The notes under the pieces: model-generated
Told to the model about the DNA's origin: nothing
Databases searched by the model: none
Seen by the model: only the letters and a program-made list of their open reading frames with translations
Part shown: one piece after another, positions 1 through 64,000 of the stretch
How the letters are laid out: each line of letters begins with the position of its first letter
Numbering within the stretch: position 1 is the stretch's first letter
Made by a program: the position numbers and the translations under genes
Assembly (NCBI GenBank): GCA_913020295.1
Contig: CAJWAA010000003.1
Location: 1 to 64,000, forward strand
DNA: 64,000 bases
Direction: 5' to 3'
Source: an uncultured Flavobacteriaceae bacterium
GTDB taxonomy: Bacteria; Bacteroidota; Bacteroidia; Flavobacteriales; Flavobacteriaceae

Positions 1-1960
1 GGATATTAACGACCTGATCATCGCACCCTTGATTTCCTGATAAGGTGATTTGATAACTTACAGAAATAATATTTACAGAGGAATTACTTAGAGTCTCATT
101 GATAACATTACTGTTATTCTCTTGATATTGAATAGGGTTATTTGATGTAATTGATCCTGGAAGTGTCCTAGACCAACTAAATATTGTTCCAAGAAGATTA
201 CTTTCTAATAGATGATTCACATCTTGGCCACTACAGATTTCACTTGGTGTTTGAGCATTATTAGTTAGAGCTGGAGTTGGAAGAACAACAACATATAGAG
301 TGCTAGAGGATGAGAGGCTACACCCCTGTGAGGTAGTAACACCAATATTGTATTGAACTGTTATGGATTGAGTGGTAGTATTTACAAGAGTCTCGTTAAT
401 TGCGTTGGTTCCGCTAGCATATCCATTTGAAAGGCCTGCAGCTCCATCCCTAGTCCATCTAACGGAGGCATTTTGATCATTATTTACAGATAATGTTTGA
501 GTAAAGGGAGTGTTACTACACGCAATTAATGGATTATTTATATCATTTGCCTGAACAAAAACAGGTTCTGGAGATACAATAACCTCTAATTGATATGTCT
601 GACCACTACATCCATCGTAAGTTCCCGTAATATCATATGTTACAGTTTGCTCTATTGTACTATCATTTTCAAATAATTGTGTAATCGTAGAACTATTGTT
701 AGCGCTTGATGTAGCTCCAGAATTTATATTAATATTTTGATTTTGAGCCCAATTGAAACTAGTGTTAGCAACTCCTGATGTAATTTGATAGTTGAGAGTC
801 TCACCATGACACACATTTACTCTTAAGGGAGACGTTACCTCTGGATTAGGTTTGACCAGCACATTTAATGTTTGGTTTGTGATACATGTTCCAACATTTG
901 AAGTGACATTTAAGTTATATCCAACTATTAATGGGCTGGAAGTAGTATTAACTAGATCTTCATTTATATATTTTGTGCTTCCCGTACTGGCATTATTTTG
1001 AATTCCAACAACAGCATCTCTACTCCATGAGTAGCTTACGCTATCACCCATGTTACTTTCAACAGTATAATTAAAGTTATCGTTAGAGCAGATTTCAACT
1101 TGATTCAGTGAGCTTGTAATTTGTGGACAAGGGAAGACTTGATATCTGATAGTTTGAGTGCTTGTGCAACCTCCTTGGTTGGTATCCATTGAAATAACAT
1201 ATTCAACGATTTGAGTTGTTGTTGTTGTATTTGTCAAGACCTGATTCAAATTAGTTGGACTACTATCAAACTCGTCAAATTCCGTAACATTTGCATTAGG
1301 TATAATAGCCCAGGAAATGGAGGAGGGAATATCAGTAACGTCTGATAAATCAAGTGAAGTAGTTTGTCCTGAGTTTAGGCTGTAAAGAGTCTGTGCAGTA
1401 AATGAGGCGAATGGGTGAACTGTTATTGTAACTGCATTTGTCTGTACACATCCGCTCACTTGGCCAGTTACATTATAAATTATATCAATAGAATTTGTGG
1501 TAGAATTAATAAGGGTCTCTGAGACAGTATTCCCATTAAACCCTCCGTTTGAAGAGCTTGTAATTCCATTTGGAAGAACTCTACTCCAAGAATAACTTAA
1601 CTGTGGAGAATTATTATTATTCACAAAAGTAAGATCAACATTTTCTCCACTACATATAGATTTGGTACTATTTGTAATATTAAGCTCAGGATAAAGTTCA
1701 AAAGAAATTGTCTCTTGATTCTCACAGCCATTATTATCAGTTGTAGAAATAGTGTAAACAATTAAAGCATTTGAGTTTGTAGTATTAGTGAGTGACTCAT
1801 TGATTTCACTTCCATTACCTTCCCCTGTCAAAGGTAGTACACCAGCTACTTGATCTCTTTGCCATGTGACCGTTGCTATCTCTGATAAAATTTTATTTGA
1901 AAAACTAAGTTGTATTCCAAGTGGTGAGTTACTACAATATGCATTTTCTATAGAAGCGGG
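1..1960 (-). repeat. Second class of ~95-residue repeat units (ETLxNTT type)
   Basis: Near the window's left edge the giant protein changes repeat class. Codons for an N-E-T-L-x-N-T-T-like tract recur near 90, 365, 955, 1240, 1515 and 1795, again about 285 bp apart, followed by a VxYxI strand and a G-C pair. The unit length matches the neighbouring class but the conserved core differs. The number of further units beyond position 1 is unknown. Confidence 0.65.
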
Positions 1961-4900
1961 ATCGATCTGAGGAATTTCATTAACAGTTACAGCATAATTT
2001 ACAGGAGCTGTAACAGTCCCGCAAGATAAACTTGCGGTAACAGTCCAACTTCCACTTGTTGCTGTATTATCATAATCAACAGTGATCTCATTTGTGTTAT
2101 TTCCAGATGTAACCGTGGCTCCTACTCCAGAATAACTCCAGGAGTAAACTGCACCTGGAATATCATCTACTATATAATTAAGTCCAAGATCACCTCTACA
2201 GATACTGTTTGTTCCTGATACAGTTCCAATATTATCTGGCGATACATAAAGTTCAAATAATGTAGTACTTGTTATACCACAGTCATTTTGGCCCGTAACT
2301 AGAATAGTTTTGGAACCTGTTGTCGTTTGCGGGTCAATAGATACATTTACGGTATTAGAATTAGACCCTGAGTTAAGAATAATCCCAGCAGGTACAGTCC
2401 AGTTATAAGCGGTTGCTTCAGCAATTGCGTTTACAGAGAGAATTATGTTTTGTTGTCCTATACAGGCGACACCTGGGTCTAGATTTTTAATCGGTGGATT
2501 CGCAATAGGGTCTAAAAATGTTACGATAACAACTTTCTGATCTGGATTTGCACAACCATTTTCACCATCCGCATCTAGTCTTAAAGTTACTGAACCATTC
2601 GTCTTCTCGTTAGCTCCAAATCTATATGTTGCGGTGAAGGTTTGACCCCCTGAGATAAAGTTACCATCTACACCCCCTGACCAATTTAGATTAGATACAC
2701 TTGTTTGAGATACATTTAACGATGCATTTAAATTTATCGTCTCAGCACTTGAGCAAATAAATATTTCACCATCATTATCAGCATCCTCATCGATTGAGAA
2801 GACAGGAGCTTGGTAAAGGGTGACAAAAATTGTCTCTGTTATAATCCCCTCGCATTCACCTGCAGTAGTTGCAATAAGCGTAAGACTAATCTGACCTGCT
2901 TGATAATCAGCAATTGAGGGAGAATATGTCGGGTCTTCATTGGTTTCTGTTCCATTAAATGATCCTGATCCCCCGGACGACCAATAGAATGAATCAGCAT
3001 TTAAAACAGATCCGTCTGGTTGAATTGTAACACCAGGCCCTTGACAAGCAGTTAGGTCACCTCCAGCGTCAATTGTAGTACCTTGAGTAAATGAAACTAT
3101 AATTGTATCAGTTGCTATGTTATCACAACCATTATCGGTTTTGGTAACAGTAATTACAAGACTAACAGTTCCTGAAAGGTCTGCTAATGATGGTCTATAA
3201 ATAGTGTTTAGATCAGTGCTGTTATCAAATGAACCTGTTCCATCAGAACTCCACTGATAAGAAACATTTTGATTTGATGAAACAGTCACATTATCCAGAT
3301 CAATTGGAACCTGGCCACAGTTTGTAATATCATTTCCGGCATCTACGCTGATAGACTCTGTAAAAATTAAAGTGATTTGGTCAGACTGGTTTACAGGACA
3401 TGTTCCCCCTCTTACAGCGGATAAAGATAAATTGAGTGTCCCTGCTGCTCGATCAATTGGGCCAATATTTAGGATGGTATCAGAGGTATTATTACTAGTT
3501 AATGTACTGTCTGAATTAAGAGGCTTGGTCCAAGAAACACTGTCTGGATTCCCGGTGATTATTCCAGATAGATTAACCTGATTTTCAGATTGGCAAACTG
3601 ATAAATTTGTTGGACCTGCATCAACAGTTATCTCAGGAATTATAACAATATCGATATCTGCATTGGTATTACCGCAATTGTTATTATTTGAAACTTGAGC
3701 TATAAAGTTTACTGAAGCTAAATTTAAATCATCTTCAACAGGTGTATAAATATTCCCATTCAGGTTTCCATTACCGTTTGTTGACCAAGTAATGTTGTCA
3801 AAAGTTCCAGTTGCATTTAATGTTATTGGACTTCCAAAACAAGCCTGAGTTCCATTAGTTACTGAAACGCTAGGTTGTGATGAAAAATTAACTGTAAGGG
3901 TACTGAGCACTACTTTATTACATGGAGCGGGAGATGTACCCCTTAGAGTTAAGACTACAGAGCCATTGGATATGTCAGTTGCATTGGGCTGATAAATTGA
4001 AGTTAAAGCAGTCTGGTCGGTAAACGTTCCACCAGTTGGGCTACTCCACTCATATGTCAGATTATTGGAAGATGAAGATCCCTGATTAAGAGGTATATCA
4101 TCTCCAGCAGTGGCACAGGTTGTAATATCACTTCCAGCATTTATAGTTGGGTTTGCATAATAGTTTAAGGTGATTATTTCAGAAAAACTCTGGCCACAAT
4201 TGCCAACTGGATTAAGGGTAAGAGTAATATTTACTGCAGTATCACCCGGTCCAGGAGTATATGTTGGAAATAGTGTATTTGCGCCACTAGAAAAACCTCC
4301 ATTTCCGTTATGATCCCAGCTAAATGTTGAGTAAGTTCCAGGAGTGGGAAGTGCGGTATAATCTGAGTTAGAGAGGGTATATGAAGCATCATCCTCACAT
4401 AAGTCTGCCGAGTTATTTAGATTAACTGAAGGTAGATTTTCGATATTAAGTGTACGAGAATCATCTACAAAATTTCCACATCCATTAACAGGGTATCCTC
4501 TTAAAACAACTGTTGCCTCTCCAGCGTTGATTTCGGCCGGGGTTGGAGTGTAAAAAACTGTACTAGGGTCTGCTGGGTCTAATGCAGGCGCAAAGTTTCC
4601 ATTTCCAATCCATGTGAAGGAGGCTGTATTTGATAGGGAGCTACCAGTTAAGTAGCCTCCAGTCTCACAAATTGAACTACTTGTGCCAGCTTCAACATCA
4701 GGCTCTAGAACAAATACAACAGTAATTTGTGATGAAACAGGATTTGCACAAGGACTATTTGGCTGAGCAGTCAAAGTAAATACAAATGTACTGCCAAATT
4801 CAGATGCTTCTGGAGTAAATGTTAAGTCTGGATTGGATGGGTCTGCAGGATCATCATAAACTACTGTTCCATTAGAGCTGTTGAAATTCCAACTGTACCC

Positions 4901-7900
4901 ATTAGAATTTGCTAGGGTGGCATTTATATTAAAAGACGCCGTTCCCTCACATACAAGTAGAGGACTGGCAGTGTCAATATTCACCTGGGCAGCAGCTGTG
5001 AAAGTGACTGTTCTTGTTATCCACTGACTCTCTGGACAAACATTATTTGCGAGAGATTTTAATTTGAAAGTTACAGACCCTCTTGTATAATCAGCTGCTG
5101 TTGGCTCGTATATGGTATTTTTTTCAGAATTACTGCTAAAGTTAGCTGGTGTACCATCATCAGTATCCCACTGTACTTGTGCATCAGCAGGGTTGGTAAT
5201 TGCAGTTAAGTTAATTAAACTTCCGTCACAAACAGTATCAGGAGCATTTATTTGAAGGTCAACAGGGGTTGTAAAATCAATTCTTACATTATCATTAATC
5301 ACATGAGGAGCTCCACAATTTGGATATCCCGTAACTTCCACATTTAATATTACCGATCCATTGTTGATATCAGCAGTAGAGGGGGTGTAAACAGGATCCT
5401 CGTCATTTGAGAAGCTTAATCCACTAAATTGTCCAGTTCCTCCAGTTGTCCATCTAATTTGGGTCTGATTTTCAATAGTACTTGTTACGGTAACAGCCGA
5501 AGGTGCATCAGGATCTTGACAAACATCCATATTTGCAGCTAAAGTAATTACAGGTAGTTTTACAAGGTCGATTGTAAGTTCGTGAGTTGGGTTGTTAGGT
5601 GAGCATTCCCCTACTGAGATTGCAGTCAATCTTAGTGTTACACTACCATTTTGATAATCATTTAAAGATGGTGTGTAAAATGGATTGGCCACATTATTTG
5701 CGCTTAAAGTTCCTGTTGCTCCAGGTAGTTTTTGCCAATTGTATGAAGTGGTATTTTGAATTTGTATACCGCTGACCTGGAACCTATCATTTAAAGCAAG
5801 TTGGCAATGGGTATCAGTGGTTGGACCAGATATAACAGGAATTGAATCAACTGCTATTATTTTTGTATCAATTATGTTACTCTCTCCAAGACATCCTCCA
5901 TCTGGTGTTAATGTGAGAGTAAGAAGTAATTGTCCACTTTGATCAGCAGCAGTGGTTAGTGTTGGCTGATTTGTTGTATCATTTGATAGTACAGTTCCAC
6001 TCGCAACAGAACTACCATTGAATCCTGCCAGTGTCCATTGAATTGTGCCTCCCGATGCAGCTGCATCGTCAATAATTAAATTATTCCCTTGACAGACTGA
6101 TAGATCATTACCTGCGTTAGCAATGGGAAGGGAAGTAATAGCAACAGCGACAGTCTGGGTTATTTCATCACACGGAGCATCGGGGACAACATGAACTGTA
6201 ACGGATACAGTCCCTATGTTTTTATCAAGTGTGGTTGGAGTGTAGGTAGGGTTAACTGTGGTCCCACCAGAAAATCCAGATTGAACTTCAACATTGGCCT
6301 GAGTTGCAGTCCAATAAACATTATTTGGAGCTGACCCAGCAAGAACAGCGGTAAGATCAATAGTTCCATTTTCGCAGATAGGGTTTTTAACTACGTTTAT
6401 ATTTGTAATAATTGTGGGCTCCTCAACAGTAATATACATAGTGCCTACAACTTCACTTACCACTCCACTACACTGATTAGGTTGAGATGCAGTCAGTGTT
6501 ATCTCGATAGGGTTATTATTTGCTTGGAGATCACCTGCACCTGGGTTATACCTTACAAGAGTTGTGGAAGAATTTGAAGTATCGAATGTTCCATCACCAG
6601 TTGAAGCCCAAGTAAGATTACTAAAGTGACTACCTGGATTAAAAGTTGCATTAAGAGTAACCTGATTCTCATTACTACAAATACTCTGGTCTGTACCTAA
6701 GTCAATAGAGTTTAATTTTTGAATAATATTAATAGTCTTTGTAATTGTGAATGATTCACAAACAGCATCTCCACCAAGTGTACCTATTAGAAGAACTTGA
6801 CCACTATCATTTAAATCAGATTGGTATGTTGGCTGATTTGTATTTGAATTTAGAACACTTCCAAATCCTCCTAATTTTTGCCAAGAAATAGTGTTGTAAT
6901 TAGCAGTTAGATCATTAATAGTATAATCACTTCCCACACATAAATCCACTGTGTCATTTGTAAAGCTTGCTGTTGGGGGATCCTCAAAATTAATCCTTAG
7001 GGTGACTGCTGGAAAGTTTAATGGATCACAAGGAGGGTTGGTGGAAAGGCCAGTTAGAGTGAGAGTTACAGAACCAGCATCTTTATCGGCTTGAGTCGGA
7101 TTATATAGTGTATTTAAATCGGTTGTGTCTCCAAAAGATCCAGTTCCAGAACTTTCCCAAAGAATATTCGCTGGATTTACTGCTGTTGAGCCTGAAATAT
7201 TATAGGTAGTTTCATTTTTACAAATAGTTACTTCATTACTAGAGAGTGTTACGGTGTTGATTCTCTCTGTTCTAACAATTATTTCATCTGAATAAACATC
7301 ATTGCATGGACTTTCACTGGTCACCTCAACCCTTACCCTAACATCACTAGAATTTCCATTATCGGCAGTAAATGTTGGATTAAGAGTATTTCCCCCAGCG
7401 GAAATTGACCCAGCACCAATAACTGTCCAATTAATAGAGCTTAGATCATAATTACTGGCAACTGCCTCCAAACTTATTGTTCCATTTTCACAAATAGTAA
7501 CTATTCCGTCATTTTCTGGATCAACAATTGAGATTGTGGCTTGGGGATATATTTCAATAAAAAATTCATCACTTGATGCAGTTCCACAACCAGATTTTGG
7601 ATTAGCCGTCAGAACCAGTCTGACTCTCTGATCAGGTAAATTTAAATCTAGTGGGTCAGGATAGTATTCAGGAACAAGCGTGTTTGATCCTTGAATCGAT
7701 CCCGAGCCATTAGGTGTACTCCATAATATGGAATCGTAGTTTTCAAGTGTTACAATATCATTAGCATCAACAGTGTATGTACTACTTACACATATTGTTC
7801 TTGTTATGGCTTGAGATAAAATAACTTCGGGTGCTTTTGTAATATTTAATCTAATAGTCTCACTAATATCACCTTGACATGTGGGAGCAACATTACTGGC

Positions 7901-10900
7901 AGTAATAGTTAAATCAACATGACCTCGGTTTATATCTTCTGCTAGGGGTGTATATATGGTAGTTTGAAGGGCAGTTGTGGAGAAACCTGTATTGTTAACT
8001 GTATCAGCAGTCCAGGAAATACCATTTAAATCTTGATTACTTACTACAACTCCATCTATTATATAAGATTCATTTTCACAAATAGTAGCAGTGAACTCAT
8101 CAACAGTAATACTAGCAAGTGGTTCAATATTAACTCTAAGAGTTTGAGAAATTTGAGAACAATTTGCAGAGGGAGGCGGAGTAAGAGTTAAAACTACGTC
8201 AATAAACCCTTGTGTTATTTGAGCATTACTTGGAGTAAATGTAACATTGCTCGTACCGTTATTGGTAATAACTCCAGTATTATCAAGAGTTGAAAAGGTG
8301 AAGCTTTGCTCATTTTCTATATCAAAGTTAACTCCCTCAATCAGAGTAAAACTTGAATTTTCACAAACATCTGGAGCTGTAAGATTTGTTATTTCTGGTG
8401 CTTCATTATAGAAAACATTAATCGTTCTTGAAACAGATGCCAAGCAATCTGATATTGGATTAGGGGAAACTGTTATTACCAGTTGTAGAGGATTCAAATT
8501 AACATCATTCGCTACAGGAGTGTATATTGGCTCCTGTGTTTGAGGGTCACTAAAGCTACCTCCACCATTTGTAGAAGTCCACTGAATGGTGTTATTTGTC
8601 TCCCCACCAATTATTACAAGACCTGTAAAATCAATAATTGTCCCTTCACATAAGATGAATTCATCATCAGCTAAGGTGATTTTTGGAGTTTGAAAAATTC
8701 TAAGTGGGAATGATGCAGAAACATCTTGATCGCAACTAGAATCTGGACTAACCGTTAAAGTAATTGTGATTGTACCCGCTGTTTTATCGTCTTGGTGAGG
8801 TTGATAAATGGGTTGCAATGGATTGCCCGTAGCAGTAAATACTCCTCTTCCGGTGGAGGTAAAGCTTATTGATGTTGGATCGTAATTGTTATCTATGGTT
8901 ATTCCATTTACTTGATAAGTCCCATTTTCGCATATACTTTGATCACTGGGCATATTTATAAAAGGAGCTGGATCAAAAATTAATGCAAAGCTATCAACTG
9001 CTGGATCATCACAAGGCCCTATTGGACTTCCCTCTAAAGTGATTATTATAGGATTATTAGTTCCTGCTCTATCTGCAGGTGAAGGATTATATGTTGTTAT
9101 TAAAGTATTGGGGTTAGAGAAAGTTCCTGATCCACCAGTAACTCTCCAGCTTGTGTTTGCTGTATTACTTGAAGAGGCGGTTGAAATTGAATATTGATCG
9201 ATACTGCTACAAAGGACAACTGTTGTAAGTCCAGTGCTAACCAATGGATTTCTTTGGAAGTTTATTGTTAATTGATCTTGAGTTGTCTCTCCACAGGTAT
9301 TGTTGGTGCCAGTGAGAGTTAAATTAACATAACCAGCAGCTTTATCTGAGGCGGTAAAAGTATAAGTTGGGTTAGACGTTGTTTGCCCACCACCAAATCC
9401 ACCAACTCCGCTTGTGGCACTCCACAGATATGTGTCAATATTTAATATATCTCCAACTAAAGGTGAGTAATTAAGCTCATCCTCACATAGAGTGATTATA
9501 TCAGTATCCCCTGCATCAGAAAATATATTTAGTTCAGGTTGAGCTATTAGGTTTATTGTATATGAGTCGCTTACAGGATCACAACCCTGTAAACCGTTAT
9601 TGGTAATGGTCAAAATTACCGTTCCATTATTAATATCATCATTTGATGGAGTGTATGTTGGTGTAAGGATGTTAGGATTAGAAAATGAACCAGTTCCATT
9701 AGTTGACCATGCCAACAATCCAGCGTTTGTAGCTGTGGGGGTTATATCATTTAGATCAATAATAAAAGCCCCACTTGCAGGTTCACAGAAATCTTGAGTG
9801 GGGACACCTGAAGATGCTGCGACTGTAGGTAATGGATTTACCGTTATCTGAATATCGTCAGAATCAATCCTAGCTGAACCATCAGGGTTTTCACATGGAA
9901 AATTCCCATCTGGTGTAGCTGTTAATCTTAAAACTACAACTCCTCCAAGTGAGGCCCCTGCCCCATCAGCAGTGAATGTTGGAACTAAGGATGTATCATT
10001 GGATAATGATCCAATATTGTTTCCACTGACAATTGACCATTGATAGGTTACTGGATATTGTGCCTCTACAGCAGGTGCTGGACTGGTTAAAGAGGCGTCA
10101 TTGATAGTGATTGCAGAATCCTCGCATACTACTCCATCCGATCCCGCATTAATTACAACATCCTGATAAAAAGTAATTATCATAGAGTCACTGGCATTGG
10201 CACAACCATTTTGAGATACAGTAAAAGTAAGCTCAACATTACCAGCTGTTAGATCAGCTGCAGAAGGATAATAAATGGTATTTTTGAGCGAAGCGTTAGT
10301 GAAACTCCCTGTACCTCCACTCCACTGATAAGTTTGATAATCGAAACCATCAGATAAATTTCCTTGAAGGGCAACCTCTACAGGATCTGTAAGATCTGTA
10401 CAAATATCAAGATCACCACCAGCATCTGCAATTGGCTGAGTGATACTCTGAAGTGTTTTTAAAACAGTAATTACATTAGCACAGGGTGCATTAGGTGTTA
10501 CAACTAATTGAAGAGTGATACTTCCTGCTCCACTTGGAACAATAATTGGATCAATTTGATTTTCTGTACCCCCTTGAATTGAAGCAGGACCAGATTGAAC
10601 GCTCCACTGATATGTAAGCACATCACTAACATCACTTACTGTTACATCATCTACAGTGAAAAGCTCGTTTTCACAAAAAAGTCTATTTGGTCCAGCATTC
10701 ACTGTAAGTTCCTGGAACATTGCAATAGTAAAAGTTTGGCTTACTACACTATTACAAGGGGCTGATCCGGTTACTGACAGTTTAATTTGAACACTACCAT
10801 TTTGAAAATCCTGAGCAGAGGGGGTGTAAAATGCATTATTAGGATCATTATTGTTTGTAATATTTCCAGAGCCATTTTCAACAGACCATAAAACGGTTCC

Positions 10901-12904
10901 ATTTTGTACTGTTGCTGAGAAGGGAATATTTAGCCCTCCGCCTTCACAAAACGATGTAGCTGAATTTATATCATCTATTTGTGGAGCTGAAGTGATTAGA
11001 ATAGTCTTAGTTGCGGTAGCATTATCTGCAGGAGATGAACATGGATTAATTGGAAGTGCTCTTAGCTCAACAGAAACTTCCCCCGCAGCTATATCTGCAG
11101 GAGTAGGGGTATATACATAGGGATTTGCACTTGGTCTTATGTCAGAAATGCCAGGCAATACCCATGTTACATTATCGCTATTTGAAGTATCGGCAATAAA
11201 GGTAATAGTATCTCCCTCACATATGCTATCAACCGAATTAATAGAGGCGGTTGGTAATGCTTGAAAACCTATTACAACTGTATCTTCATATACTGTGTCA
11301 CAACTACCAGCTCCTTGAGCAGATATTGTAAGTGTAACTGATCCATTAGAAATATCTGCAGCACTTGGCGTGTAAGTTGAAAAGTTTACAGCAAAACCTC
11401 CAGCCCCCTGAGAACTAGAACTCCAACTAACTGTGGCAAGATCTATATTACTAAATGTGGGAGATAGATTTACAATATCATTAGAACAAACAGTTTGAGG
11501 ATTTCCTGCATCAATGTTTGGAGTAGGATTAACTGTGATTACAATATTATCGTTGTTAGAGCAACCTGTTGCAGGATTAGTTACAGTCAGGGTATAAATT
11601 GTTGTAGTATTGGGAGATACATCTGTTGATGATTCATTAGATAGAGTATTTATTCCATCTGTCCATTCATAAGTCAGCCCTGCTTGAGCAGCAGCTCCAA
11701 TAGTGATAACATCCCCTACACAAATGGTTTGATCTCCACCGGTATTGACTGCTGGAATTTGATTTACAATTACCTGAACGGATTCTGATCTAGAACATCC
11801 CGAAGCTAGATTTGTAACAATAAGGGTATATGATGTACTTTGGGTAGGATTTACTGTTGGTCTGGCAACAGTTTTATTAAATGCATGATCTGGTGTAGCT
11901 GTCCATTGATATGAGTAACCACCACCTAAATCTTGACCAATTTGAACATTTTCCCCTGAGCAAATAGTTTCATTATTTAACGAATTCAAAGCAGGAAGAG
12001 AGTTTACTGTAATTGCAAATGTTGAGGATCCTCCATCTCCACATGTGTTATTTCCATTGACTGTTATATTGTATGTTCCACCAGGTGCATTCGAGTTAAC
12101 TCTCAATGTAATATCGGTCTGATCAGAACTGCCAACCACATTAAAAGCAGCTGAGTATCCATCCCATACATATGAATCAGCTCTATCAATTGCTGGAACG
12201 CTAAGCTGGATGGTACCTTGCCCATCTGCACATATTTCAGTTGCTCCATTTAATTCAGTAATAATGCCAGCATTAGCAGGAGATTCTCCAATACTAAAAG
12301 ATTTTACAGAACTATATTGACTATTACCACAAGAATTTACAGCTCTAACTCTTAAATTATAACTTCCATCAGCAACGGCGTTTGGTACATTAAAAGTTAT
12401 CGTTCTCTCATTTGAGCTTCCAATAATATTTAGATCACCGGATATATCTGGATCAAATTCCCACTCATAGCTATCAGCACCTGAAACAGCTGCAATCGAA
12501 TATGAATGGGGGCCGTCCCCTTTACAAATTTGGGAGTTGCCTGTTGGAGTATTTGGCGAAGCAGGGATATTTTTAATTACTAAATTAGAGTCTGTGGTAT
12601 CCTGTCCGTCAGGGGATATAACTGTGATAATTCCACTATTTGTATTAATTGGAATTGAGGTAATAACAATACTTGTATCTGATGCAGTAAATGCAACATT
12701 AGTGACACCTATTCTTACAGTGGTTACACTTGCAAGGTTGGTTCCTGTAATAGTAATATTTGTAGGAGTATTTATGCAATATTCTGTTGGTCCAAAATTT
12801 GTTATTATGGGGATCAACTGGATCTCGTCGTTTTCAATAGTAGTGCCAAATGCACTTATTGAAAAAACAAAAGCATATAAGAATCTAATTAAATTCGAAA
12901 TCAC
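1..12904 (-). CDS. Giant secreted PKD-like/Ig-like repeat protein, N-terminal part (C-terminus outside window)
   Basis: One minus-strand reading frame appears open from about 12,910 to the first base of the window, roughly 4,300 codons, with no stop in this frame in the stretches I translated. The best start is GTG at 12904, since an in-frame stop lies 8 codons upstream and a hydrophobic signal peptide (FLYAFVFSISAFG) follows. Residues about 25-115 resemble an IPT/TIG domain (contains TITGTNLASV and GIITVISPDG). Then come three or four PKD-like units, about thirty units of roughly 95 residues each with W-S, Y-T-P, LTLT and paired Cys (typically AGxDxxxCxG), and near the window edge a second unit type with an ETLxNTT motif. 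Such proteins in flavobacteria are usually cell-surface adhesins exported by T9SS, often ending in a sorting or gliding-associated C-terminal domain; that end is not visible. The adhesin role is inference; the repeat architecture is read directly. Confidence 0.9.
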   Translation of the reverse strand, partial: MISNLIRFLYAFVFSISAFGTTIENDEIQLIPIITNFGPTEYCINTPTNITITGTNLASVTTVRIGVTNVAFTASDTSIVITSIPINTNSGIITVISPDGQDTTDSNLVIKNIPASPNTPTGNSQICKGDGPHSYSIAAVSGADSYEWEFDPDISGDLNIIGSSNERTITFNVPNAVADGSYNLRVRAVNSCGNSQYSSVKSFSIGESPANAGIITELNGATEICADGQGTIQLSVPAIDRADSYVWDGYSAAFNVVGSSDQTDITLRVNSNAPGGTYNITVNGNNTCGDGGSSTFAITVNSLPALNSLNNETICSGENVQIGQDLGGGYSYQWTATPDHAFNKTVARPTVNPTQSTSYTLIVTNLASGCSRSESVQVIVNQIPAVNTGGDQTICVGDVITIGAAAQAGLTYEWTDGINTLSNESSTDVSPNTTTIYTLTVTNPATGCSNNDNIVITVNPTPNIDAGNPQTVCSNDIVNLSPTFSNIDLATVSWSSSSQGAGGFAVNFSTYTPSAADISNGSVTLTISAQGAGSCDTVYEDTVVIGFQALPTASINSVDSICEGDTITFIADTSNSDNVTWVLPGISDIRPSANPYVYTPTPADIAAGEVSVELRALPINPCSSPADNATATKTILITSAPQIDDINSATSFCEGGGLNIPFSATVQNGTVLWSVENGSGNITNNNDPNNAFYTPSAQDFQNGSVQIKLSVTGSAPCNSVVSQTFTIAMFQELTVNAGPNRLFCENELFTVDDVTVSDVSDVLTYQWSVQSGPASIQGGTENQIDPIIVPSGAGSITLQLVVTPNAPCANVITVLKTLQSITQPIADAGGDLDICTDLTDPVEVALQGNLSDGFDYQTYQWSGGTGSFTNASLKNTIYYPSAADLTAGNVELTFTVSQNGCANASDSMIITFYQDVVINAGSDGVVCEDSAITINDASLTSPAPAVEAQYPVTYQWSIVSGNNIGSLSNDTSLVPTFTADGAGASLGGVVVLRLTATPDGNFPCENPDGSARIDSDDIQITVNPLPTVAASSGVPTQDFCEPASGAFIIDLNDITPTATNAGLLAWSTNGTGSFSNPNILTPTYTPSNDDINNGTVILTITNNGLQGCDPVSDSYTINLIAQPELNIFSDAGDTDIITLCEDELNYSPLVGDILNIDTYLWSATSGVGGFGGGQTTSNPTYTFTASDKAAGYVNLTLTGTNNTCGETTQDQLTINFQRNPLVSTGLTTVVLCSSIDQYSISTASSSNTANTSWRVTGGSGTFSNPNTLITTYNPSPADRAGTNNPIIITLEGSPIGPCDDPAVDSFALIFDPAPFINMPSDQSICENGTYQVNGITIDNNYDPTSISFTSTGRGVFTATGNPLQPIYQPHQDDKTAGTITITLTVSPDSSCDQDVSASFPLRIFQTPKITLADDEFILCEGTIIDFTGLVIIGGETNNTIQWTSTNGGGSFSDPQTQEPIYTPVANDVNLNPLQLVITVSPNPISDCLASVSRTINVFYNEAPEITNLTAPDVCENSSFTLIEGVNFDIENEQSFTFSTLDNTGVITNNGTSNVTFTPSNAQITQGFIDVVLTLTPPPSANCSQISQTLRVNIEPLASITVDEFTATICENESYIIDGVVVSNQDLNGISWTADTVNNTGFSTTALQTTIYTPLAEDINRGHVDLTITASNVAPTCQGDISETIRLNITKAPEVILSQAITRTICVSSTYTVDANDIVTLENYDSILWSTPNGSGSIQGSNTLVPEYYPDPLDLNLPDQRVRLVLTANPKSGCGTASSDEFFIEIYPQATISIVDPENDGIVTICENGTISLEAVASNYDLSSINWTVIGAGSISAGGNTLNPTFTADNGNSSDVRVRVEVTSESPCNDVYSDEIIVRTERINTVTLSSNEVTICKNETTYNISGSTAVNPANILWESSGTGSFGDTTDLNTLYNPTQADKDAGSVTLTLTGLSTNPPCDPLNFPAVTLRINFEDPPTASFTNDTVDLCVGSDYTINDLTANYNTISWQKLGGFGSVLNSNTNQPTYQSDLNDSGQVLLIGTLGGDAVCESFTITKTINIIQKLNSIDLGTDQSICSNENQVTLNATFNPGSHFSNLTWASTGDGTFDTSNSSTTLVRYNPGAGDLQANNNPIEITLTASQPNQCSGVVSEVVGTMYITVEEPTIITNINVVKNPICENGTIDLTAVLAGSAPNNVYWTATQANVEVQSGFSGGTTVNPTYTPTTLDKNIGTVSVTVHVVPDAPCDEITQTVAVAITSLPIANAGNDLSVCQGNNLIIDDAAASGGTIQWTLAGFNGSSVASGTVLSNDTTNQPTLTTAADQSGQLLLTLTLTPDGGCLGESNIIDTKIIAVDSIPVISGPTTDTHCQLALNDRFQVSGIQIQNTTSYNWQKLPGATGTLSANNVANPFYTPSLNDYQNGSVTLRLTAISVGECSPNNPTHELTIDLVKLPVITLAANMDVCQDPDAPSAVTVTSTIENQTQIRWTTGGTGQFSGLSFSNDEDPVYTPSTADINNGSVILNVEVTGYPNCGAPHVINDNVRIDFTTPVDLQINAPDTVCDGSLINLTAITNPADAQVQWDTDDGTPANFSSNSEKNTIYEPTAADYTRGSVTFKLKSLANNVCPESQWITRTVTFTAAAQVNIDTASPLLVCEGTASFNINATLANSNGYSWNFNSSNGTVVYDDPADPSNPDLTFTPEASEFGSTFVFTLTAQPNSPCANPVSSQITVVFVLEPDVEAGTSSSICETGGYLTGSSLSNTASFTWIGNGNFAPALDPADPSTVFYTPTPAEINAGEATVVLRGYPVNGCGNFVDDSRTLNIENLPSVNLNNSADLCEDDASYTLSNSDYTALPTPGTYSTFSWDHNGNGGFSSGANTLFPTYTPGPGDTAVNITLTLNPVGNCGQSFSEIITLNYYANPTINAGSDITTCATAGDDIPLNQGSSSSNNLTYEWSSPTGGTFTDQTALTSIYQPNATDISNGSVVLTLRGTSPAPCNKVVLSTLTVNFSSQPSVSVTNGTQACFGSPITLNATGTFDNITWSTNGNGNLNGNIYTPVEDDLNLASVNFIAQVSNNNNCGNTNADIDIVIIPEITVDAGPTNLSVCQSENQVNLSGIITGNPDSVSWTKPLNSDSTLTSNNTSDTILNIGPIDRAAGTLNLSLSAVRGGTCPVNQSDQITLIFTESISVDAGNDITNCGQVPIDLDNVTVSSNQNVSYQWSSDGTGSFDNSTDLNTIYRPSLADLSGTVSLVITVTKTDNGCDNIATDTIIVSFTQGTTIDAGGDLTACQGPGVTIQPDGSVLNADSFYWSSGGSGSFNGTETNEDPTYSPSIADYQAGQISLTLIATTAGECEGIITETIFVTLYQAPVFSIDEDADNDGEIFICSSAETINLNASLNVSQTSVSNLNWSGGVDGNFISGGQTFTATYRFGANEKTNGSVTLRLDADGENGCANPDQKVVIVTFLDPIANPPIKNLDPGVACIGQQNIILSVNAIAEATAYNWTVPAGIILNSGSNSNTVNVSIDPQTTTGSKTILVTGQNDCGITSTTLFELYVSPDNIGTVSGTNSICRGDLGLNYIVDDIPGAVYSWSYSGVGATVTSGNNTNEITVDYDNTATSGSWTVTASLSCGTVTAPVNYAVTVNEIPQIDPASIENAYCSNSPLGIQLSFSNKILSEIATVTWQRDQVAGVLPLTGEGNGSEINESLTNTTNSNALIVYTISTTDNNGCENQETISFELYPELNITNSTKSICSGENVDLTFVNNNNSPQLSYSWSRVLPNGITSSSNGGFNGNTVSETLINSTTNSIDIIYNVTGQVSGCVQTNAVTITVHPFASFTAQTLYSLNSGQTTSLDLSDVTDIPSSISWAIIPNANVTEFDEFDSSPTNLNQVLTNTTTTTQIVEYVISMDTNQGGCTSTQTIRYQVFPCPQITSSLNQVEICSNDNFNYTVESNMGDSVSYSWSRDAVVGIQNNASTGSTKYINEDLVNTTSSPLIVGYNLNVTSNVGTCITNQTLNVLVKPNPEVTSPLRVNVCHGETLNYQITSGVANTSFNWAQNQNININSGATSSANNSSTITQLFENDSTIEQTVTYDITGTYDGCSGQTYQLEVIVSPEPVFVQANDINNPLIACSNTPFTQTLSVNNDQNASVRWTRDGAAGLSNGYASGTNAINETLVNTTTQSITVQYNIGVTTSQGCSLSSSSTLYVVVLPTPALTNNAQTPSEICSGQDVNHLLESNLLGTIFSWSRTLPGSITSNNPIQYQENNSNVINETLSNSSVNIISVSYQITLSGNQGCDDQVVNI
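2600..11400 (-). repeat. Tandem array of about thirty ~95-residue PKD-like units
   Basis: Within the giant gene, codons for the Y-T-P motif recur at about 3745, 4260, 4550, 5385, 5655, 6240, 7950, 8520, 9650, 10820, 11105 and 11370, with degenerate versions between them. Spacing is close to 280-295 bp. Each unit also carries a W-S tract, an LTLT-like strand and a pair of cysteines. Units are diverged in DNA, so this is an old protein-level repeat rather than a recent DNA duplication. Confidence 0.8.
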
Positions 12905-13135
12905 TGAATTTAGCGTATAAACTTAAAACGATCAATTAATTAAAATATTACAAAATTGTAAATCACAATAATATTCTTCTAATTTATTGAAATTTTAGGC
13001 TTAACGAGTGAATTTTGACTTTAATCTAATGTAAAAATATCTATTATTCTAAGAAAATAATTAGTACCAATAATTTTAATAAATTTTGTTTTAACTAGTT
13101 AGTTAACCACTAATTTTAATCTGATTTAATATTAC
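12905..13135. other. AT-rich intergenic region upstream of the giant gene
   Basis: This 231-bp spacer lies between the start of the giant protein gene and the end of the GH43-like gene, both on the minus strand. It must hold the promoter of the giant gene unless that gene is co-transcribed. I found no convincing TTTG/TAnnTTTG pair. A near-perfect palindrome, TTAACTA-GT-TAGTTAA, lies at 13091-13106 and could be an operator or chance in AT-rich DNA. Confidence 0.4.
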
Positions 13136-14176
13136 TTATGGTCTAGGCCATTCCCAATTTATGAGATTATTGCTCCAAGCAATTCCAATAGAAGAATTTT
13201 TATCAAAATCACCCTCTTTTTCTTTTTTTGGACCCGAACCATGAAAAAACATTAAATATTTCCCCACTCTAGGTGTGCTTCTTAAATCAATCACTGTCCC
13301 AGCGGTAATTCTTCCTTTTGCCCAATTCCACTCATTTTGTCCCAAGGTTATCAGATCTCCAAAATCATTCCAGTTTGTAAGATTGTTGGAGCGTTTAATC
13401 CCTATTCCATTTGATGGAGAATGAAACATTATGTATTCTTTTTCCTGTTTTATAACACAAACATTTTCTCCTGAATTGGTATTCCCATAAAATGTCCAAT
13501 CCACAAAGTCATAAGTATATGACATACTAACCCCATTTTGTTTATAAAAACACCACCACTTTCCTTTTTCATTTAAATCTTCAATTAGAAATGGATCTAT
13601 CATTCTACCCATATCTTTCTCTTGAATATCAGGCCCTTTGACTTTTAAAATTTGGGGAGAAGTCCAGTTTTTAAGATCAGGACTTTTCATTATAAAAATT
13701 CTAGCATCACTAGAGCCATAACGTATTTTATCATCCGAAACGTAACCAGGTCTTGGATAGGTCTGCAGACATAGAATCCATTTTCCATCTTTTTGGATAA
13801 TATTCCCAGGACTCGAAAAATTTAAGTTTTGGTTTTTCGGAGTCAAAATCTTTATTTGACTCCAATGTTTTAAGTCACTTGAGTCACTGCATGCAGTGTA
13901 GGAAAATATTTTACCATTTTCGTTTTTAACCAATGTAAAGAATAAATAAAAACGATCATTATGGAACAATACCGCCGGATCTCTATATGCTGTTCTCTCG
14001 TCCCCTTGAAAAATAACAGGAGAATTAATTTTCTCTAAGATTTTATTCTGAGCTTTCGAATAATTAATATAAAAAAGGAAAAAGAAATAAGTAAAAATGC
14101 ATTTTAATCTTGTAATAAAAAATTCTCCGAATTTCTTTTGTCTATGGGCCATTTGATTAAATAAATAGTTTTTCAA
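13136..14176 (-). CDS. Secreted GH43/GH32-like five-bladed beta-propeller glycosidase
   Basis: This 346-residue protein has an N-terminal export signal ending near S-K-A-Q (residues 40-43). The signal is long if translation starts at 14176; the internal Met9 gives a more typical one. The tract Y-R-D-P-A-V-L-F (64-71) matches the catalytic-base Asp region of GH43/GH32 propellers, and repeated SPDLKNW, YDFVDW, SNNLTNW and SNNLINW strands are blade motifs with the usual D/N-L-x-x-W signature. The second acidic residue may be the Asp in M-I-D-P-F. Family placement (GH43, GH32/68 or another clan F/J family) and substrate cannot be fixed by eye. It is divergent from the GH88 operon (200-bp gap) and more AT-rich than it. 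A beta-xylosidase or arabinofuranosidase-like role is a guess from context. Confidence 0.7.
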   Translation of the reverse strand: MKNYLFNQMAHRQKKFGEFFITRLKCIFTYFFFLFYINYSKAQNKILEKINSPVIFQGDERTAYRDPAVLFHNDRFYLFFTLVKNENGKIFSYTACSDSSDLKHWSQIKILTPKNQNLNFSSPGNIIQKDGKWILCLQTYPRPGYVSDDKIRYGSSDARIFIMKSPDLKNWTSPQILKVKGPDIQEKDMGRMIDPFLIEDLNEKGKWWCFYKQNGVSMSYTYDFVDWTFYGNTNSGENVCVIKQEKEYIMFHSPSNGIGIKRSNNLTNWNDFGDLITLGQNEWNWAKGRITAGTVIDLRSTPRVGKYLMFFHGSGPKKEKEGDFDKNSSIGIAWSNNLINWEWPRP

Positions 14177-14376
14177 TATATAAAATTGATTATAAAAATA
14201 TTTTTTAGTAATTCAGTTTTTGGTTAATCAATTTTGTAACCCCTTTGGAAATTGTTTTGCAAAAAGGCTATACAGATATTATTTCAAAAACAGCGAATTT
14301 TAGAATATATGGTGTAAAGATTTAATTTTAAATCTATTTATTTAAAGTTATATTAGTGATCATTAAATACATATTA

Positions 14377-15762
14377 ATGATTATTATCAATCAAAATCTA
14401 AAAGTTGAGGATCTGAAAGAAAAGATTAATTTGCTCTGGCAACTTTCCGGAGAAAAAATTAATAGAATTCTTTCAGAATATGATGAGTCGCAAGGTGCAC
14501 CTGTATTTACTGTCAATGGAAAATATACCACTCGTGGATGGACTGAGTGGACGCATGGCTTCCAATTCGGTTCAGCAGTTCTGCAATACGATGCCGCAGG
14601 AGATTCACAATTCATAGATTCTGCAAAAAAGAATATCATCGATAAAATGGCTACGCATGTCAGTCATACCGGTGTTCATGACCATGGTTTTAATAATTTA
14701 AGCACCTATGGAAATCTTCTTCGATTGATGCATGAGGGAAAGATCCAATTCAATGAATGGGAAGCCCACTTTTATGAGTTGGCTATTAAAATCTCTGGTG
14801 CGGTGCAGGCCTCACGTTGGACCAGTCTGCCAAAGGGTGGTTTCATTTATTCATTTAATGGCCCGCATTCTTTGTTTGTGGACACCATCCGATCCTGTAG
14901 GATTTTATTGGTAAGTCATCTGTTAGGACATACCTTCCACGGGGAGGGGGATCGAAAAATTTCATTATTAGAGCGAGCCATTCAACACATAGAGGCAACT
15001 GCAAAATATTCAATTTTTTATGGTGAGGGTAGGGATCAATATGATCTTTGGGGAAGGACAGCTCATGAAAGTATTTTTAATATCAATGATGGTCAATTCA
15101 GATGTCCCAACTCACAACAGGGTTTCACAGGTTTTACCACATGGACAAGAGGTTTGGCCTGGGCGATGCTAGGCTTTGCAGAGGAGCTAGAAGCAATTGA
15201 GCTTATTGAAAGTGAGCGATTGGCACCTTTAGGTGGAGTAAATAATATTTCTGAAATGATGCTCAAAGGAGCCAAGGCAACTTGTGATTTTTATATTGAT
15301 CATACCCCAAGCTGTGGCGTAACCTATTGGGATACTGGGGCACCCAATCTTCACAAATTGGGGGATTATTTGAATCGTCCTGCTGACCCTTTTAACAACT
15401 GGGAGCCAGTGGACAGTTCCGCCTCTGCCATAGGTGCTCAGGGACTTTTGCGATTAGGTCATTATTTGAAGAAAAAAGGACAGAAAAAAGAAGGAGACAA
15501 ATATTGGCAAGCGGGATTGACCGTTTTTAATTCCCTTTTACAGGAACCTTATTTAAGTATGGATAAGCAACACCACGGTCTACTTTTACATACCATTTAC
15601 CATCAACCCAATGGTTGGGATCATGTACCAAAAGGGAGTAAAATTGCCAATGGTGAGTCATGCATGTGGGGAGATTATCATTTTAGAGAATTGGCCATTT
15701 ATGTTCAGAAAATTATCAATAAAGAACCTTATTATCGATTTACCAATTGCATAAATAAATAG
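14377..15762 (+). CDS. GH88 unsaturated glucuronyl hydrolase
   Basis: The enzyme hydrates and cleaves the terminal 4,5-unsaturated uronic acid left by polysaccharide lyases. I chose ATG 14377 (461 aa); an upstream in-frame GTG at 14356 adds seven residues. No signal peptide follows either start, so it is probably cytoplasmic. Family signs are the (alpha/alpha)6-barrel motifs H-D-H-G-F (Asp102 from ATG 14377), F-V-D-T (Asp169), W-T-R-G-L-A-W and D-S-S-A-S-A-I-G-A near residue 360; the two Asp match the catalytic pair known in Bacillus GH88 enzyme. Length is slightly above the usual 370-430. It is the first gene of a six-gene operon, 7 nt before the isomerase. The substrate is a lyase-generated uronate oligomer such as ulvan or glycosaminoglycan-like glycan; no lyase is seen in the window. 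GH105 is an alternative but fits less well. Confidence 0.85.
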   Translation: MIIINQNLKVEDLKEKINLLWQLSGEKINRILSEYDESQGAPVFTVNGKYTTRGWTEWTHGFQFGSAVLQYDAAGDSQFIDSAKKNIIDKMATHVSHTGVHDHGFNNLSTYGNLLRLMHEGKIQFNEWEAHFYELAIKISGAVQASRWTSLPKGGFIYSFNGPHSLFVDTIRSCRILLVSHLLGHTFHGEGDRKISLLERAIQHIEATAKYSIFYGEGRDQYDLWGRTAHESIFNINDGQFRCPNSQQGFTGFTTWTRGLAWAMLGFAEELEAIELIESERLAPLGGVNNISEMMLKGAKATCDFYIDHTPSCGVTYWDTGAPNLHKLGDYLNRPADPFNNWEPVDSSASAIGAQGLLRLGHYLKKKGQKKEGDKYWQAGLTVFNSLLQEPYLSMDKQHHGLLLHTIYHQPNGWDHVPKGSKIANGESCMWGDYHFRELAIYVQKIINKEPYYRFTNCINK

Positions 15763-15769
15763 GTATCCG

Positions 15770-16597
15770 ATGACCGAGCTGACTGACTTTTCAAAGCTGT
15801 GTATTCATACACAAACTACCAAACCTTGGAGCATAGAGGAATGTATAGCGCATTTTTCAAAATCTGGAGTTAGGGGAATTTCCATTTGGAGGCATTTGTT
15901 GGAGGGAAAAGATTTAAAAAAAATAAAAACTTTATTGGAGATTAACAAAATGGAGCCTGTTTCACTGGTTCGTGGGGGTTTTTTCCCATCATTAGAGTCT
16001 CATCAACGTGAGTTAGCCTTGCAGGACAATCGATTGGCTATAGACCAGGCTGCTGCCTTGGGTGCTCCTGTGGTAGTCCTGGTATGTGGAGCCGATCCAG
16101 GTCAAGACTTGGAAGTTTCCCGCCGTCAAATTATTGATGGGATTAATCAATTAATACCTTATGCCAAAAATATGGGGGTAAAATTGGCCATAGAGCCTTT
16201 ACACCCAATGTATGCAGGAGATAAATCAGCTGTAGTATCTTTAGAACAAGCCAACGATATGTGTGAATCAATCGCTTCTCCAATGGTTGGGGTGGCCATT
16301 GATGTTTATCACCTTTGGTGGGATAATAATTTGAAAAATGAAATTTTCAGGTGCGGAAAAAATAAAAATATATTGGCTTTTCATGTTTGCGATTGGCGTG
16401 TTCCTACAATTGATTTTCTGACAGACAGAGGTTTGATGGGAGAAGGATGTATCCCGATTAAACAAATCAGAAAGTGGGTAGAAGAAGCTGGATTTGAGGG
16501 TTATAACGAAGTTGAAGTTTTTTCTGACAGATTGTGGGCTCAGGATCAAAAGCTATATTTGGAAGACATCAAGAAATCATATATTAATCACACATAG
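15770..16597 (+). CDS. Sugar phosphate isomerase/epimerase-like TIM-barrel protein (AP_endonuc_2 fold)
   Basis: This is a 275-residue xylose-isomerase-like TIM barrel without a signal peptide. Putative divalent-metal ligands sit in the expected strands: Glu142 (A-I-E-P-L), Asp178 (A-I-D-V-Y-H), His205 (F-H-V-C-D) and Glu249 (N-E-V-E-V). It may isomerise or epimerise the sugar released by the GH88 enzyme. In this superfamily, members paired with Gfo/Idh/MocA oxidoreductases can act on keto-sugars, including elimination reactions, so a lyase-type step is possible. It lies 7 nt after GH88 and 8 nt before the Gfo/Idh gene, so co-transcription is nearly certain. The fold is secure; the exact substrate is not. 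Confidence 0.82.
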   Translation: MTELTDFSKLCIHTQTTKPWSIEECIAHFSKSGVRGISIWRHLLEGKDLKKIKTLLEINKMEPVSLVRGGFFPSLESHQRELALQDNRLAIDQAAALGAPVVVLVCGADPGQDLEVSRRQIIDGINQLIPYAKNMGVKLAIEPLHPMYAGDKSAVVSLEQANDMCESIASPMVGVAIDVYHLWWDNNLKNEIFRCGKNKNILAFHVCDWRVPTIDFLTDRGLMGEGCIPIKQIRKWVEEAGFEGYNEVEVFSDRLWAQDQKLYLEDIKKSYINHT

Positions 16598-16605
16598 TAA
16601 ATTAA

Positions 16606-17754
16606 ATGAAGGTACACAAAATTGGAGTCATCATGAATGGGGTGACTGGAAGAATGGGAACCAACCAACACTTGATTCGTTCTTTGGCGACTATCATATC
16701 GCAAGGAGGGGTAAAAGTAAATGATAATGAAATCATTTTACCCCATTTGGTATTGGTGGGGCGCAATGAAAGTAAATTGAAAAAATTAGCCAAAAGAACT
16801 CAAGTAGAAAGATGGACAACAAATTTGGATGAGGTTTTGAAAGAAGATCAATATCAAATATATTTTGATGCTCAAACCACAGGAAGAAGAGCTAATGCCA
16901 TCAAAAAAGCAGTAGCTGCTGGTAAGAATGTTTATTGTGAAAAACCTATTGCAACTTCCACAGAGGTTGCTTTAGAGTTGTATCGCTTATGTGAAAAAGC
17001 AAATGTTAAACACGGTGTTGTCCAAGACAAGTTATGGTTACCGGGCATGTTGAAATTAAAACGTCTGATCGAAAATGATTTTTTTGGTGATATTTTATCC
17101 GTTCGAGGAGACTTTGGCTATTGGGTTTTTGAAGGTCACACCGTTCCAGCTCAAAGACCCAGTTGGAACTACAGGAAGCAGGACGATGGGGGGATCATTG
17201 TCGATATGCTCTGTCATTGGAGGTATGTATTGGATAATATTTTCGGTTCAGTCAAAGGTGTTTTTTGTTTGGGGGCTACGCATATCCTGGAGCGTATTGA
17301 CGAAAATGGAAAACCTTACACTTGTACCGCTGATGATGCAGCCTATTCCATTTTTGAATTGGAGGGAGGGATTATTGCTCAGTTCAATTCTTCATGGACC
17401 ACTCGTGTGAGAAGAGATGATTTACTCACCCTTCACGTTGACGGAACCAAAGGATCGGCTGTCGCGGGTTTGAGAGATTGTTGGACACAACACTATGGAA
17501 ATACACCAAAACCAGTTTGGAATCCAGACATCCCTAATCCTATTGATTTTAAAGAAGGATGGACTAAGGTCCCAGAACAAGAAGATTTTGACAATGCTTT
17601 CAAGGCACAGTGGGAATTGTTCCTCAAACACGTGGTATTGGAAACTCCCTTTCCCTGGAATTTGATGGAGGGAGCTAAAGGTGTCCAACTAGCAGAGTTG
17701 GGCATTGAAAGTTGGGAGAAAAAGACTTGGATCAATATACCGGAATTAAAATGA
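16606..17754 (+). CDS. Gfo/Idh/MocA family NAD(P)-dependent oxidoreductase (cytoplasmic)
   Basis: The protein has 382 residues. The N-terminal Rossmann region begins G-V-I-M-N-G-V-T-G-R-M-G, a glycine-rich loop that departs from the usual GxGxxG of the family. The E-K-P signature of Gfo/Idh enzymes is present (Y-C-E-K-P-I-A-T, about residue 110), and the C-terminal sheet domain follows. No export signal is present, unlike the related gene at 34928. It sits between the isomerase and SDR genes and overlaps the SDR start by ATGA (17751-17754). It likely oxidises or reduces a sugar or keto-sugar in the uronate pathway; the direction and substrate are inference. Confidence 0.85.
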   Translation: MKVHKIGVIMNGVTGRMGTNQHLIRSLATIISQGGVKVNDNEIILPHLVLVGRNESKLKKLAKRTQVERWTTNLDEVLKEDQYQIYFDAQTTGRRANAIKKAVAAGKNVYCEKPIATSTEVALELYRLCEKANVKHGVVQDKLWLPGMLKLKRLIENDFFGDILSVRGDFGYWVFEGHTVPAQRPSWNYRKQDDGGIIVDMLCHWRYVLDNIFGSVKGVFCLGATHILERIDENGKPYTCTADDAAYSIFELEGGIIAQFNSSWTTRVRRDDLLTLHVDGTKGSAVAGLRDCWTQHYGNTPKPVWNPDIPNPIDFKEGWTKVPEQEDFDNAFKAQWELFLKHVVLETPFPWNLMEGAKGVQLAELGIESWEKKTWINIPELK

Positions 17755-18521
17755 AACCTGTAGCGCTTATCACCGGAGGATCAAGAGGAATCGGCTTAGG
17801 AATTGCAAAGTCAATGATCAATGCTGGATATAGAGTGGCGATCAATGGAGTACGCCCCGAAAATCAAGTAAAAAAGTTATTAGCGGAGCTCATCATTCCC
17901 ACAAGTGAAGTGATATACTGTCAAGGGAATATAGCAGAATCAGAAGATCGCTCTAAAATCATTAGTGAGGTAAAAGAACATTTTGGAAGGCTCAACGTTT
18001 TGGTCAATAATGCCGGTGTAGCTCCCAAAGAGCGTAATGATATTTTGGAAGCTACGGAGGAAAGTTATGATCGGGTTCTTGACATTAATTTAAAGGGACC
18101 TTATTTTTTAACTCAGTTGGTTGCACGGTGGATGATTGAACAAAAGAAAATAAACCTGAAGGATACCTTTTCAATCATCAATATTTCATCTGTTTCTGCA
18201 ACATTTGCCTCTGTCAATAGAGGGGATTACTGTATTTCAAAGGCAGGCATGACTATGTTAACCAAACTTTGGGCAGTGCGATTGGGAGAGTATGATATAC
18301 CGGTTTATGAAATACAGCCTGGGATCATTCGTACAGACATGACTGCTGGGGTGGCAGAAAAATATGATAAACTGATTGGAGAAGGACTGACTTTGGAAAA
18401 AAGATGGGGTGATCCAAAGGATCTAGGAAAAACGGTTACAGCTTTAGCTACGGGAATGATTCCTTATGCAACGGGTCAAGTAATTAATACTGATGGTGGA
18501 ATGACTATACAATTTTTATAG
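17751..18521 (+). CDS. Short-chain dehydrogenase/reductase (SDR)
   Basis: The start is ATG 17751, which overlaps the stop of the Gfo/Idh gene (ATGA); a longer frame from 17712 would intrude into that gene and adds residues before the conserved T-G-G-S-R-G-I-G loop (residues 8-15), so I reject it. The protein has 256 residues with classical SDR motifs: cofactor loop, N-N-A-G, the catalytic Ser in I-S-S-V-S and Y-C-I-S-K (Tyr-xxx-Lys). The family reduces or oxidises sugar alcohols and keto-acids; members near uronate genes often reduce keto-deoxy sugars or act as uronate dehydrogenases. Here a keto-sugar reductase step beside the isomerase and Gfo/Idh enzyme is the most economical guess. Confidence 0.88.
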   Translation: MKPVALITGGSRGIGLGIAKSMINAGYRVAINGVRPENQVKKLLAELIIPTSEVIYCQGNIAESEDRSKIISEVKEHFGRLNVLVNNAGVAPKERNDILEATEESYDRVLDINLKGPYFLTQLVARWMIEQKKINLKDTFSIINISSVSATFASVNRGDYCISKAGMTMLTKLWAVRLGEYDIPVYEIQPGIIRTDMTAGVAEKYDKLIGEGLTLEKRWGDPKDLGKTVTALATGMIPYATGQVINTDGGMTIQFL

Positions 18522-18523
18522 AT

Positions 18524-18751
18524 ATGAATTTAAAAAATATTTGGAGATTGATTGTAGCAGCTGTTCTTTTTTGTTCAGTTTTACAATTCTCACCTTGGGC
18601 ATTGGCTCAAAACAAATTGGAACCTTATCTATTGGGAATGCCATTTACCCTTTGGTTTGGAATTTTGATTACTATATTGTTGGTATTATTGACTGCTGCT
18701 GGGGGATATGTATTTTCTCGACTCAAATCAGATGAATTAAAAGAAGAATAA
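18524..18751 (+). CDS. Small two-helix membrane protein paired with the SSS symporter
   Basis: This is a 75-residue protein with an N-terminal hydrophobic segment (residues about 8-28, ending A-L-A-Q and possibly cleaved) and a strong transmembrane helix at about 41-64, then a charged tail. It lies 2 nt after the SDR gene and 1 nt before the symporter. Small membrane partners next to sodium/solute symporters are known (for example DUF3311/DUF997-type proteins), and this position suggests an accessory subunit. I cannot assign a Pfam family by eye. Confidence 0.72.
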   Translation: MNLKNIWRLIVAAVLFCSVLQFSPWALAQNKLEPYLLGMPFTLWFGILITILLVLLTAAGGYVFSRLKSDELKEE

Positions 18752-18752
18752 T

Positions 18753-20162
18753 ATGTTGAGCTATCTCCTTTTAATAGGTACAATATATATTGGTGTTTTG
18801 ATGTTTTTTTCATGGCATACAAAAAAACATATCAAAACTTCTTCAGACTTTATGTTAGGTGGGGCAAAGATCGGAGTTGTTATTGGTTTAATGACTTTTG
18901 CTGCGACGCTTTTTAGCACTTTTACCTTACTGGGCATGCCTGATTTTTCTAGAGCTAACGGTGTAGGAGCATGGATCTTTCTTACTTTTTCAGATGCAAT
19001 AATGGTTTTTTTGATCTTGTGGTTCGGGTTTTATTTAAGAAAGAGAGTGGGGAAATCAACTTACCAAGGAATGTCTACTTTACTCCAAAAATGTTATCAA
19101 AACAAAATGGCAGGTTACCTTTATTTTACTGCAGTTTTTTTATTTCTCATCCCTTATATAGCGATTCAAATCAGGGGGGTAGCTATATTTTTGGTTTCTG
19201 CTTTTCCCAATTTTATCCCCGTTTGGGGCTGGTCCATTGGGATTGTTTTTGTGATGCTGATTTATTCAGAATTGGGAGGTCTTAAAGCTATCATATATGC
19301 AGATTCTTTACAAGGGACTTTATTATTGATTGTGGTTTGGATTGTTGCATTCAATTGCTTGAATGAAGTGGGGGGATGGAACGCACTTTTTGAAAGTGTA
19401 GCCAACGTAAACCGCGACTTACTTTCTACACCGGGACCCAAAGGATTGCTGAGTCCACAATTTTTGATTGCCTCTGCACTTGCCATATTGATGATTCCTG
19501 TTACCCAACCACAGTTGTCAACTCGTTTGGTGATTATGAAAAATTATAATGCACTCAAAAGAATGGCTACTGCGGTTGGATTTTTTGCTATGCTTGTCAT
19601 TCTACCCACCATAATAATTGGAATGTACGGAGCTATCTATTATGCAGATGCCACTACTTCAGAATTCTTGGGTAGTGTACTTCTTGGGGAACAGCACGAA
19701 ATGATCGCAGCTTTGATCATCATTGGTTTATTTGCCGCCGCAATGTCTACTTCTGACTCCCAGTTATTTGCTATGGGAAATGAAATCAAAGGACTTTTAG
19801 GATTGAAGGAGGACGATAATTTGCGTCCCGTTCGATTTGTGATACTATTATTTGCACTCTCTGCATTGATCTTCTCATTGCTCAGTTCTGATGAGTTGGT
19901 TCTATTAGCTCGATTAAGTTTTTCAGGGACAGCTTTGATGGGACCTATGATTATGTTGGGTGTTTTTTCCAATCGACCTCAGGGTTTTGCAATGATTCTT
20001 CTTTCATTTTTGGCTTTATTGATTTTCATTTTATCCAATCTAGGGTGGTTTCCAAAACAAATTTTATCCTGTAGAACTGACCTCCTTCTTATGATTCTAT
20101 TGGGAGTTGCTGCTCTAATCAATTTTTTGATAATAGACAGAAGGTTTTTAAAATATAAATAA
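18753..20162 (+). CDS. Sodium:solute symporter (SSS) family transporter
   Basis: This is a 469-residue integral membrane protein with about 12-13 hydrophobic segments. Typical SSS traits are the D-F-M-L-G-G-A region at about residue 32, the Y-S-E-L-G-G-L-K-A-I-I-Y-A-D tract near residue 170-184 and A-A-A-M-S-T-S-D-S-Q-L near 330. It would import the sugar or uronate processed by the operon, driven by sodium, which suits a marine habitat. It is the last gene of the operon and is followed by a strong bidirectional terminator. Confidence 0.9.
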   Translation: MLSYLLLIGTIYIGVLMFFSWHTKKHIKTSSDFMLGGAKIGVVIGLMTFAATLFSTFTLLGMPDFSRANGVGAWIFLTFSDAIMVFLILWFGFYLRKRVGKSTYQGMSTLLQKCYQNKMAGYLYFTAVFLFLIPYIAIQIRGVAIFLVSAFPNFIPVWGWSIGIVFVMLIYSELGGLKAIIYADSLQGTLLLIVVWIVAFNCLNEVGGWNALFESVANVNRDLLSTPGPKGLLSPQFLIASALAILMIPVTQPQLSTRLVIMKNYNALKRMATAVGFFAMLVILPTIIIGMYGAIYYADATTSEFLGSVLLGEQHEMIAALIIIGLFAAAMSTSDSQLFAMGNEIKGLLGLKEDDNLRPVRFVILLFALSALIFSLLSSDELVLLARLSFSGTALMGPMIMLGVFSNRPQGFAMILLSFLALLIFILSNLGWFPKQILSCRTDLLLMILLGVAALINFLIIDRRFLKYK

Positions 20163-20177
20163 AGACCAAAAATCATT

Positions 20178-20225
20178 ATTGATTTTGAAAATAAATTGAA
20201 AAGTTTTCAAAGTCAATTTTTTTTT
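20178..20225 (+). terminator. Bidirectional rho-independent terminator
   Basis: Arms 20178-20191 and 20204-20217 pair over 14 bp with one G-U, around a 12-nt loop, and are followed by nine T (20217-20225). It terminates the symporter operon. The minus-strand gene ending at 20213 overlaps the right arm, and T-rich sequence follows on the minus side too, so the element can serve both convergent transcripts. Confidence 0.8.
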
Positions 20226-21574
20226 AAATTTTTAAGTTCCTTTTCAAATTTTTTCATCACATACAAGTGCAGTTTTGCTTGGGTCAATTTATAAATCCCC
20301 CAAGGTAATTTGGGAACATATTCATGTATGGCTGTAATGACATATTCATTATCCAAAATGGATCGAAATTCCAACCATCCCAAATCTTTTCTTTTGGTCA
20401 AAACACCACCAGTAATGTAAAAAAGCTGTCTATTGGGTGTACTCCTATCTTCGATCAATTGCAATTCCAATAACATAACACCCAATAGGTAGAACCTCAA
20501 AAAACTACCGTCAAATCTTGGGTTGATGAGTCCAGCAAATCTTTTACTAAGCCAAATCGGATAATATTTAGCAACCCACTGGGCATTGTGTTTTCCGGGA
20601 TTGTATATTCTCTGAACACTTCTAACGGTATTTTTTTCGGCACGGAGTTGATCAAAAGAAGGCAAAGTAGGAGTTTTTTGGGAGAGCGCTCTTTTAATAC
20701 TTGTATCGATAGGGACAAAATCAATATCATACAAATCGGAAAATTCATTACTGGGGATCATACGATGCTTCAGGCTTTCTACCAGTGGTGAAACGAAATT
20801 GATATTGGAATTTGCAAAAATACTAACCCACCATTTTGACAGTCCAACAGTAAAGATAGGCATGGGAAAAATCAAACGTTTTTTACCCATCATTTTAGAG
20901 GTTTTTTTTAGAAGCTCCATGTAAGTAATTACCTCATTTCCCCCTATCTCAATATTTTTATCATAGGTTTTGGGGTTATCGATACATTGTTTGATAAGAG
21001 AGAGAATGTCGAAAATATCAATGGGTTGGTTTTTGGATTTGGTCCAACGGGGGCAACCCATCACGGGGAGGTTTTTCACTAGATTCTTAACTATCTTAAA
21101 GGAGGAACCACCCGGACCAATTATGATACCAGCCCTGATAGCTGTTAATGGAGTTGCTCTAGCTCCTAAAGTTTTTTCCACCTCATATCGTGATAATAGA
21201 TGATTGGAAATCCGATGTGTGTCTTTTGGAAGAATCCCACCCAAATAAATGACTTGTTTGAGTTTATTTTTTTGAGCTGCTCTAGAAAAATTATCGGCAA
21301 GCAGCAAGTCGGTATCTTCAAATTTCCCTTGGTTCAGCCTGGTGGAGGGCTGCATGGAGTGAACCAGATAGATGGCAATATCTGCGCCTTCTAAAGCTTT
21401 TTCCGTACTGGACATGGAATATAAGTCAACCATACGCCAAAGAATTTTATTATTGGGATTTGTCACAACTTTTTTTCGGCTTAAAGCAATAATGTGATAA
21501 TCATCTTGGAACTCTTTTATAATCCATCTTCCTATAAAACCCGTCGCTCCTGCCAATACAATTTTCTGCTTCAT
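20213..21574 (-). CDS. NAD(P)-binding SDR-like protein with C-terminal DUF2867 (YbjT-like)
   Basis: This is a 453-residue protein. An extended-SDR/NmrA-like Rossmann domain starts with G-A-T-G-F-I-G (residues 9-15) and runs to about residue 290. A DUF2867-like domain follows (R-F-Y-L-L-G-V-M-L-L-E-L and G-W-L-E-F-R near its end). This layout matches the YbjT family, whose physiological role is poorly known. No signal peptide. It is transcribed toward the symporter operon and shares its terminator. A possible -7 box lies upstream at 21589-21596. Confidence 0.82.
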   Translation of the reverse strand: MKQKIVLAGATGFIGRWIIKEFQDDYHIIALSRKKVVTNPNNKILWRMVDLYSMSSTEKALEGADIAIYLVHSMQPSTRLNQGKFEDTDLLLADNFSRAAQKNKLKQVIYLGGILPKDTHRISNHLLSRYEVEKTLGARATPLTAIRAGIIIGPGGSSFKIVKNLVKNLPVMGCPRWTKSKNQPIDIFDILSLIKQCIDNPKTYDKNIEIGGNEVITYMELLKKTSKMMGKKRLIFPMPIFTVGLSKWWVSIFANSNINFVSPLVESLKHRMIPSNEFSDLYDIDFVPIDTSIKRALSQKTPTLPSFDQLRAEKNTVRSVQRIYNPGKHNAQWVAKYYPIWLSKRFAGLINPRFDGSFLRFYLLGVMLLELQLIEDRSTPNRQLFYITGGVLTKRKDLGWLEFRSILDNEYVITAIHEYVPKLPWGIYKLTQAKLHLYVMKKFEKELKNLKKN

Positions 21575-21588
21575 TGCCTTAAATGTAT

Positions 21589-21596
21589 CAAATTTA
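21589..21596 (-). promoter_or_regulatory. Possible -7 box (TAAATTTG) upstream of the YbjT-like gene
   Basis: On the minus strand TAAATTTG matches the Bacteroidota -7 consensus TAnnTTTG. It sits 15-22 nt before ATG 21574. No good TTTG was seen at the -33 distance, so support is limited. Confidence 0.3.
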
Positions 21597-21764
21597 ACTC
21601 ATAATGGAAACGGTTGTTTCTGAATAAAAAACTTTAAAAGTATAGGTGTAACTAAAATTACTTACCTTTGTTTTAAATTTAAAAATCCCGACCCTTAGGT
21701 CTGAAATTATAAACATGTTGTGTGTTGTTAAAATTGGGAAACCAATGCATTAGCAACTGATGAG

Positions 21765-21798
21765 AAGCTTTCCAGTATTTCGGAGAGCTTTTTTTTTT
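21765..21798 (+). terminator. Hairpin with T-run on the strand opposite to the genes
   Basis: AAGCTTTCC (21765-21773) pairs with GGAGAGCTT (21782-21790) over 9 bp with one G-U, followed by a run of eight or more T on the plus strand. Flanking genes are on the minus strand, where no T-run follows the hairpin. It may stop antisense transcription or be a weak element. Confidence 0.3.
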
Positions 21799-21817
21799 AT
21801 GTGTTTTTTGATAATGA

Positions 21818-23764
21818 CTAAAGTCCGAAGCAATAAATTTTATTTCCGGCTTTGGTCCCTGGCTTTCCTCTTCCCCCCCCTGCAATGACAATATATTGTT
21901 TTCCATTCACTTGATAGGTTGCTGGAGTGGCATACCCCCCGGCCTCTAATTGGAATTCCCATAGGAGTTTTCCATTGGATTGGTCAAAAGCACGAAAACG
22001 CTCATCCATAGTTGCCCCAATAAAAATCAAACCTCCTGCAGTAACTATTGGCCCCCCCATATTGAAGGTTCCAGTGGGGGAATGCCCCAATTTTTCCAAT
22101 TCGGGATAGGTGCCTAATGGAATTTGCCAATCGATTTTTCCGGCATCCAAATCTATTCTTGACAAGGTTCCCCATGGAGTCTCATTGATTGGATATCCAT
22201 TTTTGGTTTTTAATTCGCGGTGTCCATTGGCTACCCAAGGAACTTCAATGATCTTTTCGTTATTATCGATTTCAATGACTTTATCTTTTCCATAATTGTA
22301 GGAAGATATTTTTTGGTCTTCCAACAAGCTCAACATCGCAAACCACTCTGGTTCATTGCTTGAATTGACAAATAGGGATCTTTTGAAGGGGTCATATGCT
22401 GCCCCTCCCCAGTCTGTTCCTCCATTAAATTGGGGAAATACCATGGTGGGTTTTTCAGCAGGGGGCAAATATAGTTGACCATAGATCATACTTTGCAGGG
22501 AATCTTTAATGGATTTGTTTTCGAAGTCATCTATTTGGTTCAAAGTATTTTCATTGATGCTTGTCTTTCCATAAATCAGCTCTGGTTTTGTAAACGGTTG
22601 TGTTTTTGATGCCATTTCTCCAGGAATATCACTTGGGGGAACTGCCACCTCATTAATGGGATGAATTGGTGCTCCGGTAAAGCGATCCAAGACGAAAAGT
22701 TGTCCTGTTTTGGTGGGTTGCGCAATTGCCTCCATCAATTTTCCATTTGATTTTACTTGAACCAAATTGGGAGGACACGGAATGTCATAATCCCACAAGT
22801 CGTGATGAACGGTCTGAAAATGCCATATCCTTTCTCCTGTATTGGCGTTGAGAGCCAAAATACAATTTCCAAATAGATTATCGCCAATACGATTGCCCCC
22901 CCAATGGTCGTATGAGGGGGAACCCGTCCCAAAAAACAGCATCTCGTTCTCTTGATCCAAAGTAAACCCACTCCAACTGTTAACCGAAATGTATTCGTTT
23001 TGCCAAGCCTCCATGGGCCATGTGTCGTAACCCAATTCTCCTGGATGTGGGATGGTTCGAAATTCCCATTCGATTTCTCCAGAGTAGAGGTTGAATGCCC
23101 TGATGTTTCCAGGCATGGTTTTTCGATTGGCACCGTCCAAAACTCTAGATCCCAATATCAGTAAATTTTTGTGAATTATTCCAGGAGTAGAGGCTGTAAT
23201 AAATAATTGTTCCGCCTTGGATCCAAAGCTTTTTTTGAGAGATATTTTTCCCGCTTCACCAAAAGAGGAAACAGATTTTCCAGTAAGGGCGTCAATGCAG
23301 TAGAGAAAAGATGATGCCACAAAATAGAGCCTTCCATTTTTTCCATTATCGAAATAGGTAACACCCCGAGAATTTCCAGAGTATTTTTCTTCGGGAAATG
23401 GGTCAAAGCTCCAATTTAAATAACCATTAGCAGCATTGATAGAGTGAACCTTCATGTCGGGGCCGATAACAAACATTTGATCGCCTACAATGATCGGGTT
23501 GCATTGTATACCATCTTTGTGATCTTCGTTTTTATCAAAAATTTCAAGCTCCCAAATTAATTTCAGTTGCCCAATATTAGTGGTATTTACCTCAGATAAA
23601 TTCGAGTATTTAGACCCGGAAGCATCTCCACTGTATATCGACCATGATTTGAATTCTTCGCCAGACCCATTTCCACAGGAAAATAAAATCAAAAATAATA
23701 GGAGTTTTAAAATTCCTATTAATGAATTCAAAATTAAGCCACTGCGTGTACTTGTTTTTTTCAA
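21818..23764 (-). CDS. Lipoprotein PQQ-dependent dehydrogenase (quinoprotein glucose dehydrogenase-like)
   Basis: The protein has 648 residues. The start is TTG 23764 (no in-frame ATG nearby). A hydrophobic stretch ends in the lipobox L-F-S-C (Cys30), so it is anchored in a membrane facing the periplasm. Beta-propeller signs are repeated W-motif blades, Q-T-V-H-H-D-L-W-D-Y-D near residue 320, N-M-G-G-P near 590 and G-G-G-R-G near the end, all typical of membrane glucose/quinate-type PQQ enzymes. Unlike E. coli Gcd it lacks five N-terminal transmembrane helices. It would oxidise sugars or polyols in the periplasm and pass electrons to quinone. The cofactor must come from PQQ synthesis elsewhere or from the environment. 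It is 45 nt after the diacylglycerol-kinase-like gene. Confidence 0.88.
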   Translation of the reverse strand: MKKTSTRSGLILNSLIGILKLLLFLILFSCGNGSGEEFKSWSIYSGDASGSKYSNLSEVNTTNIGQLKLIWELEIFDKNEDHKDGIQCNPIIVGDQMFVIGPDMKVHSINAANGYLNWSFDPFPEEKYSGNSRGVTYFDNGKNGRLYFVASSFLYCIDALTGKSVSSFGEAGKISLKKSFGSKAEQLFITASTPGIIHKNLLILGSRVLDGANRKTMPGNIRAFNLYSGEIEWEFRTIPHPGELGYDTWPMEAWQNEYISVNSWSGFTLDQENEMLFFGTGSPSYDHWGGNRIGDNLFGNCILALNANTGERIWHFQTVHHDLWDYDIPCPPNLVQVKSNGKLMEAIAQPTKTGQLFVLDRFTGAPIHPINEVAVPPSDIPGEMASKTQPFTKPELIYGKTSINENTLNQIDDFENKSIKDSLQSMIYGQLYLPPAEKPTMVFPQFNGGTDWGGAAYDPFKRSLFVNSSNEPEWFAMLSLLEDQKISSYNYGKDKVIEIDNNEKIIEVPWVANGHRELKTKNGYPINETPWGTLSRIDLDAGKIDWQIPLGTYPELEKLGHSPTGTFNMGGPIVTAGGLIFIGATMDERFRAFDQSNGKLLWEFQLEAGGYATPATYQVNGKQYIVIAGGGRGKPGTKAGNKIYCFGL

Positions 23765-23809
23765 AGCTATACTAATGGATTTTGTTAAAGTTAAAATTTT
23801 TAGACGATT

Positions 23810-24685
23810 TTAAGGAACAATCACATTTAGTTTTTTAGGAAGAACTTTGATCTCCATTTGATTAGAAGTTGTCGGTAGATACTCACCGTCTATTTGAACA
23901 CAAAAATCATCTTGATCTAAAAGTTTGATTTTCAATGTTGAGAGACAAATTAAATTAAATTTTTTTGCTGTTAATTTCTTTTTCAACAGTGTGTAGAGAA
24001 AAAACTTGATTTTATTAAAAACATTTGAATTTTCCATCCAAAATAAGTCCAATAGTCCGTCATCACTCTGGGCTTTGGGAGTTAGTGAGAAATCATATCC
24101 CTGTTGATTGGCATTGGAAACGAGAAGAATAAAGGGGCTGATTTCTCTCACATTATCAAGGTATTCAACTTGAATTTTCTGATACTTAAAACTTACCATG
24201 GCATCAAAAAAAGCAACGATATAGGCCCAAATACCGTGCGATTGGTTCTTATGGTAACTCTTAATAAAATGTGACTCCAAAGCGCAACCCATATTTCCAA
24301 AAAAGTAATGCCCATTGACCACTCCCACGTCCATTTTGGCAAGCTTATTTTTTTTGATGACTTGGACTGATTTTGAAATTTCTAGTGGAATTTTAAAATG
24401 ACGGGCGATACCATTTCCAGATCCTAAGGGTATAATACCCAAAGGAATCTGAGTCTCGACCAATCCTTGAGCCACTTCATTGATTGTTCCATCTCCACCA
24501 CATGCTACCACCACATCTGCCTTTTCATCAATTGCTTTTTCGGTTAGAGCGATTGAATGTCCCTTTTTCGTAGAGCTGAAAATACAGAAAGAATCCTTTT
24601 TGTTATCAAAAGTTTTCTCCAGAGACTTGCGCAATTGTTTCAGTTTGTATCCCCCTAGAGGCTTGACAATGAAATATACTTTCAT
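23810..24685 (-). CDS. Diacylglycerol kinase/sphingosine kinase-like lipid kinase (YegS/DagK family)
   Basis: The protein has 291 residues and a DAGK catalytic domain. V-V-A-C-G-G-D-G-T-I-N-E-V at about residue 60-72 is the nucleotide-binding G-G-D-G-T signature, and P-L-G-S-G-N-G-I-A-R at about 86-95 follows at the expected spacing. No signal peptide. It phosphorylates diacylglycerol or a related lipid at the inner membrane. It lies 15 nt after the LtaS-like gene, which fits recycling of diacylglycerol released when a phosphoglycerol transferase uses phosphatidylglycerol. Confidence 0.88.
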   Translation of the reverse strand: MKVYFIVKPLGGYKLKQLRKSLEKTFDNKKDSFCIFSSTKKGHSIALTEKAIDEKADVVVACGGDGTINEVAQGLVETQIPLGIIPLGSGNGIARHFKIPLEISKSVQVIKKNKLAKMDVGVVNGHYFFGNMGCALESHFIKSYHKNQSHGIWAYIVAFFDAMVSFKYQKIQVEYLDNVREISPFILLVSNANQQGYDFSLTPKAQSDDGLLDLFWMENSNVFNKIKFFLYTLLKKKLTAKKFNLICLSTLKIKLLDQDDFCVQIDGEYLPTTSNQMEIKVLPKKLNVIVP

Positions 24686-24700
24686 AGTTTTGAGGTTTGT

Positions 24701-26629
24701 CTACTTTTTTCGCCCCGACATTAGGGTTTCGAAATAATCTTCAAGAAACATACTGCATTTCTTTTCTAGTTCAATCATCTGCTGGGTTTTGCTCTGGATA
24801 AGATTATTTTCCATGTTTTTATCTTCCAGTTCATAAAAGCCAATGGCTTTGTTTCCATTGTGGATACAGATAAAATTTTCATCCATAATAAAATAACTTC
24901 CTCCACTAAAATAATTAATTACAAACGGATGGTGATCTTGGTTGGACAACAAACTTCTTCCCCAACTTTTAAATGGTTTTGGGTAGTCTATCAGGTCGGC
25001 AACCGTGGGTAGAATGTCCATGTGGCTGGCCAGTCTCATATCAACCCCTTTTAGCTTGCTGTCATGTTTGAAGATCATCAAAGGATTGGCAAACCGATTG
25101 ACGGTTTTTTCATAAAAAGGAAAATAGGATTGATTGCTATGATCTGCTGTGAATAAGAATATGGTATTCTCAAACCAAGGGGATTTACTACATTCCTTAA
25201 AAAATTGACGCAGTGCATGATCGGTATATCCAACACATTGGTGCATGGGGACATGGCCTTTGTCAAATTTTCCATCGTATGCTTTTGGTATCACATATGG
25301 CTCGTGTGAGGTGATCGTAAAAACACTGCTGAGGAAGGGAGTTTTTTGTTGGTCTAAAACCGATTTCATATAGCTTAAGAAAGGTTCATCCCAAATGCCC
25401 CAAGATCCGTCAAACTCCTTATCATTGTTAAATTCAGTTCTGCCGTAATAACGCTCAAAACCCAGGGTATTGGCAAAGCCCAAAAGTCCCATGGATCCGT
25501 TTGCGGCTCCGTGAAAAAAAGAAGTATGATACCCCATTTCGTTGGCAAACGAAACCACGGAACTTACCTTTTGTCTAGAATAAAGTGAAGAGGCGTATGA
25601 GGTTTCAAAAGAGGGAATACCAGCCAAAATGGAGGGCATACCATGAATTGATTTTCTGCTGGTGGCAAAACCATTTGGAAAGATTAAGCTGTGTTGAGCC
25701 AATGAATCTAAAAATGGAGTATAACTTTCAAAGTCAGGAATGTTGTAAGGTTGATTTAAAGCTCCCCAATACTCTCTTCCCATACTTTCCAAAATAAAGA
25801 TTACTACATTGGGTTTTTCCTCAAATCTTCCCAAAGGGGGATATAGTTTCGTTGTGTTCAGTTCCTTTTCAACTTCAAGATCGGTGTAGCGGTCTTTGGA
25901 TTTTTTAAAATTGTCTTGTCCTAATGTTTTTAGAAGTGTAAAGGTGCTGCTGAGGACTACGTCAGCCTGCTGTGGAGTTCTAACATTATCCATAGCATCT
26001 ATCAGCGTGATAGGACGGGTACTTTTTTTGAAATCACCCCCACGAGCCCCCAAAACAAATAATGCAATACTTCCAAAAAATAAAATAATGGAGCTGAATC
26101 CATAGCGCCAATAATTATCAATGATAACAAGCGGATTGATCTTTACCTTTTTGTAGGCTAAAGCCAGAAAAGAGAGCAATACGATAAATAGAATGATGAG
26201 GTGCAAATAAACCCAGGCAAAATGTAGAAGCAAACCGGTTTTGTTGCTTTCAAACTCAATCACCTCCAAAAAATTATTCATCAATCGGTTTTGATTGAAC
26301 CGATAATAAGCAAAGTCTATAAAGTTTAGGGACAGAAAAAACGCATTGCAAAGCCAATAAATCCAAAAAACAACTTTTTGATACAATGGATAGGTCGTTT
26401 TATTCCATGGAATGATAGACATCAGGATAAAAATCATATTGGAGTAAACAATGGCGACATTATCAAAACGAAGTCCGTAATAGCACAATTCCGCCAGTTG
26501 GGAAAACGAATTCACTTGAACTAGGTCGTTGTTAAAATAAACAAATAAAACCCTGCAAAAGAAATAACAGAGGTAAATCAAAAAAATGCGGTAAAAAAGG
26601 GCTTTGTATTCTTGAAGACGGAAATTCAT
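24701..26629 (-). CDS. LTA synthase-like sulfatase-fold phosphoglycerol/phosphoethanolamine transferase
   Basis: The protein has 642 residues. Five hydrophobic segments lie in residues about 12-195, then a large extracytoplasmic alkaline-phosphatase-superfamily domain begins with V-V-I-F-I-L-E-S-M-G (Glu281). By alignment with LtaS the nucleophile should be in R-K-S-I-H-G: Ser327 in place of the LtaS Thr. The metal-binding T-A-D-H-S is present. It transfers a head group such as phosphoglycerol from a phospholipid to an envelope glycan. It is not an arylsulfatase, since it has no CxPxR. It heads an operon with the lipid kinase, with a promoter at about 26646-26676. Confidence 0.86.
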   Translation of the reverse strand: MNFRLQEYKALFYRIFLIYLCYFFCRVLFVYFNNDLVQVNSFSQLAELCYYGLRFDNVAIVYSNMIFILMSIIPWNKTTYPLYQKVVFWIYWLCNAFFLSLNFIDFAYYRFNQNRLMNNFLEVIEFESNKTGLLLHFAWVYLHLIILFIVLLSFLALAYKKVKINPLVIIDNYWRYGFSSIILFFGSIALFVLGARGGDFKKSTRPITLIDAMDNVRTPQQADVVLSSTFTLLKTLGQDNFKKSKDRYTDLEVEKELNTTKLYPPLGRFEEKPNVVIFILESMGREYWGALNQPYNIPDFESYTPFLDSLAQHSLIFPNGFATSRKSIHGMPSILAGIPSFETSYASSLYSRQKVSSVVSFANEMGYHTSFFHGAANGSMGLLGFANTLGFERYYGRTEFNNDKEFDGSWGIWDEPFLSYMKSVLDQQKTPFLSSVFTITSHEPYVIPKAYDGKFDKGHVPMHQCVGYTDHALRQFFKECSKSPWFENTIFLFTADHSNQSYFPFYEKTVNRFANPLMIFKHDSKLKGVDMRLASHMDILPTVADLIDYPKPFKSWGRSLLSNQDHHPFVINYFSGGSYFIMDENFICIHNGNKAIGFYELEDKNMENNLIQSKTQQMIELEKKCSMFLEDYFETLMSGRKK

Positions 26630-26645
26630 AATAAACTTTCGTAAG

Positions 26646-26676
26646 CAAATATATGACTTACTGGTCTTTTGTCAAC
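26646..26676 (-). promoter_or_regulatory. Bacteroidota-type promoter for the LtaS-like/lipid-kinase operon
   Basis: On the minus strand the -7 box TATATTTG (26653-26646) matches TAnnTTTG exactly. GTTG (26676-26673), one mismatch from TTTG, sits 19 bp upstream at the -33 position. The start codon is 16 nt downstream of the -7 box. Confidence 0.5.
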
Positions 26677-26788
26677 AGGTTACAGGGGAATCGACGAAGC
26701 TTATATTTCACCAAAAAATAATTTTTTAAAAAAAGTAGGGTATATAATTTCTAAAACGGGTTATAGATGTAATTAAAAAAAAATTGCT

Positions 26789-27712
26789 ATGAAAATGAAA
26801 AAATTAGTTTTATTAGTATTTAGTTTCGGCATGATCACTTCCTGCTCTGAGGATGGAGTAAGTGGTTTCTCAGAAAACTTAAGCACGACTACTGTTCTGG
26901 AAACTATAAATTCCATTGCCTTTGAGGAGGACATAGACGACTTAGTATCAGAAAGTTTTAATTTGAGTACTAATGTTATAAGTGCTCGATCTGCTGATGC
27001 AGATTCAGCCAAAGATCTTAAAAGATTTAAAGGGGATAAGTATGGAGACTGTGCAAGTGTTGTTGTAGATGAAGAGAGAAAGACCAAGACCATCACTTTT
27101 TTGGAAGATTGTGAGGGAAAACGAGGCCAGACCCGCAGTGGAACCATGATTGTAAGCTACTCAGAAACTCAAGGAGAGGCAGGTAGTTATAGACAAGTCA
27201 TCTATGATGACTTTTATCTTAATGGGGTAAAAATAGAAGGAACCCGAAGAACGGAAATCATATCCATAGATGAAAACGGTAGTAAAACTACGCGAACATC
27301 TGTGACCGATGGAAAAATGATTTACGAAGACGGTACTTTTAAAACCAAAAGTGCTGAAATGACCCGTTACACTCACGTAGAAAATGACCAGAAGCAATAC
27401 AGCACACTCACTGGCAGCAAATCCGGAGTCAGTACTGAAGGGGTCAACTTTTCTATGGAAATCACTACTCCTATCAAATTTATTTACGACTGTTTTGGTG
27501 AAGGACAAAGAAAAAAAGGGAAAGTCCCGGTAGAAGGAATTAAGGTCACCGACGATGGGGAGCAAATAATTACAACCGATTTTGGAGACGGAACCTGTGA
27601 TACACTTGTAGAAATTTCTAAAGATGGAGAGGTTGAAACGGTGGATTTGAAATATATTAAAAGGAAAGACCGCTTTAAAAACTTATTGAAAAAGAAAAAT
27701 AAAAAGAAATAG
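26789..27712 (+). CDS. Hypothetical lipoprotein with Cys-containing beta-rich domain
   Basis: I do not recognise the family. The 307-residue protein has an SPII signal with lipobox I-T-S-C (Cys19 or 17, depending on whether ATG 26789 or 26795 is used). The mature part has four further cysteines (in G-D-C-A, E-D-C-E, Y-D-C-F and G-T-C-D), many alternating polar/hydrophobic strands, and a Lys-rich C-terminal tail (K-K-K-N-K-K-K). Repeated T-x-S-x-T-x-G segments with D-G-x-x-K turns suggest a beta sandwich or beta helix. It precedes the sigma-factor gene by 85 nt, so it could be a regulon member or an unrelated single gene. Confidence 0.75.
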   Translation: MKMKKLVLLVFSFGMITSCSEDGVSGFSENLSTTTVLETINSIAFEEDIDDLVSESFNLSTNVISARSADADSAKDLKRFKGDKYGDCASVVVDEERKTKTITFLEDCEGKRGQTRSGTMIVSYSETQGEAGSYRQVIYDDFYLNGVKIEGTRRTEIISIDENGSKTTRTSVTDGKMIYEDGTFKTKSAEMTRYTHVENDQKQYSTLTGSKSGVSTEGVNFSMEITTPIKFIYDCFGEGQRKKGKVPVEGIKVTDDGEQIITTDFGDGTCDTLVEISKDGEVETVDLKYIKRKDRFKNLLKKKNKKK

Positions 27713-27784
27713 GCTCTGTTACTAATTATCTTTAAATATTACGGTCCAATTCCTTCGATAAAACTTATCTTAGGGATTGGATTT

Positions 27785-27790
27785 AAGGAG
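27785..27790 (+). promoter_or_regulatory. Shine-Dalgarno AAGGAG deciding a TTG start
   Basis: AAGGAG ends 7 nt before TTG 27798, the start of the sigma-factor gene. Strong SD sites are rare in Bacteroidota, so this one supports the TTG start over the downstream ATG at 27819. Confidence 0.55.
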
Positions 27791-27797
27791 TTAAATT

Positions 27798-28283
27798 TTG
27801 ACGGCTAAAGATTTTAAAATGATTTATGATACGCACTTTGACGACCTCAGACGTTACCTCATCTTCCGATCGGGCGATCAGGACTTGTCTGTAGACATTG
27901 CTCAAGATGTATTCATGAAAGTTTGGACTAAAAAAATAGAGATTGCTTCGGGCAACATCAAAAGCCTGCTATTTAAAATTGCCACCGACGAGTTCATGAA
28001 CCACATCCGCAAGAAAAAAGTAGAAAAAGAATATATTGAAAGTGTAAATTTGAGATGGATCCGAGAGCCAGACAACAGTGATGATCTTTTGGAAAAAAAA
28101 GTACTATTTCAAAAAGCTTTAAACCAATTGCCGGAGAAACAAAAAACAGCCTTGTTGATGAACAAGATGCAAGGCCTTACTTACAAAGAAATTGCAGAAG
28201 TATTAAATTTGTCACAAAAAGCGATTGAAAAGCGAATAGGTTTGGCCTTAAAGTCATTGAAACAAAACCTCAATCAAAGATGA
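27798..28283 (+). CDS. ECF-type RNA polymerase sigma factor
   Basis: The protein has 161 residues. Sigma region 2 lies at about residues 7-75 (D-L-R-R-Y-L; D-I-A-Q-D-V-F-M-K-V-W) and region 4 at about 100-155, with a helix-turn-helix (L-P-E-K-Q-K-T-A-L and G-L-T-Y-K-E-I-A-E-V-L). It redirects RNA polymerase to a stress or nutrient regulon. Start is TTG 27798, backed by an SD site. Its stop overlaps the next gene's start by ATGA, the usual arrangement of a sigma factor with its membrane anti-sigma factor. Confidence 0.92.
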   Translation: MTAKDFKMIYDTHFDDLRRYLIFRSGDQDLSVDIAQDVFMKVWTKKIEIASGNIKSLLFKIATDEFMNHIRKKKVEKEYIESVNLRWIREPDNSDDLLEKKVLFQKALNQLPEKQKTALLMNKMQGLTYKEIAEVLNLSQKAIEKRIGLALKSLKQNLNQR

Positions 28284-28669
28284 GTAAAAAAGAACAGTTT
28301 AATGATGGAGAGATCGAAGATCTTTTTTCTAAATTGGAAATTCCATTAGAAAAAGACAAGAATCACATTTGGTCTGAAAAGTTTGAATCTTTGGTTAAAG
28401 AAGATGTCGCCCTTTCCTCAAAAAAAACCTCTTTTTTTCGTTTGTATTGGCATTATGGGGTTGCAGCCTCTTTTGCCATACTCTTGGCCTCTACCCTCTA
28501 TTTCTATTCCCAAAATACTGTTTCACAAGAAGCTAAGCTAGTCCAAACTTTACAGGATTCTGAACAAGATCTACTGGCAGACCAAACTATAATCGAATCT
28601 CTCTTTGTGGAGGATAACGAATTTGATGAATGGTTTGAAGAAAAATATGTTTTGAGCTCAGTCAATTAA
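28280..28669 (+). CDS. Single-pass membrane protein, candidate anti-sigma factor
   Basis: This is a 129-residue protein with a charged cytoplasmic N-terminal half (about residues 1-55), one transmembrane helix (about 62-82; W-H-Y-G-V-A-A-S-F-A-I-L-L-A) and an acidic periplasmic tail. Translational coupling to the ECF sigma gene (4-nt overlap) and the topology fit an anti-sigma factor. No zinc-binding HxxxCxxC motif and no FecR domain are visible, so the assignment rests on context and topology. Confidence 0.75.
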   Translation: MSKKEQFNDGEIEDLFSKLEIPLEKDKNHIWSEKFESLVKEDVALSSKKTSFFRLYWHYGVAASFAILLASTLYFYSQNTVSQEAKLVQTLQDSEQDLLADQTIIESLFVEDNEFDEWFEEKYVLSSVN

Positions 28670-28670
28670 A

Positions 28671-29165
28671 ATGGAAAAAAGTAAAACCATATTTGCTCTG
28701 TTGTTATTTACCACTTTGTCCTTTGAAGGACTGATGGCCCAAGACAAAGTTCCTCTCAAGATCTACACACCCAAACAATTGGAGATGATCAAATCCCAAA
28801 GGGAATTGGTAAAACAGAACAGAGAAGCTTTCAGAAACTCACTCTCTGAGGAACAAAAATCCCTGCTCAAGGACAATTCACTTTCCATGAAAGAAAGACA
28901 GCAGGCACTTATGAAAACACTTACTGATTCACAAAAAGAGGTAATCAAAGGCAATCGTGAATCCCTGATTAAACTTAAGGATGCCTTTTCCAAATCCCTA
29001 ACCGATAAACAAAAATCTGCCTTAAAACTCCGTAAGCAAAACATAAAAGAAAGAAGGGAAAAGCTCAAAGATTACAAATCTGGCTTTGATGGCCGAAGAG
29101 AAAAGTTAAAGGAAAAGAAACAAAACGTAAAGCAACGCGTTAAAAAAATGAAACCCAAACAATAG
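28671..29165 (+). CDS. Periplasmic helical CpxP/Spy-like protein with LTxxQ motifs
   Basis: This is a 164-residue protein with a signal peptide ending L-M-A-Q (about residue 24). The mature protein is highly charged and predicted all-helical. L-S-E-E-Q-K (about 59-64), L-T-D-S-Q-K (about 84-89) and L-T-D-K-Q-K (about 110-115) resemble the LTxxQ motif of the CpxP/Spy chaperone and envelope-stress sensor family. The C-terminal ~50 residues are very Lys/Arg-rich. It lies 1 nt after the candidate anti-sigma gene, so it may sense misfolded proteins or bind polyanions for that sigma system. The function is inferred. Confidence 0.7.
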   Translation: MEKSKTIFALLLFTTLSFEGLMAQDKVPLKIYTPKQLEMIKSQRELVKQNREAFRNSLSEEQKSLLKDNSLSMKERQQALMKTLTDSQKEVIKGNRESLIKLKDAFSKSLTDKQKSALKLRKQNIKERREKLKDYKSGFDGRREKLKEKKQNVKQRVKKMKPKQ

Positions 29166-29219
29166 GTTGTAAATCTTCTGTTTTGATCATCAGTTTTTTC
29201 ATTTTACTATATTTAGTTA

Positions 29220-30059
29220 ATGAAAAAGTTTTTCTTCGTTGGATTTTTTTTTAGCTACCTATATGTTTTTTCGCAAACCGAAGAAGAAGAAGCTATTTTG
29301 GACAGTGTCTTAGATGAATTCTTCTCTTCTGACAGTCTATTGGTGGACTTACCAAAAACCAATTATTTATACACCAACTTTTCATTTGATGAAAGCGTTT
29401 TTTTTGCCGGAAGAGATTTTGATATCAATCAGTTCGGATTTACTCCAAGTATAAGTTATATGAGAGGGCAAAACTTTTTTGTCAGTTTGGGGTCAGCTTA
29501 TTTCAGTGAACTCGACCCCAAGTGGGATTTTGTCTCGATCAGCAGTGGATATTCTCTTTTTTTGGATCAAAATGAAAAGTTAAGTTTGACGGGGATCTAC
29601 AGTCGCATCTTTTTTGCTGACAATACAGCAGAGCTCAACCCCAACAGACTCTCGGCTTCTTTGGCTCTCTATAAAAACAGTTTAAGACTACGAGGCTCTG
29701 CGGGATACCTTTTTGGAGGTTCAACCGCATTTTACACTACTCTTAGCTGTAGTTACGAAATTTCAATCTTTGAAAACGATAGGCGGGAAATGTCCTTCAA
29801 TCCTCAATTGAGTTTCTTAATGAGTGAACAAACCATTAGCGAACAAATTGCCTCCGGGTTTTTCAATACTCAAATCATGGAAAGAGAAGTATTCGATTTG
29901 ATCAACACTCAAACTAGTTTGCCCATTCAATTGGATTCAGGTAATTGGGATTTTCAATTGTCCTACAACATCAATTTGCCTAAAGCTTTGGCCAATGAAA
30001 GTAACTTAAATCCTACGGGTTATTTCTCTTTTTCGATAGGTTATTTTTCAACTCTTTAA
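29220..30059 (+). CDS. Secreted protein, probable outer-membrane beta-barrel
   Basis: This is a 279-residue protein with a signal peptide (K-K-F-F-F-V-G-F-F-F, ending V-F-S-Q) and an acidic segment (residues about 19-45: E-E-E-E, D-S-V-L-D-E-F). The rest is alternating strands with aromatic ends (S-I-S-Y-M-R-G, L-S-F-L-M-S, Y-F-S-F-S-I-G-Y-F), which suggests a small outer-membrane barrel. I do not recognise a family. It is 54 nt after the Spy-like gene and may belong to the sigma regulon. Confidence 0.7.
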   Translation: MKKFFFVGFFFSYLYVFSQTEEEEAILDSVLDEFFSSDSLLVDLPKTNYLYTNFSFDESVFFAGRDFDINQFGFTPSISYMRGQNFFVSLGSAYFSELDPKWDFVSISSGYSLFLDQNEKLSLTGIYSRIFFADNTAELNPNRLSASLALYKNSLRLRGSAGYLFGGSTAFYTTLSCSYEISIFENDRREMSFNPQLSFLMSEQTISEQIASGFFNTQIMEREVFDLINTQTSLPIQLDSGNWDFQLSYNINLPKALANESNLNPTGYFSFSIGYFSTL

Positions 30060-30104
30060 ATCCTTAATTACCAATACTTTTCTAACTTAGTGAAAAACCA
30101 AATT

Positions 30105-31718
30105 ATGTATAAACTCCAAAAACACTTTTTAGGATTAATTACTGTGGTTACCCTTTTATTGGGAGCTTGTCAAACTCATTCTCCACAATACGTCATTTCA
30201 CCTTTTACTGCATTAGATACTTTGGCGACCAACGATTGGTGGAACCGCAAAACCAGCAAAATCGTCAACATAAAGGTTCCCAGGGATCAGGTCATCGCTT
30301 TTGGTATTTACACCACTTCAAACAATACCCTAAAGCTTTCCGCCCAGCTTTTTCCACTCTATCCTGAGGAAACCCGAACCGTCCGGTTGGAGTTATTCAA
30401 AAACAATCAATGGGAGCAGGTACAATCCCAAGAAGTCAACGAAATAGGATGGTCAGCCTTGTTTAGAATTGAAAATTGGGACATGAATCAATCGATAAAA
30501 TATAAATTATCCCATGGTCAAAATGCTTATTTCGAGGGAACCATCCGAAAGGATCCTAAGGAAAAAACAGAAATAACTTTGGCAGCTTTATCCTGTAACA
30601 GTAACAAAGACAGAGGAAATCGAGAAGAATATGTTCGAAACATCAATGCCTTGGATCCAGATTTAGTTTTTTTCGCTGGTGATCAATCCTACGATCATAA
30701 AGAACATACTGCTGCTTGGTTAAAGTTTGGAATTCAATTCAGGGAAATTTTTAGAAATCGTCCTTGTGTTACTATTCCTGACGATCACGATATTGGTCAG
30801 GGCAATCTGTGGGGTGAAAGTGGAAAAAAATCCATGCGTAAAGACGGCAATGATGGTGGTTATTATTTTCATCCCGAATACGTCAAAATGGTAGAAAGAG
30901 CACAAACCGCACATTTGCCTGATGCTTATCATCAAGCACCCTTGGAACAAGGAATCAAAGCCTATTTTACCAGCCTAAAAATTGGAGGGGTAGATTTTGC
31001 TATAATTGAAGATCGAAAATTTAAGTCCGGACCCAATGGAAAAATCCCCCAACAAGGGCCCAGAGCTGATCATATCAATGACCCTGGTTACAACCCCGAA
31101 AGCATCAATTTACCAGAATTGGTTTTGTTGGGAGATTTTCAGCACCAATTTTTGGAAGAGTGGGGGTCTGATAAAAACTCCAAAATGAAAGCTGTTCTCT
31201 CAGCCACAGGATTTTGTGGTGGAGCACATTTGCACGGGAGAGCAAGTAATCGTCTTCATGCAGACCTAGATTCCAACGGATGGCCTCAACACGGTAGAAA
31301 CAAAGCCCTTAGTTTGATCCAAAAGGCTGGAGCGGTTCATGTAGCCGGAGACCAACACTTACCCACTGTTATTCATCACGGTATAAAAGCCTTTGAGGAT
31401 GGCCCATGGGCCTTTGTGGTACCTGCCATTGTCAACAACTATTACAGCAGATGGTGGTGGCCCGAAGATGAAATGCCGGGTGAAAATAATAATGATATCC
31501 TCCCATGGACGGGACGCTATCTCGATGGATTTAAAAATAAAATTACCATGCATGCCTATGCCAATCCAGATTCCAATTCCAACGGTGCAGGATTTGGTTT
31601 TGTCCGATTCAACATTGAAAATATGGAAGTCACTTTTGAGTGCTGGCCTAGAAACGAAGATGTTTCCCAGCCAGATGCAAAACAATTTACGGGTTGGCCC
31701 ATAACGGTTAAACTTTAA
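30105..31718 (+). CDS. PhoD-like lipoprotein metallophosphatase
   Basis: Start ATG 30105 gives 537 residues; a GTG at 30090 would add five. The SPII signal ends L-L-L-G-A-C. An N-terminal Fn3-like domain (about residues 35-155) precedes a metallophosphoesterase domain with F-F-A-G-D-Q-S-Y-D-H (about 192-201), I-P-D-D-H-D-I-G and A-G-D-Q-H-L-P-T, the metal-binding blocks of the PhoD/PAP-like family. It hydrolyses phosphodiesters or phosphomonoesters in the periplasm or at the surface. It lies 8 nt before a sulfatase, so it may remove phosphate while the sulfatase removes sulfate from the same polymer. Confidence 0.84.
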   Translation: MYKLQKHFLGLITVVTLLLGACQTHSPQYVISPFTALDTLATNDWWNRKTSKIVNIKVPRDQVIAFGIYTTSNNTLKLSAQLFPLYPEETRTVRLELFKNNQWEQVQSQEVNEIGWSALFRIENWDMNQSIKYKLSHGQNAYFEGTIRKDPKEKTEITLAALSCNSNKDRGNREEYVRNINALDPDLVFFAGDQSYDHKEHTAAWLKFGIQFREIFRNRPCVTIPDDHDIGQGNLWGESGKKSMRKDGNDGGYYFHPEYVKMVERAQTAHLPDAYHQAPLEQGIKAYFTSLKIGGVDFAIIEDRKFKSGPNGKIPQQGPRADHINDPGYNPESINLPELVLLGDFQHQFLEEWGSDKNSKMKAVLSATGFCGGAHLHGRASNRLHADLDSNGWPQHGRNKALSLIQKAGAVHVAGDQHLPTVIHHGIKAFEDGPWAFVVPAIVNNYYSRWWWPEDEMPGENNNDILPWTGRYLDGFKNKITMHAYANPDSNSNGAGFGFVRFNIENMEVTFECWPRNEDVSQPDAKQFTGWPITVKL

Positions 31719-31726
31719 AATTCTAA

Positions 31727-33148
31727 ATGAATAAGCTTTATTTACTTTCCTTACTCTGGTTTTTTGGGTCTTGTGAACCTCCCCAAAAAACAACTATCCG
31801 GCCCAATGTCCTTTTTATTTTGGTAGACGATTTGGGTTGGAAAGATTTAAGTTGTTATGGAAGTTCCTTTTACGAAACTCCCAATATTGACCGATTGGCA
31901 AATATGGGCTTTCGTTTTTCTCAGGCCTATTCAGCCCATCCTGTTTGTTCCCCAACACGAGCAGCCATTATGGCCGGTAAACACCCCACCCGACTGAACA
32001 TCACTGATTGGATTCCAGGTCAAAACCCCAAAAACCGAAAATTATTAGGTCCTGATGACCTTCACGCATTGCCGTTGGAGGAATTTACGATAGCCGAAGC
32101 ACTTAAAAAAGAGGGATACAAAACTTTTTTTGCGGGAAAGTGGCATCTTGGAAATGAAGGGTTTTTTCCCGAGGATCAAGGATTTGAAATCAACAAAGGA
32201 GGGCATCACAGAGGTTCACCCCCGGGGGGATATTATTCGCCATATAAAAATCCTAAATTAGAGGATGGTCCTGAAGGAGAACATTTGACAGATCGGCTGA
32301 CCGATGAATCGCTCAGATTTATTTCTCAAAACCAAGAAAATCCCTTTTTACTTTTTCTATCATATTACACCGTTCACACCCCCATTCAAGCCCACCGAGA
32401 TCACTTGCCAAAATTTCAGGCGAAAAAGAAAACACTCAAAGATACCTTGGCCATTAAAATCAAAGATCAAGGCGGTTATACGGTACAAAATCAATATAGT
32501 GCTAATTATGCCTCCATGGTATATGCCCTTGACAAAAATGTTGGCAGATTGATCGATCAATTGGAAGCCCTTGAGTTGCTAAACAATACACTGATCATTT
32601 TTACATCTGACAATGGTGGATTGACTACTCTTGAAAAAGAACATCGTACTGCTCCCACAAGTGTTTTGCCACTTCGTGCAGGAAAAGGATGGGTATATGA
32701 AGGAGGGATCAGAGTTCCACTGATCATCAAAACTCCAAAAAATAAGATCGCCAAGGTCATTGATCTTCCAGCTGTGAGTATGGATTTTTATCCCACCATC
32801 TTGGAATACACGAGTATTCCAAGCTTACCTAAACAACACAGGGACGGTATTAGTCTTAAGCCTATTATTGAGGGAAAGACCGATAAAACCCACCCTTTAA
32901 TGATTTGGGATTTTCCTCACTATCACGGCAGTGGCTCGACCCCGGGTAGAGCTTTGCGTAAAGGCCCATGGAAGCTAGTGTATTTCTTCGAGGAGGAGCG
33001 TTACGAACTCTACCAAATTGAGCAAGATCCCAAAGAAAAAATTGACTTGGCTAATCAGGAAGAAGTCAAGCTAGACGAATTAAAAAAATTGTTAAACCAA
33101 TGGGCTGCGGAGATGAATGCTCAAACCCCAATTAAAAACGAGACTTAA
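31727..33148 (+). CDS. Lipoprotein S1-type sulfatase (arylsulfatase A-like)
   Basis: The protein has 473 residues. The SPII signal ends F-G-S-C (Cys16). The metal site is L-V-D-D-L-G (residues 32-37) and the formylglycine motif is C-S-P-T-R (Cys74); K-W-H-L-G and S-D-N-G-G also match active-site blocks. It removes sulfate esters from sugars and needs Cys-to-formylglycine conversion by a true FGE. It is 8 nt downstream of the PhoD-like gene. I cannot fix the S1 subfamily by eye. Confidence 0.93.
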   Translation: MNKLYLLSLLWFFGSCEPPQKTTIRPNVLFILVDDLGWKDLSCYGSSFYETPNIDRLANMGFRFSQAYSAHPVCSPTRAAIMAGKHPTRLNITDWIPGQNPKNRKLLGPDDLHALPLEEFTIAEALKKEGYKTFFAGKWHLGNEGFFPEDQGFEINKGGHHRGSPPGGYYSPYKNPKLEDGPEGEHLTDRLTDESLRFISQNQENPFLLFLSYYTVHTPIQAHRDHLPKFQAKKKTLKDTLAIKIKDQGGYTVQNQYSANYASMVYALDKNVGRLIDQLEALELLNNTLIIFTSDNGGLTTLEKEHRTAPTSVLPLRAGKGWVYEGGIRVPLIIKTPKNKIAKVIDLPAVSMDFYPTILEYTSIPSLPKQHRDGISLKPIIEGKTDKTHPLMIWDFPHYHGSGSTPGRALRKGPWKLVYFFEEERYELYQIEQDPKEKIDLANQEEVKLDELKKLLNQWAAEMNAQTPIKNET

Positions 33149-33152
33149 GGCA

Positions 33153-33947
33153 ATGAATAAAATATTTCAGCTAATTTTTCTATTGGTTTTCAGCCAAAGT
33201 TTCTCACAGTCAACTCTATATAAAACTTTGACTGATCTTTCCTACTATGAAACCCCAGTTAATGATACTTATCAAAACGAACGCTGTAAGTTGGACTTGT
33301 ATTACCCTGTAGGTGTTCAAAATTTTCCAACTGTTGTGTGGTTTCATGGGGGCGGACTCAAAAGTGGTTCAAAGTCAATTCCCGAGCTGTTTAAAGAAAA
33401 AGGCCTTGCAGTGGTTGCGGTTAACTATCGTTTACACCCCAAGGTGAATGCTCCAAAATACATTGAGGATGCTGCAGCGGCAGTTGCCTGGGTGTTTAAA
33501 AATATCGGTAAATACGGTGGTGACTCTTCACAGATCTATGTCTGTGGATTTTCATCGGGAGGGTATTTGTCTTTGATGCTGACTTTGGATCAAAAATGGC
33601 TCAAAAAATACAGTCTTGAGGCCAACCATATCAAAGGTGTGATTACCTTATCTGCCACTACATTTACCAATCACACCGTAAGAAAAGAATACGGTATGGA
33701 GATCACCCAAGCATTGATCGATCAATATGCACCGGTATATTACGCTCGGGGAGATGCCCCACCCATTACATTAATCACAGGAGACCGCGAAAAAGAATTT
33801 TTTGGCATGTATGAAGAAAATGCCTATTTGAAAAGAATGTTAAAACTCAATGGTCACGAAAATAATGAACTTATAGAAATAGGAGGATACGGACATGAGA
33901 TCATTGGGGTAGGGGTTCCTTTGCTTTTAAAAAGAGTTAATCGTTAA
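33153..33947 (+). CDS. Secreted alpha/beta-hydrolase esterase (BD-FAE/lipase-like)
   Basis: I chose ATG 33153 (264 aa), because a start at 33117 would overlap the sulfatase and lose the signal peptide shape. The signal peptide ends F-S-Q-S. An oxyanion-hole motif H-G-G-G (residues 65-68) and nucleophile elbow G-F-S-S-G (Ser134) mark the alpha/beta-hydrolase fold, and a late G-H-E (G-Y-G-H-E-I) suits the catalytic His. It likely removes acetyl or acyl groups from polysaccharide. It lies 4 nt after the sulfatase and its TAA overlaps the next start by one base. Confidence 0.85.
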   Translation: MNKIFQLIFLLVFSQSFSQSTLYKTLTDLSYYETPVNDTYQNERCKLDLYYPVGVQNFPTVVWFHGGGLKSGSKSIPELFKEKGLAVVAVNYRLHPKVNAPKYIEDAAAAVAWVFKNIGKYGGDSSQIYVCGFSSGGYLSLMLTLDQKWLKKYSLEANHIKGVITLSATTFTNHTVRKEYGMEITQALIDQYAPVYYARGDAPPITLITGDREKEFFGMYEENAYLKRMLKLNGHENNELIEIGGYGHEIIGVGVPLLLKRVNR

Positions 33948-34915
33948 TGTTAATTAATCATAATAAAATCATATTAATTTTAATTTCCCTCTCTGTTACA
34001 GGATTTGCAGAGAACGAAAAGGATTACACCCAGTCTATTCCTGGAACAAAAGAAAAAATTGAAATGGTTTTCATTCCAGGAGGTAAATTCATCATGGGAA
34101 GTCCAAAGTCTGAGAGGGGTCATTTTGGGGATGAAGGTCCACAACACCAGGTTGAGATTTCTCCTTTTTGGATGGGAAAATTTGAGATTACTTGGGATCT
34201 TTATGAACTTTTTGTTGCACGTGAAATTGACAGTAAAAGACCACAACAAGTTGAAGGCGAAGAAGTTTACATAGACGTTGAAGGTGTTTCAGGTGCTACC
34301 CAACCATACACCGATATGAGTTTTGGAATGGGAGTAGAGGGTTACCCGGCCGTCTGTATGACCCAACTGGCAGCGGTCAAGTTTTGCGAATGGCTCTCTG
34401 CCATGACCGGAAATTTTTATCGCTTGCCAACAGAGGCAGAGTGGGAATATGCTTGTAGAGCAGGAACAAAAACTGCATATTCTTTTGGAGATGATCCGGC
34501 AGATTTAGATATTTATGGTTGGCATCAGGGAAATAGTGGAGGTGCCTATCATAAAGTGGGTCAGAAAAATCCCAACCCCTGGGGATTATATGATATGCAC
34601 GGAAATGTTTCGGAATGGACCCTAGATCAGTATGATCCAACCCTTTACAATCAAAGGAAAATGAAAACCGCAAACAATCCCCTGCAAAAACCCACTAAAA
34701 CCTATCCCCGAGTAGTTAGGGGTGGAGCATGGTCTGACAAGGCATATAGATTGAGAAGTGCAACCCGAAGACCATCCTCAAAAAAATGGAAAAAAAGAGA
34801 TCCCCAAATCCCCAAAAGCTTATGGTGGCACACCGACGCCCCCTTTGTAGGATTTAGGGTTGTAAGACCGGTGACGAAGCCAACACCTGAGGAACAAAAA
34901 ACGTATTGGAATTAA
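33947..34915 (+). CDS. FGE-sulfatase-domain protein lacking the catalytic cysteines
   Basis: The protein has 322 residues with an N-terminal hydrophobic signal (about residues 7-21). The fold signs are clear: M-V-F-I-P-G-G-K-F-I-M-G-S (40-52), R-L-P-T-E-A-E-W-E-Y-A (159-169), M-H-G-N-V-S-E-W (217-224), R-G-G-A-W (258-262) and F-V-G-F-R-V-V (300-306). In true formylglycine-generating enzymes the R-G-G-S-F tract is followed by two redox Cys; here residues 258-274 have none, and the only Cys are 137, 147 and 170. So it likely does not activate the neighbouring sulfatases. It may be a regulator, sugar binder or SUMF2-like partner. Start overlaps the esterase stop by 1 nt. Confidence 0.85.
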   Translation: MLINHNKIILILISLSVTGFAENEKDYTQSIPGTKEKIEMVFIPGGKFIMGSPKSERGHFGDEGPQHQVEISPFWMGKFEITWDLYELFVAREIDSKRPQQVEGEEVYIDVEGVSGATQPYTDMSFGMGVEGYPAVCMTQLAAVKFCEWLSAMTGNFYRLPTEAEWEYACRAGTKTAYSFGDDPADLDIYGWHQGNSGGAYHKVGQKNPNPWGLYDMHGNVSEWTLDQYDPTLYNQRKMKTANNPLQKPTKTYPRVVRGGAWSDKAYRLRSATRRPSSKKWKKRDPQIPKSLWWHTDAPFVGFRVVRPVTKPTPEEQKTYWN

Positions 34916-34927
34916 AAAAATGAAATA

Positions 34928-36250
34928 ATGAAATTAAAACAAGTAAACGGAATCAGTAGGAGAAACTTTGTAAAAAACTCCACGCTGGCAACAACAGGAA
35001 TAATGTCTGCTGGTCTCCCTGTGGGAGCCATGGCCAATGTATATGGCAATAAAAAACTAAAAATCGCCCTGGTTGGCTGCGGCGGTCGTGGAAGAGGTGC
35101 TGTAGTTCAGGCACTTCAGGCTGATGAAAATGTTGAATTGGTAGCGATGGCTGACGCTTTTCGAGATAATGTAGAAAAAAGTCTCAAAACCGTACAAGAA
35201 CATTTCGATGGTATTAAGAAAATCAAACTCAGCTCCAAAAATCTCTTTTCCGGTTTTGATGCCTATAAAAAAGCCATCGATTTGGCCGATGTGGTTATAC
35301 TTACCACCCCTCCCGGTTTTAGGCCCTATCACTTTGAATATGCTATCAACAATGGCAAACATGTATTCATGGAAAAACCCGTAGCTACCGATCCAGTGGG
35401 TGTTAGAAAAGTACTAGAGGTAGCCCAGAAGGCGAGAATGAACAAACTCAATGTGGTGGTAGGTCTTCAACGTCATTACCAGAAAAAATACCTCGATTTG
35501 TATCAAAAAGTACAAGACGGTAAAATTGGTAAAATAACCGGTGGACAGGTCTATTGGAATGGACGTGGTGTATGGGTAAGAGAGCGACAACCAGGACAAA
35601 CCGAAATGGAATACCAAATGCGAAATTGGTACTATTTCAATTGGTTGTGTGGGGATCATATTTTGGAACAACACATCCACAATATAGATGTTGCTAACTG
35701 GTTTATTGGAGGCTATCCCACTCAGGCACAAGGAATGGGTGGAAGACAGGTGAGAAATGGAAAAGATCATGGAGAAATTTTTGATCATCATTTTGTAGAA
35801 TTTACTTACGATTCCGGTGCGATAATTGCTAGTCAGTGCCGTCACCAACCAGGTTGTATGCGCAGGGTTGATGAAACCCTCCAAGGCACACAAGGGAGTG
35901 TAAATACCGGCAAGGGAAGAATTATGGATTTGGAAGGAAACGAAATGTACAAATACAAAAGCGATCCTCTAAATGAACCCAACCCCTATCAGGTGGAGCA
36001 CGATAAATTATTTGCTTCGATTCGTAATGGTGGTGTTATTACCGACGCCGAGAATGGTGCGAGAAGTACACTGACAGCCATAATGGGAAGGATGGCCACT
36101 TACTCCGGTAAAGTCATTACTTGGGATCAGGCTATGAATTCTGATTCGCAAATCATGCCAGAATATTTAGATTGGAATAGTAACCCACCGACCATGCCCG
36201 ATAGCAATGGAAACTATGCTATTCCAACTCCTGGGATTACCGAATTTTAA
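34928..36250 (+). CDS. Tat-exported Gfo/Idh/MocA family oxidoreductase
   Basis: The protein has 440 residues. The N-terminus is a twin-arginine signal (S-R-R-N-F-V-K, residues 10-16, then a hydrophobic stretch), so it folds in the cytoplasm, presumably with NAD(P), before export. The Rossmann loop G-C-G-G-R-G-R-G (50-57) and E-K-P signature (F-M-E-K-P-V-A-T-D, about residue 150) are canonical. Exported members of this family oxidise or reshape sugars in the periplasm with a tightly bound cofactor. It lies 12 nt after the FGE-like gene and 10 nt before a second Tat-exported sugar enzyme. Confidence 0.88.
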   Translation: MKLKQVNGISRRNFVKNSTLATTGIMSAGLPVGAMANVYGNKKLKIALVGCGGRGRGAVVQALQADENVELVAMADAFRDNVEKSLKTVQEHFDGIKKIKLSSKNLFSGFDAYKKAIDLADVVILTTPPGFRPYHFEYAINNGKHVFMEKPVATDPVGVRKVLEVAQKARMNKLNVVVGLQRHYQKKYLDLYQKVQDGKIGKITGGQVYWNGRGVWVRERQPGQTEMEYQMRNWYYFNWLCGDHILEQHIHNIDVANWFIGGYPTQAQGMGGRQVRNGKDHGEIFDHHFVEFTYDSGAIIASQCRHQPGCMRRVDETLQGTQGSVNTGKGRIMDLEGNEMYKYKSDPLNEPNPYQVEHDKLFASIRNGGVITDAENGARSTLTAIMGRMATYSGKVITWDQAMNSDSQIMPEYLDWNSNPPTMPDSNGNYAIPTPGITEF

Positions 36251-36260
36251 AAATTAAAGT

Positions 36261-37175
36261 ATGAACCGAAGAAAATTCACAAAAACTGCATTAGTTGCTG
36301 GGATGGGATTAGCTACTGCGCCCAATTTATTTGCACAATCGGGTACCGTGACTTCCCATCAATTCAATTTAAAATATGCGCCCCACTTGGGTATGTTCAA
36401 ACACTCAGCGGGAGACGATCCCATCGATCAGCTAAACTTTATGGCCGATCAAGGGTTTACTGCATTTGAGGACAATAATATGAACACCCGACCGGTCGCC
36501 TTACAGGAAAAAATGGCAGCGACTATGCAAAAAAGAAATCTAACTATGGGGGTTTTTGTGGCTTACAAAGATTTTAGCAATCCCACTTTGGCCAGAGGAA
36601 ATGCAGATGATCGAAGAGCTTTTTTAGATAAAATCCGAGCATCCGTAGCCGTAGCCAAAAGGGTCAATGCCAAATGGATGACTGTTGTTCCTGGAACTGT
36701 TGATTTAAAACTGGTGCAGGACTATCAAACTGCCAACGTCATTGAAAGCCTAAAACAAGCTTCCGCCATTTTAGAACCCCACGGAATCGTTATGGTTTTG
36801 GAACCCCTCAACTGGTACAGAAACCACGCTGGATTGTTTTTAAAAGAAAGCCCACAGGCTTTTCAAATATGTAGGGCGGTCAACTCTCCTTCCTGTAAAA
36901 TCCTTTTCGACATCTATCACCAGCAAATCCAAGAAGGGAACTTGATTCCCAACATCGAAAAATGCTGGGGAGAAATTGCTTATTTCCAAATTGGGGACAA
37001 TCCTGGAAGAAAAGAGCCCACTACTGGGGAGATCAATTACAAAAACATCTTTAAATACATTCATTCAAGAGGTTTTAAAGGGGTTTTGGGAATGGAGCAT
37101 GGAAATTCAAGACCCGATAAAGTAGGCGAAATTACTGTAATCGATGCATATAAGCAGGTAGATGATTTTCTATAA
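36261..37175 (+). CDS. Tat-signal TIM-barrel protein, hydroxypyruvate isomerase-like
   Basis: The protein has 304 residues. N-terminal N-R-R-K-F-T-K followed by a hydrophobic segment ending L-F-A-Q (about residue 26) is a twin-arginine signal. The xylose-isomerase-like barrel keeps a full metal set: Glu181 (L-E-P-L-N), Asp217 (F-D-I-Y-H), Gln243 (F-Q-I-G-D) and Glu279 (G-M-E-H-G); P-G-R-K-E-P and G-E-I-N-Y are Hyi-like. Periplasmic location makes a hydroxypyruvate role unlikely. With the exported Gfo/Idh protein just upstream, action on oxidised glycosides is a more plausible job. Confidence 0.85.
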   Translation: MNRRKFTKTALVAGMGLATAPNLFAQSGTVTSHQFNLKYAPHLGMFKHSAGDDPIDQLNFMADQGFTAFEDNNMNTRPVALQEKMAATMQKRNLTMGVFVAYKDFSNPTLARGNADDRRAFLDKIRASVAVAKRVNAKWMTVVPGTVDLKLVQDYQTANVIESLKQASAILEPHGIVMVLEPLNWYRNHAGLFLKESPQAFQICRAVNSPSCKILFDIYHQQIQEGNLIPNIEKCWGEIAYFQIGDNPGRKEPTTGEINYKNIFKYIHSRGFKGVLGMEHGNSRPDKVGEITVIDAYKQVDDFL

Positions 37176-37222
37176 TTATTAACGGTTAAATTTGATAATA
37201 ATTATCACATCACCAAAAGCCA

Positions 37223-38656
37223 TTGATTAACTTGACACCATATTCACCATCGAAAAATAAACCATGGTCCGCCAAGCAAATCAATTTAGTTGCAAGGCGT
37301 TTAGGTTTTGGGTGCTCTCTGTCTGACATAGATTTGTACTTGAACTCTACCTCTGAATCCCTCATTGATGATATTGTGGATGGAGCATCGAATATGGAGG
37401 TGACGACTGCCCCTGAGTGGAGCCAATGGGACAATAAGCAATTCAACAAGTCGGTAAATAACAAAAATTATTATCATACGATTTGGCAGCGACAGGCTTT
37501 TAAAGACATTATCAACAACGGCTTTAGAGAACGCCTTACCCTATTTTGGAGCAACCATTTTGTGGTAGAATACAAGGATGTGAACCAGCCCGCTTATCTC
37601 TACCAGTATTATGCCTTAATCCAGTCACATGCCTTGGGGAATTTCAAAACTTTTGTCAGTGAGATGGGGCTTGCCCCAGCTATGCTTCGCTATCTCAATG
37701 GTTTTGAAAACAAAAAAAACAGCCCAAATGAGAACTATGCTAGAGAATTGTATGAGCTCTTTACCCTTGGAGAGGGTAACGGGTACATCCAAGAGGACAT
37801 TACCGAAACCGCTAGAGCTTTAACTGGATACAACCGATTCAAGACTTATTTGGGAGTAATCGAATTTAACGAAAACAGCTTTGACAAAGGGTCAAAAACC
37901 ATTTTTGGTCGATCAGGTAATTGGGGTTACAATGATGTGATCGATATTCTCTTTGAGGAGAAAAAAGACCTCATAGCTAATTTTATTTGTAACAAGATCT
38001 ATCGTTATTTTGTTAGTCCCCAACTCAATTCAAGTATAGTATCTGCCATGGCCGAAACTTTCAAACAAAATGAATTTGAATTGAAACCTGTCCTTAAACA
38101 ATTATTTAAAAGTGAACACTTTTTTGATTCGGTTAACAGCAATGTAATCATCAAAAGTCCTATAGACCTAATGTTGGGATTACACCATTCACTTTCCTTT
38201 GAATATAAGGATAATGTGGATTTGGAATTGAATTTTAGAAACAAGTGCCGAGAAATGGGACAAGAAGTTTTTTCTCCGGTTGACGTGGCAGGGTGGCAAG
38301 GTAATCACGATTGGATCAATTCTGAAACCTTACCCAAGCGTTGGGAATTTGCAGATTATTTGTTGATTAAATACTGGCAAAAAAATAAAAATCAGTTCAA
38401 AACTTTTATCCAATCCCTTGTGGGAAGTGATCAAACAGATTTAAGGGTGATCGTCACCCAACTTAAAGATTTTATGTTTTGCCCCTTTGAAATCAAAGAA
38501 GAGGAAATGACTGATGCCATTAATACATTCATGGGTGAAGTCCCCGAAAGTTATTTTGAGGACGGCACCTGGTCTTTAAATAGCAACAGCGTTCCCAAAC
38601 AGGTTTACGACTTGATGCGATTTTTTATAACCCTACCTGAATTTCAATTGAAATAG
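37223..38656 (+). CDS. DUF1800 family protein
   Basis: The protein has 477 residues. The start is TTG 37223, since an in-frame stop lies 8 codons upstream and no ATG is near; no export signal follows. DUF1800 features include L-V-A-R-R-L-G-F-G (about residues 23-31), F-W-S-N-H-F (about 107-112), N-Y-A-R-E-L-Y-E-L-F-T-L-G (about 170-182) and T-A-R-A-L-T-G-Y. The biochemical function of DUF1800 is unknown; it is often next to DUF1501 genes, as here (2 nt upstream). The missing signal peptide is odd for a family usually predicted exported. Confidence 0.88.
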   Translation: MINLTPYSPSKNKPWSAKQINLVARRLGFGCSLSDIDLYLNSTSESLIDDIVDGASNMEVTTAPEWSQWDNKQFNKSVNNKNYYHTIWQRQAFKDIINNGFRERLTLFWSNHFVVEYKDVNQPAYLYQYYALIQSHALGNFKTFVSEMGLAPAMLRYLNGFENKKNSPNENYARELYELFTLGEGNGYIQEDITETARALTGYNRFKTYLGVIEFNENSFDKGSKTIFGRSGNWGYNDVIDILFEEKKDLIANFICNKIYRYFVSPQLNSSIVSAMAETFKQNEFELKPVLKQLFKSEHFFDSVNSNVIIKSPIDLMLGLHHSLSFEYKDNVDLELNFRNKCREMGQEVFSPVDVAGWQGNHDWINSETLPKRWEFADYLLIKYWQKNKNQFKTFIQSLVGSDQTDLRVIVTQLKDFMFCPFEIKEEEMTDAINTFMGEVPESYFEDGTWSLNSNSVPKQVYDLMRFFITLPEFQLK

Positions 38657-38658
38657 AG

Positions 38659-40266
38659 ATGAAGCGCCACAAACCCAATGAACTGCATTTAAAGTCCCAT
38701 GATCGCGATCATGCACACTGGGATCGGCGAGGCTTTTTAAGAACCCTCGGAATGGCCGGGGCAGGTGCGATTTCATTTGGAAACAGTACCCTATCGGTGG
38801 TCGAATCGCCACTGTTGAACCAAGCCCTTTCTGACGCCTATTCCGATCGAATTATGGTACTTATTAGGCTAAAAGGAGGAAATGATGGACTTAATACCAT
38901 CGTACCCCTTTACGATTTTGATCTATACGCTAGTAAGCGTCCCAAAATTCATATTCCCCAAAATAAACTTTTCAAATTAAATGATGATTTTGCAATGCCC
39001 AACTTCATGAAAAATATTGATCCATTATGGAAGGATGGGTCAATGAAAGTTGTTCACGGAGTAGGCTATGAAAATCAAAACTTATCCCATTTCAAATCCT
39101 CCGAAATTTGGGCAACAACCAATCCCGAAAGTGATATCTCCTCTGGATGGATGGGTAGATATTTCGAGGGGAAGTACTTAGATTATACGAACAACCCGCC
39201 CGAGAAGCCCTTGGCCATTCAAATAGGCGGTCGAGGAAATATGATTTTTGATGGAGACCTAACCACCTACTCTTTCTCAGTATCAAGCCCTCAACGTCTC
39301 AAAAGAGTTGCCGAAAATGGAACTCTATTCGATAATCAAGACAATGGAGAAAACCTTCACGGTCAACAGGTTTCTTTTTTAAGAGAAGCTTCAAACACAA
39401 CTTTCCGTTATGCCTCTGTAATCAATCAGGCTTACCAAAATTCGAAAGTATTTGATTCATATGCTAATGATAATTTCGATTTACAATTAAGTCTAGTTTC
39501 CCGTTTTATCAAAGGTAATTTGGGAACCAAAGTTTACATGGTTTCATTGGGCGGGTTTGATACCCATGCCAACCAGCCCGCACGACATGAAGTCTTAATG
39601 AAAAGACTGACCAGTGCCATTCAAACTTTTTACAATGATTTGGGCGACTTTGGAATCGCCGACAAAGTTCTATCGATGACCTTTTCTGAGTTTGGTCGTC
39701 GGGTTGCCGAAAACGGTTCCAATGGAACCGACCACGGTTCTGCGGCACCAATTATGCTTTTTGGGCCTGCCCTCAACGGTAGTGGTTTTATTGGTCAGCA
39801 CCCCAGTTTGAGGGCACTAGATAAAAAAGGCAATATGGCCAACAGTATCGATTTTAGAGCTGTATATGCCTCTGTCCTTTCCGACTGGTTGTGTGCAGAT
39901 GCCGTTGATGTCAGCAATTCCATAAGTGGTCCCAAGCCCGAACTTTTAGGATTGGGATTGGGTTGTGATGGATCGGAAAAATTGCCCATGTCTGATGACA
40001 CATTACTTCCCTTACATGCGGCTGTAAATCAAGATCAAGGCGTGCGTTTGTATATGACCCTCAACAAACCCTCTAAAGTAGAAATTAATGTCTTTGATGT
40101 CTTGGGAAGGAGGGTAGGAAATACCATGAGTCCTGATTTAAACTCTGGCAAGCACAAAATCTCTTTAGTTGATGCCGCTGCCCGACGCCTTCCACCAGGT
40201 CAGTACTTTTACAAAATTACCGTCAACGGAGACAAAACCTACAGCAAATCTTTTTTGGTAAAATAG
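38659..40266 (+). CDS. DUF1501 protein with Tat signal and T9SS C-terminal domain
   Basis: The protein has 535 residues. A twin-arginine motif D-R-R-G-F-L-R with a following hydrophobic A/G-rich segment lies at about residues 23-45. The DUF1501 (alkaline-phosphatase-like fold) body includes R-L-K-G-G-N-D-G-L-N, S-L-G-G-F-D-T-H and F-S-E-F-G-R-R. The last ~80 residues form a type A T9SS sorting domain (V-F-D-V-L-G-R-R-V, L-P-P-G-Q-Y-F-Y-K-I-T, ending S-F-L-V-K). So it appears to cross the inner membrane by Tat and the outer membrane by T9SS. It follows DUF1800 by 2 nt. The function of the family is not established. Confidence 0.9.
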   Translation: MKRHKPNELHLKSHDRDHAHWDRRGFLRTLGMAGAGAISFGNSTLSVVESPLLNQALSDAYSDRIMVLIRLKGGNDGLNTIVPLYDFDLYASKRPKIHIPQNKLFKLNDDFAMPNFMKNIDPLWKDGSMKVVHGVGYENQNLSHFKSSEIWATTNPESDISSGWMGRYFEGKYLDYTNNPPEKPLAIQIGGRGNMIFDGDLTTYSFSVSSPQRLKRVAENGTLFDNQDNGENLHGQQVSFLREASNTTFRYASVINQAYQNSKVFDSYANDNFDLQLSLVSRFIKGNLGTKVYMVSLGGFDTHANQPARHEVLMKRLTSAIQTFYNDLGDFGIADKVLSMTFSEFGRRVAENGSNGTDHGSAAPIMLFGPALNGSGFIGQHPSLRALDKKGNMANSIDFRAVYASVLSDWLCADAVDVSNSISGPKPELLGLGLGCDGSEKLPMSDDTLLPLHAAVNQDQGVRLYMTLNKPSKVEINVFDVLGRRVGNTMSPDLNSGKHKISLVDAAARRLPPGQYFYKITVNGDKTYSKSFLVK

Positions 40267-40269
40267 TGG

Positions 40270-41238
40270 CTATTTCTCCTTCATTATTGAGAAAACCTTT
40301 TCAACCATATTGCCCAATTCAAGTGCATCTTTATGGCTCCATAACTCACTTTCTTTTTTACCTGAAGAGATACATCGGTTTACTTCTTTAATTTCTGGAA
40401 TAAAACCATTGCCCTCTAAGGGAAAATCTTCTATCCTGGCATCTCCACCTTTGGTCAACTCCACCTTTTGGGCATTGTGCCAAAAACCGTGGAGTAATAT
40501 TTCTCCCTCTGTTCCACCTACCTTGGCATTGTTATCGCTTTCGTTGGCAATGCCACAATAAAGAATCGCTTGGGCATTTTCATATTGCAGTATCATTGAG
40601 GTCTGAACATCTACCCCCGTTTTTGCAGTGATGGATTGAGCCACTATTTTTTTGGGTCTACCAAAAATAAGATAGGCCAGAAAAAGAGGATATACCCCTA
40701 TGTCAAGCAAAACCCCTCCCCCTTTTTCTGGATCCATCAAACGATGGGAGGAATCTATATCCAGTCGGAAAAAGGAAAACTCGGCATAAAGAAACTTGGG
40801 ATCCCCAATCTGTCCCTCTGTTATCCATTGTTTTGCTTTTTGTATTGCAGGATTAAAACGAGACCACATAGCCTCCATTAAAAAACAATTTTGCTTTTGG
40901 GCCATTGCGATCATCGCTAGTATTTCTTCTACATTGAGTCCCAAGGGTTTTTCACACAAAACACCTTTTCCGGCTTTTAGTGCCGCTATGGTCATGGCTT
41001 TGTGATTCTGGTTTAGGCTGGCAATATAAACGACCTCAATCTCGGGATCACAATATAAATCTTCATAATTATCATAAGCTTTTTGCCCATAAAATTCTTC
41101 CTTAAAAGCCTGGGCTCTGTTCTTGTCGGTGGAGGCTACACCTATTAATTCGGCTTGAGAAACAAGCTTTAAATCTGCGGCAAACTTTCGGGCAATATTT
41201 CCCAAACCTGCAATCCCCCATTTTATTTTTTGGCCCAT
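40270..41238 (-). CDS. Gfo/Idh/MocA family oxidoreductase (cytoplasmic)
   Basis: I chose ATG 41238 (322 aa), directly before I-K-W-G-I-A-G-L-G-N-I-A, and reject an upstream start at 41301 that adds 21 non-conserved residues. The family signature E-K-P-L-G is at about residue 96, preceded by A-G-K-G-V-L-C, and a later H-R-L-M-D-P-E-K-G-G-G-V-L-L-D-I-G-V-Y is typical of dimeric dihydrodiol/xylose dehydrogenase-like members. No export signal. It is convergent with the DUF1501 gene (3 nt between stop codons) and divergent from the sulfatase at 41463. It is likely a monosaccharide dehydrogenase. Confidence 0.88.
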   Translation of the reverse strand: MGQKIKWGIAGLGNIARKFAADLKLVSQAELIGVASTDKNRAQAFKEEFYGQKAYDNYEDLYCDPEIEVVYIASLNQNHKAMTIAALKAGKGVLCEKPLGLNVEEILAMIAMAQKQNCFLMEAMWSRFNPAIQKAKQWITEGQIGDPKFLYAEFSFFRLDIDSSHRLMDPEKGGGVLLDIGVYPLFLAYLIFGRPKKIVAQSITAKTGVDVQTSMILQYENAQAILYCGIANESDNNAKVGGTEGEILLHGFWHNAQKVELTKGGDARIEDFPLEGNGFIPEIKEVNRCISSGKKESELWSHKDALELGNMVEKVFSIMKEK

Positions 41239-41301
41239 GGTCAGCTGATTAATTTTAAAATCCAATTTAATATTTATCTCCAACAAATTAATCACATTCA
41301 T

Positions 41302-41462
41302 TAATTGAAATTTTTATAATTTGTGGAGGATTTATGAAAATCAACCCGATAAAACTCTCAAAGATAGATTTGAATCAGCCCAGATAAATTTTTAACAAAA
41401 AAACCTGCCTGTAAGCAAACAGAAATAATTAAACATCAACTAAATCATTAACACTTAAACTT
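41302..41462. promoter_or_regulatory. Divergent promoter region between Gfo/Idh and sulfatase genes
   Basis: TAGATTTG at 41365-41372 matches the Bacteroidota -7 box on the plus strand, about 90 nt before the sulfatase GTG. The matching TTTG upstream is too far away (41 nt), so only the -7 element has support. Confidence 0.3.
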
Positions 41463-43049
41463 GTGAAAAAATTAATTCTTTTCGTTTTTATTTTGCCACT
41501 TCTTTTATCATGTGAGCAAAAAAAATCACAACCACCCAACATTGTATTTATCATGTCTGATGATCACGCTTTTCAAGCGGTGAGTGCTTATGGGCATGGT
41601 TTGAATAACACCCCCAATATTGACCGAATTGCCCTTGAGGGTGCTCTTTTCAATAAAGGCTTTGTGACTAACTCCATTTGTGCACCCAGTAGGGCGGTAA
41701 TGCTCACTGGAAAGCATAGCTTTGTAAATGGAAAGGTTGACAACATCCAAGACTTCAACTGGGATCAGCCCAACTTCGCCAAAGACCTCCAATCCGCTGG
41801 CTACCAAACCGCTATGGTTGGAAAAATTCACCTTAGGGGATTGCCACAAGGGTTTGACTATTCTGCTGTATTGCCCGGTCAGGGTCACTACTACAATCCT
41901 GATTTTATCATCAATGGTGTAAAAGAACGCATAGAGGGTTATGTAACCACTATCACCACTAAATTGAGTTTGGATTGGCTCAAAAATAAAAGAGACAAAA
42001 CCAAACCTTTTCTGTTGTTGTATCACCAAAAAGCCCCTCATAGAAACTGGCAGTCTGAAGAGAAGTATTTGAACCTTTTTGACAACAAGACTTTTGACTT
42101 CCCAGACAACTTTTTCGATGATTATGAAGGCCGTCCTGCCGCAGCTGCGCAAGAGATGCTAATTGCTGCTACCGAAGATCAAATTGCTGCCGCTCATGGC
42201 AACGGCGGACACGGTCGCTGGGGTCACGATTTTAAATTTCTCGTTGATCCCTACGGAAGAGAAACTCGATTCAATAGAGAACTCGAACGCTTTAATCCTA
42301 AACAAAAAGAGGCATGGCTTAAAGCTTATACCCCCAAAAACAATGCCATGAAAGCAGCAAAATTGAAAGGTAAAGATTTAGCCTTATGGAAATTCAACCG
42401 CTATCTGAAAGACTACCTCAGAACAATCCAATCTGTTGATGATGGTGTGGGCGAAGTACTCGCGTATCTTGATGAAAATGGACTGGCAGAAAACACCATT
42501 GTCATTTATACTTCCGATCAAGGATTCTATTTGGGAGAGCACGGTTGGTTTGATAAAAGATTTATGTATGAGGAATCTCTGAGAACACCACTTTTAATGC
42601 GATACCCAAAAGAGATCAAAGCCGGGACACAAATAGATCAATTGATCCAGAACCTTGATTTTGCCCCCACTTTTTTGGACTATGCGGGAATACCCATCCC
42701 TCAGGACATGCAGGGAGAGTCATTTAGAAAGGTTGTCAGTCAAGAAAACTCCGAATGGCGTGATGCTATTTATTATACCTATTATGAGTACCCTTCAGTT
42801 CATATGGTCAAAAGACACAATGGAGTTAGAACTGACCGCTATAAACTAATGCATTTTTATTATGACATCGATGTATGGGAAATGTACGATTTGGAAAAGG
42901 ACCCGACAGAAATGAGCAATATTTACAACGACCCTTCCTATGCAGAGATTCAAGAAATGATGCACAAAAGGTATGACGAAATGCGCGAGAAATATGGAGA
43001 TTCTGATGCCTTAGACAAACAGTTTATAGACAGCTATGTCAACCGTTAA
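41463..43049 (+). CDS. Lipoprotein S1-type sulfatase (glucosamine-6-sulfatase-like)
   Basis: The protein has 528 residues starting at GTG 41463. The SPII signal ends L-L-L-S-C (Cys17). Metal site M-S-D-D-H (residues 31-35), formylglycine motif C-A-P-S-R (Cys73) and the conserved G-K-I-H and S-D-Q-G-F-Y-L-G-E-H-G-W-F-D-K-R blocks place it with heparin/GlcNAc-6-sulfatase-like S1 enzymes. An internal low-complexity region at about 215-240 (A-A-A-A-Q-E, H-G-N-G-G-H-G-R-W) is an unusual insert. The enzyme sits at the cell surface or in the periplasm. A hairpin terminator follows. Confidence 0.92.
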   Translation: MKKLILFVFILPLLLSCEQKKSQPPNIVFIMSDDHAFQAVSAYGHGLNNTPNIDRIALEGALFNKGFVTNSICAPSRAVMLTGKHSFVNGKVDNIQDFNWDQPNFAKDLQSAGYQTAMVGKIHLRGLPQGFDYSAVLPGQGHYYNPDFIINGVKERIEGYVTTITTKLSLDWLKNKRDKTKPFLLLYHQKAPHRNWQSEEKYLNLFDNKTFDFPDNFFDDYEGRPAAAAQEMLIAATEDQIAAAHGNGGHGRWGHDFKFLVDPYGRETRFNRELERFNPKQKEAWLKAYTPKNNAMKAAKLKGKDLALWKFNRYLKDYLRTIQSVDDGVGEVLAYLDENGLAENTIVIYTSDQGFYLGEHGWFDKRFMYEESLRTPLLMRYPKEIKAGTQIDQLIQNLDFAPTFLDYAGIPIPQDMQGESFRKVVSQENSEWRDAIYYTYYEYPSVHMVKRHNGVRTDRYKLMHFYYDIDVWEMYDLEKDPTEMSNIYNDPSYAEIQEMMHKRYDEMREKYGDSDALDKQFIDSYVNR

Positions 43050-43072
43050 ATCCTTACAAAAAAATTAAAAAT

Positions 43073-43107
43073 AAAACCCTTTTTTCTTTGCAGCTAAAAG
43101 GGTTTTT
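43073..43107 (+). terminator. Hairpin terminator between two sulfatase genes
   Basis: AAAACCCTTTT (43073-43083) and AAAAGGGTTTT (43096-43106) pair perfectly over 11 bp around a 12-nt loop, and the plus strand ends in T5. The second sulfatase starts only 19 nt further on, so the element may uncouple the two genes or attenuate the second. Confidence 0.7.
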
Positions 43108-43125
43108 CATAAAATTTAAAGTGAC

Positions 43126-44547
43126 ATGAGAAGTATTTTCGGCTTCTTTTTTATTTCGGTCATCTTCCTGGCATGCCACCGGAATCAGACTCCTAATATT
43201 ATTTTGATCATGGCTGACGACCAGGGGTGGGGCGATGTGGGTTATAACGGACACCCTCATTTGAAAACCCCTCACTTAGATGAGATGGCCCAGAATGGTG
43301 CTGTTTTTACACGTTTTTACTCTGCAGGATCGGTTTGTTCTCCCACTCGTGCCAGTGTTATGACCGGAAGACATCCCGCCCGGATGGGTATTTGCAGTGC
43401 CAACTGCGGTCATGTCAGGGCCCAAGAGATTACCCTGGCTGAGATGGTTAAAGAAAAAGGCTACCGCACTGGGCATTTCGGTAAATGGCATTTGGGAACC
43501 CTAACCAGAGACATAACTGATGCCAATCGTGGTGGAAAAAAAGAAAATGACATCCACTACGCCCCCCCTTGGGATCACGGTTTTGACGTCAGCTTTGTCA
43601 CCGAGTCCAAAGTTCCAACTTGGGATCCTATGATTACCCCCCCTCAGTCTGCGGAGGATGTTAAGGCAACCCTCTTGGAAGGAGGTCCTTTTGGCACTTA
43701 CTATTGGTCAGGGCCAGGTCAACGGGTGACGCAAAACCTCCAAGGTGACGACTCTCGGATAATCATGGATCGGGTTATCCCTTTTATTGAAGAAACTGTT
43801 GCCAGCCAAAAAGCCTTTTTATCAGTCATTTGGTTTCACACGCCACATTTGCCTGTATTGACAGGTAAAAAATACAGATCTCTTTATACGGACCTTAGCG
43901 AAGACCAACAACACTATTATGGGGCTATCTCTGCCCTGGATGAACAGGTAGGGCGTTTGAGGAATCTACTCAAAAGGTTGGGAGTGGCAGACAATACTTT
44001 GATTTTTTACACCTCTGACAATGGACCTGAAACATCAAAAGAAGTACGAGACAAAAACATCCCTTACGGAAGGGCACAAGGAATCACCAAAGGCCTGCGT
44101 GGAAGAAAAAGAAGTCTTTACGAGGGCGGGATCAGGGTACCCGGTATCGTGGAATGGCCAGATAAAATTAGCTCTGGAACTCGGGTGGACGTTCCCTGCT
44201 TTACCTCCGATTACTTTCCCACCATTGCTCATGTCTTGGGCATTGATGCGCAAAAATATCAACGTCCCTATGACGGCGAAAACCTGGCCCCTTACTGGAA
44301 CAAAAAAAAGCTTAAAAGAACAAAACCTTTGGCTTTTCAATTCAACAAACAATATGCCCTAATCGATAATGATCATAAGTTGTATGGTCTTTCTGACCAA
44401 GCACCACAACTATATGATTTAGGAAAAGACGCCAGAGAAGAAAACGATCTGTCAAGCGTACAACCCAAAAAATTCAAGGGTTTACAAGCTCTTTATAGGG
44501 ATTGGAATTTGTCCGTTCAAAACAGTAATGCAGGGAGGGATTATTAA
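43126..44547 (+). CDS. Lipoprotein S1-type sulfatase (arylsulfatase)
   Basis: The protein has 473 residues. The SPII signal ends F-L-A-C (Cys17). Metal site M-A-D-D-Q-G-W (residues 29-35), formylglycine motif C-S-P-T-R (Cys71), G-K-W-H-L-G and T-S-D-N-G-P are all present. It differs clearly from the preceding sulfatase, so this is not a recent duplication. It is separated from that gene by a hairpin terminator and from tesB by 39 nt. Confidence 0.93.
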   Translation: MRSIFGFFFISVIFLACHRNQTPNIILIMADDQGWGDVGYNGHPHLKTPHLDEMAQNGAVFTRFYSAGSVCSPTRASVMTGRHPARMGICSANCGHVRAQEITLAEMVKEKGYRTGHFGKWHLGTLTRDITDANRGGKKENDIHYAPPWDHGFDVSFVTESKVPTWDPMITPPQSAEDVKATLLEGGPFGTYYWSGPGQRVTQNLQGDDSRIIMDRVIPFIEETVASQKAFLSVIWFHTPHLPVLTGKKYRSLYTDLSEDQQHYYGAISALDEQVGRLRNLLKRLGVADNTLIFYTSDNGPETSKEVRDKNIPYGRAQGITKGLRGRKRSLYEGGIRVPGIVEWPDKISSGTRVDVPCFTSDYFPTIAHVLGIDAQKYQRPYDGENLAPYWNKKKLKRTKPLAFQFNKQYALIDNDHKLYGLSDQAPQLYDLGKDAREENDLSSVQPKKFKGLQALYRDWNLSVQNSNAGRDY

Positions 44548-44586
44548 TTTTACCCTAACTTGCTATAACTTTAAAAAAGGTATAGG

Positions 44587-45444
44587 ATGAGGCACATTCA
44601 GGAATTGATCGATCTAATCACATTGAAGAAGACGGGTGAAAACACCTTTCAAGGCCAAAACTTCAACACCTCATGGGGACGAGTATTTGGAGGGCAGGTG
44701 TTGTCGCAGTCCCTCAATGCTGCATACCAGACCGTTGACGATGATCGCTTTGCCCATTCTCTTCACGGTTATTTTATTCTTGGAGGAAACCTGGAATTGC
44801 CAATCACTTATGAGGTGGACATCATAAGGGACGGTAAAAGTTTTACTACCCGCCGGGTTGTGGCCTTTCAGGAGGGGAGGGCCATCTTCAATATGTCCGC
44901 TTCTTTTCAATTGCTTCAACAAGGAGTTGAACATCAAAACGCCATGCCCAATTATATTCCTCCCGAAAAACTTTTGAGTGATCTGGAGCAGTTGGAAATG
45001 CAAAAAATAGACCCAGAAGTATTCAAACGATTTAAAAAAATCAAACCGGAGGTGATAGAGTTTCGACCGGTAGAAAAGCTTACACTTAGGGAGGAAATCA
45101 ACGCCCCGGCAGAGAGCAATTATTGGTTTCGTTCCAAAGAGTCCACACCTTTTACAATGCCACTTCAACACCAGCTGTTAGCCTATATCTCTGACTATGG
45201 CCTTCTTAGAACCGCCACTTTACCCCATAAAAAAGAACTCAGTAAAAGCCAAACTTTCTATACCAGCCTTGATCATGCCATGTGGTTCCACCGGCCCTTT
45301 TCTTTAGACCAATGGCTGCTCTATGCTATGGACAGCCCAAGTGCATCTAACTCCCGTGGATTTTCCAGAGGTTCCATCTTTGACCGAGAAGGTTTGTTGG
45401 TAGCTTCTACTGCTCAGGAAGGATTGATCCGGCAGTTGTCCTGA
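44587..45444 (+). CDS. tesB: Acyl-CoA thioesterase II
   Basis: The protein has 285 residues, matching the family's ~285. A double hotdog fold is indicated by N-terminal F-Q-G-Q-N-F-N-T-S-W-G-R-V-F-G-G-Q-V-L-S-Q (residues about 21-41), S-L-H-G-Y-F-I-L-G-G, and C-terminal S-L-D-H-A-M-W-F-H-R-P-F with the catalytic Asp of the family. It hydrolyses acyl-CoA to free acid and CoA in the cytoplasm. Housekeeping, not part of the glycan system. Confidence 0.93.
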   Translation: MRHIQELIDLITLKKTGENTFQGQNFNTSWGRVFGGQVLSQSLNAAYQTVDDDRFAHSLHGYFILGGNLELPITYEVDIIRDGKSFTTRRVVAFQEGRAIFNMSASFQLLQQGVEHQNAMPNYIPPEKLLSDLEQLEMQKIDPEVFKRFKKIKPEVIEFRPVEKLTLREEINAPAESNYWFRSKESTPFTMPLQHQLLAYISDYGLLRTATLPHKKELSKSQTFYTSLDHAMWFHRPFSLDQWLLYAMDSPSASNSRGFSRGSIFDREGLLVASTAQEGLIRQLS

Positions 45445-45941
45445 CTAACTTATTATTTTTTGGGATGCGTGACGTTATTATAAAGGGGGCTTTCACTCTG
45501 AAAAAACTAAAACAAGGCTCAAAGTCATCTTACAGCTTAAAATTTTTTAAACATTCTCAGTTACCGAATGTAAATCAAGTATTTATATCGATTAAATGGG
45601 ATCTATTACTTCAGATTACAACATTCATATATAGTATTTTAATAATTGAATGTCAATTTATTTAATTTAATTATGAAAAATACATGATAAAAAAACATAA
45701 AGTTATCTATCAAATAATAAGAACAATCAATAATTGTTAGTTCCAACTCTGAAGGTGACTTTGTTTTTTGTAAAGCTAATTAATCAATATAATCTTTTAA
45801 AACCCACAAAAAGTGATCGAGATCGTGTCCATTTTAATTGGGTAAGATTTAAACCAAAGATTGTAAATCCTTGTTTATTACTTTTCCCTTTTCTAACCTC
45901 CATGAATCTCTTTTCTTTTTAATTTGCAATAAATCCTTGAA
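45445..45941. other. AT-rich intergenic region, no gene recognised
   Basis: This 497-bp spacer between tesB and rmuC has two short open frames (45465-45665 and 45734-45922) without coding character, start context or recognisable motif. I saw no tRNA-like fold, repeat or strong hairpin. It presumably contains the rmuC promoter near its right end. Confidence 0.5.
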
Positions 45942-47222
45942 ATGGAAATCGGACTATTAGTTTTATCGACTTTGACTATTGGGTTGCTATTGTTTGTGAT
46001 ATTCAGAAAACAGGGTAGCAGCGTTATGTCAAGTGAATTGAGGGAGTTAATCAGGGGAGAATTTCACCAAAACCGAGAGGAGTTGACAAAAAATCTTAGG
46101 GAAACGCGTTTGGAGATCACCCAAAGTATGGAACGTCTCAATGAGGTTTTGGCCAAAAAGGCCAAAGAAGATCGGGATGAGTTGCGCACCACCCTCAAGG
46201 ATTTTCAGGAAGCTTTTTCCAAAAATGTAAGAAACTTTAACGAGCTACAAAAGCAAAATTTTGAAAGCCTCAATCAAAAGCAAGATGAGTTGGTAAAAAC
46301 AACTGAGTTAAAGCTGGAAAAGATGAGAGAGACCGTAGATGAAAAACTCCACAAAACCTTGGAGGAACGTTTGGGGAAATCATTTGAGGTGGTTACTCAG
46401 CAGTTGCTGAGGGTACAAAAGGGACTGGGTGAAATGCAGACCTTAGCGGCAGGAGTGGGTGATCTCAAAAAGGTTTTGAGCAATGTCAAAACCAGTGGAG
46501 TGTTAGGTGAGATACAGTTGGGCAATATTTTGGAGCAGATCTTGGCTCCAGAGCAATACGATGCCAATGTAAAAACTAAAAAAGGGTCGGATGCACTGGT
46601 TGAATACGCCATCAAACTTCCCGGTAAAAGCCACAGTAGCGGACCAGTTTATCTGCCGGTGGATGCTAAGTTTCCGCAGGAAGATTACGCCCGTTTGCAA
46701 TCAGCATATGAGTCGGGTGATGCTGTTGCTATAGAAGCCTCTTTGGGTTCATTGCTAAATACGGTAAAGAAATTCGCCAAAGATATTTCCCATCGCTATA
46801 TTGATCCGCCCAATACCACAGATTTCGGAATCATGTTCTTGCCCTTTGAAGGTTTGTATGCTGAGGTGACACGACATCCAAAAGTCATCGAGCTATTGCA
46901 AAGGGAATACAAAATCATCCTGACCGGACCTACTACTTTGGCGGCCATGCTTAATAGTTTGCAGATGGGCTTTAAAACCTTAGCCATTCAGAAACGCAGT
47001 AGTGAGGTTTGGGAGGTATTGGCCACTATCAAAAAGGAGTTCTCGACCTTTGGTACGGTCTTGGAAAAGGCTCAGCGTAAGATCAAAGAGGCTGATAATG
47101 AGATCGAAAAAATGGTGACCACCCGTACACGAATGATGATGTCCAAACTGCGTAATGTAGAACAGATAGAACCTACCGAGGCGGAGGAGGAAAAAGAGGA
47201 TGACCTCTTTAAACTACAATAG
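45942..47222 (+). CDS. rmuC: DNA recombination protein RmuC
   Basis: The protein has 426 residues. An N-terminal membrane anchor (residues about 3-22) is followed by a long coiled coil (about 35-165; Q-N-R-E-E-L-T-K-N-L, K-A-K-E-D-R-D-E-L) and the RmuC domain: G-V-L-G-E-I-Q-L-G-N-I-L-E-Q-I-L, P-V-D-A-K-F-P-Q-E-D-Y and L-T-G-P-T-T-L-A-A-M-L-N-S-L-Q-M-G-F-K are family hallmarks. RmuC limits inversions between short inverted repeats. Its stop abuts the minus-strand gene ending at 47223. Confidence 0.96.
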   Translation: MEIGLLVLSTLTIGLLLFVIFRKQGSSVMSSELRELIRGEFHQNREELTKNLRETRLEITQSMERLNEVLAKKAKEDRDELRTTLKDFQEAFSKNVRNFNELQKQNFESLNQKQDELVKTTELKLEKMRETVDEKLHKTLEERLGKSFEVVTQQLLRVQKGLGEMQTLAAGVGDLKKVLSNVKTSGVLGEIQLGNILEQILAPEQYDANVKTKKGSDALVEYAIKLPGKSHSSGPVYLPVDAKFPQEDYARLQSAYESGDAVAIEASLGSLLNTVKKFAKDISHRYIDPPNTTDFGIMFLPFEGLYAEVTRHPKVIELLQREYKIILTGPTTLAAMLNSLQMGFKTLAIQKRSSEVWEVLATIKKEFSTFGTVLEKAQRKIKEADNEIEKMVTTRTRMMMSKLRNVEQIEPTEAEEEKEDDLFKLQ

Positions 47223-48578
47223 TCAGAGTCCTGCGATTACCTCAATCTCAGGATGTTGAGCTTTAAAAGCCTCAATGCCTGCCGCAGTTACACGGGTATT
47301 CCACAAGAATAATTTTTTGAGAGCTGTCATTTGCCCAAGGGTGGTAAAAGCTGCGTCAGTCACACGGGTACCGTATAGATTGAGTTCACTAAGATTTTCC
47401 ATTCCCAGAAGTGCTTTTATGCCCTTGTCGGTCACCAATGGATTTTTTTGAATTTTGAGACGGGTAAGGTTGGGGAATGAACTTATGTCACTCAGGAGCT
47501 CATCGCTAAGCATGCAGTCTGCCAAATTGAGCCAGGTTACATTTTCTTTTACTTTTTGCATTTTGAGCAAATCGACTTTTTGGATGGTTTTTGCAGTGAA
47601 TTTCACGTCCAAAAAGCTTTCCTCAGCATTAAGAAAACGCCAAATGTATTTTTCACCATTTAAGCCGTTTAGATCATCGGAAGACAGCGCAGGAAGCTTG
47701 AGGGTTTCCAAATACGATTTTTCCCTAAGGTCAAGCTTGTAAAGGATTTCCATTAGGCGTTGCATTTTTGCATCTTTTCGGGCCAGACTAATTGGCATTA
47801 GTTTTTTTGCTCCCTTGTCAATCCACCATTCCAGTGTAGCGATTTGATCATAACTCATGGGGACTCCAGCAGGAGGCATAAATTTGGGATGGTCATGGGG
47901 AAAACTAATTCTTTTATAGATCAAACTTTCATAGGGTTTGTTTTTTAGAATGCCTACACCGCTATTTCCTCCTTCCATCATACTTTCGAAAGTATTCATA
48001 TTTAGTCCTCCGTAGGCTCTGTTTTTGTTATGGCAGGCCATACATTTCTCTTCCAAAACAGGATAAATCAAATCTTCGAATACATAAAGGGAATCAATTT
48101 CGGAGCGTTCTACTTCCGTCAACGGGGTCACCGAGATTTCCTTTTTGACATAGGGAAGATTTTCAAAGAGGTAGTTTTGGCCATGGGTCATTTCTCCTCC
48201 AAAATGGCCGGTAACCATAAGCAGAATAATTGCGGTTATATTAATGGATCGGGTAAAAGACCGATTAAACCGGAAGTTGAGGTAGAGGAGTAGCCAAATG
48301 ACAAAACACAGGAAAACAAGAGCGACTCCACTCCATCGATGAATGTTTATCTGTTCTTCAAAATAATAGCCATTGTCTCCTAAAAACCACCCAAAGATTG
48401 CGGCAAATAATCCACTTAAGAATGAAAAAAACCATCCCATTGTAATGACCCTTTTGACACTGTTGTTTTTATTTCTCATAAAAACATCAATGGCAATGGT
48501 TAGCAGGATAATACCAATGGGTAGGTGTACCACAAGAGGATGGAGGCTACCGAGAAAATCAAGGAGTTCTGTGCGCAT
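47223..48578 (-). CDS. DUF2231 membrane domain, cytochrome c and leucine-rich-repeat protein
   Basis: The protein has 451 residues. The N-terminal membrane domain has four hydrophobic segments (about residues 10-125) with H-P-L-V-V-H-L-P-I-G, a DUF2231-like motif. Next is a PSCyt1-type cytochrome c module with heme site C-M-A-C-H (179-183) and M-P-P-A-G as the likely axial Met. Residues about 330-451 form leucine-rich repeats (L-T-R-L-K-I, L-S-E-L-N-L-Y, L-K-K-L-F-L-W). It is the last gene of a four-gene operon, 6 nt after DUF1501. The heme suggests membrane-linked electron transfer. Confidence 0.86.
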   Translation of the reverse strand: MRTELLDFLGSLHPLVVHLPIGIILLTIAIDVFMRNKNNSVKRVITMGWFFSFLSGLFAAIFGWFLGDNGYYFEEQINIHRWSGVALVFLCFVIWLLLYLNFRFNRSFTRSINITAIILLMVTGHFGGEMTHGQNYLFENLPYVKKEISVTPLTEVERSEIDSLYVFEDLIYPVLEEKCMACHNKNRAYGGLNMNTFESMMEGGNSGVGILKNKPYESLIYKRISFPHDHPKFMPPAGVPMSYDQIATLEWWIDKGAKKLMPISLARKDAKMQRLMEILYKLDLREKSYLETLKLPALSSDDLNGLNGEKYIWRFLNAEESFLDVKFTAKTIQKVDLLKMQKVKENVTWLNLADCMLSDELLSDISSFPNLTRLKIQKNPLVTDKGIKALLGMENLSELNLYGTRVTDAAFTTLGQMTALKKLFLWNTRVTAAGIEAFKAQHPEIEVIAGL

Positions 48579-48584
48579 ATCTAT

Positions 48585-50051
48585 TTAGGCCAAGACTTCA
48601 TTGACTACATTTCCGTGGACGTCGGTCAATCGGTAGCGTCTGCCTTGAAATTTAAAGGTTAGTTTTTCGTGATCTATGCCTAGCAGGTGCATAAGTGTGG
48701 CTTGGAAATCGTGAATGTGAACAGGTCTTTCAGCGATATTATAACCAAAATCATCGGTAGCACCAATTGTAATTCCTTTTTTGACCCCTGCACCAGCCAT
48801 AAAGACGGTAAAGCAACGGGGGTGGTGATCTCTACCATAGTTGTCTGGTTTGAGCATTCCTTGAGAATAGTTGGTTCGGCCGAACTCTCCTCCCCAAATG
48901 ACTAAGGTATCCTCCAATAGCCCCCTTTGTTTAAGGTCTTGAATTAAACCAGCAGTAGCCTGATCTGTTTCTTTTGCTTGTTTTTTGATGTCCCTAGGCA
49001 AGTTGCCGTGTTGATCCCAACCGCGGTGGTAGAGTTGGATGAATTTGACATCTTTTTCAGCCAATTTTCTGGCGAGAAGGCAATTTGCGGCAAAAGTGCC
49101 AGGGTTTTTACTGTCTTCACCATATAGATCAAAAATGTATTGGGGTTCATCAGACACGTCCATCACTTCAGGGACAGATGTTTGCATACGATAAGCCATT
49201 TCATAGTTGGAAATTTTGGTCAAAATTTCTGGATCGCCAATGTCCGCATGCTGTATTTTTTGCAATTTTTTAAGTGATTTTAGTTGTTCTTCTCTAATTC
49301 CACTTGTTACCCCTGGAGGATTTTTTAGATATAGTACCGCATCTTTTCCAGAGCGAAATTGAACCCCTTGGTGTTGAGAGGGAAGAAAGCCATTACCCCA
49401 AAGACGGGAGTAGATGGGTTGGCCGTTTTTGCCTTTGGTCACCAAAACGACAAATTCGGGCAGGTTTTTGTTATCAGTTCCCAAACCGTAGCTGAGCCAG
49501 GAGCCAATGGACGGCCTGCCGGGCAGTTCAGATCCAGTTTGGATCATGGTGATGGCAGGATCATGATTGATGGCATTGGTATACATGGATTTTATAAAAC
49601 AAAGTTCATCGACTATTTTGGCAGTATGGGGCATGAGTTCACTCATCCACGCGCCACTTTGTCCATGCTGATTGAATTTGAATAGGGAACCGGCCATGGG
49701 GAAAGAATTTTGTCCTGAGCTCATTCCGGTGAGTCTTTGCTCACCTATGATACTTTTGGGCACTTCTTTACCAAACATTTCATTGAGTTTAGGCTTGTAG
49801 TCGAAGAGATCCAATTGGGATGGTGCTCCACTTTGAAACAGGTAGATGACCCTTTTTGCTTTGGGAATGAAGTGGGGAAGTTTCATTTTTTCACTGTCCA
49901 ATAGGTTTAAAAACTCACTTTGACCATAGGCGTTGACTGGGCTAATTAGCGAACCTAAAGAAAGGGCTCCGAGTCCAAGAGAGGTTTTGGTCAGAAAGTC
50001 CCTTCGGGTATAGTTTTTGTTCTCGTTGTGGTGATGGTCGTTGCAGTGCAT
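48585..50051 (-). CDS. DUF1501 family protein with Tat signal
   Basis: I chose ATG 50051 (488 aa), one base after the stop of the upstream gene; a longer start at 50099 would run into that gene. After a His/Asn-rich stretch (H-C-N-D-H-H-H-N) comes the twin-arginine signal T-R-R-D-F-L-T-K and a hydrophobic segment. The DUF1501 core contains F-L-N-L-L-D-like spacing, F-I-Q-L-Y-H-R-G-W-D-Q-H and W-G-G-E-F-G-R-T; the fold is alkaline-phosphatase/sulfatase-like. No T9SS domain, unlike the copy at 38659. In Planctomycetes this family is fused or adjacent to PSCyt1/DUF1553 proteins, as here. Confidence 0.88.
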   Translation of the reverse strand: MHCNDHHHNENKNYTRRDFLTKTSLGLGALSLGSLISPVNAYGQSEFLNLLDSEKMKLPHFIPKAKRVIYLFQSGAPSQLDLFDYKPKLNEMFGKEVPKSIIGEQRLTGMSSGQNSFPMAGSLFKFNQHGQSGAWMSELMPHTAKIVDELCFIKSMYTNAINHDPAITMIQTGSELPGRPSIGSWLSYGLGTDNKNLPEFVVLVTKGKNGQPIYSRLWGNGFLPSQHQGVQFRSGKDAVLYLKNPPGVTSGIREEQLKSLKKLQKIQHADIGDPEILTKISNYEMAYRMQTSVPEVMDVSDEPQYIFDLYGEDSKNPGTFAANCLLARKLAEKDVKFIQLYHRGWDQHGNLPRDIKKQAKETDQATAGLIQDLKQRGLLEDTLVIWGGEFGRTNYSQGMLKPDNYGRDHHPRCFTVFMAGAGVKKGITIGATDDFGYNIAERPVHIHDFQATLMHLLGIDHEKLTFKFQGRRYRLTDVHGNVVNEVLA

Positions 50052-50052
50052 T

Positions 50053-53000
50053 TTATCGTTTGGTATAGGTTTCGTTGTGATTGAGCAGTGTATTGGCAAC
50101 CATAGTCATAGCAGCAGTTTTTACACTGAACAGGTTCATGTCTCTAGCTTTTTCACCTACGCTAAGGACTTGATATGCTTTATCTCTATTTTGTCTAAAA
50201 TATTGGTATTGGCTCTTGTAAAGATTAATCAAGATTTCCAGTTCTTCTTCTTTGGGATGGCGCGAAGTGGCCATGCGGAATCCATGACTGATTTGGTCCT
50301 CTAGGGTCTCTTTGCTTTTGATGATCCGTTCGGCAAAAATTCTAGAGGCTTCAAAAAATTGGGGGTCATTTAGTAGAACAAGTGCTTGAAGTGGGGTTGA
50401 GGTTACCTCTCTTTTTACAGTACAAACCTCTCTGGAAGTAGCATCGAAAGTGAGCATATTTGGGGGTGGTGAAGTTCTTCGTATAAAGGTGTATAGTCCT
50501 CTTCTGTAGAGATCTTCTCCTTGAGATTCTTTATATTCTAAGAGAAAGGTGGAGAAGTTATTTTTCTCTTTCCAGAGCCCCTTGGGCTGATAGGGTCTGA
50601 CACTTTCCCCTCCAACTTTTGTGTTTAGAAGGCCACTGACTTTTAGTGCATTATCCCTGATGATCTCTGCTGGTAGTCGTAAGGTATTTGCCCGGGCCAA
50701 TAGGAGGTTGTTAGGGTCTTTTTGCTCAAGTACTGGACTGCTTATCGATTGTTGTTGGTAGGTTTTTGACAGGACCATTTTTTTGATCAATGCCTTTAAA
50801 TCCCAATCTTCGCTAAAACTAACGGCCAGCCAGTCAAGGAGCTCTGGATGTGTGGGTAATTGTCCCTGCACTCCAAAGTCGTTGGGTGTTGTCACGAGTC
50901 CTTTTCCAAAGATCATTTGCCAATATCTGTTGACTGCTACTCTTGCAGTAAGTGGGTTTTTCTTATCAAAAAGCCACTGACTAAGGCCCAATCGATTTTT
51001 AGGTAGATTTTTATCCATTGCGGGAAGTACTCCTGGTACTTTGGCCTCTACTGTATATAAGGGCTCATTGTAATTTCCGCGATTATATAGATAGGTTTGA
51101 CGCGGCTCCTCCATTTCACGCATAACCATAATTTCGGGTATGGGTTCATAAATTTCCAAATATTGCTCCCGATTCTCTTTGAGCTCCTTTTTGAGCTTGA
51201 GGATTTTGGGATCTTTTTCAATGAGATGATTTTGAACTACTGGCCATTGTATTTCATCTTTTTGTTTTGAGTTTTCGGAGTATATCGATTGAACTTCAAA
51301 GGGCGTTAGCACTCCGTTGAAAAATTTCAGTTCGTCGAGCTTACCAGTGAATAAGCCGTAGTCCCCCGTGGAACCTTCGTAGGATTTTCCAATAATTAAA
51401 TTTCTTTGAGCACTTACGAAGCCTTTTTCTCTATCTCGATAGGTGGGTTTTATGGTTTTGTAAAGGTTGTCTACAACGGTTTCAGTTTCTATTTTTTTTC
51501 CATTATGAAAAAATTGAACACCTTCTGTTTTTCCACTACCGTCCACAGTAAGGGTAAGGTGTTGCCACGCATTCAATTTTAGGGAGTCCACTGACCTTAC
51601 ATGGATGAGGTTGGAGGGGGCTATGTTAATTAAACGGAGATTAACTTTATTTTGGTCGTCCAAATAACATTCCCACCCGCGCCAAAGGTCATTTTTCCCT
51701 CCAGAATTGGCTATTAGTGATTGAGAAGATCCTTCTTTTCTTTTACTGGTATTCAACCAAATGGAGAAGGAGAAGGGATCGGTCCATTCAAGGTTAGGAA
51801 TCAATTTGTTGGTGATGTATAGCTGATCGTGATCTTTACTGAATTGAAATGCATTTCCTTTAATTCCAGAAACGATTTCGGGCATTTGATCAATCTTACC
51901 ATAAAAGTCTCTTTTTCCGTCAACACCGTGTCTTCTTTTCTTTATTTTAGACATTTTTTCAAAGCCACCATGAAAAACTGATTGCGGTTTTGCTTCAGTT
52001 TTTAGAGCGAGTTCCTCAGAATATTGATATATTTTTTTTAATTGTTCACGGGTAATGGCGATGTCTCTTTTTATACGGCTAAGTCCGTGATTGAGCTGAT
52101 CTAACTTGGCCTGGGCTTCCTTATTGGAGAGTGGTAGAAGGGGTCCAAACTCTCCGTCATCTCCTGTCATCCCAAGTTCTCTAATGTTATTAAAGAAAGC
52201 CGTAAGCTGGAAATAATCTTTTTGAGAAATAGGATCAAATTTATGATCATGGCATTTGGCGCATGCTACTGTAAGTCCTAAAAATGCTGTGGAAAGTGTT
52301 TCAGTTCGATCAAAAACATAGTGTAAACGCCATTCTTCGTCGATGACCCCACCTTCTGCGGTCATGGGGCTATTTCTATTGAATGCGGTGGCAAGTTTCT
52401 GCTCTTGAGTGGCTTCGGGAAGGAGGTCTCCGGCTAGTTGCCAGGTTACGAATTGGTCGTAGGGCATATTTTCTTTAAAGGCCTTAAGCACCCAGTCCCT
52501 CCAGGGCCACATGGTCCGAATACCATCTGCATGTAAACCGTGGGAATCAGCATAACGAGACAGGTCAAGCCAGTCAAGGGCCAAGCGTTCTGCAAATGCG
52601 TCTGTTTTAAGAAGTTGATCTACTAGGTTTTCATAAGCGTGATCACTTTTGTCATCTAAAAAAGTGTCGAGCTCCTCAATGGAAGGTGGCAGCCCAATCA
52701 AATCTAAGTAAAGCCTCCTGGCCAAAATAGCTTTTGAGGCTTTTGGGGAAAAATCTAGGCCTTCCTGTTCTAATTTCATCTTAACGAATTGATCAATAGG
52801 ATTTTGTAAGGCACTGGCATTTGTTTTGAGTATTTGTTTTTTGGGAGGTAAAAATGCCCAATGTTCTTTCCATTCTGCCCCTTGTTCTATCCATTTAAAA
52901 ATGATGGCTTTTTCTCTATTGGTCAGAGACAAGTTGGCTTCGGGGGGTGGCATGATCACATCAGGATCTTTGTTTATGATCCTGTGGGCACTTTCACTTT

Positions 53001-53271
53001 TGTATAAATTGCCTGAGCTAAAAGCTGTTTTTCCACTTTCCAATTTGGAAAAAGCTATAGACTCTACATCCAATCTTAATCCAGCTTTTCGGGTTTTTTC
53101 ATCGGGGCCGTGGCATTGATAACATCGGTCAGAGAGTATGGGTTTGACGTGGTAATTGAAGTCGATCACTTCCGGTAAATTACTGTATTCCTGAGTGATT
53201 TCAGTAGGGACTTCGAGCGAGCACGAAAGTAGAAGACCAGCCAAGGCAATAATAGAATAAACCTTTTTCAT
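50053..53271 (-). CDS. PSCyt1-DUF1549-LamG-DUF1553 lipoprotein cytochrome
   Basis: ATG 53271 gives 1,072 residues. The SPII signal ends L-L-L-S-C (Cys17). Domains in order: PSCyt1 with C-Y-Q-C-H (50-54) and axial M-P-P-P near residue 107; DUF1549 at about 150-360 (L-D-L-I-G-L-P-P-S, W-L-D-L-S-R-Y-A-D-S-H-G); a second C-x-x-C-H (C-A-K-C-H, about residue 340); a coiled coil; a LamG/concanavalin-like domain at about 440-670; and DUF1553 at about 760-1060 (N-R-Y-W-Q-M-I-F-G-K-G-L, T-S-T-P-L-Q-A-L-V-L-L-N-D-P). It is probably surface or periplasmic, and the LamG domain may bind glycan. It lies 50 nt after the esterase gene. Confidence 0.9.
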   Translation of the reverse strand: MKKVYSIIALAGLLLSCSLEVPTEITQEYSNLPEVIDFNYHVKPILSDRCYQCHGPDEKTRKAGLRLDVESIAFSKLESGKTAFSSGNLYKSESAHRIINKDPDVIMPPPEANLSLTNREKAIIFKWIEQGAEWKEHWAFLPPKKQILKTNASALQNPIDQFVKMKLEQEGLDFSPKASKAILARRLYLDLIGLPPSIEELDTFLDDKSDHAYENLVDQLLKTDAFAERLALDWLDLSRYADSHGLHADGIRTMWPWRDWVLKAFKENMPYDQFVTWQLAGDLLPEATQEQKLATAFNRNSPMTAEGGVIDEEWRLHYVFDRTETLSTAFLGLTVACAKCHDHKFDPISQKDYFQLTAFFNNIRELGMTGDDGEFGPLLPLSNKEAQAKLDQLNHGLSRIKRDIAITREQLKKIYQYSEELALKTEAKPQSVFHGGFEKMSKIKKRRHGVDGKRDFYGKIDQMPEIVSGIKGNAFQFSKDHDQLYITNKLIPNLEWTDPFSFSIWLNTSKRKEGSSQSLIANSGGKNDLWRGWECYLDDQNKVNLRLINIAPSNLIHVRSVDSLKLNAWQHLTLTVDGSGKTEGVQFFHNGKKIETETVVDNLYKTIKPTYRDREKGFVSAQRNLIIGKSYEGSTGDYGLFTGKLDELKFFNGVLTPFEVQSIYSENSKQKDEIQWPVVQNHLIEKDPKILKLKKELKENREQYLEIYEPIPEIMVMREMEEPRQTYLYNRGNYNEPLYTVEAKVPGVLPAMDKNLPKNRLGLSQWLFDKKNPLTARVAVNRYWQMIFGKGLVTTPNDFGVQGQLPTHPELLDWLAVSFSEDWDLKALIKKMVLSKTYQQQSISSPVLEQKDPNNLLLARANTLRLPAEIIRDNALKVSGLLNTKVGGESVRPYQPKGLWKEKNNFSTFLLEYKESQGEDLYRRGLYTFIRRTSPPPNMLTFDATSREVCTVKREVTSTPLQALVLLNDPQFFEASRIFAERIIKSKETLEDQISHGFRMATSRHPKEEELEILINLYKSQYQYFRQNRDKAYQVLSVGEKARDMNLFSVKTAAMTMVANTLLNHNETYTKR

Positions 53272-53321
53272 CACCAACAAAAGCGTTTATATACTTATAA
53301 AATGGTTAATAGCTAAGTTAA

Positions 53322-54560
53322 TTAATTTTTGTAATAAAAATAGGGAGCTTTGTTATTTGGAAATTTTAGGAATTTCAGGACTTCGTATTCATTTTTCAGC
53401 GCAGAGGAAGGCCGTGGATTTTTAGGGGTAAATACTTTGAGTTTTTCAGGGGGAAGTATTTTGATAAAACTTTCGTCTATGGGACCTCCACTAAGGGATT
53501 TGGGATTTTCGAGTTTTAGGTGTTTTGTGAAAAAATGATAGGCAGCTATTCTTTTGGAATAACCATAGTCATGTTTTTCGTTGGCTAAATGTACATTTTC
53601 GACAAGATGGGATTTGCCCATAGCATTATAAACTTTTCTAATGTAGGGGAATTCTACATTTGGTGTATTGCGGGTCCAATCATCCCCATTGGAGATGAGT
53701 AACATGGGTCGTGGAGCAGCTAGAGCAGCTATCTCTACATTGTTGGTTTGAAAGTTGGCCGCCTTGTGAATAGGCATTCCGCTTTCGCAAACGCAACCTC
53801 CAAAAAAGTGAGCAGATACTTGCACTACAGGCACAGATACTTTGATCCTTTGATCAAGTGCGGTAAGTATAAAGGTTTGGGTACCTCCCCCAGAACCCCC
53901 AGTCATACCTACCCTTTTTGGGTCAACCTTCGGAAGACTCAATAAATAGTCAAGCACACGCTTGCTGTTCCATGTTTGTAATAACAAGCTAATAGGCATT
54001 TTGTGTCTGACTTGTTTACTTTCTCCATAACCTAACATGTCGTAGGCAAATACAATCGCACCTTTACTTGCCAAATATGCACTGCGGAGCTGTACATAGT
54101 CAGTGAAGCGTTTGTCTTTGAGGTGCCCATGGGGACTTAATATGGCCGCGTATTGATTTTGTTTTTTGAGAGGGCGGTATAGGTTTCCGGTGACATAAAA
54201 TCCTGGAAAACTTTCTAGGGCGATATTTTCTACAATATACCCTTCCATTATTTTTTCAGAATGTTTGATGACGTTGATTGGGCCTTTGTGGGAGGAAATT
54301 TTATTCCATTGCATTCCCTCCAGGATGTTTTGTCTAATGACTTTGGCTCTTTTTTCCCAGGATTGGGCATCGTTCCAATAACCGGAGAAGACATCCATTT
54401 TTATTTTTCCTTCGGCATCAGTCCAGTAACGTCCATTACAAATCATATTGTTTTGCTCCAAAATGGTTCCCTGATTAGTTTCAATTTTAAACCCTTGAGA
54501 CAGTAGCAAATTAGAGCTGATAATTGCCAAACTGAAAAAAAGTCTTAGTAAGGATTTCAT
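53322..54560 (-). CDS. Secreted acetyl-xylan-esterase-like alpha/beta hydrolase (CE7/CE15-like)
   Basis: The protein has 412 residues with signal peptide ending L-L-L-S-Q. The nucleophile elbow is G-G-S-G-G (Ser223) in V-G-M-T-G-G-S-G-G-G-T. P-H-G-H (143-146) is the oxyanion region and E-K-H-D-Y-G holds the likely catalytic His. G-G-C-V-C-E-S-G near 250 suggests a disulfide. It removes acetyl or methyl-uronate esters from polysaccharides. It is the first gene of the minus-strand cytochrome/DUF1501 operon, linking that set to glycans. Confidence 0.82.
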   Translation of the reverse strand: MKSLLRLFFSLAIISSNLLLSQGFKIETNQGTILEQNNMICNGRYWTDAEGKIKMDVFSGYWNDAQSWEKRAKVIRQNILEGMQWNKISSHKGPINVIKHSEKIMEGYIVENIALESFPGFYVTGNLYRPLKKQNQYAAILSPHGHLKDKRFTDYVQLRSAYLASKGAIVFAYDMLGYGESKQVRHKMPISLLLQTWNSKRVLDYLLSLPKVDPKRVGMTGGSGGGTQTFILTALDQRIKVSVPVVQVSAHFFGGCVCESGMPIHKAANFQTNNVEIAALAAPRPMLLISNGDDWTRNTPNVEFPYIRKVYNAMGKSHLVENVHLANEKHDYGYSKRIAAYHFFTKHLKLENPKSLSGGPIDESFIKILPPEKLKVFTPKNPRPSSALKNEYEVLKFLKFPNNKAPYFYYKN

Positions 54561-54897
54561 TTGTGAAATTTCAAATAGACATACAATTTAGAAAACCTTA
54601 CACAAAAAAAAAATAATATTTTTTGAAATGCAGCTGGTTATTTAATTCTGAGCATCAATGGCCAATAATAAATTAAACTAATTTTTAACCCAAACAAATA
54701 ACCTTTTTAATTTATAAAAGGATTGAGTTTAAAAATTTATTTAAAATCATTTAAAAAACTTTACAAGTTTATAGCTCAATTTTGGTGAGTCAACCAAAAG
54801 GTTTTTAAATTATAAATAACTATTTCTAGGGACATAATCTAAAAAAACTCTTATTTGAAATTCCAAATTGTTAATTTTAAATAAATTTAAAATACTA
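54561..54897. other. Very AT-rich divergent intergenic region
   Basis: This 337-bp spacer separates the minus-strand esterase operon from the plus-strand sulfatase and marks a sharp drop in GC. It must carry both promoters. I found only imperfect -7-like boxes (for example TCTATTTG on the minus strand just upstream of 54560) and no clear -33 partner. Confidence 0.45.
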
Positions 54898-56289
54898 ATG
54901 AAGCAATATAATTTGGGAATTTTAATCGTAATTATTTTTTCACTCCAAAATATTATAAAAGCAAATGATTTACCAAATATTGTATTTTTCATAGCAGACG
55001 ATTTAGGAGTTTATCATACATCTGCGTATGGTGCTGATTGGATATCTACTCCCAACATCAAATTTCTCTCTGAACAAGGAATGAAGTTTAACAGAGCCTA
55101 TGTGGCGTCACCAAGTTGTGTACCTAGTAGGGCTGCATTAATGACAGGGTTGATGCCATATAAAAATGGAATTGTTGGAAATCATGAAAAAGTGAGGAAG
55201 CCAAACGTCGAGCCTTTACTTCCAATATTAATTGACCTTGGATACGAAATAGTTTGGCTGGGAAAGGTTGGGCATGGACCAGGCTCAGACTCAGGAAATG
55301 AGATCAATGTAATAGAAACTGAAGGTTTCAGACCTCAACCAAAAGAGCTTGAAGTATTTCTTAAAAATAGAAAGAGTAATCGACCAATTATTATATTTTT
55401 TGGCACTAGATATCCACACAGACCATGGCCAGAGCAGGATAATGTGCGTATCAAGCCAAATGAAGTTGAAATTCCAGAAAAAACCTTTGATACTTACGAG
55501 GCAAGAATGGAAATTTCAAGATATGTTGAAGCTGTTGAGATTGTTGATAGAAAGTTTGGTGAAATTGAAGAATTAATAAAAAAATATTTGAAAACTAAAA
55601 ATACTATAACCATTTTCACTTCTGATAATGGGCAAGCATGGCCTTTTGCAAAATGGGATTTATATGAGACTGGAATAAGAACCCCTTTATTAATTAGATG
55701 GCCTAACAAAATTAAACCTAAATCAGTTTCTGATGCAATGGTTAGTTGGATTGACTTGATTCCAACAATTATTGATATCGCTGGTGGGAAAATTCCATGG
55801 GAAATTGATGGTATTTCATTTAAAGAAAATTTAATTGGAAAAAAATTAACCCATAGAGATAAAATTTTTGGGGTTCATAAAGGTGACAACAATTGGAATG
55901 TGTATCCTATTAGATCAGTCAGAAATGACAAATGGAAATATATATATAATATCCATCCCGAGTTTTATCGAACAACTCATATGGATCTCGTAAAAAAAGA
56001 ATCAAAATTTCATAATCGACAGTGGAGATCTTGGGTTAAAGCTTCAAATGAAAATATATTAGCCATGAAATTTCTTAAAGCATACCACACGAGGCCTAAG
56101 GAGGAACTTTACAGAGTGGATGTTGATTCTTTTGAATATGAAAATTTGGCAAATAATCCCAAGTACAAATCTGTTGTTAAAAAAATGAGAAAAATTTTAT
56201 TTGACAGAATGAAAAGAGTAGGTGACGATCAATCATTGAGTGGAAAACCAAGATTTTTAAAAGATTATAGCTTTTTTAGTACCAATTAA
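54898..56289 (+). CDS. Secreted S1-type sulfatase (heparan-N-sulfatase-like)
   Basis: I chose ATG 54898 (463 aa), ahead of a clean signal peptide ending I-K-A-N; a start at 54868 adds ten unlikely residues. Metal site I-A-D-D-L-G (32-37), formylglycine motif C-V-P-S-R (Cys74), G-K-V-G-H and T-S-D-N-G-Q are present. The C-V-P-S-R form and short length resemble the sulfamidase/S1_8 group. It is AT-rich like its downstream neighbours and convergent with GH51 (37 bp). Confidence 0.92.
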   Translation: MKQYNLGILIVIIFSLQNIIKANDLPNIVFFIADDLGVYHTSAYGADWISTPNIKFLSEQGMKFNRAYVASPSCVPSRAALMTGLMPYKNGIVGNHEKVRKPNVEPLLPILIDLGYEIVWLGKVGHGPGSDSGNEINVIETEGFRPQPKELEVFLKNRKSNRPIIIFFGTRYPHRPWPEQDNVRIKPNEVEIPEKTFDTYEARMEISRYVEAVEIVDRKFGEIEELIKKYLKTKNTITIFTSDNGQAWPFAKWDLYETGIRTPLLIRWPNKIKPKSVSDAMVSWIDLIPTIIDIAGGKIPWEIDGISFKENLIGKKLTHRDKIFGVHKGDNNWNVYPIRSVRNDKWKYIYNIHPEFYRTTHMDLVKKESKFHNRQWRSWVKASNENILAMKFLKAYHTRPKEELYRVDVDSFEYENLANNPKYKSVVKKMRKILFDRMKRVGDDQSLSGKPRFLKDYSFFSTN

Positions 56290-56326
56290 ATGATCTTGAT
56301 AATATTATCACATTAACAAATTGGAA

Positions 56327-57895
56327 TTATAATTTATTTCTATCAGTTATAAGTTTAATTAACATTACTGAGTGGGGTGGGATTTTAAAATCGAGATTTT
56401 CCGAATTGAATTTAAATTTTGTAAATAAAACAGATTTTACTAAATCATTTTTTTTAAAATTATTGTGGGCATTAATTTTTTCTGAAGAAATAATATTTAT
56501 TCTCACATCTTTGATATTCAAATCAAATAATTCAAATAAAACTTTATGTGATTTTTTGTTATCTATATTTACTAGAGAAATATTAATATTTCCTAATTTG
56601 TCTCTTGAAGCCGATGCATTAAGTGCTTTAAGACTCTCTAATTTGTGTTTGTAAATTGGAGAATCAAATTTTAGATTAACAAGTTCAGCATTTTGATGAA
56701 CAGAATATAGTTTCATTACATGGTAAGTAGGTGTCAAAATAATTTTATTCCCTTCGGTCAAAATTATAGCCTGAAGAACATTAACAGTTTGAGCTAGATT
56801 AGCCATTTTTACTCGTCTAGCGTGGTTATTGAAAATATTCAAAGTTACCCCAGCAATTATTGCATCCCTCATTGTATTTTGCTGATACAAAAATCTTGGT
56901 TTAGTGCCTATTTCCTCTCCATACCATGACCCCCATTCGTCTACAACTAAATCTATTTTCTGATCTTTGTCATATTTATCCATTATGGTAATATGATTTT
57001 TTATTATTTCTTCGATTTTAAGCGCACTTTTGATTGTCATAAAGTAATCCTTTGGACTAAAATTTATAGCTGAGCCAGAAGGATTTTTACCTGCACCTAT
57101 TACACCGGAGGCTGATGTGTAGTAGTGTAAGGAAATTGCCTCTATTAATTTTTTTGGAATATTTTTAAGTAGAACTTCAGTCCAATTATAATTTTCGCCA
57201 TATGCACCAGCAGCAACTCTATATATATTATTGCTGTTTTGTCTATTCGTCATAAATGATGAATACAATCGGAATTTGTTTGCATAAAATTCAGCTGTCA
57301 TCATACCGCCACATCCCCAAGTTTCATTTCCTACACCCCAAAACTTTACGTTCCAAGGTGCTTCACGACCATTTTTTTTTCTTAATTCAGACATCGGGCT
57401 TTTACCATCGTGATTGGTGTATTGGATCCAATCCATAACATCTCTTACAGAACCAGTTCCAATATTGGCAGAAATAAATGGTTCCGTACCTAATTCCTCA
57501 CAAAGATTTAAAAAATCATGAGTACCAAAACTATTATCTTCAGTTTCTCCACCCCACCAAATGTTAACTATTGAGGGACGTTTTTCTTTAGGCCCAATTC
57601 CATCCTTCCAATGATAATAGTCTGCAAAACAACCTCCAGGCCATCTTAAATTAGGTATTTTTAATTGTTTTAAAGCTTCAATTATATCAATCCTAACTCC
57701 GTTAAGATTCGGGATTTCACTATTCTTGCCGACATATATTCCATCATAAATACACCTTCCCAAATGTTCTGCAAAATGCCCATAAATATGTTTGCTGATT
57801 GTTGTTGTTGTTTTTGGAATTCGTATATTTATTTTTGTCTGAGCCATAGCAAGACTGAAACAAAAAAATATTATAGCAAATACGTAAACTCTCAT
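56327..57895 (-). CDS. Secreted GH51 alpha-L-arabinofuranosidase
   Basis: The protein has 522 residues with a signal peptide ending A-M-A-Q. The GH51 barrel starts I-S-K-H-I-Y-G-H-F-A-E-H-L-G. R-W-P-G-G (84-88), the acid/base Glu191 in G-V-G-N-E-T-W-G and the nucleophile Glu320 in V-D-E-W-G are conserved. It releases terminal L-arabinofuranose, which araB-D-A would metabolise. It is divergent from the GH43 gene with only 37 bp between start codons. Confidence 0.94.
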   Translation of the reverse strand: MRVYVFAIIFFCFSLAMAQTKINIRIPKTTTTISKHIYGHFAEHLGRCIYDGIYVGKNSEIPNLNGVRIDIIEALKQLKIPNLRWPGGCFADYYHWKDGIGPKEKRPSIVNIWWGGETEDNSFGTHDFLNLCEELGTEPFISANIGTGSVRDVMDWIQYTNHDGKSPMSELRKKNGREAPWNVKFWGVGNETWGCGGMMTAEFYANKFRLYSSFMTNRQNSNNIYRVAAGAYGENYNWTEVLLKNIPKKLIEAISLHYYTSASGVIGAGKNPSGSAINFSPKDYFMTIKSALKIEEIIKNHITIMDKYDKDQKIDLVVDEWGSWYGEEIGTKPRFLYQQNTMRDAIIAGVTLNIFNNHARRVKMANLAQTVNVLQAIILTEGNKIILTPTYHVMKLYSVHQNAELVNLKFDSPIYKHKLESLKALNASASRDKLGNINISLVNIDNKKSHKVLFELFDLNIKDVRINIISSEKINAHNNFKKNDLVKSVLFTKFKFNSENLDFKIPPHSVMLIKLITDRNKL

Positions 57896-57932
57896 AAATA
57901 CTGGCTAATTAAATAAGTTTTATTAAAACACT

Positions 57933-59294
57933 ATGATTACCAAATTACCAAGAAATTTTTTAACAAATCTTTTTTTTTTCATTTTTATTGTGGGATATAA
58001 TTTCTCACTCTCTCAAAATCCAATAATACCAAATAAGGGAGTCAATGATCCCCACATAAGAATAATTGATGACAGGGCATATCTCGCCGCATCACACGAC
58101 AGAAGTTCAAAAAATAAAACTTTTGAGATGGATGATTGGTGGCTTTGGTCATCAGATAATTTGGTAGATTGGCATCTTGTCAAAAAATTATCCCCCAAAG
58201 AAACATACATAGGCAATGCATATAATAAATGCTGGGCCACTGATATAGTCAAAAGAAATGATAAATATTATTGGTACTTCTCAGAGGCTAACATTAATTC
58301 AGGAGTTGTAATGGCTGAAGATCCAATGGGTCCTTGGGTTGACCCACTCGGGGAACCTCTGCTAAAAGAAGATTTAACACCTACCAAAGAATATGATATG
58401 GGAATTTTTGAAGATGTTGACGGTGATTTTTATATCGTATTTGGAATATGGGATTATTACATAGCTAAGTTAAATGATGATATGATATCCTTAGCTGAAG
58501 CTCCAAAAAAAATTATTGTAAGTAATCCAAGGGGGCCTTACAACCTATGCGGAACTAGAAAAGAAAAGACAACAGATGACAAACCTTTTATACATTATTA
58601 TAATAAAAAATATTATTTATCATGGGGATGTTTTTATGCAATTTCAGATAATGTATATGGTCCATATGACTATAAAGGGTCTATAATTGAAAGTAAAAGT
58701 TTTGCTCATGGTTATGATTCGCCAACATGGCCAAATGGATTTAAACAAGGACGTCATGGATCTTTTTTTAATTGGCATAATCAATGGTACTTTGCATATT
58801 GCGATATGAGTCAAACAGGTAACCGATATTTCCGAGATACATTTATTAGTTATGTTAATTATAGGGAAAATGGGGAAATAGCACCAATAAGGGTAGATGG
58901 TGTAGGAGTAGGAAATTTTGATATTAATAAAGGTGATATTAATGCTGTAGAATATTTTAAGTCGGTTGGGGTAAAAAAAATTGAAAATACTGATGGCTCA
59001 TTCTCAATTTCAGAGATTGGAGATAAAGATTTTTTAGTATTTAATAAAATCAGGGGTCTTAAAGGAAAAAAACACATAAAGTTTACTGGAAAATTTAATC
59101 ATAATTTTAAAATTGAAGCTAGGCTAGATTCTCCAAGTGGTGAGTTAATTGGATCATATAATTTTGATCATCGAAATAAGATTGATGAATATGAATTTAA
59201 ATTCTCATCAATTAAAGATACTATAAACTTGTGCATACTTTTTCGTGGGGAAAAAGATAAATTTGGGGACTTAAAAAAAATCAGTTTTAGATAA
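57933..59294 (+). CDS. Secreted GH43 family glycosidase (arabinanase/arabinofuranosidase/xylosidase type)
   Basis: The protein has 453 residues with signal peptide ending L-S-Q. The five-bladed propeller has the base Asp39 in V-N-D-P-H, blade motif S-S-D-N-L-V-D-W, a likely pKa-tuning Asp155 in E-Y-D-M-G-I-F, and R-H-G-S-F-F-N-W (about 272-279). A C-terminal ~110-residue beta domain (after about 340) may bind carbohydrate. Head-to-head with GH51 and near araBDA, it most likely acts on arabinose linkages. It ends 7 nt from the convergent sulfatase. Confidence 0.88.
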   Translation: MITKLPRNFLTNLFFFIFIVGYNFSLSQNPIIPNKGVNDPHIRIIDDRAYLAASHDRSSKNKTFEMDDWWLWSSDNLVDWHLVKKLSPKETYIGNAYNKCWATDIVKRNDKYYWYFSEANINSGVVMAEDPMGPWVDPLGEPLLKEDLTPTKEYDMGIFEDVDGDFYIVFGIWDYYIAKLNDDMISLAEAPKKIIVSNPRGPYNLCGTRKEKTTDDKPFIHYYNKKYYLSWGCFYAISDNVYGPYDYKGSIIESKSFAHGYDSPTWPNGFKQGRHGSFFNWHNQWYFAYCDMSQTGNRYFRDTFISYVNYRENGEIAPIRVDGVGVGNFDINKGDINAVEYFKSVGVKKIENTDGSFSISEIGDKDFLVFNKIRGLKGKKHIKFTGKFNHNFKIEARLDSPSGELIGSYNFDHRNKIDEYEFKFSSIKDTINLCILFRGEKDKFGDLKKISFR

Positions 59295-59301
59295 CTTTTT
59301 A

Positions 59302-60840
59302 CTATTTTGGCCTAGGATCATTCTTTATTTTTGAAATTGGTATGAATCCAGTTTTTTTTATTTTTCCATCATAAACTTTATATCCTTTTGGAGGTTTTAT
59401 AGTTTTATCAAAACTTTCCTTCAATTCTAATCTATCAGATAATTGTTTTCTAAAATCATCTATTTTCTCTTTAAACCCAGGATCATATGCTAAATTTTCA
59501 AATTCGTTTGGATCTGTTTGATGATTATACAATTCTTCAAGATTATTGGAAGCATAAAAAATATACCTGAAATTTTTGCTTCTTAAGGAATGACCGATAT
59601 CTCCAGAACTAAATTTAAAACTAGTCATTGCAGATTTTTTTCTCTTAGCATGAATATTCTGTAGTTGAGGTAGTAAGCTCTCCCCATTACAATGATTGGG
59701 AGGCTCATAACCAGCAAGCTCTGCCAAAGTTGGATAAATGTCGACAAGTGACACTGGTTCATCACATTGAATTCCATTTGAACTCATATTAGGAAAACTA
59801 ATAAAAAGTGGAACTCTAGTTGATTCTTCCCAAAGTGAAAATTTTTCCCAATTTTCTTTTTCACCAATGTGCATCCCATGGTCAGACCACAATATAATAA
59901 TTGTATTTTTTGAGTGTTTTGATGCCTTAAGAGCTCTCATTACTCTACCTATTTGATTATCGGCGAATGCAATGGATGCTAGATATGCTTGGATTACCTT
60001 TTCCCACTGCATATTGTCCTGAACAAACTTATGCCACTTTCTTCTACCATGGTCATATGCATCTTCAAGGTCATTTTCTTTAGTTTTCAATGGTTTAATA
60101 TCTTCTAGCGGGAACATATCAAAGTATTTTTTTGGAACCTCCCAGGGCATATGTGGACGAAATAAACCAAATGCCAAAAAAAGTGGTTTTTCATGATCTT
60201 TTTTAAGCTCTGAAATAACCCAATCAACAACATGGTAATCGCTCATTTTATTGTCATCTAAATCGAGAGGCCCCCATGTAAAATACTTATGCCTTTTACC
60301 AATAAAATAGTCAGGGTCAATTATTTCTTTTTTACCTCTAATTTGAAATGGAATGGGAGCATAAATATTGGGATAGTAAAAATCCCAGCCATTTGGATCC
60401 GCTTGATTTATTAGTGTCCAGGGAGGAGCTAATGAATGATAAATTTTACCACCACCTAATGTTTTATATCCCCTGTTTTTGAAAAATTGATCTATTGTTT
60501 CAATATTTTTCAAAGAAGGGATTTCCCTCCATTTTGGTCCATCATACCATTGATTATCTAGAACACTTGATTTATGAGGCATTACACCAGTCATAACAGA
60601 TAACCGGGATGGAGAGCATGCTGGTGAGGAACAATGGGCATTAGAAAATAAAATAGAATTTTTAGCTAGACTGTCAAGATTTGGAGTTTTTGTTATTGAA
60701 AGTCCACCCAATGGACCAATCCAATCATTCATATCATCTATTGCGATAAATAGAATATTTGGTTTGTCTTTAATCTGAGCTTTTAGGTTTGTGTTCAATA
60801 ATATAGCTATTAAAAAACATAAATTGGAGAGTGTTTTCAT
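59302..60840 (-). CDS. Secreted S1-type sulfatase (iduronate-2-sulfatase-like)
   Basis: The protein has 512 residues with signal peptide ending L-K-A-Q. Metal site I-D-D-M-N-D-W (34-40) and formylglycine motif C-S-P-S-R (Cys75) with the I-D-D-M-N-D spelling typical of iduronate-2-sulfatase-like (S1_7) members. G-G-G-K-I-Y-H and W-S-D-H-G-M-H-I-G-E-K are also present. It would remove sulfate from the arabinose- or uronate-containing polymer. It is convergent with GH43 and divergent from araB by 243 bp. Confidence 0.92.
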   Translation of the reverse strand: MKTLSNLCFLIAILLNTNLKAQIKDKPNILFIAIDDMNDWIGPLGGLSITKTPNLDSLAKNSILFSNAHCSSPACSPSRLSVMTGVMPHKSSVLDNQWYDGPKWREIPSLKNIETIDQFFKNRGYKTLGGGKIYHSLAPPWTLINQADPNGWDFYYPNIYAPIPFQIRGKKEIIDPDYFIGKRHKYFTWGPLDLDDNKMSDYHVVDWVISELKKDHEKPLFLAFGLFRPHMPWEVPKKYFDMFPLEDIKPLKTKENDLEDAYDHGRRKWHKFVQDNMQWEKVIQAYLASIAFADNQIGRVMRALKASKHSKNTIIILWSDHGMHIGEKENWEKFSLWEESTRVPLFISFPNMSSNGIQCDEPVSLVDIYPTLAELAGYEPPNHCNGESLLPQLQNIHAKRKKSAMTSFKFSSGDIGHSLRSKNFRYIFYASNNLEELYNHQTDPNEFENLAYDPGFKEKIDDFRKQLSDRLELKESFDKTIKPPKGYKVYDGKIKKTGFIPISKIKNDPRPK

Positions 60841-61083
60841 TTTTAAAGTAAATTAAAGTTCATTTGGATTTGATTTGAATGGATTTATTGATAAATTCCT
60901 AATATAGTTTATTTGAAATTTTTAAATAATTTTTAAAATTAAATTTTTTATTTAAAGTGCATAGTGCGAGATTATCTATAGTTGTTTATTATTTTTAAAT
61001 ACTTAATATTTTTAACAAGAAAGGTCATTTCACATAAGCACTACTAATTAATTAAATTCAATTTGTAATTTTCTGAATAGTCT

Positions 61084-62748
61084 ATGAATTCATATGTTAT
61101 TGGTGTCGATTTTGGAACGGATTCAGTAAGAGCTTTACTTGTAGATTCTATTTCTGGTGAAGAATTAGAAGATTCGGTTTGCATATATGATAAATGGTCA
61201 AAAGGTATGTTTTGTGAGCCAAAAAAAAACCAATTTAGACAACATCCTTCAGACCATTTAATTGGATTAGAGAATAGCGTAAAAGAATTAATATCTAAGT
61301 CTAAAATTAATCCTGACCAAGTTAAAGCCTTAAGTATTGACACTACTGGATCATCCCCTATCGCAGTAAATGAGAAAGGTAATGCACTTGTATTTGAAAA
61401 AGGATTTGAAAATAATCCTAATGCAATGGTCATTCTTTGGAAAGATCACACAGCCACAAAAGAAGCAAATGAAATAAATGATTTAATAGCCAAGCATAAC
61501 CTTAAGTATCTAAAATATTCTGGAGGAATTTATTCCTCAGAATGGTTTTGGGCTAAAATCTTACATATAATTAGAATTGATAAATCTGTTAAGGACTTTG
61601 GATATTCATGGATGGAACATTGTGATTATTTGACATTCAATTTGATAGAGGAAAGTAATTTATTAAACTTTAAAAGAAGTAGGTGTGCTGCAGGACATAA
61701 AGCAATGTGGCACAAGTCTTGGAATGGTTTACCAAGTACAGAGTTTTTAAATTCATTAGATCCCTACCTGGGAAATTTAAGGGATAAATTATATAACGAA
61801 ACATATTCATCTGATTGTGCAGCGGGAAACTTATGTGGAAAATGGGCAAAGAAACTTGGTCTTAATACAAAAACAATTATTGGTGTAGGTACTTTTGATG
61901 CTCACGCTGCTGCAATTGGGGCTAGAGTAGATAAGAATATCTTAGTTAAGGTAATGGGTACTTCAACCTGTGATATAACAATTGGCGATTCAAAACTATT
62001 AAGTAAAAAAGTAGTAAGGGGGATTTGTGGTCAGGTAGATGGATCAGTAATCCCTGGTTACTATGGATTAGAGGCTGGTCAGTCGGCATTCGGAGACTTT
62101 CTTGCTTGGTTTAAAAAAATACTTCAGTGGCCACTAGAAAATACTTTAAAAAAAATTGATTCAATTGATAACATTCAAAAAAATCAAATTATATCAATTT
62201 GTGAGGAAAGGTTAATTGAAGATTTAACTGATGCCGCATCAAAAATAAAAGATGACTCTGGAATTCCAAATTCACTTGACTGGATAAATGGAAGAAGAAC
62301 ACCTGATGCTAATCAAAATTTAAAATCAGCATTTTCAAATTTGACACTTGGTAGTGGTTCACCAGAAATATTTCTTTCTTTAATATATTCAATTTGTTTT
62401 GGTTCAAAAAAAATCATTGACAGATTTGAGGAGGAGGGTGTAGAGATAAAGAAAATAATCGGTGTAGGGGGAGTTGCTAGAAAATCATCATTTATAATGC
62501 AAACCCTTTCAAATGTTTTAGATTTACCCGTTACTGTATGTAAATCTGATCAAACTTCAGCTCTAGGAACAGCAATTTTTGCTGCAGTAGCAGGTGGAAT
62601 TTACAGGTCAATTCCAGATGCGATTAAAATAATGGGAAGTAAATCTGACATAATTTATTTTCCAGAAAAAAGTGAGGTTTTAAGATTAAAAATACTTTAC
62701 AATAAATACAATCAATTTTCAAGATTTATTGAAGATCAATTAAATTAA
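61084..62748 (+). CDS. araB: L-ribulokinase
   Basis: The protein has 554 residues, close to E. coli AraB (566). FGGY-kinase signs are G-V-D-F-G-T-D-S-V-R-A-L-L-V-D (residues 7-21), I-D-T-T-G-S-S-P, M-G-T-S-T-C-D-I and G-V-G-G-V-A-R-K-S near the C-terminus. It phosphorylates L-ribulose at O5. It lies 4 nt before araD, which lies 3 nt before araA, so the order is B-D-A in one operon. Release of arabinose by GH51 and GH43 would feed it. Confidence 0.95.
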   Translation: MNSYVIGVDFGTDSVRALLVDSISGEELEDSVCIYDKWSKGMFCEPKKNQFRQHPSDHLIGLENSVKELISKSKINPDQVKALSIDTTGSSPIAVNEKGNALVFEKGFENNPNAMVILWKDHTATKEANEINDLIAKHNLKYLKYSGGIYSSEWFWAKILHIIRIDKSVKDFGYSWMEHCDYLTFNLIEESNLLNFKRSRCAAGHKAMWHKSWNGLPSTEFLNSLDPYLGNLRDKLYNETYSSDCAAGNLCGKWAKKLGLNTKTIIGVGTFDAHAAAIGARVDKNILVKVMGTSTCDITIGDSKLLSKKVVRGICGQVDGSVIPGYYGLEAGQSAFGDFLAWFKKILQWPLENTLKKIDSIDNIQKNQIISICEERLIEDLTDAASKIKDDSGIPNSLDWINGRRTPDANQNLKSAFSNLTLGSGSPEIFLSLIYSICFGSKKIIDRFEEEGVEIKKIIGVGGVARKSSFIMQTLSNVLDLPVTVCKSDQTSALGTAIFAAVAGGIYRSIPDAIKIMGSKSDIIYFPEKSEVLRLKILYNKYNQFSRFIEDQLN

Positions 62749-62752
62749 TAAA

Positions 62753-63451
62753 ATGAGTAATTTCTCAAAGTTAAAAGAAGAATGCTATCAGGCAAATATG
62801 GAGCTTGATAGGACAGGTTTAGTTTTCCATACATTTGGAAATGTAAGTGCGTCAGATCAAAAGAATAAAGTTTTTGCAATTAAACCAAGTGGAGTTAAAT
62901 ATGACGAGTTAACGCCAGAAAATATGGTAATAGTAGATTTTGAAAATAATATAATTGATGGTGATTTAAGACCCTCATCTGATACTAGAACCCATTCTTA
63001 TCTTTATAAGATGTGGCCTAGAATTGGTGGTATTTCACACACTCATGCATTATATTCTGTGGCTTGGTCTCAAGCATTAAGAAGTATTCCAATATATGGC
63101 ACTACTCACGCAGACCACCAAAAAAACGATATACCATGTACGCCACCATTAGATGATGACATGATTAAAGGAAATTACGAACACAATACAGGAATACAAA
63201 TTGTAAATAATTTCACAGAGAATAATTATGATTACAATGAAATTCAGATGGTATTGGTTGGAAATCATGGCCCATTTAGTTGGGGAGAAAATGCCTCTAA
63301 ATCAGTTTTTAATTCGAGAGTACTTGAGGAGATAGCTAAAATGGCATTTCTAACTGAAAAAATTAATCCAAATGTAAAAAGATTAAAAAAATCACTTATT
63401 GATAAACACTATCAAAGAAAAAGGGGTAAAAATAGATATTATGGTCAATAA
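62753..63451 (+). CDS. araD: L-ribulose-5-phosphate 4-epimerase
   Basis: The protein has 232 residues (E. coli 231). Class II aldolase/epimerase signs are F-G-N-V-S-A (about 24-29), I-K-P-S-G-V-K-Y-D, S-S-D-T-R-T-H, the zinc site H-T-H-A-L-Y-S (about 96-102) and G-N-H-G-P-F-S-W-G near 175. It converts L-ribulose-5-phosphate to D-xylulose-5-phosphate for the pentose phosphate pathway. Confidence 0.95.
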   Translation: MSNFSKLKEECYQANMELDRTGLVFHTFGNVSASDQKNKVFAIKPSGVKYDELTPENMVIVDFENNIIDGDLRPSSDTRTHSYLYKMWPRIGGISHTHALYSVAWSQALRSIPIYGTTHADHQKNDIPCTPPLDDDMIKGNYEHNTGIQIVNNFTENNYDYNEIQMVLVGNHGPFSWGENASKSVFNSRVLEEIAKMAFLTEKINPNVKRLKKSLIDKHYQRKRGKNRYYGQ

Positions 63452-63454
63452 TAT

Positions 63455-64000
63455 ATGAAGTTTATTAAAAATAAAAGTATTGGATTTATTTGCGGTAGTC
63501 AGCACCTTTATGGCGAAAAGGTAATTGAAGCTGTTTCTAATAACGTAGAGAAGATAATTAGTAATCTTAATAATTCAAAAGAAATCCCTGTTTCAATAAA
63601 TTATACAAAAGTGGTAACTTCTTCTGAGGAAATATTAAAAACCTGCTCAGACTTAAATAATAATAAAGAATGTATTGGAGTGATAATATGGATGCACACT
63701 TTTTCCCCCTCAAAAATGTGGATTTCTGGACTCAAAAAATTAACTCTTCCTATTTGTCATCTTCATACTCAATTTAATAAAGAAATTCCATGGTCAAAAA
63801 TCAACATGGATTTCATGAATATAAATCAATCTGCACATGGAGATAGGGAATTCTCCCACCTTTTATCTAGAATGAATATTTCACGAAAAATTGTCATAGG
63901 TCACTGGACTGATGAAAATGTCCATAAAGAAATTGGAATTTGGACAAGGGCTGCTTTGGGTTGGGATGAAATTCAAAATCTTAAAGTAGCAAGATTTGGT
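63455..64000 (+). CDS. araA: L-arabinose isomerase, 5' part (cut by window end)
   Basis: ATG 63455 opens a frame that runs off the window with 182 of about 500 codons visible. G-S-Q-H-L-Y-G (15-21), W-M-H-T-F-S-P-S-K-M-W, H-L-H-T-Q-F-N, M-N-Q/I-N-Q-S-A-H-G-D-R-E-F and H-W-T-D are hallmark tracts of L-arabinose isomerase. It converts L-arabinose to L-ribulose and is the first step of the pathway, encoded last in the visible operon. Confidence 0.95.
   Translation, partial: MKFIKNKSIGFICGSQHLYGEKVIEAVSNNVEKIISNLNNSKEIPVSINYTKVVTSSEEILKTCSDLNNNKECIGVIIWMHTFSPSKMWISGLKKLTLPICHLHTQFNKEIPWSKINMDFMNINQSAHGDREFSHLLSRMNISRKIVIGHWTDENVHKEIGIWTRAALGWDEIQNLKVARFG

Follow-up and report, generated by a model that had tools for sequence, protein, structure and literature searches.

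A PSCyt–PSD1–DUF1501 cytochrome operon with a DUF2231 partner in a flavobacterial genome: evidence consistent with a periplasmic redox enzyme

Proteins carrying PSCyt and PSD1 domains form a widespread cytochrome system that is mainly known from Planctomycetes and whose function is unexplained. The closest description in print concerns lake Verrucomicrobia (He et al., PMC5615132), which describes PSCyt genes whose neighbours are conserved, together with carbohydrate-binding modules and sulfatases close by; its main text does not name DUF1501. A genomic module containing DUF1501 (Kamneva 2012) is cited in the relevant passages of PMC4452313 and PMC4960237, and in the part of PMC4982196 that mentions it DUF1501 appears only as an amplicon match. 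In the open-licence PMC literature searched, no function is assigned to the PSCyt/PSD1–DUF1501 module, and titles and abstract openings retrieved for DUF2231 (PF09990) revealed no paper on PSCyt proteins. As the PSCyt clusters and the DUF1501 module have both been published, the suggestion in a first-pass annotation of the present locus that it represents an undescribed system does not hold.

The window examined here, by which we mean the whole stretch of 64,000 nucleotides analysed from an uncultured Flavobacteriaceae bacterium, carries four genes on its minus strand in the order esterase, PSD1 protein, DUF1501 and DUF2231-PSCyt1-LRR, separated by 50, 1 and 6 nt (Table 1), exactly as first annotated. 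Pfam matches above the cut-offs were obtained for PSD1 (E = 4e-97), PSCyt2 (3e-84), DUF1501 (1e-157), PSCyt1 (2e-14 and 2e-10) and DUF2231 (2e-8), with PSCyt1, PSCyt2 and PSD1 in a single protein and the DUF1501 gene directly adjacent to it. The three heme motifs predicted earlier were recovered as CxxCH, one in each of the PSCyt1 (C50-H54) and PSCyt2 (C337-H341) domains of the PSD1 protein, and the third (C179-H183) belongs to the DUF2231 protein. Also upheld was the original description of the locus as a cytochrome operon that combines a lectin-like domain and a membrane module with a Tat-signal protein from the alkaline phosphatase superfamily. Genes for cytochrome c assembly (PF01578) and TatC are present in the genome. 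Promoter-like and terminator-like elements are no more frequent than in shuffled sequence, and we therefore build no claim on them.

Table 1. Positions in the window of the operon genes and of the domains and residues discussed in the text.
Feature	Position	Strand	Remarks
Esterase gene	53322..54560	minus	Optional first gene; carbohydrate-esterase-like alpha/beta hydrolase, 412 aa
PSD1 protein gene, PSCyt1-PSCyt2(DUF1549)-Laminin_G_3-PSD1(DUF1553)	50053..53271	minus	ATG; 1072 aa; N-terminal lipobox LLSC
PSCyt1 domain of PSD1 protein	52939..53124	minus	First CxxCH (C50-H54) at 53110-53124
PSCyt2 (DUF1549) domain	52180..52800	minus	Second CxxCH (C337-H341), then D-H-K, at 52249-52263
Laminin_G_3 (LamG) stretch	51289..51798	minus	Between PSCyt2 and PSD1; absent from compact paralogue on C10
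PSD1 (DUF1553) domain	50221..50997	minus	Pfam
DUF1501 gene	48585..50051	minus	ATG; 488 aa; Tat signal RRDFL; sulfatase/alkaline phosphatase superfamily fold
His163 codon of DUF1501	49563..49565	minus	At sulfatase Cys position by motif spacing
DUF2231-PSCyt1-LRR_4 gene	47223..48578	minus	451 aa; third core component in Bacteroidota
DUF2231 membrane domain	48186..48545	minus	His13, His18, His80, His125, and His132 just beyond the Pfam match
PSCyt1 domain of DUF2231 protein	47865..48044	minus	CxxCH (C179-H183) at 48030-48044; conserved Met234
Leucine-rich repeats (LRR_4)	47292..47396	minus	Pfam

In all 16 orthologous loci fetched from the genus, the three core genes are adjacent and share a strand, so the arrangement is not a product of chance; PSD1 is broken into two ORFs at L067 and L068, and a contig edge truncates L054 and L069. 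The operon is real: it encodes a core of three proteins, with a sugar esterase as an optional addition. Beyond the genus, the three-gene core of the order first proposed is kept but the full four-gene order is not. Of 80 named loci, 65 could be evaluated, and in 58 of these DUF1501 comes after PSD1 with both on one strand (23/23 in Bacteroidota, 35/42 in others); the median nominal gap is 5 nt. The loci that carry the module are labelled with several phyla.

Among 395 sampled Bacteroidota genomes, PSD1 was found in 49. The DUF2231-PSCyt1-LRR protein occurs in 46 of these 49 and in none of the 346 genomes lacking PSD1 (Fisher p = 6e-57, phylogeny ignored), where at most six PSD1 and three DUF2231 candidates were taken per genome, so that the copy numbers are minimum values and an absence holds to that depth; for one of the 46 genomes (G315) the sole match is truncated where a contig begins. 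G308, G343 and G429 have PSD1 but not the DUF2231 protein. Most listed copies (58/69) lie within 8 kb downstream of PSD1 on the same strand, a tally that excludes shorter DUF2231-PSCyt1 matches, most of which sit in 790-1215 aa frames (fusions among them). At three loci (L157, L158 and L159) a single ORF of 783-817 aa joins DUF2231, PSCyt1, PSCyt2 and PSD1 and adjoins DUF1501, and the L158 fusion was confirmed by Pfam. The three core proteins are thus passed on as a set. Nevertheless, among the named loci that could be evaluated, 9 of 19 from Bacteroidota and 29 of 30 others have no DUF2231 within 6.5 kb, and DUF2231 hence cannot be the sole electron route.

All 49 PSD1 proteins aligned have the PSCyt2 CxxCH motif, the PSCyt1 motif is at least 90% conserved in the same alignment, and the conserved Met107 (MPPP) of this PSCyt1 domain is likely to be the distal ligand. 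In the DUF2231 protein, the CxxCH motif and five histidines (His13, His18, His80, His125 and His132) are invariant in all 19 aligned sequences, and the sequence places the histidines, by prediction, on the same membrane side as the periplasmic cytochrome. Of 15 PSD1 proteins checked at the N-terminus, eight match the strict lipobox pattern, five more have a Cys past a hydrophobic stretch with an unusual preceding residue, and two (L019 and L073) have no lipobox Cys. Because lectin matches had to be avoided, we modelled L019, a compact LamG-less paralogue that is 47-48% identical to the window PSD1 protein and models well. Compared with the PDB, the L019 model, to which this fold statement applies rather than to the window protein itself, gave 28 matches at E ≤ 10 and none at E ≤ 0.001, the weak matches including phycobilisome linker domains at E above 5.

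The esterase belongs to the Pfam family GCE_fung/AXE1. It aligns with 6goc (BT1017) over residues 46-389 at E = 5.5e-70, and its Ser223, Asp294 and His330 fall in register with Ser282, Asp352 and His388 of BT1017. Although first annotated as leading the operon, it is not a fixed part. Of 13 loci from the genus that could be evaluated, 10 have it immediately upstream (interrupted in one of the 10), and it is thus optional even within the genus; outside it, the esterase HMM detected members only at L080 (downstream) and L135 (on the other strand) among the 80 named loci, and none among 168 neighbours of 20 cassettes from other Bacteroidota genomes.

The explanation that we consider best, with a probability of roughly 0.4, is that the genes specify a periplasmic redox enzyme of three components, together with an accessory esterase. 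PSD1 and DUF1501 would constitute the catalytic unit, LamG and the leucine-rich repeats would bind substrate or partners, and electrons would pass, in one direction or the other, between this unit and the quinone pool. The relay could be ordered as PSCyt2 heme, PSCyt1 heme, DUF2231-linked PSCyt1 heme, DUF2231 His cluster and quinone, with the periplasm-side His cluster serving as a heme b or metal site. The least certain elements are that the substrate may be an imported oligosaccharide derived from a methyl-esterified, sulfated glycan, that the esterase may de-esterify this oligosaccharide first, and that the reaction may be an oxidation beyond the reach of hydrolases.

Alternatively, the operon might encode a general-purpose periplasmic redox module with a non-carbohydrate substrate, a doubtful but serious competitor. 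In favour of a glycan, the window does contain sulfatase, GH51-like, GH43, FGGY kinase, class II aldolase and L-arabinose isomerase genes near the operon, but in a small genome rich in polysaccharide genes such a neighbourhood could be incidental. Elsewhere in the same genome, a PL8 gene follows the C10 cassette and a sulfatase follows the C11 cassette; as there are about 40 sulfatase genes genome-wide, the position of two of the four cassettes beside a sulfatase is weak evidence. Sulfatases also occur in 13 of the 80 named loci, a count with no control set. Around 20 cassettes hand-picked from other genomes (different genomes, third gene near, long contig; DUF2231 downstream of PSD1 in 19 and upstream in L180), an HMM built from five window sulfatases, which distant sulfatases may escape, matched 0 of 168 neighbours versus 2 of 250 control proteins from the same contigs. 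An association with sulfatases is thus not supported as a guide to the substrate, a polysaccharide substrate is suggested only locally, and the redox attack on polysaccharide proposed at the outset is not supported. When 125 of the 168 neighbours were scanned with Pfam, they proved mostly unrelated to one another, with the NHL propeller commonest (8) and the next families having three members each; the carbohydrate enzymes among the 25 families listed of 172 were two putative glucoamylases, one GH77 and one GH92. Judged by eye from N-terminal sequences alone, the C10 cassette appears to be surrounded by housekeeping genes and the C1 cassette to adjoin respiratory genes, as a general-purpose module would allow. 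Arguing instead for a carbohydrate substrate are the LamG domain of PSD1, the BT1017-like esterase that most members of the genus have inside the operon, the PL8 and DUF4838 genes that adjoin two other cassettes, and the further carbohydrate-binding modules described for PSCyt proteins in PMC5615132.

The periplasmic reading differs from the initial proposal of a cell-surface complex for redox attack on intact polysaccharide, which we now regard as improbable. The lipobox and LamG domain of PSD1 and the sulfatase and esterase neighbours in the window would suit a surface complex. However, the three natural fusions place PSD1 beside a multi-helix DUF2231 membrane domain, which suggests that it acts on the inner membrane from the periplasmic side. 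The compact paralogue begins with a hydrophobic helix that has no lipobox Cys. The Tat signal, moreover, would direct DUF1501 to the periplasm. On the basis of the fusions and topology we favour a membrane-linked redox enzyme whose most likely place of action is the periplasm and not the cell surface; PMC5615132 also reports a predicted periplasmic or cytoplasmic location for such proteins.

We also considered whether DUF1501 is a working sulfatase or phosphatase whose cytochrome neighbours are separate or regulatory. The superfamily fold invites this reading: in Foldseek the DUF1501 model gave 155 matches at E ≤ 0.001 (best 1p49, E = 3e-6), with TM-scores of 0.27-0.46 among the 50 matches listed, and a profile alignment by hhalign (E = 1.4e-6) covers only the C-terminal part. 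Five residues (Asp346, His348, Glu389, Asp408 and His409) that are invariant among 59 aligned DUF1501 proteins could bind metal. The catalytic residues, however, are not those of a sulfatase. At the position of the catalytic Cys, assigned from motif spacing and predicted strand-helix position rather than from coordinates, all 59 proteins have His163 within an H-x-P-x7-G motif that lacks the motif Arg, and none has the nucleophile motif C-x-P/A-x-R with either Cys or Ser; the Cys motif is present in 10 of 10 sulfatases of the same loci. The Asp-Asn pair of sulfatase metal ligands aligns with Glu389-Phe390, again invariant in 59 of 59. On these motifs we reject a canonical sulfatase, and with the linkage to cytochromes in most loci a working hydrolase of this kind is improbable. 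The His163 statement may not extend to a DUF1800-linked DUF1501 copy at 38659-40266, which aligns poorly there; this copy retains D-x-H and E-F-G-R. The Tat Arg pair is invariant in all 59 proteins, and Tat signals are typical of proteins exported folded or with a cofactor.

To our knowledge, neither Bacteroidota nor Acidobacteria have PVC-type internal membranes. Papers that cite Kamneva 2012 propose that DUF1501 clusters belong to a module for such membranes, and PMC4452313 and PMC4960237 note the association. This role is a very remote prospect here, as PSD1 occurs in 49 of 395 genomes of a Bacteroidota-only sample and in Acidobacteria-labelled loci, which does not suggest a preference for compartmentalized PVC bacteria.

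The findings obtained here are the DUF1501–PSD1 linkage (58/65), the co-occurrence with DUF2231 (46/49 versus 0/346), the fusions, the fold result for L019 and the invariant His of DUF1501. The operon form defines a third partner, DUF2231-PSCyt1-LRR, and the fusion with DUF1501 represents a two-gene minimal version. Because the module is present in named, cultured species, such as Pedobacter frigoris and Algoriphagus ornithinivorans (loci L149 and L150), which carry all three genes, it can be tested outside Planctomycetes. We think it rather unlikely that PSD1–DUF1501 would prove to be an undescribed oxidative enzyme class, in which a diheme protein of new fold and a sulfatase-fold partner with a non-hydrolytic, His-centred metal site, wired through DUF2231 to quinone in Bacteroidota, oxidize glycan fragments or other metabolites in the periplasm.

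Within the same genome, a related system is the C6 cassette (L022), which we take to be PSCyt3/DUF1552-like. It shares a DUF2231-like and PSCyt1 front end and an adjoining gene for a Tat-signal partner, but its 1208-aa protein has another C-terminal part and no PF07587 match. DUF1501 has its fold in common with formylglycine sulfatases and the alkaline phosphatase superfamily, and differs from the former in its His for Cys, missing Arg and Glu-Phe for Asp-Asn. The putative esterase shares the Ser-Asp-His triad of the pectin methylesterase BT1017 (6goc, PMC7939467); it has 412 aa compared with 658 in the 6goc chain and no Pfam match to DUF3826. With the PSCyt/PSD clusters of PMC5615132 the operon shares domain combinations, a conserved neighbour of unknown function and a Laminin_G_3 binding module, and at this locus sulfatases are also nearby. 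What sets the Bacteroidota form apart from those clusters is a dedicated DUF2231-PSCyt1-LRR protein, DUF2231–PSD1 fusions in relatives and, in this genus, an esterase at the front.

The four genes form a true operon, and Pfam together with the coordinates bears out the domains and spacing assigned by the first-pass annotation: intergenic gaps are 50, 1 and 6 nt when ATG starts at 53271 and 50051 are taken. There is a lipobox (LLSC) on the PSD1 protein, and DUF1501 carries a Tat signal. The genome (1.97 Mb, 27 contigs, 91% complete) probably belongs to Flavobacteriaceae, phylum Bacteroidota, since a Flavobacteriaceae MAG (L075) shows the highest best-segment identity of the named loci, at 56%.

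Coordinates of the operon and of other features discussed
Feature	Location	Strand	Remark
Esterase gene	window 53322-54560	-	
PSD1 gene (PSCyt1-PSCyt2-LamG-PSD1)	window 50053-53271	-	
DUF1501 gene	window 48585-50051	-	
DUF2231-PSCyt1-LRR gene	window 47223-48578	-	
DUF1800-DUF1501 pair	window 37223-40266	+	
Open frame	window 2-12904	-	4301 aa; runs past the window's left end
Candidate sulfated-arabinan cluster	window 54868-64000 and locus L023		partly syntenic in L057; G+C drops from ~0.41 to 0.31
PL8-family polysaccharide lyase gene	L019 14761-17046 (contig C10)		
1208-aa protein gene	L022 8476-13445 (contig C6)		
Interrupted PSD1 and esterase frames	L067 7930-12541		
Interrupted PSD1 frame	L068 7914-11133		
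CCP_MauG diheme-peroxidase-family gene	L072 15339-16511		

In 16 orthologous loci of the same genus (L054-L069, with L054 and L069 cut by contig ends), the PSD1, DUF1501 and DUF2231-PSCyt1-LRR genes always adjoin (16/16). The esterase gene lies directly upstream in 10 of the 16 (in two pieces in L067) and is missing from three whose upstream region is covered (L063, L064 and L068); L061, L062 and L069 end at a contig edge and are not evaluable for it. Of the four proteins, DUF1501 stays closest to the window copy (84.0-96.5% identity); PSD1 reaches 60-91%, the DUF2231 protein 50-74% and the esterase, counting its pieces, 56-82%. Two of these genomes have broken frames, with PSD1 split into two ORFs in L067 and L068 and the esterase also affected in L067, which may reflect either decay or assembly error.

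A wider sample comprised 80 named loci labelled Bacteroidota, Planctomycetes, Verrucomicrobia, Acidobacteria and a few others, 15 of which were left out because they are truncated or lack a callable ORF for PSD1. In 58 of the 65 readable loci PSD1 is followed by a same-strand DUF1501 gene (median nominal gap 5 nt), and all seven loci without it lie outside Bacteroidota. Of 19 evaluable Bacteroidota loci, 10 have a DUF2231 gene no more than 6.5 kb away, versus 1 of 30 others, the exception being a Rhodanobacteraceae-labelled MAG, and among the 80 loci an esterase HMM found an esterase-like gene near the cassette (PSD1 plus DUF1501) only in L080 and L135. On these locus counts, the four-gene order is a trait of the genus and the three-gene order is frequent in Bacteroidota, with the PSD1-DUF1501 pair as the general unit.

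PSD1 is present in 49 of 395 searched genomes of the phylum. With a DUF2231-PSCyt1-LRR profile and at most three candidates scored per genome, matches that are full-length or cut by a contig end occur in 46 genomes, every one of them among those 49, and in none of the 346 genomes without PSD1; both searches covered 395 genomes, with handles agreeing among the rows listed, and the p value for this co-occurrence ignores phylogeny. Many further genomes match the profile in its cytochrome part only. The 69 matches lie mostly downstream of PSD1 on the same strand, 58 within 8 kb and 53 within 3.5 kb. In three genomes (L157, L158 and L159) our own HMMs identify DUF2231, PSCyt1, PSCyt2 and PSD1 in one ORF, adjoined each time by a DUF1501 gene; Pfam confirms the fusion in L158. 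These are the three inspected among six low-scoring PSD1 rows listed. Because they are fused in one ORF, DUF2231 and PSD1 probably act in one machine, for which the fusions are the best evidence. Five His residues of DUF2231 are invariant in 19/19 aligned proteins, and its hydrophobic segments and Arg/Lys-rich loops suggest an N-out four-helix domain with these residues on the periplasmic side, beside PSCyt1.

A beta-propeller may be an optional further partner in other genomes. Six proteins chosen from neighbouring genes all match NHL or DUF5128, and four of five N-termini inspected among propeller proteins carry an Arg pair. NHL matches account for 8 of 125 neighbour proteins around 20 further cassettes, and the window's genome has only a weak match to one of the propeller proteins (E 3.5e-5). 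In L072, from the same family, the order is PSD1, DUF1501, propeller, DUF2231 protein and the CCP_MauG gene.

The window's genome holds four PSD1-DUF1501 pairs, on contigs C3 (the operon), C10, C11 and C1, and C17 ends in a truncated fifth PSD1-like copy. The C10 cassette has a DUF2231-PSCyt1 protein and no LamG, and the PL8 gene lies directly 3′ of it; a sulfatase gene follows the C11 cassette and a DUF4838 protein gene precedes that on C1. PSCyt1 also matches a 1208-aa protein on C6, whose DUF2231-PSCyt1 front end continues into a different body with a second CxxCH near the C-terminus. Its gene overlaps by a few bases that of a 448-aa Tat-signal partner; we take the two to be PSCyt3/DUF1552-like.

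LamG, the esterase and the surrounding gene island locally suggest a glycan substrate. The esterase matches the pectin methylesterase BT1017 (6goc; PMC7939467), the Ser, Asp and His of the catalytic triad aligning, and so its likely reaction is methyl removal from a uronate ester. To the right of the operon lie GH51-like and GH43 proteins, an FGGY kinase, a class II aldolase, L-arabinose isomerase and sulfatases, which read as an arabinose-related cluster. Against this, our own HMM found sulfatases in 0 of 168 neighbours of 20 cassettes of other genomes, versus 2 of 250 control-stretch proteins, and the 25 families listed for 125 of those neighbours include few carbohydrate enzymes; 13 of the 80 named loci have a sulfatase-like gene, a count that stands without a control. 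The window's genome has 44 PF00884 matches, or ~40 genes after removal of split rows and the C1 DUF1501, which looks high for 1.97 Mb.

We propose that PSD1 and DUF1501 would form a periplasmic catalytic unit, linked by c-hemes to the membrane His cluster and the quinone pool. Electrons could pass in either direction, substrate oxidation being the simpler guess. A DUF1501 cofactor might be loaded in the cytoplasm, which would fit the Tat Arg pair invariant in 59/59 DUF1501 proteins versus the lipoprotein or helix signal on PSD1. A PSD1 model made on the compact C10 paralogue (mean pLDDT 89.4, pTM 0.89) had no PDB match at E <= 0.001. A structure search with the DUF1501 model (mean pLDDT 83) finds sulfatases and alkaline phosphatases: the best match has E 3e-6, 155 reach E <= 0.001, and TM-scores are only 0.27-0.46 among the 50 listed. 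Profile comparison with ten sulfatases of these loci aligns its C-terminal part (probability 90%, E 1.4e-6). Asp346, His348, Glu389, Arg392, Asp408 and His409 are invariant in 59/59, and some of them could hold metal; W-D-x-H and E-F-S-R are retained in the DUF1501 proteins beside the fusions. DUF1501 also occurs in the DUF1800 pair, a context already in print (PMC5122149); that copy has a sub-threshold match to a Por secretion tail.

Operons of this kind were known before and are functionally unsolved, and the present one is a variant. He et al. 2017 (PMC5615132) describe, in lake Verrucomicrobia, PSCyt genes with conserved neighbours, carbohydrate-binding modules and sulfatases close by. Rhodopirellula baltica has 41 copies each of PSD1 and PSCyt2 according to PMC2754498, which cites a suggested redox function, and PMC4452313, PMC4960237 and PMC5122149 refer to the DUF1501 clusters of Kamneva 2012. 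Judged by its listing, a search of open-licence PMC papers for DUF2231/PF09990 returned nothing on PSCyt proteins. The value of this variant lies in a defined third partner and a fused minimal version, testable in cultured species. Compared with the sulfatases, in which C-x-P/A-x-R-x5-G is present in 10/10, DUF1501 has H-x-P-x7-G instead in 59/59, and EF where the sulfatase DN pair aligns.
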